Shown here one piece after another: positions 1 to 27,044 of a DNA stretch of 27,044 bases. Under the pieces are notes generated by a model. The model saw only the letters and a list, made by a program, of their open reading frames with translations, did not search any database and was not told the DNA's origin. Positions within the stretch are counted from its first letter, which is position 1; every line of letters starts with the position of its first letter. This stretch comes from an uncultured Actinomycetes bacterium (GTDB taxonomy: Bacteria > Actinomycetota > Thermoleophilia > Solirubrobacterales > Solirubrobacteraceae), in NCBI GenBank assembly GCA_937888775.1, contig CALAQT010000080.1, forward strand, positions 1 through 27,044, written 5' to 3'. The position numbers and the translations under genes are program-made.

Positions 1-442
1 TTATGTCCCCTGCAAAGCCACGACCGCGCCGTCGGCCGTGGCACTACTCATCTAGCTCGATAGTGGCACTGCGTACCGCAGGGTGGCCGCGAACCCGTGG
101 CGCTCGCCGGCCGCGTGATGCTCGAGTTCCGGGCAAACCGCGTCTCTCGACCAGCCGCCGACACGTTGCGTCGTGACATGAATGCAAGTGTCCGCCGCGG
201 GCGGCCCAGCGCGCCAGCCGCAATCTACGGCAGCGGACGCCTGGGCGGCCGCCCGCAGATCCTGCGACAGGCCCGCTGTTTCGTGAAACAAGCAGTGAGC
301 TGGAGGACGGTTGAACGCTCGTGTCTCGCCGAAGCCCAAGCGCCCGCCGACGCGAGTACGGCGCAACGTTTCACGTGCTTGGCGCCGCGCACGTGGGTGC
401 CTCGACTCAGGTGCGGTGGCTCACCTGAGCTATCGTCGCGGC
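1..442. other. Left-edge stretch without a supported gene
   Basis: Open frames cross this stretch on both strands, but none shows a recognisable domain, convincing ribosome binding site or low-complexity-free protein. They look like chance frames of high-GC DNA. It probably contains the upstream region of the AIPR-like gene that begins near 443. The window edge cuts whatever lies further left. Confidence 0.5.
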
Positions 443-2156
443 ATGGCGCTGGACCGCATCACGAAAAGCCTCCTGGAAGACTTCGCGGCGAGCGAAAGCC
501 TCGCGCAGATGGGCGAGCCCGAGGCCTTCGAACGGTTTGCGACTTTCGCTGGAGCACCCCGAGACGTTCAACGTCGAGGACCTGATCGTTGCCGGCGGGA
601 ACGACCTTGCGATTGACGGCTCGCGATCATCGCGAACGGCAGCCTCGTGACCAGCCTGGACGAGTTCGAGGATGTGCTCGAGGCGAGCGGCTACATCGAG
701 GCGACGTTCGTTTTTGTCCAAGCGAAGACTGCGACAAGCTTTGACTCAGGCGAGATTGGCAACTTCTGCGCGGGGGTCCGCGACTTCTTCCCCGAGGAAC
801 CGACCTTGCCCCGGAACGACGCGATCAAGCAAGCCGAGGCGATCCAGCGCGCGATCTACGACAACAGTGCCCGGTTCCGGCGCGGCAACCCGCACTGCCG
901 CCTGTACTACGTGACCGCGGGTCGCTGGACTGACGACGTTCACCTGACCGGCCGGGTGTCGACCGAGGTTCAAGCCCTCGAAGCGCTCGGGCTGTTCGCG
1001 CCCGGAGGGGTCGACTTCCTGCCCGTCGATGCGGATCGCCTCCAGACGCTTTACCGCGACACGCAGCACCGGGTTTCAAGCGAGTTCCAGTTCCCGACTC
1101 GGACCGTGCTGCCTGAGATGGAGCACGTCACTGAGGCCTACCTCGGCGTCTTGCCTGCGAAGGAGTACTTGAAGCTCATCGTCGACGACGCGGATCAACT
1201 ACGGCGGTCCCTGTTCTACGACAACGTCCGCGACTTTCAAGACTTCAACGTCGTGAACGAGCAGATCCGCGAGACGCTCGCCTCGGATGAGCGCAACGCC
1301 TATCGCGCTGCTGAACAACGGCGTCACGATCGTGACGCGCTCGTTGACGACGACCGGCAACAAGTTCGTCATGGAGGACTACCAGATCGTCAACGGCTGC
1401 CAGACGAGCCACGTGCTGTACCGCGAGCGGGACAAGATTACCGATGAGGTCTACGTCCCCATCAAGGTCATCGCCACCGCTGACGACGACCTTACGAATG
1501 CCGTGATTCGCGCGACGAACTCGCAGACCCCGATCGGCATGGACGACCTGCAGGCCCTTTCGGGCTTTCAGAAGAGGCTTGAGGCGTTCTACGCAACGTA
1601 CCAGGACCGGCATCGGCTGTACTACGAGCGCCGGTCGAAGCAGTATGAGGGCGTCCCGGGCGTCGAGAAGGTCCGGGTCGTCACGCGCGGCCTGCAGATC
1701 CGCGCGTTCGCTTCCATGTTCCTCGACGAGCCCCATCGCGCAGGTCGCTACTTCGCCACGCTCTTGAAGGAGATCGGTGGTCGCATCGTCGCCGACGACC
1801 ACAAGCTCGAGATGTATTACGTCAGCGCCTTCGCGCAGTACAGACTCGAGTTCCTTTTCCGGAATGGCCTCCTCGATGTCACGTACAAGCCGGCGCGATA
1901 CCACCTCTTGATGGCGGTCCGGCACGCCGCCATCGGCGTCAACCTTCCCCCGTTCAACTCGCGGAAGATGCAGCAGGCTTGCGCCGAGCTGATCACGCTC
2001 TTCCACGATGAGCGGGCGGAGAGGACAGCCTTCGCCAAGGCAGCCGCGGCGATCGACACGGCCGTCGGCGGCGAAGTCCTCGATAGGGACCTCGTCCGGA
2101 CGCAGTCGTTCACAGACGCGGTCGCCGACGCGGTCGCAACGGACACGGGCTCCTAG
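443..2156 (+). pseudogene. AIPR-family (abortive infection phage resistance) protein gene, three frameshifts
   Basis: Joined across frames, the translation matches the AIPR family, proteins associated with abortive phage resistance. The N-terminal part starts MALDRITKSLLEDF. It continues in a second frame from about 549 (LEHPETFNVEDLIVAGGNDLAIDG) and returns to the first frame at about 620 (LAIIANGSLVTSLDEFE, then FVFVQAKT). The core motifs are FYDNVRDFQ, VNEQIRETL, LLNNGVTIV and YQIVNGCQTS. The frame changes again near 1302, inside the core, where removing one A (1302) would restore NAFALLNNG. The C-terminal part runs intact to 2156. Total length, about 570 residues, suits the family. The three breaks are small indels (near 548, 620 and 1302), so this is either a recently dead gene or a victim of sequencing errors. 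The start at 443 is the ATG preceding the first recognisable segment; no strong ribosome site is visible. Confidence 0.75.
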
Positions 2157-2251
2157 CTTGGACATCGATCGTTCCTCTCGATGAGAAGCTCGCGTTAGCG
2201 GACGCTGCGTGAGCTGCTCGGGGTGCCAGAAGGCTGCCGAAGGAAGCTCCA

Positions 2252-2299
2252 GCTACGGACTAAACTACGGACTAAGCTACGGATCGTGAGTCTGTAGCT
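2252..2299. repeat. Tandem 12-bp iterons with a GTAGC inverted pair
   Basis: Two tandem 12-bp units, GCTACGGACTAA and ACTACGGACTAA, are followed by a third partial unit, GCTACGGATC (2252-2285). The last unit also forms an inverted pair, AGCTAC at 2275-2280 with GTAGCT at 2294-2299. Iterons next to a replication/mobilisation gene are typical of plasmid or conjugative-element origins. The function here is inferred from position only. Confidence 0.6.
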
Positions 2300-2339
2300 G
2301 AACCCGTCCCCGCCCCCGCTGCATCTGGGTTTTGGTGAG

Positions 2340-2398
2340 GGACCCGAGCCAGACTACCCGCCCTCCACGAGGTCATTCGGGTAGTCTGGCTCGGGTCC
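2340..2398. repeat. Perfect 21-bp inverted repeat with 17-nt loop
   Basis: The arms at 2340-2360 and 2378-2398 are exact reverse complements (left arm begins GGACCCGAGCC, right arm ends GGCTCGGGTCC). The spacer is 2361-2377. No T-run follows, so a simple intrinsic terminator is unlikely. Placed between iterons and a replication-relaxation-like gene, it is a good candidate for an origin-of-transfer or origin-of-replication hairpin; a structured RNA is an alternative. Confidence 0.7.
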
Positions 2399-2487
2399 AA
2401 GTATTTGTATCTGTCAGCGGGGGTGGGGGTGGGACATCAGCAGTTTTGGTCTGGAATGGCTATCGGTTTCAGATGGTGGTTTGGGTG

Positions 2488-2517
2488 GTCAAAGTCAAAG
2501 TCAAAGTCAAAGTCAAC
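2488..2517. repeat. GTCAAA hexamer run
   Basis: Four exact GTCAAA units (2488-2511) are followed by GTCAAC (2512-2517). It is locally AT-richer than the surrounding DNA and lies about 65 bases before the next gene start. Together with the iterons and hairpin it makes 2252-2517 an origin-like region. Apart from these repeats, no gene is supported between 2157 and 2580. Confidence 0.65.
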
Positions 2518-2580
2518 GGCAACGTCGGGTGAGGCGATGCGTGCTGGGGGCGCTGGGGTGATGCTGCGCGCGGTCGGCTT

Positions 2581-3342
2581 GTGGGGTGGGCGGTGACCGA
2601 GGAGGCGGCGCGTCGGATGGGGTCGGCGGGTCGCGTGGGGTGGCGCGCGGGGCCAGCGTCGCTCGAGGGGCTCGTCTGGCTGGCGCGGGTCGGCCCTGCT
2701 TCAGTCGAGGCGTGGGGTTGCGCGATGGGCTGGAGTCGCTCGGTGGGGTTCTCGCACGCGCAGCGGCTAGAACGCGAGGGGTGGCTGGCGAGGTATCCGA
2801 TGCTCCGCGGGCACGGCTCGTTGCTGGTGGCGACGAGTTCCGGGGTGCGGATGGCTGGCGTGGCGGTCTCGCCAGCGAGACCACCGGCACCGACGTGGTG
2901 GGCGCACCTTGATGCGTGCGGTTGGGTCGCGGCGTGGCTGACCGTCCGCGGTCGCGTGATGCAGGGCTGCCGCGAGGTGGACGAAGATCCGTCGTGGCGC
3001 GGGAACATTCGCTGGCACGACGGCAAGGGCGCACACCGCGCAGGGCATCGGCCCGACCTCGCGGTGATCTTGGACGGCGTGCGATTCGGCATCGAGGTCG
3101 AGCTCGCACGGAAGTCGCTCGAACGGCTGACGGCGATCGTCGGCCTGCACGCCCGCTGGCGCGCAGCCGGGCAGACCGCCGGCGTGATCTACGTATGCGC
3201 GGATGAGGCGGGCGCCGCAAGGGTGCGGGACATCGCCCGCCAGCGAGGACTGAGCACCGGCCGCGGCGGTGGCCTGCGCATCGAGCTACTTCAGAACATC
3301 GAGCGGGAGGCGCGCGCAGCTCGCAGGCCACAAGCCGCGTAA
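2581..3342 (+). CDS. Replication-relaxation-like protein with PD-(D/E)XK-like core
   Basis: A 253-residue protein. The N-terminal half resembles a DNA-binding winged-helix arrangement (residues about 28-100: LEGLVWLARVGPASVEAW, then AQRLEREGWLARY). The C-terminal half holds HRPDLAV, then IEVELARKSLERL. This gives D159, E172, E174 and K178, which fit a PD-(D/E)XK nuclease-type core. This arrangement resembles actinobacterial 'replication-relaxation' proteins, commonly found beside coupling proteins in conjugative elements. Here it is followed 44 bases later by a VirD4-like gene, and origin-like repeats lie directly upstream. It may act as an origin-binding or relaxase-like protein; that role is inferred. 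The GTG at 2581 is used; GTG 2593 or ATG 2617 are alternatives. Confidence 0.65.
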   Translation: MGWAVTEEAARRMGSAGRVGWRAGPASLEGLVWLARVGPASVEAWGCAMGWSRSVGFSHAQRLEREGWLARYPMLRGHGSLLVATSSGVRMAGVAVSPARPPAPTWWAHLDACGWVAAWLTVRGRVMQGCREVDEDPSWRGNIRWHDGKGAHRAGHRPDLAVILDGVRFGIEVELARKSLERLTAIVGLHARWRAAGQTAGVIYVCADEAGAARVRDIARQRGLSTGRGGGLRIELLQNIEREARAARRPQAA

Positions 3343-3347
3343 GCATA

Positions 3348-3381
3348 TGTAGCGGTAGGTTGCCGGGTGTAGCGCTATGGT
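3348..3381 (+). promoter_or_regulatory. Putative promoter/operator of the coupling-protein gene
   Basis: TGTAGCG occurs twice as a direct repeat (3348-3354 and 3368-3374). The second copy overlaps the palindrome TAGCGCTA (3370-3377), next to a TATGGT box (3376-3381). GTAGC half-sites recur at 2275-2299 and 16838-16867. The promoter role is inferred from position immediately before the coupling-protein start. Confidence 0.35.
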
Positions 3382-3386
3382 TGCGA

Positions 3387-5180
3387 ATGATGTTGCGTCC
3401 GACCGTCGTGCTCCTCGATCTCGCGCTGGTGATCGCGCTCGGGGCGCTCGGATGGCTGGGAGCGTGGCTGCTGCGTCGCCGGACGACTCTGTCGGTGAAG
3501 AACCTCTACCTCGCCGCGGCACTGACGGGACTCGCGCTCGGGGTCGGCATCGCTGCGCGAGCCTGGCCGGTTGTGCTGCTGCTCGCGCCGATCGCCGCGC
3601 CGGCGTTCGCGGGAGCGCTCTCCGGGCGTCGCTGGCGCCTCGCGGATCTCGGCGCCGGCGAGGAGCTGCGCCAGCATGAGCTCTCCCGCAGATGGATGTG
3701 GCAGTCGGCGCCGGACAGACGTCCAGGGGAGCGCAGGTACATCGCCTCACAGGGCGAGATCGTTCACGAACGACCCTGGCCCGACGACGTCGAGTACGTG
3801 CCCATGACCGGGCAAGCCGATCGTGGCGCCAAGCTGCCGCTCGGCGAGGGGCAGCACGTGTTCGAGTGCGGCGGCACCGGGACAGGTAAGACCACGACCG
3901 CGCGCAGGCTGCTCGCCGCACGGACGCTCGCGCACGGCGCTGCCGCGCTGCTGATCGACCAGAAAGGCGACCCCGAGGACGAAGAGCAGCTACGACGGAT
4001 CGCGGCGGCCGCCGGCCGGCCGTTCGTGCTGTTCGACCCGCGCGACCCGGACACCGATCGGTGGCAGCCGTTGTGGGGCGCTCCGGCCGATGTCGCGGCG
4101 CGCGCGGTCGAGCCGATCAAGAAGTCAGAGCCCTACTACGCCGACGTGCTGCGCCAGCACCTGAACCTGATCGTCGAAGTGCTCCACGCCGCGGACCGCT
4201 GGCCGCCGAGCTTCCCCCTGCTCGTCGACGCCGCCCGCTCAAACCGCTACGAGACGATCTGCGATCTCGCCACCGGACTCGGCAACGAGCACCGGATGCT
4301 CAAACGCCGCGTCGAGGAGCACGCCGAATGGGTCAGCTCGCGCGACGGCAAGAAAGACCTCGCCGGAGGGCTGGTGCGGCTCGAGCTGGTGATGGGCGCC
4401 GCGTGGCGCCAGGTGCTCACGCCAAGGCTCACGCCGGACGGCGACACCGTCGCCGTCCGGCTCGTCGAGGCGATCCAAGCCGGCGCGGTCGTGATGTGGC
4501 GCACCTACGCCGACGACATGCCCGACGAGGCCGCCGCGATCACAGTGCTCGCGCTCTCCGACCTGCACGCCGCGGCCGGGCGGGCCGGGGCGCCGTGGAC
4601 GCTGATGCTCGACGAGTTCGGCGCGGTGATCCACATGGCCGCCGCGCGCGGAATCGCGATCCTGCAGCGCGCCCGCTCGCATCACGGGCAGGTGATCGTC
4701 ATCACCCAATCCGCCGCCGACATCGAAGCGCTGTCACAACAACCAGGGCTGCTGCCCTCATTGAGCGACAACTTCTCGGCGTTCGTCGCGCACCGCCAGA
4801 CCGCGCCCGAGACCCGCGACTGGCTCGCGAAGCTGATGGGCACCCGCGCGATCTGGCAATCAACCGACCAAACACCCGGACACACAGGGATGCCGACAGG
4901 GTCGGGCAGCCGCCGGCGGGTCAGGGAGTTCCGAATCGGCTCAGACGTCTTCGCGACCCTCGGCAGAGGCGAGGCGGTCATCTACACCACGCTCGGCCCC
5001 GATCCAGAGCGCGCGTCCATCCTGCCCGCCCGTCTCCCGGCCGACAATCCCAACAGGATCGGGCACGGCGACCGGCACGCAGCCGAGATCGCCGTGCACC
5101 CCGAGGAAACGCTCCCGATCGCCATGCACCACACCCAGCCACCCGTCGGCGAGACCGACGTCGACACGAACGATGTCTAG
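3387..5180 (+). CDS. VirD4/TraG-type conjugative coupling ATPase
   Basis: About 597 residues. Coupling proteins are inner-membrane ATPases that bring the relaxase-DNA complex to a type IV secretion channel. Two hydrophobic segments near the N-terminus (about residues 4-25 and 35-70) are followed by a Walker A motif, GGTGTGKT, at residues 162-169. LLIDQKGD lies near 191, a Walker B-type LMLDEFGAV near 406-414, and VITQSAADIEAL, typical of the TraG/TraD family, near 438. ATG 3387 (or 3390) is preferred over an upstream TTG at 3360, because that start would fall inside the repeat-rich promoter. It follows the replication-relaxation-like gene and overlaps the NERD gene by eight bases, which suggests one operon. 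The frame is intact throughout. Confidence 0.88.
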   Translation: MMLRPTVVLLDLALVIALGALGWLGAWLLRRRTTLSVKNLYLAAALTGLALGVGIAARAWPVVLLLAPIAAPAFAGALSGRRWRLADLGAGEELRQHELSRRWMWQSAPDRRPGERRYIASQGEIVHERPWPDDVEYVPMTGQADRGAKLPLGEGQHVFECGGTGTGKTTTARRLLAARTLAHGAAALLIDQKGDPEDEEQLRRIAAAAGRPFVLFDPRDPDTDRWQPLWGAPADVAARAVEPIKKSEPYYADVLRQHLNLIVEVLHAADRWPPSFPLLVDAARSNRYETICDLATGLGNEHRMLKRRVEEHAEWVSSRDGKKDLAGGLVRLELVMGAAWRQVLTPRLTPDGDTVAVRLVEAIQAGAVVMWRTYADDMPDEAAAITVLALSDLHAAAGRAGAPWTLMLDEFGAVIHMAAARGIAILQRARSHHGQVIVITQSAADIEALSQQPGLLPSLSDNFSAFVAHRQTAPETRDWLAKLMGTRAIWQSTDQTPGHTGMPTGSGSRRRVREFRIGSDVFATLGRGEAVIYTTLGPDPERASILPARLPADNPNRIGHGDRHAAEIAVHPEETLPIAMHHTQPPVGETDVDTNDV

Positions 5181-5890
5181 CCAGGTGAGCTCGAGATCGC
5201 CAAGACGGACGTCCGAAGTGGACGGCGGGTCGGCCGGCCGAAGCGCGGTCCGTGAGTACGAGCGCCGACGTGCGCAGCGCGAGGCACGCGCCCGAGCGCG
5301 CCTCGGCCCGCTCGGCCAGGCCCTTGCGCGACTGATCGGAGATCCGCAAAGCACCCGCGCGTGGAAGCAAGGCGCCGATGAAGAGATCCGCGTCGCCCGC
5401 CAACTCGCCAGGCACCTGAGCGGGCCGCCACGTCATATTGCTGCACGACCGGCGGATCCCAGGCCGCGGGCGAGCGAACATCGACCACATCGCGATCGGC
5501 CCCGGTGGGATCACCGTGATCGACACCAAGAGTGCCCGCGGACGACTGCGGATCGAGATGCACGGCGGCTTCCTCTCCCCACGCCGCGAACTGCTGCTCA
5601 TCAACGGACACGACCGCACCCAGCTCGTAGACGGGCTCGAACATCAGATCGAAGCCGTGCGAACCGCGATCGCCGAGCTCACCATCGGCGAGCTGGACGT
5701 TCGGGGCGCACTCTGCTTTCCGAACATCGAGGGACTACCGCGACTCGGGCAACTGACCATGCGCTCAGGAACGATCGCGATAGACGCGCCTCGGGGCGTC
5801 GCGAAACTCGCGCGACGCCAGGGCCCGATCACGGTCGACTTCATCGAGCGAATCGCCAGCAATCTGACGCAACGGTTCCCGCCCGCCTGA
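5173..5890 (+). pseudogene. NERD-domain (nuclease-related) protein gene, one frameshift
   Basis: Starts at ATG 5173, overlapping the stop of the coupling-protein gene. The first frame gives a basic, Arg-rich N-terminus and GADEEIRVARQLARHLSG. The second frame, from about 5432, gives VILLHDRRIPG, NIDHIAIGPGG and VIDTKSARGRL, the hallmark NERD sequence with a D...DxK nuclease-like signature. Deleting one C in the GGGCCGCCAC stretch (about 5421-5430) joins the two as SGRHVILLHD. The repaired protein would be about 238 residues. NERD proteins are nuclease-related and often occur on mobile DNA; the substrate here is unknown. The break may be a sequencing error. A separately translated downstream piece could start at TTG 5438. 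Confidence 0.7.
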
Positions 5891-6560
5891 GCAGAACATC
5901 GAGCCTGACCAGCGTGACGAGACATGCAGACTCGGCGCGCCATCAATCCGGGGCGCTCGGGATGCGGGTGATCCACGCGCCCACAGTCGTCGCCGAGCGG
6001 GGTGCGGTGTGGCCGTGGACCGCTGCGCGGTCGTGACTCTTGGCCGGGAGTCGGCGAAGCGGGACGACGCGCGATTGCCTTGCACCAGGAGCGGCGACCG
6101 GCCGACGACGAGCTAGTGATCACAATCGTGGCCAGGCAGTCGCGGGCGAGTCGGCGAGTAGACGCCGCGCGCTTGGTCGGAGCGATCGTGCGATGTGCCG
6201 GTGGTCAGCGCGGCTCCGGGCGATTGGATCGTCGCCAAAGGAGGCGTCCGCTCCGAGGCCGTCCAGATCGCGAAAGCAGTCGTTCGCGAGGTGCGCGGTT
6301 TCCGCGCATAGGGGGTCCGCCGAGCAATAACGCCCGAGTACCACCGCAGGTCGAATGCGGGTCTTTCCAGCCTCGGCTGCGCGAGTCTTTCGCACCAGAT
6401 CCGTCCACCCACGTCCCCTCGGACGCCCTTCTGCAAATCGCGCGAAGGAGCGGTGACAAGGAGGTCGGCCCTAATTCTTGTCCCCGCGAGTGAGGACTTC
6501 GTTAGCGACGGTGTCGACGTCGTCGTTGCCGTCGCCGTACCTTTCGTGAGCGACCCCTGT
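5891..6560. other. Intergenic region with degraded coding-like repeat
   Basis: No intact gene is supported. It contains a copy of a dispersed repeat (6080-6200, listed separately). The frames that cover the rest are Arg-rich and featureless. A longer start for the next gene (GTG 6453) is possible but would add an unrelated 36-residue leader. Confidence 0.5.
6080..6200 (+). repeat. Dispersed repeat copy P
   Basis: The segment 6080-6137 aligns with the reverse strand of 15145-15204 with two one-base gaps and only a few substitutions; the shared start is TTGCACCAGGAGCGGCGACC. Both can be read as a peptide containing ADDELVI-IV. The following GTAGACGCCGCGCGC (6158 onward) recurs in diverged form near 23040. 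It looks like a decayed remnant of a repeated coding element. Confidence 0.55.
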
Positions 6561-7508
6561 ATGCGAGCCGATCGATCAACCGAGGAAGAGGTCATGGCAG
6601 TCCTCGACGCTTTCAATGAAGCGCTCGAACGCCGCGATCTCGACGCTACGCTGGCCTTGTTCGTCCGGCATCCTGACGTGACGCTCGTTGGATCTGAGGA
6701 AGGCGAGACGGCGACGGGGCCATCTGAACTTCATTCATTCTTCGAGCGGATCTTCGGCGGTGAGTGGGAGGTGATCCTGGCCGATAACGGCAGCCGCTAC
6801 GGTACCGTGGCGGTGGCCCAGCGCTGGGCGGAGCGCTTGCCGTTGCGGATCGTCAGCGTCGGCGGTCCGCCCGATGCGGGCCGCGCCCGTAACGCCGGGG
6901 CGGCGGCCGCGAGGGCTGACCTACTCGCGTTCTGCGACGGAGATGACGAGGTCTCGCCAGGCTGGCGGGGGGCGTTGTTGGAGGCCCTGCGGGACGCCCC
7001 GCTGGTCACCGGGCCGATCGACTGCCGACGGCTCAACTCGGCGAGAGCGGCGAAGGCACTGGACGGCGTCATGCCCAGTGGCCCAGAGTGGTTGCCGAGA
7101 GTGACCGCTGGCGGGAACGTCGCCGTCCGCCGGGCCGTGCTCGAGGCGGTGGGGGGCTTTCCCGAGGACTACGGTCGCGGGGAGGATACGGCCTTCGGCT
7201 GGAGCGTGCAGCTGGCTGGTTACCCCTTGGCGGTCGCGCCGGCGGCCCTCGTCTATTACCGCCTGAAGGGCGATTCGCGCCGCGCGATGTTCCAGCGCTT
7301 CTACCGGTACGGTCGGGCGAGCGTCAAGCACTACCGGAGCTTCCGGGAGCGCGGGATGCCGCGGTCACCCGCCCGTGACGTGGTCTACGACTGGGCGACG
7401 ATCCCCCTCAACTTCCTGCGGGGTAGGTCGTACTTCGCCGCCCAGATGGCCGGCTGCCGAGTGGGTCGGCTGGTTGGCTCGGCCCGGTCAAGAATCCTGT
7501 ACCTGTGA
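6561..7508 (+). CDS. Chimeric protein: SnoaL-like N-terminus fused to a GT2 glycosyltransferase
   Basis: A 315-residue ORF. Residues about 6-62 (EEEVMAVLDAFNEALERRDLDATLALFV, then VTLVGSEEG) resemble the first half of a SnoaL/DUF4440-type NTF2-like domain. At residue about 64 (FGGEWEVILADN) the sequence becomes a family 2 glycosyltransferase nearly parallel to the next gene: GRARNAGAAAARADLLAFCDGDDEVSPGW, GGFPEDYGRGEDTAF and VYYRLKGDSRRAMFQRFYRYGRASVKHY. Compared with that paralogue it lacks the first ~35 GT residues (ISVVLAVRNMASTIESQL), which form the first strand of the nucleotide-sugar fold. The enzyme may therefore be inactive. ATG 6561 is chosen; ATG 6594 and GTG 6453 are alternatives. 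Its stop overlaps the next start (GTGA). Confidence 0.75.
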   Translation: MRADRSTEEEVMAVLDAFNEALERRDLDATLALFVRHPDVTLVGSEEGETATGPSELHSFFERIFGGEWEVILADNGSRYGTVAVAQRWAERLPLRIVSVGGPPDAGRARNAGAAAARADLLAFCDGDDEVSPGWRGALLEALRDAPLVTGPIDCRRLNSARAAKALDGVMPSGPEWLPRVTAGGNVAVRRAVLEAVGGFPEDYGRGEDTAFGWSVQLAGYPLAVAPAALVYYRLKGDSRRAMFQRFYRYGRASVKHYRSFRERGMPRSPARDVVYDWATIPLNFLRGRSYFAAQMAGCRVGRLVGSARSRILYL

Positions 7509-8356
7509 GCGGCCCGCCGGAGATCAGCGTCGTGCTGGCCGTGCGGAACATGGCAAGCACGATCGAGAGCCAACTCGCCGCCCTCTCCCGCCAGGACTTC
7601 GACGGCGACTGGGAGCTGATCGTCGCCGACAACGCCAGCACCGACGACACTCTTGCCGTCGTCGAACGCTGGAGCGCGCGCCTGCCGCTGCGGATCCTCG
7701 CCGCCGGCGGCCCTCCCGACACGAGCCGAGGCCGGAACGTCGGGGCGGCCGGCGCGCGAGCGCCGCGGCTGGCCTTCTGCGACGGAGACGACGAGGTCTC
7801 GCCGGGCTGGCTGCGGGCGATCGCGGAGGCGCTGCGCGATGCTGCGCTCGTCATCGGGCCACTCGACTACCAGCGGCTGAATTCGCCCCAGGCGGCGGCC
7901 GTCCTCGAGAGTGGGGCGCCGGGGACCTCGGCCTGGCACCTCGAGTCGGAGGGCATCGGCGGGAACTGCGGCGTCCGGCGTGAGGCGTTCGAAGCGGTGG
8001 GGGGCTTTCCCGAGGACTACGGTCGCGGGCAGGACACCGCATTCTTCTGGCGGGCGCAACTGGCCGGACACCGCTTGGCCCTCGAGCCAAGGGCGATCGT
8101 CCACTACCGGTTGAAAGGCGATTCGCGCCGCGCGATGTTCCAGCGCTTCTACCGGCACGGTCGCGCAAGTGTCAAGCACTACCAGCGGTTCCGGGAGCAC
8201 GGGCTGCCCCGCTCGCCCGCCCGCGACGTTGTGTATGACTGGGCGACCGTCCCGCTCCAGTTGCTGCGCGGCAACTCCTACCGGGCGGCGCAGCAGGCCG
8301 GCTGGCGCCTAGGCCGGCTGGTCGGCTCAGCCAGCTCGAGCGTGCTCTGCCTGTGA
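7505..8356 (+). CDS. GT2-family glycosyltransferase
   Basis: A 283-residue GT-A enzyme. It begins with the typical family 2 strand (EISVVLAVRNMASTIESQLAAL), followed by LIVADNASTDDTL, SRGRNVGAAGARAPRLAFCDGDDEVSPGW (nucleotide-sugar/metal site around CDGDDE), GGNCGVRREAFEAVGGFPEDYGRGQDTAF (acceptor-side ED motif) and a basic C-terminus. It would transfer a sugar from a nucleotide donor onto a surface glycan or lipid precursor; the sugar is unknown. The GTG start overlaps the preceding stop and its own stop overlaps the next GTG, so translation is probably coupled. Two blocks are identical at the nucleotide level to the upstream gene (36 nt at 7994-8029 and 39 nt at 8117-8155). Confidence 0.85.
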   Translation: MSGPPEISVVLAVRNMASTIESQLAALSRQDFDGDWELIVADNASTDDTLAVVERWSARLPLRILAAGGPPDTSRGRNVGAAGARAPRLAFCDGDDEVSPGWLRAIAEALRDAALVIGPLDYQRLNSPQAAAVLESGAPGTSAWHLESEGIGGNCGVRREAFEAVGGFPEDYGRGQDTAFFWRAQLAGHRLALEPRAIVHYRLKGDSRRAMFQRFYRHGRASVKHYQRFREHGLPRSPARDVVYDWATVPLQLLRGNSYRAAQQAGWRLGRLVGSASSSVLCL

Positions 8357-9507
8357 ACTCGATCCTCGCGCCGGATGTCGCTCTCTGCACGATCTGCGAC
8401 TGGCCGTATCTCGCCCGACTGCTCGTGCTAGTCCGATCGCTGCAGCGCGTGGATCCCGCGCTGACCCTGCACGTCGTTTGCCTGGACGAGCCGACCCGAC
8501 GCTACCTGGAGAAGCGACCGGGAATCATCGCGACTGCGGTCAGCGAAGTCGAACGCGGCGATCCCGAGGTACTGGCCACGCGACGCTTCCGCACGCAGAC
8601 GGGGTATGCCTGGACGCTCAAACCGGCCATCTGTCTGCACGTGCTGCGCAGTCGACCTGACGCCGGCGCGGTGCTGTTCCTGGACGCCGACCTGATGTTC
8701 TTCGACTCGCCCGAGCCCATCTTTGATGAGCTCGCCCGCGGGTCGGTGCTGCTGGTGCCCGAGCGCCACGTAGCACCAGCCGCCTGGACCCGGGCCGGAG
8801 GCCGGCCTGACCTGGGGACCGCGGCCGGAGAGACCTGGGGCTTCTACAACAGCGGCACGGTGGGCTTCCGGCGCGACCGCGCCGGGCTCGCGGCGCTCGG
8901 TTGGTGGAGGGAGCAGTGCCTGTCCGGGGGGCAGGACTGGGGCGCGCCCGGAGCCAGAGGCGACCAGTGGAACCTGAACCCGGTCCCGAATCGGTTCGGC
9001 GGCGTGCGGATCATCGACCATCCCGGCGTGGGACTCGCGCCGTGGAACGCGCGGGGCACCACGCTCGAGTGCCGCGGCGCTCACCTGCTGGCCGACGGCC
9101 GGCCCGTTGTCTTCTACCACTTCCAGTCGCTGCGACTGCGCCACGAGAGCGTCGTGAGCCGCTTAACGGGGTGGCGCGGCAACGATCTCGGCCGGCTGCC
9201 CGGAGTGACGCCACCGCTGCGAGCGACGATCTACCGGCAGTGGCGGCTGTCAACGGGCGAGCGGGAACTGCTGTGGTGGCCGTATCTTCGGGAGCTCGCC
9301 GCAGCCGTGGCTGAGATCCGCGGCGAGCAGCCGGCGTGGGCGGACACGCTGAGGCGCAATACCGCGGGAGAGATCGCCGGCGACGTCGTCAGCGAACTGA
9401 GCTGGCGTACCTACCTTGCAGCCGGGCGGCTGCTGCCCCCACCGGCGCGCCGAGCCGTCTCGTCACTGCGCGCGCGCGCGCGTCAGCGCTTCACCACACG
9501 TGCCTAA
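8353..9507 (+). CDS. GT8-like nucleotide-sugar transferase, full length
   Basis: A 384-residue protein of the GT-A type with a DxD motif: VLFLDADLMFFDSPEPIFDEL (about residues 112-132). Other features are LCTICDWPYLARLLVLVRSL at the N-terminus, YAWTLKPAICLHVLRS, GFYNSGTVGFRRD and GVGLAPWNA, then VVFYHFQSLRLRH and an Arg-rich C-terminal helical region. The pattern suits glycosyltransferases that process surface polysaccharides, of the broad GT8/GT32/PF03407-like class; the exact family is uncertain. A truncated paralogue lies at 12941-13723. The start GTG overlaps the previous stop. The gene end overlaps by 17 bases with the opposing GT2 gene. Confidence 0.75.
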   Translation: MNSILAPDVALCTICDWPYLARLLVLVRSLQRVDPALTLHVVCLDEPTRRYLEKRPGIIATAVSEVERGDPEVLATRRFRTQTGYAWTLKPAICLHVLRSRPDAGAVLFLDADLMFFDSPEPIFDELARGSVLLVPERHVAPAAWTRAGGRPDLGTAAGETWGFYNSGTVGFRRDRAGLAALGWWREQCLSGGQDWGAPGARGDQWNLNPVPNRFGGVRIIDHPGVGLAPWNARGTTLECRGAHLLADGRPVVFYHFQSLRLRHESVVSRLTGWRGNDLGRLPGVTPPLRATIYRQWRLSTGERELLWWPYLRELAAAVAEIRGEQPAWADTLRRNTAGEIAGDVVSELSWRTYLAAGRLLPPPARRAVSSLRARARQRFTTRA

Positions 9508-10414
9508 AGGCCTCCGCCGTGCCGAGCGCCAGGCCACGGGCTTGAGCGACGGCCAGCCGCCGGTGCAGCGGCGAGCGAGTCCTGATCGCGCCGGCGAACA
9601 TGAAGGCCACGCCCCAGGCCAGCCGCAGCCAGAGCCAGGCGCCGCCCGCAAGGTCGTCGGTACGCAGATGCTTGATCGCACAGCCGGCGTTGCCGGCCAG
9701 ATAGCCGGCGTGTAGCCGGGTCAGATCGGTCTCCGTGCGCCACTGGCGGTGCGTGACGCGCAGTTCGGGGGTCAGGTAGGCGACCCCGCCCGCCCTCAAG
9801 AAGCGGTAGTTGAAGTCGAGGTCCTCGCCCGCTGGGAACGGGCGCGTCCCAGTGCCGAGGCGCTCATCCCACCCACCGAGTCGCTCCACCACCCGGCGCT
9901 GGACGGCGAAGCTGGCGCCCTGGCCGATCGCGAGCGGGGGCGTCCGCCAACGGCCGCTGCGAACTCGCGGCCAGCTCACATGCTGCACGCCGACCACGGT
10001 CAGATCGGCTGGTGACCGATCACCGCTCTCGAGCATTCCGCTGACGAAACCGGCGGCGGGATGCCTGGCGCAGACCGAGGCGAGCCGCGCGGCCCAGCCC
10101 GGACCAGGCAGGCAGTCATCGTCGAGGAAGGCGACCCAGTTCGTCCTGGCCCGCCGCACACCGAGGTTGCGGGCACGGGACACACCCTGCTGGTCATCCC
10201 GGATGACCGTGATCGGGGGCCTGGAAGCTGCGGCGGAAACCCGGGCGGGGCGGCGCCGACCCTGATCGACGACCACGATCTCAGCGACTGACTCGGCGGA
10301 TTCTGCCGCGAGCGCGTCAAGCAACTCGCCCAGCATCTCGGGTCGGTCCCGAGTACAGACGACGATGGTCAGGAGGGAGAGCGGGCCTTCGGACTCGGGC
10401 CGCCGATGGGTCAA
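9491..10414 (-). CDS. GT2-family glycosyltransferase, opposing strand
   Basis: About 307 residues. Motifs: LLTIVVCTRDRPEMLGELLDAL (first strand), EIVVVDQG, DDQQGVSRARNLGVRRARTNWVAFLDDDCLPGPGW (DDD metal site), GQGASFAVQRRVVERLGGWDERLGTG, FPAGEDLDFNYRFLRAGG and a C-terminal hydrophobic stretch (WLWLRLAWGVAFMFAGAI) that may associate with the membrane. This is a complete family 2 domain. The start is uncertain: TTG at 10414 leaves room for a divergent promoter before 10472, while GTG 10459 would add 15 residues and an upstream extension to 10681 would run through the dehydrogenase remnant. It converges on the GT8-like gene with a 17-base tail overlap. Confidence 0.75.
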   Translation of the reverse strand: MTHRRPESEGPLSLLTIVVCTRDRPEMLGELLDALAAESAESVAEIVVVDQGRRRPARVSAAASRPPITVIRDDQQGVSRARNLGVRRARTNWVAFLDDDCLPGPGWAARLASVCARHPAAGFVSGMLESGDRSPADLTVVGVQHVSWPRVRSGRWRTPPLAIGQGASFAVQRRVVERLGGWDERLGTGTRPFPAGEDLDFNYRFLRAGGVAYLTPELRVTHRQWRTETDLTRLHAGYLAGNAGCAIKHLRTDDLAGGAWLWLRLAWGVAFMFAGAIRTRSPLHRRLAVAQARGLALGTAEAFRHVW

Positions 10415-10471
10415 CCGCGCGAGGATGCCCGTATCGTATGCCCGACCCCGGTTCGGCACGAGGAGCGCGAG

Positions 10472-10769
10472 ATGCGAGTGGGCATAGTCGGACGTGGACG
10501 TGTGGCCAAGCCGTCGAGCGCCTGTTCGAGCACTGTGGCCACGAGGTGGTCGCCTGAGACAAGGGCCCCGGGGCGCCCTACCCGCCGCGGCGCTGGAGTC
10601 ATGCCTCTTCGCCGTCGTGTGCGTTGGAACGCCCCCGGACGATGACGGCGGCGCCGATGTGTCGGAGGTCATCGAGGCCATCTATCAGCTGCCCCTCGAC
10701 CGGGGTGAGCCGCTCCTATCGTCAACGTCGGCGGAGTTCAGCAACGGACACGGTCGCACTTGCTCATAA
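10472..10769 (+). pseudogene. UDP-sugar 6-dehydrogenase-like remnant
   Basis: Begins with a good ribosome site (AGGAG at 10461) and ATG 10472: MRVGIVGRGRVAKP, a Rossmann-type NAD-binding start. After a frame change near 10510 it reads VERLFEHCGHEVVA, then a stop (TGA 10555-10557) exactly where Trp is expected (VVAWDKG), then DKGPGAPYPP. After a second frame change near 10583 it reads AALESCLFAVVCVGTPPDDDGGADVSEVIEAIY, the CVGTPP signature of the UDP-glucose/GDP-mannose dehydrogenase family. Only about 95 residues remain of an enzyme normally above 400, so it is dead or a severed fragment. Such enzymes supply uronic acid donors to neighbouring glycosyltransferases, which fits this cluster. Confidence 0.7.
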
Positions 10770-11052
10770 AACGAATCGCCTGCGCTTCCCTGGTGCGACG
10801 AGCGGCCACCTCCCGGAACCGAATGGCATCCGAAGTGTTCGCGGCGCCTTGGCAACTGCGACGGCGATCTCCGCTGAGCGCCTCATCTCGCGGCGCCCGG
10901 GCCCCCGCAAGCCACCAGGGTCGAGACCCCCTTTCCCCGCGCCGCAGGCATCTCGTCGCTGCACGCCGCGCACCTGCTCAGCGCGGAAAGCGTGCATTTC
11001 GCAGGCGATCGCTTTCGCCTCTGCTGACCCACTATCGCGACCTCCTCCGGCC
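10770..11052. other. Intergenic region with possible 3' end of a lost gene
   Basis: No complete gene. One plus-strand frame ends with a protein-like tail (SSLHAAHLLSAESVHFAGD, stop near 11025) that could be the C-terminus of a deleted gene. I cannot assign it to a family. An in-frame extension of the next gene through this region is not supported. Confidence 0.35.
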
Positions 11053-12084
11053 ATGTCCGGCATGAATCGCCCGACGAGAACGTCGTCCTCCCCCGACCTC
11101 AGCGTCGTGGTCGTCGGCGCGTCTGGGATGGCGACGATCGGCCGTACGCTCGGCTGCCTCCGCGCGCAGACCGCCGCGGACCGGATCGAGGTGCTCATCG
11201 TCACGCCGTCCGCCGGCGAGATCGACCGCGACGCCCTCGGCGCGGGGCGCTTCGCCGCGCTGCGGGCGGTCGAGGTCGGTCCGATCACCAGGCGCGGGCA
11301 CGCGGCGGCGGCCGGTATCCGCGAGGCGACGGCTCCGGTCGTGGCACTGCTCGAGGACCACTCGTATCCGGAGCCGGGCTGGGCAGCCGCGCTGCTCGCT
11401 GCACACACCCAGCCGTGGGCCGGCGTGGGGCCGTCGGTCGAGAACGCCAATCCCGGCACGGCGATCAGCCGGGTCACCTTCTGGTTCTCGTTCGCCGCGA
11501 TGAGCGGGCCGCAGGAGGCCGGGACTCGGACGCTGCTCCCGTGGCACAACACCGCGTACAAGCGCGAGATCCTCACAGGCTATGGCGAGCGGCTCGGCCC
11601 GCTCCTGGCGTGGGAGGGCGACCTTCAGGACGACCTCCTCGCCCGCGGCCACCAGCTCTACCTCGCACCCGCCGCCCGCACTCACCACCTCCAAGGCTCG
11701 GCGTTCACGGCCGCTCTCGGGATCCACTTCCAGTGCGGCCGCATCCTCGGCGGCCAGCACGCCGAGAAGGAGCGGCTGCCCTGGTGGCGGCGGGCGGCCT
11801 ACGCCGCGGCGATGCCGGTGCTCCCGCTGGTGCACATCCGTCGGGCTGCTCCGGAGCTCCACCGCATGGGCGTCACCACGCGCGACATGGTCGCCGACGG
11901 ACCCACGCTCCTGACGATGCTCGCCGCGATGGCCATCGGCGAGGCCGTCGGCTATCTCAGCGGGGTCGGCGACGCGACGGACCGCCTACAGCGGTACGAC
12001 CTGTACCGGGCGGCCCATCTTTCGCGGCGCGAGCGCCGGGTGGCGGCGGCCATGGCGCAGACCACCGAGCCGACCGCCGCGTGA
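11053..12084 (+). CDS. GT2-like glycosyltransferase
   Basis: About 343 residues from ATG 11053 (ATG 11062 also possible). Family 2 features are DLSVVVVGASGMATIGRTLGCL, IEVLIVTPSAGEID, ATAPVVALLEDHSYPEPGW (acidic LLEDHS in place of the usual DDD), NTAYKREILTGYG and WEGDLQDDLLARGHQLYLAP. A hydrophobic C-terminal segment (LLTMLAAMAIGEAVGYLSGV) suggests membrane association. The metal motif departs from the usual DxD, so activity is likely but less certain. The stop overlaps the GTG start of the next gene. It opens the second glycosyltransferase operon of the window. Confidence 0.75.
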   Translation: MSGMNRPTRTSSSPDLSVVVVGASGMATIGRTLGCLRAQTAADRIEVLIVTPSAGEIDRDALGAGRFAALRAVEVGPITRRGHAAAAGIREATAPVVALLEDHSYPEPGWAAALLAAHTQPWAGVGPSVENANPGTAISRVTFWFSFAAMSGPQEAGTRTLLPWHNTAYKREILTGYGERLGPLLAWEGDLQDDLLARGHQLYLAPAARTHHLQGSAFTAALGIHFQCGRILGGQHAEKERLPWWRRAAYAAAMPVLPLVHIRRAAPELHRMGVTTRDMVADGPTLLTMLAAMAIGEAVGYLSGVGDATDRLQRYDLYRAAHLSRRERRVAAAMAQTTEPTAA

Positions 12085-12944
12085 CGACACTCGTGCGCTT
12101 GTCGGTGATTATCCCGGTCTATCGGGCGGACGTGACGTTGCCCGGTGTGCTCGCCGCGCTCCGACCTCAGATCGTGCGTGGAGCCGAGGTGGTAGTGGTG
12201 GACAGCTCGGGGCTCGAGCACGCCGCCCAGCTCGAGCGGGCGCACCCGTGGCTGCGGGTCGTCGGCTTGCCCGATCGAGTTCTCCCCGGCGAGGCGCGCA
12301 ACATGGGCGCCCGGGCTGCTCGCGGGTCGCGGCTGGCGTTCCTGGACGCCGATGCGGTTCCTGGGGAGAGCTGGTTGGCTCGCCTCCAATCCGGGCTCAA
12401 CGGTGGTGGAGCCGTGGCCGTGGCGGGCGCCGTTCACAACGGCACGCCCCGCGACGCGATCGGGACCACCTCCTACCTGCTCGAGTTCTCCGAGTGGACG
12501 CCCAAGCGGCGCGGCGCGCCATTGCACGGAGCTACGTGCAACCTGCTCGTCGAGCGCTCCGCGTTCGACGCGGCCGGAGGGTTCTGCGAAGACATCTGGC
12601 CCGGCGAGGACACGGTCCTGACCCTACCCTGGGGCCGCGCCAAGCGCCTTGTGTTCGCGCCCGACGCTCCGGTCTGGCACCTGAACCGGACCAGGCTGGT
12701 CGACTTGCTGCGCCATCAATACCGGCTCGGTCGCTCGTTCGCGGCCGTGTGCGACCTGGTGGACTTCCCCCACCGCCGCTTCAGCCATTGGCCGCTGCTG
12801 ACGATCGCGCCGGCGTTGCGATTCGGTGCACTGGGCATGCGGCTGTTCGGTCAGCCGCCGCTGCTCCGCAAGGCCGCCGGCGTAAGTCCGCTGCTCGCTG
12901 TCGGCCTGGCCGCCTGGACAGCCGGGGTCGCGGCCGAGCGATGA
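12081..12944 (+). CDS. GT2-family glycosyltransferase
   Basis: A 287-residue enzyme beginning with the typical VRLSVIIPVYRADVTLPGVLAAL, then EVVVVDSSG, GEARNMGARAARGSRLAFLDADAVPGESW (DAD metal site), HGATCNLLVERSAFDAAGGFCEDIWPGEDTVL (GEDT acceptor motif) and a hydrophobic C-terminal half with two possible membrane segments. It starts at GTG 12081, overlapping the previous stop, and ends with ATGA shared with the next start. This is translational coupling within a GT2-GT2-GT8-like operon that mirrors 6561-9507. Confidence 0.85.
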   Translation: MTTLVRLSVIIPVYRADVTLPGVLAALRPQIVRGAEVVVVDSSGLEHAAQLERAHPWLRVVGLPDRVLPGEARNMGARAARGSRLAFLDADAVPGESWLARLQSGLNGGGAVAVAGAVHNGTPRDAIGTTSYLLEFSEWTPKRRGAPLHGATCNLLVERSAFDAAGGFCEDIWPGEDTVLTLPWGRAKRLVFAPDAPVWHLNRTRLVDLLRHQYRLGRSFAAVCDLVDFPHRRFSHWPLLTIAPALRFGALGMRLFGQPPLLRKAAGVSPLLAVGLAAWTAGVAAER

Positions 12945-13723
12945 ACCAGACCTCGTCGCCGCCATCGCCCGGCGTGCGCCCCCCCGAGCTAGAACTCTGC
13001 ACAATCTGCGACCGGCCGTACCTACCGCGGTTGCTGGCGATGGCCATGTCGCTGAGGCGAGTGTGTCCGTCTCTGCGTCTGCATGTCGTGTGCCTGGACG
13101 ACGCCACCACGGGATACCTGCGAGAGCGTGCCGGCATCGTGACGATTCCGCTGGCCGAGCTCGAGCGCGTCGATTCCGCTGTGGCGGCCACCCGCTCTTC
13201 GCGCAGCCGCAAGACGTATGCGTGGACGCTGAAGCCGGCTTGCTGCGTTCACGTCCTGCGCACCCGCAGCGATGCCGAGGCCGTGGCTTTCGTCGACGCC
13301 GACCTCCTGTTCTTCAGCTCGCCGGATCCCATCTTCGCCGAGCTAGCCCGGGCATCGGTCCTGCTCGTACCCGAACGCCCCGAGCCGCCAAGCGCTTGGA
13401 CCGATGCGGGTGTCCGACCCGAGCTCGGAACCACGCGAGGCGCGACCAAGGGCTTCTACAACAGCGGGTTGGTCGCGTTCCGACGTGATGTCGACGGGCT
13501 CGCGGCGCTTCATTGGTGGCGCCAGCGGTGCGTCGAATCCTGCGAGCCGGGAAGTGTGGCTGGACAGCACGGCGACCAATGGCACCTGAACGAGGTTCCG
13601 GCGCTGTTCGCGGGCGTGCGCGTGATCGAGCATCCAGGGGTCGGGCTGGCGCCATGGAACGCGCACGCCGCCAAGCTCGGGCTACGTCGCGGTCAGCTGC
13701 TGGCCGACGGCCACCCCGGCTGA
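12941..13723 (+). CDS. GT8-like transferase, C-terminally truncated paralogue
   Basis: A 260-residue protein closely parallel to the 384-residue protein at 8353-9507: LCTICDRPYLPRLLAMAMSL, YAWTLKPACCVHVLRT, FVDADLLFFSSPDPIFAEL (DAD), GFYNSGLVAFRRD, HLNEVPALFAGVRVIEHPGVGLAPWNA and LLADGHPG, then stop. The paralogue continues for about 125 residues (PVVFYHFQSLRLRH and beyond), and no equivalent is visible downstream. The catalytic half is intact but the C-terminal region is lost, so it may be non-functional. The break lies about 100 bases before the insertion sequence, and the DNA beyond that element does not continue the gene. The truncation therefore predates or is independent of that insertion. 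Confidence 0.7.
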   Translation: MNQTSSPPSPGVRPPELELCTICDRPYLPRLLAMAMSLRRVCPSLRLHVVCLDDATTGYLRERAGIVTIPLAELERVDSAVAATRSSRSRKTYAWTLKPACCVHVLRTRSDAEAVAFVDADLLFFSSPDPIFAELARASVLLVPERPEPPSAWTDAGVRPELGTTRGATKGFYNSGLVAFRRDVDGLAALHWWRQRCVESCEPGSVAGQHGDQWHLNEVPALFAGVRVIEHPGVGLAPWNAHAAKLGLRRGQLLADGHPG

Positions 13724-13818
13724 TCCACGTGGCCTGTTATCTCCGACTGCTCGGCCTTCAACCGACCGACCCCGAAACGCAGCGCAGCACGCCTGCACCC
13801 AGCTCGTGAGCCCTGCTT

Positions 13819-13826
13819 TCGGCGAG
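13819..13826. repeat. Left target-site duplication of the IS1595-like element
   Basis: TCGGCGAG directly precedes the left end and is repeated exactly at 14966-14973. Eight bases is the duplication length expected for the IS1595 family. Confidence 0.85.
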
Positions 13827-13849
13827 ATGGCTTATCCATTTGAGTCAGG
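13827..13849. repeat. IS left terminal inverted repeat
   Basis: 23 bases, exact reverse complement of 14943-14965. The transposase start codon lies 13 bases inside it. Confidence 0.9.
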
Positions 13850-13861
13850 TAGGCTTGGGCG

Positions 13862-14960
13862 GTGCCGGCGGCTGGTCGAGACTATCCGGGCTCATACGCG
13901 GAGCTGCTGTCGTGGTTTCCTGACGAGCTCGCGTGCCTGGACTATCTGGAGTGGCTGCGCTGGCCGGACGGGGTGCGCTGTCCCCGGTGTGCGGGGCGGG
14001 ATGGCTGGCGGCTTGGCGTCGGGCGGTGGGAGTGCGCGGTCTGCGGGCGCCAGGCGTCGGTCACGGCGGGGACGATCTTCCATCGCACTCGGACGCCGCT
14101 TCGGTTGTGGTTTGAGGCTGCATGGCAGATGACCAGTCAGAAGCACGGGGTCTCGGCGTTGGGGGTGCAGCGCTCGCTCGGGCTGGGCTCCTATCAGACC
14201 GCGTGGGCGATGCTGCACCGCTACCGGGTGGCGATGGTTCGTCCCGGCCGGGACCGGCTGGCTGGTCATGTCGAGGTCGACGAGGGGTACGTCGGCGGGG
14301 TGGAGAGCAGTGCTCAAGGGCGCAAGACCGAGACCAAGGCGATCGTCGCGATCGCTGTGGAGATCAAGCATCCGAAGGGATTCGGACGGATCCGGCTCAA
14401 GCAGGTCCCGGACGTCACCGCGGAGAGTCTGCTGCCGTTCGTCGACGAGGCGGTCTGTCGAGCACCAACTCCGGTGCCGGATTCAAACGGCGCTCAACAG
14501 CGAGCCGGGCGCGACCGTCCACACCGACGGATGGCAGGCGTACTGGAACCTGCCCGAGCGCGGCTTCGAGCACGAGCGGACGATCATGCGCCAGCAGAAC
14601 GATCCCGCACACCTCGTCATGCCCGGCGTGCACCGCGTCGCGAGCCTGCTCCAGCGCTGGCTGCTGGGTACGCACCAGGGGCGCGTCAGCCACGACCACC
14701 TCGACGCCTACCTCAACGAGTTCACCTTCCGCTTCAACCGACGCAACTCCAGGCGTCGCGGCCTGCTCTTCTACCGCCTCCTCGAGCAGGCGATCGCGGC
14801 CGAACCGGTCACCTACCGCAGCCTCGTCGTCAACCCGAACGCCACCGGCCGCCGATCTCCGCTTCCGAGCAGACCCGGTCGGGTAGCCACGGTCCCGGCC
14901 GTCCATCGCCCCTGGCGCGCAAACGCCGCAAACACGGGGCTCCCTGACTCAAATGGATAA
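13862..14960 (+). pseudogene. IS1595-family transposase, frameshifted
   Basis: GTG 13862 opens a protein with an N-terminal zinc ribbon (CPRC near residue 40 and CAVC near 60). A DDE-type domain follows: HVEVDEGYVGG (first Asp) and AIVAIAVEIKHPKGFGRIRLKQVPDVTA. The second half, HTDGWQAYWNLPERGFEHE (second Asp) and HLDAYLNEFTFRFNRRNSRRRG, is in another frame. The break lies within 14456-14501. Removing these 46 bases would join FVDEAV to EPGATVHTDGW, the usual family spacing. A short inserted stretch is thus as likely as a simple one-base indel. The stop at 14958-14960 lies inside the right terminal repeat. Unless frameshifting occurs, the element cannot move by itself. Confidence 0.8.
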
Positions 14961-14965
14961 GCCAT
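14943..14965. repeat. IS right terminal inverted repeat
   Basis: 23 bases, exact reverse complement of 13827-13849. It contains the transposase stop codon. Confidence 0.9.
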
Positions 14966-14973
14966 TCGGCGAG
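14966..14973. repeat. Right target-site duplication of the IS1595-like element
   Basis: TCGGCGAG directly follows the right end and matches 13819-13826 exactly. Confidence 0.85.
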
Positions 14974-15502
14974 AAGCGCGTTCCGAGGTCTGTCCGGTGC
15001 GATCGCTTTCGTCGTCGCGCCGCCTCGTGCCGCGCGAGTGCTTCGGCGACGGACGAGTCGCGCGGGGCCGCGCCGGCGGGCATCGTGGCGGACGACCGCA
15101 TTCGTCGACGACGCTCCGGCCGATCGCTCGGCGAGCGGGTGATCGCATGGCCAACGATTGCGATCACGAGCTCGTCGTCGGCCAGGTCGCCGCTCCTGGT
15201 GCAAACCAGCCGCGTCTGAGAAGCCTGCGACCGATCAGCGAGGCAGCCGGTCCGGAACGTTGGCAGCACGACCCGGCCACAAGCGCTCGACCTGTCCTTG
15301 GGCTAGCTGATGCGGAAGTCGCCGACGACGAGATCGTTGCGCCCGCTAAGAACGTGGATCAGTTGTCGGTTCTGTTCGATGGCGCTCCTGGTCGTTCGCA
15401 TAAAGCGACGGTGGTCGACGCGTTCGCTCGTGGCTGCGGGCGCGGCCCGCCTGCGGACGGTTTGGGCCGGACTCCGCCAAGGAGTGACGGGCGAAGCTCG
15501 AT
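14974..15502. other. Intergenic region with degraded coding remnants
   Basis: No gene with a clear start and full domain is supported. The reverse strand holds a protein-like tail (HRRFMRTTRSAIEQNRQLIH, then NDLVVGDFRIS and a stop near 15306), which may be the end of a lost gene of unknown family. A dispersed repeat copy occupies 15145-15204. Confidence 0.4.
15145..15204 (-). repeat. Dispersed repeat copy Q
   Basis: The reverse complement of 15145-15204 aligns with 6080-6137 with two one-base gaps; the first 20 bases are identical. It reads LADDELVIAIVGHA on the minus strand. The resemblance continues more weakly toward 15100. Confidence 0.6.
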
Positions 15503-15787
15503 CTACGTGGACCGCGCGCGTAGGACGAGTAGCGCGGAGTATTCGAAGAAGAGCTCCGTCCACGGCCGCGGCGTCTGCAGCAGCTTCGTTCCTGCGTGCT
15601 CTTGTGAGCCGTTCTGCATCGAGTTGAACGAGACGTGCAGCTCGTCGCCCTCGTCGAGGTGCTCACCGAGGATCACGGCCATCCGGTCGATCAGCTCCTG
15701 CATCGACGGGGCGCTGACCGAGAACACGCGCACTCCCAGGTGCTCGGAGCCGACCGTCCCGTCCGGGAGCTGCGCTGGCTCGCTCAT
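15503..15787 (-). CDS. Small protein of unknown function (operon gene 4)
   Basis: 94 residues starting MSEPAQLPDGTVGSEHLGVR. I do not recognise a family. The centre (SMQELIDRMAVILGEHLDEGDELHVSFNSMQ) looks like a mixed alpha/beta fold with an acidic stretch, followed by WTELFFEYSALLVLRARST. The ATG overlaps the stop of the preceding gene (ATGA at 15784-15787). That places it as the last member of a leftward four-gene operon led by an HTH protein, and supports this start over an upstream in-frame extension to 15997. Confidence 0.65.
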   Translation of the reverse strand: MSEPAQLPDGTVGSEHLGVRVFSVSAPSMQELIDRMAVILGEHLDEGDELHVSFNSMQNGSQEHAGTKLLQTPRPWTELFFEYSALLVLRARST

Positions 15788-16017
15788 CGCGTTGCGCCGG
15801 TGAGCGCCTGAGTGACGGCCTTGCGCGCGTCTGACACCAATGGCGTCACGACACGCTCCACACCATGCTCCACGTGAGCGAGCGACGACGACGGTCCCCG
15901 CCCGAACGTTCGAGGTCCGGAGCGAAACGCGGTCGTCAACGCCAGCGCTGCGAACGCAAATAGCAGCAGCGGGAACAGCATCCGCAACAGCCGCCACGCG
16001 AGGAACAGGCGCAGCAT
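15784..16017 (-). CDS. Small membrane protein of unknown function (operon gene 3)
   Basis: 77 residues. One hydrophobic segment (residues about 2-31: MLRLFLAWRLLRMLFPLLLF, then AFAALALTTAF) is followed by a polar tail with SLAHVEHGVERVVTPLVSDA. A single-pass or signal-anchored protein is likely, perhaps facing the outside. The family is not recognised. It lies 15 bases after operon gene 2 and overlaps gene 4 by four bases. Confidence 0.6.
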   Translation of the reverse strand: MLRLFLAWRLLRMLFPLLLFAFAALALTTAFRSGPRTFGRGPSSSLAHVEHGVERVVTPLVSDARKAVTQALTGATR

Positions 16018-16032
16018 GCCGATCCCTCGCGA

Positions 16033-16470
16033 TCAGCTCGCCCGTCGGCGACTAGCCGTTTGCGTGTAGCCCAGCTCGATTTCGCCCGCGAGCTCCCGAG
16101 CGACCTCGGAGAGCTCCGCGAAGGCGCGGGCGATCGCGCTGAGCGCGACGCCCTCCAGCGCGGAGCCGAGCGTTCCGACCGCGGCGTCAAAGCGCTCCCA
16201 CAGGTCGTTCGGGCCGGGCCGGGGGCCGCCGCGGCGCAGCTCGTAGGAGAGCTGCATCGTCCGCGCGTTCTGCCGCGAGCGCCAGCCGAGACCGAGCGAG
16301 TCGGCGTACCGAAAAGCAGCGGCCTCCTGCTCACTGGCGTCGGCGATATCCCGAACGCGGGCGGCAAAGCCATCATTCGGGAGCGCCTCGGCGCTCGCCT
16401 GCAGCGCCGCCTCCCACCGGCCATCGGCCATGCGCAGCTGCTCGATCGCGACCTGGGCGTCGTCGCTCAC
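16033..16470 (-). CDS. Helical protein of unknown function (operon gene 2)
   Basis: 145 residues from a GTG immediately abutting the stop of the HTH gene. The sequence is strongly alpha-helical and Ala/Glu-rich: VAIEQLRMADGRWEAALQAS, FAARVRDIADASEQEAAAF and VALSAIARAFAELSEVAREL. There is no membrane segment and no recognised domain. The zero-base junction implies co-expression with the HTH protein. A structural, partner or regulatory role in the mobile element is possible but inferred. Confidence 0.6.
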   Translation of the reverse strand: MSDDAQVAIEQLRMADGRWEAALQASAEALPNDGFAARVRDIADASEQEAAAFRYADSLGLGWRSRQNARTMQLSYELRRGGPRPGPNDLWERFDAAVGTLGSALEGVALSAIARAFAELSEVARELAGEIELGYTQTASRRRAS

Positions 16471-16788
16471 TCAGTCCGCCCTTTCAGAGGCGCCCGTGGT
16501 GATGACGTCACTCGCGAGGTCAGTCGTGGGCGGGACGTAAGGGTCGGGAGCCGCCTCCTGTGGAGGCGAGGTGGCCGGCGCGCTGCCGAATGAGGAGTCG
16601 GATCGCAGCAGCCGGTCGACCTCTGAGCGACGGACCCGGAGACGGCGGGGGCCCGGGCGGGAGGCCGCGAGGCGCTTCGTCGCGATCCACGTTCGGACGG
16701 TCGCTTCGTGAACGCCGAGCTCCTTGCTGACCTGCTGGACGGTCAGCCACGGATCCTCGTCCGATTTGGGTATTCCGATTTCAGTCAT
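16471..16788 (-). CDS. Excisionase/MerR-like HTH DNA-binding protein
   Basis: 105 residues. Residues 14-61 (WLTVQQVSKELGVHEATVRTWIATKR, then LRVRRSEVDRLL) form the helix-turn-helix of the excisionase/MerR-like class (HTH_17 type). The Pro/Ser-rich C-terminus is disordered. Such small proteins control excision or transcription in integrative elements. It is the first gene of the leftward operon and shares a short divergent control region (16789-16872) with the membrane-protein gene. It is a plausible ligand of the GTAGC inverted pair there; that link is an inference. Confidence 0.75.
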   Translation of the reverse strand: MTEIGIPKSDEDPWLTVQQVSKELGVHEATVRTWIATKRLAASRPGPRRLRVRRSEVDRLLRSDSSFGSAPATSPPQEAAPDPYVPPTTDLASDVITTGASERAD

Positions 16789-16837
16789 TCATCGTGCCTC
16801 GGAACGTAGATCATCGCGCTTTTACCAGATTAGCGTG

Positions 16838-16867
16838 TGTAGCGGCACGTAATGTTATGCTACATGA
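16838..16867 (+). promoter_or_regulatory. Extended -10 promoter with GTAGC inverted pair
   Basis: TGTAGC (16838-16843) and GCTACA (16860-16865) form a perfect 6-bp inverted repeat around TGTTATGCT, an extended -10 box (TATGCT at 16856-16861). TGNTATGCTRC recurs at 25393-25403. Transcription should begin near 16868. That would exclude ATG 16852 and 16864 as starts and make the message nearly leaderless from ATG 16873. Confidence 0.45.
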
Positions 16868-16872
16868 CGGGG

Positions 16873-17919
16873 ATGACGCCGCCAACCTCAACCAACGACG
16901 AGCAGGGCACCGTCATCGACGGCACGGCCCGCAGCGCGGACTGGCGTAAGAAGCAGCGCGCCGCCCAGACGCCTCACGCCCCGGCCTCACTCGCAGCGAG
17001 CACCGGCGTGCCAGCAGCAGACTTCGACCCAGCGGCTGTGAAGGATTTCTCGTCCTCGGTGATGATTCCCGCCAACCAGCTCGCCGGCGAGACTCGAACG
17101 AACCCCCCGGCGGCGGAACCTCCAGACCCGTACATCGACACGCTCCTCAGCGGGTCTGCCGAACGGCAGCCAACGCAGGAGCTCGAGGAAGACCCGCGGG
17201 CTAGCTCGACGCAGAGCGACGAGCTCGACCGCTGGTTCGCGGAGCAGGCGACTTCGGCCCCGCATGCGCCGGCAGGTCAGAAGCTCCCGCGCGGCAGCGC
17301 AAGCCTCGACATCGAGACCGCTGAAGGGGCGAGCGTCGAGCGCGCTCGACGAGGCCGAGCGCTCGGTGCGCGCATCGCGCGCACGCACGAGAACCGCCAG
17401 CAGCGTCGACAGCCAGCCGACCGGCGATCCCTGCGCGCCCGCTTGCATCCCACCCGCGTACGGGTCCTGGCGGTGACCCTGGTTGTCGTCCTCCCAGTCG
17501 CGGCGATCGCGATCGCTGCGGGCGGCTCCCCGGCCCGCCACTCCTCGATCGGCTCGGCGCCCGCATCAAGCTCCACTGCCTTCCCTGGTCTCCTCGACAC
17601 GTTCATGTCGAAGGCAGGTCGACTCCCGGGCATCGAAGGCCCCGTTGTCCGCGCTCAGCATCATCAACCTCGAGCGCATCGGGCTCGTCGCGCGCCGCGG
17701 CGACGCCCGATCGCGCACCACGCCGCCTCAACGGGCGCCGCGGTCCGCAGCTCTTACACTCCTCGACTCACGAGCCAGGGGGACAGCTCGCCTGCGCCGG
17801 CCGCGAGCACAAGCAGCACCGGCGCGAGCAGCCCGGCGGCGAGCAGCGCGCCACAAGCACGCACCGGACCCAGCGGCCCCATATCGCTGATCGGCGCCGG
17901 GACCACCCCCAGCGGATAG
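16873..17919 (+). CDS. Single-pass membrane protein with long disordered flanks
   Basis: About 348 residues. A long cytoplasmic-type N-terminal region rich in Ala, Pro, Asp and Glu is followed by a basic stretch (RRSLRARLHPTRVR), one transmembrane helix (residues about 196-218, VLAVTLVVVLPVAAIAIAAG) and a low-complexity Ser/Ala/Pro C-terminus. No family is recognised. Topology N-in/C-out is expected from the basic stretch before the helix. An envelope scaffold or accessory to the transfer machinery is conceivable. ATG 16873 is preferred because the -10 box covers the upstream ATGs. After about 17640 the low-complexity reading is less certain, because a second frame there is also open. Confidence 0.55.
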   Translation: MTPPTSTNDEQGTVIDGTARSADWRKKQRAAQTPHAPASLAASTGVPAADFDPAAVKDFSSSVMIPANQLAGETRTNPPAAEPPDPYIDTLLSGSAERQPTQELEEDPRASSTQSDELDRWFAEQATSAPHAPAGQKLPRGSASLDIETAEGASVERARRGRALGARIARTHENRQQRRQPADRRSLRARLHPTRVRVLAVTLVVVLPVAAIAIAAGGSPARHSSIGSAPASSSTAFPGLLDTFMSKAGRLPGIEGPVVRAQHHQPRAHRARRAPRRRPIAHHAASTGAAVRSSYTPRLTSQGDSSPAPAASTSSTGASSPAASSAPQARTGPSGPISLIGAGTTPSG

Positions 17920-17948
17920 CCAGGCCCACGGGCAGGAAGGTAGGGACG

Positions 17949-18458
17949 TTGAACAAAGTCATCCAGCACATTCGTGGAAGTGCGGTCGGCTACCTCGCGC
18001 TGTTCGTTGCGCTCGGCGGTACCTCGTATGCCCTGAGCCTCCCCGCCGGCAGCGTAGGAACACGGGAGCTTCGCAACGGCTCGGTCACGTCGAAGAAGCT
18101 CGCCAACGGATCGATCACGCCGGTCAAGCTGGACCCCGGGGCGATCGGTGGATCGATCCGAGACTGGGCATTCGTAAACCAGGACGGCAGCGTAATCGGC
18201 GGCAGCCACGGAGTTCATGCGTCTGCGCCGGCACAGTCCGGCCAGCCGTATGACGTGAGCTGGGGAAACCAGTTCCCGCGCTCATGCGCTGTTCTCGCGA
18301 ATTCCCCCGGTCTGAACGGGCACGGCCCGATCGCCGACACGATTGGCATTCAGGTCAACGAGCCGGGCACGCGACGCGGAGCGACCTCCATATGGGTATG
18401 GCCATCTAGCAGCGATTCGTTTGTGAACGCACGGTTCTACGTCACCGTCGTCTGCTGA
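17949..18458 (+). CDS. Secreted Thermoleophilia-type repeat protein
   Basis: 169 residues from TTG 17949, preceded by AGGAAGG. The signal region is VGYLALFVALGGTSYALSLP. It is followed by short repeats (VGTRELRNGSVTSKKLANGS, then ITPVKLDPGAIG), a pattern I associate with many secreted proteins of Solirubrobacterales. The C-terminal domain (DWAFVNQDGSVIGG up to FVNARFYVTVVC) resembles a beta-rich surface domain. The function is unknown, probably extracellular. It lies only 29 bases after the membrane-protein gene and is followed closely by the large surface protein gene. Confidence 0.75.
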   Translation: MNKVIQHIRGSAVGYLALFVALGGTSYALSLPAGSVGTRELRNGSVTSKKLANGSITPVKLDPGAIGGSIRDWAFVNQDGSVIGGSHGVHASAPAQSGQPYDVSWGNQFPRSCAVLANSPGLNGHGPIADTIGIQVNEPGTRRGATSIWVWPSSSDSFVNARFYVTVVC

Positions 18459-18490
18459 TCGTGGCTTGGGGCGAAGCGAACGCTGATCGT

Positions 18491-20584
18491 ATGAGAAGCT
18501 TGGGAGCGAGAACTCGGCGGTTGTACGCGTCGATCGGGGTCATAGCGGCGTTCGCGGCGATGCTGAAGTTCGCCGCTGTGGCCGGCGCCGCCGGGATGAT
18601 CTGGATCCACGTGTGCGGGAGCTGGACTCCAGGCAGTGGCACGACGGGGGGCGCGCTCGGCGTTGCCCAGTCCGGTGCCTCGACGACAGGAGTCAGCACC
18701 CCTTACCAATGTCCGACGACACCTACGGGTTCAGCCAATGGGATGGAGGTCTTCGGGGGCGGCAATGGCGTACGCGCGGGTGGCCGCGCTTATTGGCAGA
18801 TCGACGCCCCTCAAGGGCTTGCGATCGTGGGAGTGCACACAGAGGGCTCGGGCATGATCAGCTATGGGGTCAACGACAACATGGGCTGGGGCGGCGGCTT
18901 CTACTGGCAAGGCGGCGGCGCGCAGGTGCATCAGAGCGAGATCGCGTACACCTCGCCGGCCCTGTTGTCGAGCTACTTCGGGTGGCAGATCATTTGCGGC
19001 TGGAGCACGTGCAATGGGAACAGCAAGCCAGGGGAGATCAGCATTCTCGGGATCGAGATCGAGGCCGCGGAGGCCTCTGGCCCGTCGGTTTCGACGGCAC
19101 CGGGCAGCTTGGGGGCGTCTACCGGATGGGTACGCGGTTCCTGGCCTGTCGCGTTTTCAGCGGACGGGCCGTCCGGCGCCTGCCAGCTCAGTGCGACGCT
19201 CGGCGGGCTGAGCATCTCGCAGCCGGTCAACGAGCCACAGAGTCAGACCACGTGGCACGAGTGTCCTGCGGGGTCGTTCTCGCAGTCGTTCAACACGGCC
19301 TCGGTGGCCTCGGGATCATCCGTGCCGCTCGTGATGTGGGCGCGCGATGCCGCGTACGACTATTCGGCCGGGGCGTATCTGTCGTCGGCCGTGACCAAGT
19401 ACGTCAACATCGACAACGACCCGGTGACCGTGAGCATGTCCGGGCCGACGGACGCTCCCACGACAGCTGGCGTGCAGTACGTGATCGCGACAGCCTCGGC
19501 CGGACCGGCGGGTGTGGCCGGCCTCTCCTGTTCCCTGGACGGTGCGCCCGCCCAGTGGTACCCCGGCTGGAGTGCACGCGTGGCAGTGCAGAACCTCGGA
19601 CCGAACTCCGTCACGTGCTCGGCCGCCAACAACGCTCGCGACGTCGCCGGCAACCCGGCGTGGTCCGCGCCCGCGTCGTGGACGCTCAGCATCCGTCAGC
19701 CGACGACGGCCGCGCTCTCGTTCGGCTCGCGGATCCTCGACGCGCTCCGGTGCGCGAGCGTAAAGGAGCGGGTGAAGATCCCTGCGAAGTGGGTCACAGT
19801 CCGACGGCACGGCAAGCGCGTGAAGGTGAAGCGGCGGGCGCATACGAAGGTTGTGAAGGTCACGCGCTGTCATCCGCGCATGGTCCGTGTCCGGGTTCGC
19901 GTCAAGGTCAAGGGGCATTGGCGGTGGCGGTCCGAGCGGCAGGCCCGGCTACCGCACACCGTCCAGCTGAGCACGTGGCGAGCGCGCCACCGCGCTACCG
20001 CCAAGGTCATCGGCTGGCTGGGGACATCTGCGGGCGTTGCGCTCGGCGGGCAGACCGTCCAAGTCCTAACGGCACCCGACAACGGCCTGAACGCATTCAC
20101 GCAAGCCGCGGCGGCGACCACCGACGTAGACGGCGTGTGGACCGCGACGCTGCAGGCCGGGCCCTCCCGGCTCGTCGAGGCGGTGTACGGCGGTGGGAGC
20201 ACGGTCGAGCCGGCGAGCTCGGGGCAGGTGCGGCTGATCGTTCCGGCGCTCGTCAGGCTCGCGATCAAGCCGCGGCGGACCCATTGGTGGCGCTCGCCGC
20301 ACAGCCCGGGGACGATTCAGCTCTCGGGCCGCGTGCTCGGCGGCTACATCCCAGGAGCGGATCAGCAGCTACTGCGTCTGCGTATCGGCGTGGTCGGAAT
20401 CCGGGGGGTCCAGAGCACGATCGGGATCCCGGACATCGCGCCCGACGGCCGTTTCCATACGACCTGGACGCCAGCGCCGGGGAACGGAACGGTGCATTTC
20501 TGGTTCGCGGTTTCGACGCTGCACGAGGCGGATTTTCCGTTTTCGCCGGCGTCCTCGCGGCGCGTGGACGTGATTGTCCGATGA
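18491..20584 (+). CDS. Large secreted beta-rich surface protein
   Basis: About 697 residues from ATG 18491; GTG 18461 would add a ten-residue leader before the signal peptide and is less likely. The signal peptide lies near residues 10-35 (LYASIGVIAAFAAMLKFAAV). The lectin/Ig-like extracellular region contains WIHVCGSWTPG, Cys pairs and VSMSGPTDAPTTAGVQYVI. At residues about 420-490 a strikingly basic Lys/Arg/Val stretch occurs (KVKRRAHTKVVKVTRCHPRM, then RVRVRVKVKGHWRW). Ig-like segments follow (VIGWLGTSAGVALGGQTVQV, GVWTATLQAGPSRLVEAVYG). There is no catalytic motif. It is probably cell-surface or released, and the basic stretch may bind anionic wall polymer. A membrane anchor is not visible at the C-terminus. 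Confidence 0.75.
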   Translation: MRSLGARTRRLYASIGVIAAFAAMLKFAAVAGAAGMIWIHVCGSWTPGSGTTGGALGVAQSGASTTGVSTPYQCPTTPTGSANGMEVFGGGNGVRAGGRAYWQIDAPQGLAIVGVHTEGSGMISYGVNDNMGWGGGFYWQGGGAQVHQSEIAYTSPALLSSYFGWQIICGWSTCNGNSKPGEISILGIEIEAAEASGPSVSTAPGSLGASTGWVRGSWPVAFSADGPSGACQLSATLGGLSISQPVNEPQSQTTWHECPAGSFSQSFNTASVASGSSVPLVMWARDAAYDYSAGAYLSSAVTKYVNIDNDPVTVSMSGPTDAPTTAGVQYVIATASAGPAGVAGLSCSLDGAPAQWYPGWSARVAVQNLGPNSVTCSAANNARDVAGNPAWSAPASWTLSIRQPTTAALSFGSRILDALRCASVKERVKIPAKWVTVRRHGKRVKVKRRAHTKVVKVTRCHPRMVRVRVRVKVKGHWRWRSERQARLPHTVQLSTWRARHRATAKVIGWLGTSAGVALGGQTVQVLTAPDNGLNAFTQAAAATTDVDGVWTATLQAGPSRLVEAVYGGGSTVEPASSGQVRLIVPALVRLAIKPRRTHWWRSPHSPGTIQLSGRVLGGYIPGADQQLLRLRIGVVGIRGVQSTIGIPDIAPDGRFHTTWTPAPGNGTVHFWFAVSTLHEADFPFSPASSRRVDVIVR

Positions 20585-20592
20585 GCCGCACG

Positions 20593-20622
20593 GCTGCTGC
20601 TGCTGCTGCTGTTGTTGTTGTT
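20593..20622 (+). repeat. GCT/GTT triplet microsatellite
   Basis: Six GCT units (20593-20610) are followed by four GTT units (20611-20622), directly after the surface-protein stop. Triplet runs like this can change length by slippage, but here they are outside any supported gene. Confidence 0.8.
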
Positions 20623-20700
20623 GCCGCTCAGGCTAGTTTCCAAAGTGAAACGTAGTTTCCAGTCGTAGTTTCCAATTGGCGCCCGTAGTGTCCAGCGAGC
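20617..20700 (+). repeat. TAGTTTCCA repeat cluster and inverted partner of 25122-25148
   Basis: TAGTTTCCA-type units occur at about 20634, 20653, 20666 and, diverged (TAGTGTCCA), 20686. The first, within 20617-20643, matches the reverse strand of 25122-25148 at 26 of 27 bases. Multiple short terminal repeats plus an inverted partner resemble transposon-end architecture such as that of IS21-like elements, but no transposase remains and the assignment is tentative. Confidence 0.5.
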
Positions 20701-21033
20701 TCGCGGCGGCGCGGTCTCGAATTTGGCGAGCAGCAGGTTCCGCGTCCCGCTCGATGCCTGGCCCTGCGTTCGTGTTGACGCGGGTGCCCGCGGAGCGGTG
20801 AGGCGGGTTCGCGGCGTACGCTCCCGTCGGCGCCAGGCGAGCACCGCGATTTCGGCCACGCCTCTTGAGAGCATCGTAAGGGCGACGACTTCCGGGCACC
20901 GGTCGCTTCTCCCTGGCGCCGGCAGCGATTCGATCGGCGTGGCTGCGCGCAGCTTGATGGGCGCCGTGCTTGACAGTCATGCCTTGGTCCGGGAGGGTTG
21001 GCGTTCCTGTCGAACGCTACTGGAGGGACCACA
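20701..21033. other. Intergenic region before the SnoaL-like gene
   Basis: No gene supported. A TTGACA hexamer at 20970-20975 could be a -35 box, but no convincing -10 follows at normal spacing. The ribosome site GGAGGG lies just before 21034. Confidence 0.4.
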
Positions 21034-21420
21034 ATGTCAGCAGAGAATGTCGCGACTGTGCGGACGGCGTATGAGGCGTTCATGCGTGGAGATCTCGGAG
21101 CGGTCGCCGAGTCCTTCGCCGATGACGTGGAGTGGGAAACGCCGGATAGCCTGCCGAACGGAGGGCTTGTGAGCGGACGCGACGCCGTCATCGAGAACTT
21201 TAAGGAGATCCCGAGCTATTGGAGCAGCTTCAGTGTCGAGCCGCTGGAGTACATCGATGCCGGCGAGCACGTGGTCGTCACCGGCGTGCAGCGCGCGACC
21301 GGCCCGGGTGGATCGTTCGAGTCGCGCTATCTCCATCTGTTCAAGTTGAGCGGGGGGAAGGTCGTGCGCGGAGAGTTCATCGGCGACTCTGCGAAGGCAC
21401 GGGACGCACTGGGCAGCTGA
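21034..21420 (+). CDS. SnoaL-like (NTF2 superfamily) protein
   Basis: 128 residues: NVATVRTAYEAFMRGDLGAV, FADDVEWETPD, GLVSGRDAVIENFKEIP, VVTGVQRATGPGGSFESRYL and HLFKLSGGKVVRGEFIGDSA. This is the cone-shaped ketosteroid-isomerase-like fold shared by small isomerases, hydrolases and ligand binders; the substrate is unknown. ATG 21034 is chosen because GGAGGG sits nine bases upstream; an in-frame ATG at 20998 would bury that site. A perfect hairpin follows the stop. Confidence 0.85.
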   Translation: MSAENVATVRTAYEAFMRGDLGAVAESFADDVEWETPDSLPNGGLVSGRDAVIENFKEIPSYWSSFSVEPLEYIDAGEHVVVTGVQRATGPGGSFESRYLHLFKLSGGKVVRGEFIGDSAKARDALGS

Positions 21421-21429
21421 GAGCGGTAT

Positions 21430-21457
21430 GCGTGAGCCGACTCGCGCCGGCTCACGC
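21430..21457 (+). terminator. Hairpin downstream of the SnoaL-like gene
   Basis: A perfect 10-bp stem, GCGTGAGCCG / CGGCTCACGC, has an eight-base loop ten bases after the stop codon. No T-run follows, as is often the case in high-GC actinobacteria. It probably ends the transcript. Confidence 0.5.
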
Positions 21458-21667
21458 GTCTGATCGTTGCCGATTTGAAAGACCCGCTCCTGAGGTGGGA
21501 CGGGCATCTGGACGTCGTCGATGTCTTCCTTGCTCGGCGCGGAGACGAGGGCGCGGGTAACAGAGCGAGCAGACCGAGAGCGTCGATCGTGCGGCGGCCG
21601 CAAAGCGGCGCGTCTTGCGGAATCTGGTTGGATCGCTGAACAAGCTCAGGCCAAACGAGGAGGTGGC

Positions 21668-22087
21668 ATGAACATAGAGTTCCTCTCGACCGTGGCGGTG
21701 ATCGCGCCCGATCCGCCCGCCAGCCGCAAGCTGTACGTCGAGACGCTTGGGCTGCCGCTCGAGGGCCACGGCGGCGACTATTACCACAGCGAGCAGATCG
21801 CGGGCTGCAAGTCCTTGGGGATCTGGCCGCTGTCCCAGGCCGCTGAGGCGTGCTTCGGGACGGCGCAGTGGCCGGTGGAGCGGCCGGTGCCGCAGGTCAG
21901 CATCGAGTTCGACGTCGCGGATGCCGCGGCGGTGGGCCCGGCGGCGCGGGAGCTCGAGCAGGCCGGCTACGAGCTGCTGCACGCACCGCGCCGCGAGCCG
22001 TGGGGTCAGACGGTCGCAAGGCTGCAGTCGCCGGAGGGTGCGATCGTCGGGATCTCGTACGCGCCTGTGCTGCACAACGAGGACTGA
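21668..22087 (+). CDS. VOC-superfamily (glyoxalase/dioxygenase-like) protein
   Basis: 139 residues with a clear ribosome site (GAGGAGG before ATG 21668). The pattern VAVIAPDPPASRKLYVETLGLPLE, then VSIEFDVADAAAVGPAAREL, GYELLHAPRREPWGQTVARL and SPEGAIVGISYAP is typical of the paired beta-alpha-beta-beta-beta modules of VOC proteins. Members include glyoxalases, extradiol dioxygenases and antibiotic-binding proteins; the reaction here is unknown. It stands alone, 247 bases after the SnoaL-like gene. Confidence 0.85.
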   Translation: MNIEFLSTVAVIAPDPPASRKLYVETLGLPLEGHGGDYYHSEQIAGCKSLGIWPLSQAAEACFGTAQWPVERPVPQVSIEFDVADAAAVGPAARELEQAGYELLHAPRREPWGQTVARLQSPEGAIVGISYAPVLHNED

Positions 22088-22164
22088 CTGAGAACGCGAC
22101 CTGCTCTACTGACGCGACGAGCATCTCGAACGCTCCGGCTCGAGTCTCGAAAAGCGCGGAAGGC

Positions 22165-22211
22165 AGGACGACGCGAGAAGGTCGCAGGTTCTAAACCCGC
22201 CCCGCCCGCCA
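22165..22211 (+). other. Possible tRNA 3'-end remnant (attachment-site candidate)
   Basis: GCAGG-TTCTAAA-CCCGC (22184-22200) resembles a T-arm with one mismatch. It is followed by seven bases CCCGCCC, a discriminator G and CCA (22201-22211), the order of a tRNA 3' end. No matching 5' acceptor strand or anticodon arm lies upstream, so it is not a complete tRNA. Such 3' fragments are left where integrative elements insert into tRNA genes. Confidence 0.3.
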
Positions 22212-22220
22212 CGGAACAAC

Positions 22221-22654
22221 CTACTGGCGTTCTGCGAGCGCTTTGAACTTGTTGAGACCTTGTTCGAGGCTCTTGCCATTCATGCGCTTAACGATGAGCG
22301 CATCGGCGAGCTTGCCTAACACGCCGCCCGGCAGTAGTCGAACGTCGTGGTCAGGCGCGTTTCGTCGCCTTCCGGGGTGAGCTCCCAGCGAGCGCGCCCC
22401 GACAACATGCCCTCCATCTGGAGAAGCTGCAGCTTGTCCGGCTGGTAGTCGAGGACCGTCTCGGTGATCGGCATGGACATGCCGGCCGACTTCACCTTGA
22501 AAGCGACCTTGCCCCCTTCTTCGGGGAAAGGAGCGGCGATGTCGATCTCAGTCATCCCCGGATACCAGTCCGGCCAGCGGCTGGCATCGCTCAAGAGCGC
22601 CATGGTCTCCTGCGGCGAGGCCTTGATCTGGACATTGCGTTGCACGATCGCCAT
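22221..22654 (-). pseudogene. SRPBCC-family (polyketide cyclase/START-like) protein gene, one frameshift
   Basis: ATG 22654 follows GAGGAG. The sequence is MAIVQRNVQIKASPQETMAL, LSDASRWPDWYPGMTEIDI, ITETVLDYQPDKLQLLQMEG and RARWELTPEGDETRLTTTFDY: the SRPBCC ligand-binding fold. After FDY the frame breaks near 22330. The next frame continues LPGGVLGKLADALIVKRMNG, then LEQGLNKFKALAERQ, to the stop at 22221. Restoring one C (TACCTG for TACTG) joins them and gives a normal length of about 144 residues. It may be a sequencing error. Ligand or reaction is unknown; it possibly concerns hydrophobic small molecules. Confidence 0.75.
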
Positions 22655-23329
22655 CGTGGATCTCCTCGCTCTCTCTTGTGTCGTCCCGCTCCGTGACGGC
22701 GCGGCTGAGCCAATCGGCTGCGGCCGGACCGGACAGGACCATAGACGAGCACCGGCGCTCTCGACAGATCGCCCCTTTCTCCGAGAGCAGCAGCGCGACG
22801 ACACCGGTCGCGCCGCTGACATACAGCCGGATCTGCCTTCACGTCACGACGGGTCTCTCGGTGGCCAGGCTGGCGCACCCGCCTTGCGCGGGGAGCAAGT
22901 GCGCGCGATCGACTGATCCGCCAAGTTCCGCGTCCGCGAAGCCGATTGGTCGTCCGGCCATGGCCGGAATGCGCCAGGAGCACGCGTCTCGACGACTCGG
23001 CCGCGTGGCCGCTCCGTCGGCGCTGGAGAGGCGACGCCAGTCGACGCCGCGCGCCTGCTCGCTGCTCAAACCATCAGTGCCGAGGCGGCTGCGGATACTT
23101 CTGCGAGTCGGTCGAAGCCGCCGTGTGATCGGCGCGATGTCCGGCGGCACCGCTGATTGACTTCCGGACGTCCGGTCCGGGATCGCCGACGACGGGCGCG
23201 AGCACTGCTGCTCTCAAACGTAGGGAGGCCAGCGCGGTGGCTTCCCTCGCTGCTCCCAGGACCGCGAAGATCTCGCCGTTGTCGCTAGCTGCTGCTTCGT
23301 CGTAGTGGTGTCCTTCGGCGGCAGCAGGT
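22655..23329. other. Intergenic region with dispersed repeat copy
   Basis: No gene is supported; long frames here are featureless. Contains a diverged dispersed repeat copy (22935-23060). Confidence 0.5.
22935..23060 (+). repeat. Dispersed repeat copy R (diverged)
   Basis: GCGCCAGGAGCACGCGTCTC (22971-22990) and what follows align with the reverse strand of about 24005-24055, with few mismatches. GTCGACGCCGCGCGCCTG (from 23040) corresponds to GTAGACGCCGCGCGCTTG in copy P, at nearly the same distance. The peptide reading resembles RQEHASRRLGR. Confidence 0.45.
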
Positions 23330-23872
23330 TCAGGGGATCCGGATCCCGCACGCTGCGGCGGCCTGCTTGAACGCTGGCGACTGTGGGTTGAGCCGCCCGG
23401 CGCCGATCGGGAATTCGAGCCCGCGCAGGACGAGGGTTGGGCTGTTGCCGGGGGAGGAGAGCGTTGGGTCGGGGAAGTTCGGCAGGCCGTGCTTGCGCAT
23501 GCACTTCGCGAACGCGATCGCCGCGAGCTTCTGGCTCTCCGACATCGGCGGCGGATCGCTACCGCCCGGCTGAAGTTTGGCGCACGCCTGCTGGGCGGAT
23601 TGGAAGGCGGGAGACTGCTGGTTGATCCCGGAGTTGGGGCCGAGGCCGTTGCGGCCGTTCGCGCTTGGATCGGGGAAGTTCGGCACCCCGTGCGAGCGCA
23701 TGCAGTCGGCGTATTTGATCCCCTTCGCGTAGCCGCTTGAGGCAGCCGCAGTGCTCGGTTTGCCGGAGGAGCCGCAGGCGGCGATCGCCACCGCGCAGCT
23801 CACGACGGCAAGCGCGATCGACGGGCCGTGGCGGTGGCGTCGCGGTGCTTTGCAAGTGATCGCGCTGTACAT
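23330..23872 (-). CDS. Lipoprotein with duplicated CMRxHGxPNFPDP motif (paralogue A)
   Basis: 180 residues. The lipoprotein signal peptide (ALAVVSCAVAIAAC, lipobox Cys near residue 33) is followed by GSSGKPST. The mature part holds two copies of a Cys motif, CMRSHGVPNFPDP and CMRKHGLPNFPDP, each followed by a further Cys (QQACAKL and AAACGIRIP). The pattern implies two similar domains, each perhaps with a disulfide or a metal/haem-binding role. The family is widespread in actinobacteria without a firm function. ATG 23872 follows GGAGCTCC. It shares its upstream operator with paralogue B. Confidence 0.75.
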   Translation of the reverse strand: MYSAITCKAPRRHRHGPSIALAVVSCAVAIAACGSSGKPSTAAASSGYAKGIKYADCMRSHGVPNFPDPSANGRNGLGPNSGINQQSPAFQSAQQACAKLQPGGSDPPPMSESQKLAAIAFAKCMRKHGLPNFPDPTLSSPGNSPTLVLRGLEFPIGAGRLNPQSPAFKQAAAACGIRIP

Positions 23873-23905
23873 GTTGTCGGAGCTCCTGCCGGCCGTCGGC
23901 AGCTT

Positions 23906-23960
23906 CAGTTGTACGGGAAGGCCGGTAACACGGACGTAACGCCGTTACGTCCCGGTTACC
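23906..23960 (-). promoter_or_regulatory. Promoter/operator of lipoprotein A
   Basis: A nested palindrome is centred on 23942: GACGTAACG-C-CGTTACGTC (23933-23951) inside GGTAAC...GTTACC (23924-23960). Its 18-bp arms have two mismatches. A TACAAC box (minus strand, about 23908-23913) lies between it and the gene. GGTAAC begins 52 bases above the start codon, exactly as in front of lipoprotein B. Confidence 0.55.
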
Positions 23961-24256
23961 CGACAGGTCCCGAGCACGGGATGTGCTGCTGCCCTCGATG
24001 CGTCCACGCTCGCCGAGCCGCCGACACGCATGCTCCTGGTGCGCAGGGATCACGAGTCGCTGATCGGCGGCCGCTTGCGGGGCGCGTGGCCGCTCGGCAC
24101 CAGAAGCGCCCACGAGACTGACGTCGGCGCGGACTGCCGCTTCGATGAGGTCGTTAGGCGCGACCCTGCAAGCAGCCCACGTGCGCGCGAAAGCCGGTGG
24201 GCTGTACGCAGGCCAAGTATCGAGCCTCATCTGTCTCGTCTCAAGCTGAGCTGAGG
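23961..24256. other. Intergenic region with dispersed repeat copy
   Basis: No gene supported. It contains dispersed repeat copy T (24005-24120). The remaining sequence between the two lipoprotein genes shows no signal I can identify. Confidence 0.45.
24005..24120 (-). repeat. Dispersed repeat copy T (diverged)
   Basis: On the minus strand it reads GCGCACCAGGAGCATGCGTG and continues similar to copy R at 22971. The peptide ADQRLVIPAHQEHACRRLGE parallels the ADDELVI-type peptides of copies P and Q. Confidence 0.45.
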
Positions 24257-24784
24257 TCAGGCTTTGTTGCACACACCGGCCGCGTGCTCGACTGCCGGCG
24301 AGTTGCGGTTGAGTCCGGGGACGGACGGCCGCATGATCCCGCCGCCGCTGGGGAACTGCGGGTCGGGGTAGTTCGGCACGCCGTGCTTGCGCATGCACTC
24401 CGCGAAATGGAACAGAGCGAGCTTTTGGCTCTCGGAGATCGGTGGCGGCGCGTTACCGCCGCCGAATAGCTTGCAGGTCTTCTCGGCGGCTACGAACGCC
24501 GGGCCGCTGAAGGGGATGCCCTCGACCGTCAAGGTCGAGCTGCCGAGTGACTGGTTGATCGTCATGCCCTCGCCGCCCGGGCCCTTTGTCGGGTCTGGAA
24601 AGTTCGGGACGCCGTGAGCGCGCATGCACTCCGAGAGCGCGAGCTGGGAGTTGGACGACGCGGTGGGCTTGGTGCTCGAGCCGCCACAGGCGGCGATCGC
24701 CACCGCGCAGCACAAGGTGGCGAGCGCGATCGAAACCCCGTGGCCGTGGGCCCCCGCTGCGTTGCTGGTGGTCGCGCTGAGCAT
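24257..24784 (-). CDS. Lipoprotein with duplicated CMRxHGVPNxPDP motif (paralogue B)
   Basis: 175 residues. The lipoprotein signal (ALATLCCAVAIAAC, lipobox Cys near residue 33) is followed by GGSSTKPT. Two motif copies, CMRAHGVPNFPDP and CMRKHGVPNYPDP, each have a downstream partner Cys (EKTCKLF and AGVCNKA). It is closely related in layout to paralogue A, 384 bases away in the same direction. ATG 24784 follows GGAGCTCG. Because each gene carries its own copy of the promoter/operator, they appear to be separately transcribed but co-regulated. Confidence 0.75.
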   Translation of the reverse strand: MLSATTSNAAGAHGHGVSIALATLCCAVAIAACGGSSTKPTASSNSQLALSECMRAHGVPNFPDPTKGPGGEGMTINQSLGSSTLTVEGIPFSGPAFVAAEKTCKLFGGGNAPPPISESQKLALFHFAECMRKHGVPNYPDPQFPSGGGIMRPSVPGLNRNSPAVEHAAGVCNKA

Positions 24785-24818
24785 GTCGTTCGAGCTCCGT
24801 CCGGTTGGTCGGCGTCTG

Positions 24819-24871
24819 AGTTGTACCGGACGACCGGTAACACCTACGTAACGCCGCTAGGTAGGTGTTAC
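24819..24871 (-). promoter_or_regulatory. Promoter/operator of lipoprotein B
   Basis: A perfect 11-bp inverted repeat, GTAACACCTAC (24837-24847) / GTAGGTGTTAC (24861-24871), shares CCGGTAACAC-NN-ACGTAACGCCG with operator A. GGTAAC begins 52 bases above the start, and the GTTGTAC box (TACAAC on the minus strand) lies at the same distance (36 bases) in both. Confidence 0.55.
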
Positions 24872-25349
24872 ATCACGGGCTGGCTGCCACGGTGGAGTCC
24901 CGGTGCGCCGTAGTCATCGTCACCGCGGGGTTGCAAGCAGCCGAGTTCGAAAGGGGCAGTGTCAGCGCCGTCGACGAGACTGCCGGTGCTGGTGCCGAGC
25001 ACCCACGGGCTCGCGCGGGGAAGCCCTGCTTTCCACTTGCGGCGAGCCTCGGCGGTCATCGCTCGGGAGCCCCCCAAGCGCGCCTCCGCGCCATGGGGGC
25101 TCCTGGAAAGTCGATGCCAGATTGGAAACTGGCCTGAGCGGCAACAACGGCCGCGGCGGGTGGCGCGGTCTGGCGATGACGAACCGTCGCACGCTCGCGT
25201 AGCCGCACTCGCACTGGCGGCCACGGAGCTCGGCGACGACAGGTCCACGGATTGAGCCGGCACCGTCCCGACGTTCGTGCTCGGCCAGCGTGGCGGCGGC
25301 TGGCAGGCGGTCGCGATCGTTCCCGGAGGTCCCCTCCCAGTCATCTAGC
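24872..25349. other. Intergenic region with repeat debris
   Basis: No gene with support. It contains the inverted partner repeat at 25122-25148. A plus-strand frame near its end (PTFVLGQRGGGWQAVAIVPG, then a stop near 25347) might be the tail of a lost gene. Confidence 0.4.
25122..25148 (-). repeat. Inverted partner of 20617-20643
   Basis: The reverse complement matches 20617-20643 at 26 of 27 bases (core CCGCTCAGGC-AGTTTCCAA). A second TTTCCA unit lies just outside, at about 25104-25109 on the minus strand. The pair brackets a 4.5-kb segment. Confidence 0.6.
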
Positions 25350-25416
25350 TAACGCGCGTAACGCGTGTAACTATATGTAGTCCTGCATTGTGTGGTATGC
25401 TGCGTGCGTAATGCAG
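25350..25416 (+). promoter_or_regulatory. Promoter/operator of the transfer operon
   Basis: Two 9-bp iterons, TAACGCGCG and TAACGCGTG, and a partial third (TAAC) cover 25350-25371. They are followed by TGTAG (25376) and the extended -10 box TGGTATGCTGC (TATGCT 25396-25401). The -10 is enclosed by the inverted pair CTGCATT (25383-25389) / AATGCAG (25410-25416). The dense symmetry suggests tight control by a repressor. The ribosome site AAGGGG precedes ATG 25444. Confidence 0.5.
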
Positions 25417-25443
25417 TGTAAGCACAAACAAAGGGGTCGCTTT

Positions 25444-25758
25444 ATGGTCACGCGCTTCGCCCGTCCGACTGCTCTGGTCTCGATCGTCTGTTTGTCGGTC
25501 GCGGTGACCTTCCAACTCGCTGCGCTCCGGGCGGCCGGTATGAACGGCACGCCACCGCCTCACGCCGCGCAGTTCAGGGCGCTGATCGGCACGCTCACCG
25601 ACAATTGGACGTGGCTGGTTGCGACCGGCATCGGTCTGGTGCTGGTGCTGCTCGCGGGGATGATGGTGTTCGGGGACATCCGCGCCCCGGAGAAGCTGTT
25701 CCGTGTCGCCGGCGGGATCGTCGTGATCCTCGTTCTGATCCCGGCCGTCCTCGCCTGA
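25444..25758 (+). CDS. VirB2/TrbC-like pilin candidate
   Basis: 104 residues from ATG 25444 (upstream AAGGGG). A signal-peptide-like hydrophobic segment (residues about 8-28, TALVSIVCLSVAVTFQLAAL) is followed by two membrane helices: WTWLVATGIGLVLVLLAGMM and VAGGIVVILVLIPAVLA, separated by a short charged loop, FGDIRAPEKLFR. Length, topology and position directly before a TrbL/VirB6-like gene match the major pilin or membrane subunit of type IV secretion systems. Sequence-level family assignment is weak, as is usual for these short proteins. An in-frame ATG-less extension to 25390 is unlikely, since it would include the -10 box. Confidence 0.65.
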   Translation: MVTRFARPTALVSIVCLSVAVTFQLAALRAAGMNGTPPPHAAQFRALIGTLTDNWTWLVATGIGLVLVLLAGMMVFGDIRAPEKLFRVAGGIVVILVLIPAVLA

Positions 25759-25783
25759 GCCCCGCGACCGCCGGCGCTTTCTG

Positions 25784-27044
25784 ATGTTCCACGCGATGGC
25801 GATCATCCGCCGCTCGAGCCTGCTCGCAGCGGGTCTGCTGCTGCTCGTGGCGGCGCCCGCGTACGCCGCTGGCGGGCACGGAGGTCCGCCGCTGGTGTTC
25901 GCCGACTTCCTTGGGATCGGCCATCTCGTCGGGAGCGTGTTCGGGACGATCGGGCACGCGCTGCTAGGCGCGTTCTCGTGGACGTTCCAGTTGGCGGCGA
26001 ACTTCATCCTGACCACGATCGGCGCGATCGTGAAGCTGCTGATCCCGCGCTCCTGGGCGAAGGAGGGCGTGCAGATCATGCAGTGGATCGTCGCGATCCC
26101 CGATTACGCCGGGACGATCACCGGCCCGACCGGCCAGCACGTGTACGGGTTCGCCGGGATCAACGCGCTCCGGGACCTGTTCACCTGGATCGGCGTCGGC
26201 CTGCTGCCTCTGACCCTGGTGTACGCCACGAGTCGGGCGATGGTCGGCCATGGCGATCACGTCGCGATCCCGCTCGTGCGCGTCCTCAGCCTGGCTGCCC
26301 TGTTGATCTCCTACCCGTACTGGTGGGAGCAGGCGGCGGCGCTGATCAACCAGATGACGAACATGGTGCTGTCGCTCGCACCGGTCGTCAGCGGGCTGCA
26401 CAAGCTGATGCTGTACGCCGTCGACGGGGTCGCGTTGGGCGGCTGGCAGCTGATCGACCTCGGGCTGATGGCCGCGATCGCGATCGAGCTGCTCGCGCTG
26501 ATCTTCCTGAAGGTCGCGATGATCCTGCTCGGGGCGCTGCTGTACGCAACCGGGCCGATCACGATCGGCCTGGTCGCGACCGACAGCGGCGCGACGATCA
26601 CCCGCGCCTGGGCGAGCGCCGTCGGGATGCTGCTGATCCTGCCCGTCGCGTGGGCTGCGGTGTTCGCGGTCGGCGCGTTGCTGATCAACGACGCCGGCAC
26701 GGCCGGCCCGCTGATCGCGGGCAACAGCGATGTCGGCACCTTGTTCGGCGGGGTGCTGCTCGCGATCGCAGGCCTCGCGAGCCTTTGGCTGTGCCTGCGC
26801 GCCGCGCGCGAGGCGAGCGGCCTCCTGCGCGTCCAGCTCGGGGGGATGCTCGCCCTGAGCCGCGCGCCACGCGGCACGACAGGCACGAGCAACGTCGCCG
26901 CCGGCGGAGGTAGCGGTAGCGGTAGCGGCGCGCAGTCGATTCGCGGCTTCGCGCGACGGGTCTCAGAGGCTGGCGGTGCGGCGGGCGGTGCCCTGGCCTC
27001 AAGCGGCCAGGCGGGCGCCGGGCTCGCGCGCGCGGGGAGCATGG
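25784..27044 (+). CDS. TrbL/VirB6-like polytopic transfer protein (partial, cut by window end)
   Basis: At least 420 residues, open to the right edge. ATG 25784 gives MFHAMAIIRRSSLLAAGLLL with a signal sequence ending near APAYA. Several hydrophobic segments follow (LRDLFTWIGVGLLPLTLVYA, LIDLGLMAAIAIELLALIFL, VAMILLGALLYATGPITIGL, GMLLILPVAWAAVFAVGALL, and LFGGVLLAIAGLASLWLCLR). A Gly/Ser linker (GGGSGSGSG) begins a soluble tail near residue 375. A central block of five or more membrane helices and a flexible cytoplasmic or periplasmic tail are typical of TrbL/VirB6, the inner-membrane channel component of conjugation. It lies 25 bases after the pilin-like gene, in one operon. GTG or ATG 25796 is an alternative start. 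Confidence 0.75.
   Translation, partial: MFHAMAIIRRSSLLAAGLLLLVAAPAYAAGGHGGPPLVFADFLGIGHLVGSVFGTIGHALLGAFSWTFQLAANFILTTIGAIVKLLIPRSWAKEGVQIMQWIVAIPDYAGTITGPTGQHVYGFAGINALRDLFTWIGVGLLPLTLVYATSRAMVGHGDHVAIPLVRVLSLAALLISYPYWWEQAAALINQMTNMVLSLAPVVSGLHKLMLYAVDGVALGGWQLIDLGLMAAIAIELLALIFLKVAMILLGALLYATGPITIGLVATDSGATITRAWASAVGMLLILPVAWAAVFAVGALLINDAGTAGPLIAGNSDVGTLFGGVLLAIAGLASLWLCLRAAREASGLLRVQLGGMLALSRAPRGTTGTSNVAAGGGSGSGSGAQSIRGFARRVSEAGGAAGGALASSGQAGAGLARAGSM

Follow-up and report, generated by a model that had tools for sequence, protein, structure and literature searches.

The region described here, part of a 27,044-nt stretch of DNA (the window), is probably a DNA-processing module in which a nested inverted repeat (2303-2433) acts as the origin of transfer (oriT) and the protein encoded at 2581-3342 as a divergent MOBC/Replic_Relax-like relaxase. 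The reading is based on the combination of a relaxase-like nuclease, a coupling ATPase (T4CP) and a conserved, pairing and asymmetric site on integrated elements, some of which lack the enzyme. The module would belong to an integrated element, conjugative or mobilizable, whose host resembles Solirubrobacterales. A transfer-origin role had been suggested in a first-pass annotation of this DNA, and it agrees with the covariation and mobile elements presented below and with the presence of a coupling ATPase. The features of the window are as follows.

2253-2300 (no strand): iteron block; two direct repeats of 12 bp are followed by a third, shorter copy and by one in inverted orientation
2303-2321 (+): outer inverted repeat, left arm, C-rich, 84 % complementary to 2415-2433
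2340-2360 (+): inner hairpin, left arm
2352-2371 (+): one-strand 20-nt motif GACTACCCGCCCTCCACGAG, left arm into loop, from a gapless alignment of 25 hairpins; proposed relaxase recognition or nick region, with a putative nick position
2361-2377 (+): inner hairpin, loop of 17 nt
2378-2398 (+): inner hairpin, right arm
2415-2433 (+): outer inverted repeat, right arm, G-rich, pairing with 2303-2321
2488-2523 (+): hexamer run (four GTCAAA, GTCAAC, GGCAAC), candidate relaxase binding site
2581-3342 (+): MOBC/Replic_Relax-like putative relaxase with winged helix and PD-(D/E)XK domain, start possibly at 2593
3360-5180 (+): TraG/TrwB-type coupling ATPase (T4CP), from Pfam
5438-5890 (+): NERD-domain protein, with homologues after the T4CP in loci L004 and L007 as well
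25390-25758 (+): VirB2/TrbC-like pilin candidate (own Pfam match, E 0.09; the homologue in L057 exceeds the TrbC cut-off)
25784-27044 (+): membrane protein, VirB6/TrbL-like by position only and with no family match, running off the window

The iterons, hairpin and GTCAAA run that the first-pass annotation had reported within 270 bp were all found in the same places, within 2253-2523; the outer inverted repeat had been missed. The 12-bp direct repeats, CTACGGACTAAA and CTACGGACTAAG, are located at 2253-2276 and their inverted copy at 2289-2300. With 13 of 14 matches at a spacing of 12, the iteron block has a score that was reached in none of 100 shuffles. The 21-bp arms of the inner hairpin are 100 % complementary, as against a longest perfect arm of 14 in 20 Markov-1 shuffles of the whole 27-kb window. 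The object at 2303-2433 is a hairpin within a hairpin. In the hexamer run, four GTCAAA units and GTCAAC (2488-2517) are followed by GGCAAC (2518-2523), and its 18 of 18 period-6 matches were reached in 0 of 300 shuffles. A terminator is unlikely, as AAGTATTTG, the sequence after the hairpin, has no T run.

Nine loci came from one scan of GTDB contigs; their titles read Solirubrobacterales, Solirubrobacteraceae, Actinomycetes or Conexibacter. Genome searches covered 299 genomes of the class of the Conexibacter genome and 232 of its order. Protein matches were obtained in 25 of the former (E up to 0.001) and in 29 of the latter (E up to 1e-15). Among 50 rows, 16 loci had at least 90 bits and at least 250 bp upstream, after L064 (166 bp upstream) and the second piece of L071 had been set aside; two of the 16, L006 and L007, are near-copies. 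Within the 460 bp preceding the gene match, 15 of these 16 loci have an inverted repeat with arms of at least 12, compared with 3 of 102 control windows drawn from these loci; for arms of at least 14, the counts were 14 of 16 and 0 of 102. The single locus missing the hairpin, L072, has a frame with an internal TAG. Of the rows below 90 bits, 6 of 32 have arms of at least 14 upstream and 26 do not, several of the latter adjoining a coupling ATPase. Within the remote relatives L023-L043, no conserved hairpin was found in the upstream region except in L036. The hairpin is thus a trait of the clade of the window protein and a few neighbours and is not a property of all remote relatives. The outer inverted repeat outperformed shuffled sequences in 22 of 24 loci (G325 was left out of this test).

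The three repeat types are unequal: the hairpin is conserved, the iterons are shared as an architecture by roughly half the loci, and only 4 of 23 have the GTCAAA run. The first-pass annotation would have been refuted by absence of the repeats beside homologous gene pairs or by a structural model without a nuclease fold; both checks turned out in its favour, the former through the hairpin. When periods 9-17 were compared for the sequence upstream of the hairpin, 12 came first in 11 of 23 loci (binomial 1e-5 on the assumption that they are all independent), whereas the single-locus score was reached by at most 5 of 100 shuffles in only 5 of 23, and the letters of the unit vary among loci. Hexamers of the GTCAA type lie 99-136 bp past the right core arm in the window, G361:C460, G003:C243 and G402, and a CAGCAAC run occupies this position in G235:C43. 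In the window the hexamers start 117 bp past the end of the conserved 20-nt motif; hexamers at a similar offset are limited to those four loci, the window included.

The pairing of the inner arms was analysed in 25 hairpins, aligned without gaps on the left-arm GAC; near-copies in G370, G219:C83 and G404 were left out. At the seven pairs outside the GAC core, 172 of 175 cells show Watson-Crick pairing; the remainder are one G-T and two mismatches. For six of the seven, 147 of 150 cells are Watson-Crick, as against a mean of 75.5 and a maximum of 102 when right arms were dealt to other loci. Because 19 of the 25 had been found by arm length, the analysis was repeated on 14 hairpins found by their nine-letter core alone: 97 of 98 cells are paired (permuted mean 50, maximum 73), and G-T again occurs once (1/98). 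The letters of the arms thus appear to drift while pairing is kept. A mere operator, or a parS-like partition site, serving the winged-helix protein, the small ParA partner or the HTH_17 protein described below would instead be expected to keep its letters, while 12 different outer 7-mers occur among the 14 core-found hairpins. Such a role for the nested repeat is highly improbable, even with an iteron block and inverted copy just upstream and a MarR-like winged helix in the protein; the iterons alone may have an operator or partition function.

Covariation suits RNA as well as single-stranded DNA. The nested repeat precedes the operon and has its orientation, and the fold of 2290-2450 with RNA parameters is strong (-102.3 kcal/mol, z-score -9.95), so that a structured leader or a small RNA controlling the transfer operon has to be considered. 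An RNA helix would be expected to tolerate more G-U pairs than the single G-T seen in either set. This near-absence of G-T would speak for DNA over RNA. No Rfam family was matched at gathering level in window 1900-3700; up to E 5, seven microRNA hairpins were matched, all far below their cut-offs. Hairpins also exist without the downstream gene. An RNA function is for these reasons considered unlikely, for all that mobilization of SGI1 needs a self-encoded small RNA, according to the extract of PMC9299015.

The preferred reading, a transfer origin acting as DNA, is in line with the asymmetry of the site. The core and loop start of the main clade are of the type GACTACCCG-CCCYCCACGT, those of the G157 type are GACCCCGCC-CGCCCTACGTG and those of G301 are GACCACCCG-CCCTCACCATG; an alignment of the three types on one strand spans 20 columns that begin in the left arm and reach into the loop. 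The loop-start consensus was present in 15 of 15 core-pattern hairpins of the 232 genomes, and a control with the reversed pattern matched in 1 of the 232. Core-pattern matches in 13 viral contigs (IMG/VR) were discarded as chance hairpins, since 0 of 13 have the loop consensus and none matches the relaxase profile. The core types cluster on the protein tree, with 7 changes against a shuffled mean of 16.3 (2 of 35 rows were left out). Breaks in this pattern are found in L113 and L110, both with the GACTAC form and placed on a long branch apart from the others, and in L061, which carries GACCCC among hairpin-less relatives. The GACTAC-type hairpins (L113:9813-9862 and L110:3267-3301) stand beside relaxase-like proteins, and exchange or convergence of the site is possible on this branch. 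Some genome bins contain three or four different core-pattern hairpins (four in G003, L068-L071; three each in G361 and G219), which may represent either several transfer origins per host or mixed bins.

The protein encoded at 2581-3342 has both a winged-helix N-terminus, MarR-like in type, and a PD-(D/E)XK catalytic domain. Its true start may be the GTG at 2593 and not 2581, judging from a homologue such as P0002 that begins at VTEEA. A protein search gave 593 homologues at E up to 0.001, and 40 of 120 listed homologues were aligned with the window protein. The PD-(D/E)XK-like core proposed earlier (D159, E172, E174, K178) holds in these 41 sequences, with the last three residues invariant and D159 conserved in at least 90 %; in domain numbering, D58, E71, E73 and K77 are invariant across 9 diverse sequences. 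The nuclease fold was likewise recovered by modelling: the C-terminal domain resembles restriction endonucleases, and the best Foldseek matches of the model are the CARF nucleases Can2, Cdn1 and VC1899. Nothing points to an HUH relaxase (MOBF, P, Q or V): the similarity is to restriction endonucleases, and no relaxase Pfam family was matched up to E 1.

The sole NCBIfam match of the window protein is the MobC replication-relaxation model NF041423, at 28.6 bits against a cut-off of 200, and 40 of 41 family members match this model below cut-off. The Pfam search gave no PF13814 match. As these cut-offs are missed, the protein is called MOBC-like and not a member of the family. It can be tied to MOBC/Replic_Relax by homology through intermediates: two proteins of G301 (C1:3666207 and 2962432) match the profile of the window-protein family (4.7e-9 and 5.8e-8) and also exceed the PF13814 cut-off (35.9 and 31.8 bits). 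No relative of the window protein was found in IMG/VR or PLSDB.

The gene at 3360-5180, next to the nuclease-like gene, encodes a coupling ATPase, as the first-pass annotation had it, with matches over cut-off to TrwB_AAD_bind (31.7 bits, cut-off 20.5) and TraG-D_C (30.9 bits, cut-off 22). A search of plasmids (PLSDB) with this ATPase found three Bdellovibrio plasmid records only, at 23-25 % identity. At the far end of the window, 25390-25758 and 25784-27044 are 34 % and 29 % identical to the matching ORFs of G157 (L057), the 29 % ORF adjoining the L057 pilin; the window is therefore probably the same sort of element as that of G157 with its end cut. No integrase was found in the window, whose end is cut. 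To judge from profile matches, the type IV secretion genes are remote relatives of known ones, the weakest being those of the window itself.

Several other genes of the window were recorded. Directly upstream of the repeats, at 647-2156, an AIPR-family gene is split over two frames, with overlapping ORFs at 647-1447 and 1287-2156 (the second matches Pfam AIPR at 8.2e-33); in ParA-type relatives this place is taken by ParA and a small gene. An HTH_17 gene and the next ORF (16033-16788, minus strand) are homologous to two halves of one protein, which in L069, L113, L114 and L115 is a single ORF of about 240-270 aa. This protein is located just upstream of the hairpin in these four loci and in L063 and L110, while the pair in the window lies 13.6 kb from the hairpin, in the opposite direction; no hairpin with arms above 9 was found near it (15301-16200). 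A run of glycosyltransferase-like ORFs (6453-13723; Pfam match for the first) stands between the transfer genes and an IS1595-type transposase with seemingly broken frames, and the two are probably cargo and insertion. A 169-aa ORF within 17949-20584, with a repeat-rich 'LGGTSYA..' start, is 36 % identical to an ORF of the G157 element (L057 15622-15849), and in both elements it is adjoined by a large secreted-looking protein.

The most complete relative is the G157 element, with ParA, the hairpin, the relaxase-like gene, a T4CP over several cut-offs, SSB, ParB, ArdC-N and an integrase, together with a TrbC pilin (31.9 bits, cut-off 27.9) and a VirB4-like ATPase (TIGR02746, 5.8e-33, below cut-off). 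It is bounded by a tRNA-Thr gene and a 52-bp copy of the end of this gene, 51.3 kb apart. With the integrase about 21.6 kb inside the far tRNA-Thr repeat, this 51-kb element may be composite. In G301, a 6.5-kb IME between 50-bp copies of a tRNA-Cys end consists of the hairpin, the relaxase-like gene, an HTH_17 protein and an integrase, with no T4CP match.

Of 15 hairpins found in the genomes, 10 have the gene downstream. In 2 cases the contig ends after 192 and 241 bp, and in the other 3 the available sequence shows no such gene. The best example among these three is G219:C72, where copies of a tRNA-Glu end, 31 bp long, flank 10.0 kb of DNA; its integrase is split and the element may be a remnant. 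The same genome has two further hairpins, one of them with a relaxase-like gene and T4CP. The relaxase-less element of L115, with further short repeats of the att region and an integrase in two ORFs, may be decayed. In L068 only about 1.4 kb is available downstream of the hairpin, and a relaxase gene could lie further on; in L113 no repeat of the tRNA-Leu end of at least 12 was found.

These elements also bear on whether the site could be a replication origin, vegetative or single-strand (for second-strand synthesis after transfer), with the nuclease as replication initiator. Iterons would fit such an origin, MOBC enzymes are discussed as multifunctional, including in replication, in the available part of PMC5714925, and several loci have an upstream ParA gene and an HTH_36 plus DnaA_N Rep-like gene. 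The latter is seen in L002 (4303-5700), upstream of ParA and slightly below both cut-offs; from its domains it is likely a replication initiator, and some of the elements may for that reason be plasmids. The same hairpin is, however, found with an HTH_17 protein and a tyrosine integrase, and without a ParA match, in L069, L113, L114 and L115; iterons are not clear in all loci, and the coupling ATPase points to transfer. A replication origin is thus distinctly unlikely.

For the transfer origin, the following mechanism is proposed. The winged helix of the 2581-3342 protein would bind the region, perhaps at the GTCAAA run, and its metal-dependent PD-(D/E)XK domain would nick one strand in or near GACTACCCG-CCCYCCACGT while the hairpin is extruded or single-stranded. 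This cutting of the hairpin, its strand and its position are inferred, as are binding by the winged helix and transfer; anatomy, conservation, covariation, fold, gene neighbours and the tRNA-end repeats of relatives are observed. The coupling ATPase would then pass the strand to a type IV secretion channel. A more specific, joint version is put forward tentatively: a nested cruciform or hairpin, not a fixed sequence, might be recognised, with letters read only in the loop-proximal GAC-Y-x-CC core and at the loop start, and inner and outer arms free to drift provided that they pair. The nuclease-type enzyme would nick the loop strand of the extruded structure, and relaxase-less integrated elements would borrow the structure and be moved in trans by co-resident elements.

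Nuclease-type relaxases are a poorly known branch of conjugation, also as to how the strand is led and re-joined. A putative origin can now be narrowed to about 130 bp, and it comes with a motif, with natural covariants and with carriers that lack the relaxase, so that nick site, structure dependence and mobilization in trans become directly testable. The hairpin can also serve as a marker for conjugative elements in soil actinobacteria of this group, for which no description of such elements was found in the open-access literature searched. That search likewise gave no description of a clade like that of the window with a conserved nested palindrome, or of oriT-only elements carrying one, and the available parts of PMC7117660, PMC11104534 and PMC12102498 contain nothing contrary to an oriT interpretation.

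The window protein can be compared with several known systems. In VC1899, a PD-(D/E)XK domain is joined to a winged helix. The CARF nucleases Can2, Cdn1 and VC1899 have the PD-(D/E)XK domain in common with the window protein, which differs in having no CARF domain and in its neighbours (a coupling ATPase, integrases). With Replic_Relax (PF13814) it shares the PD...E-x-E layout, L124 having PDLIVCQGDRRVAIEIEFATK where the window protein has PDLAVILDGVRFGIEVELARK; among the hairpin-linked proteins only that of G352 scored, at 24.1 bits, below the cut-off of 25.3.

The hairpin-only elements resemble the oriT mimics of staphylococcal pWBG749, relaxase-less elements that carry the oriT of a conjugative family (extract of PMC8136818), in that they too have an oriT-like site without a relaxase gene. 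They differ from these mimics in being integrated elements of Solirubrobacterales, known from sequence, with one bounded case, in which the integrase is split.

The closest parallel is the MOBC family, whose relaxases combine a PD-(D/E)XK domain with an N-terminal winged helix, as in pAD1 TraX and CloDF13 MobC (parts of PMC12857230 and PMC5714925; precedent also in part of PMC6499999). The first-pass annotation had suggested a relaxase-equivalent of non-HUH, nuclease type, should the protein act on the hairpin; with MOBC, such an enzyme is not new in itself. According to passages of PMC12857230, TraX binds five direct repeats some 70-120 bp downstream of nic and no covalent DNA intermediate was seen. 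MOBC elements can have their own VirD4-type coupling protein (extract of PMC5704250), and MOBC was the commonest relaxase class found in Patescibacteria (58 of 109; extract of PMC12102498). Winged helix, PD-(D/E)XK domain and an own T4CP are common to both, as far as these extracts go, and the window also has direct repeats located some way from its proposed nick region. The window protein, on the other hand, lacks a PF13814 match and stays far below the NCBIfam cut-off, its hexamer run is restricted to a few loci, and its clade has a nested double palindrome kept by covariation; the likeness is one of architecture. The system is probably a diverged clade of nuclease-type relaxases with a nested, covarying palindrome as oriT.
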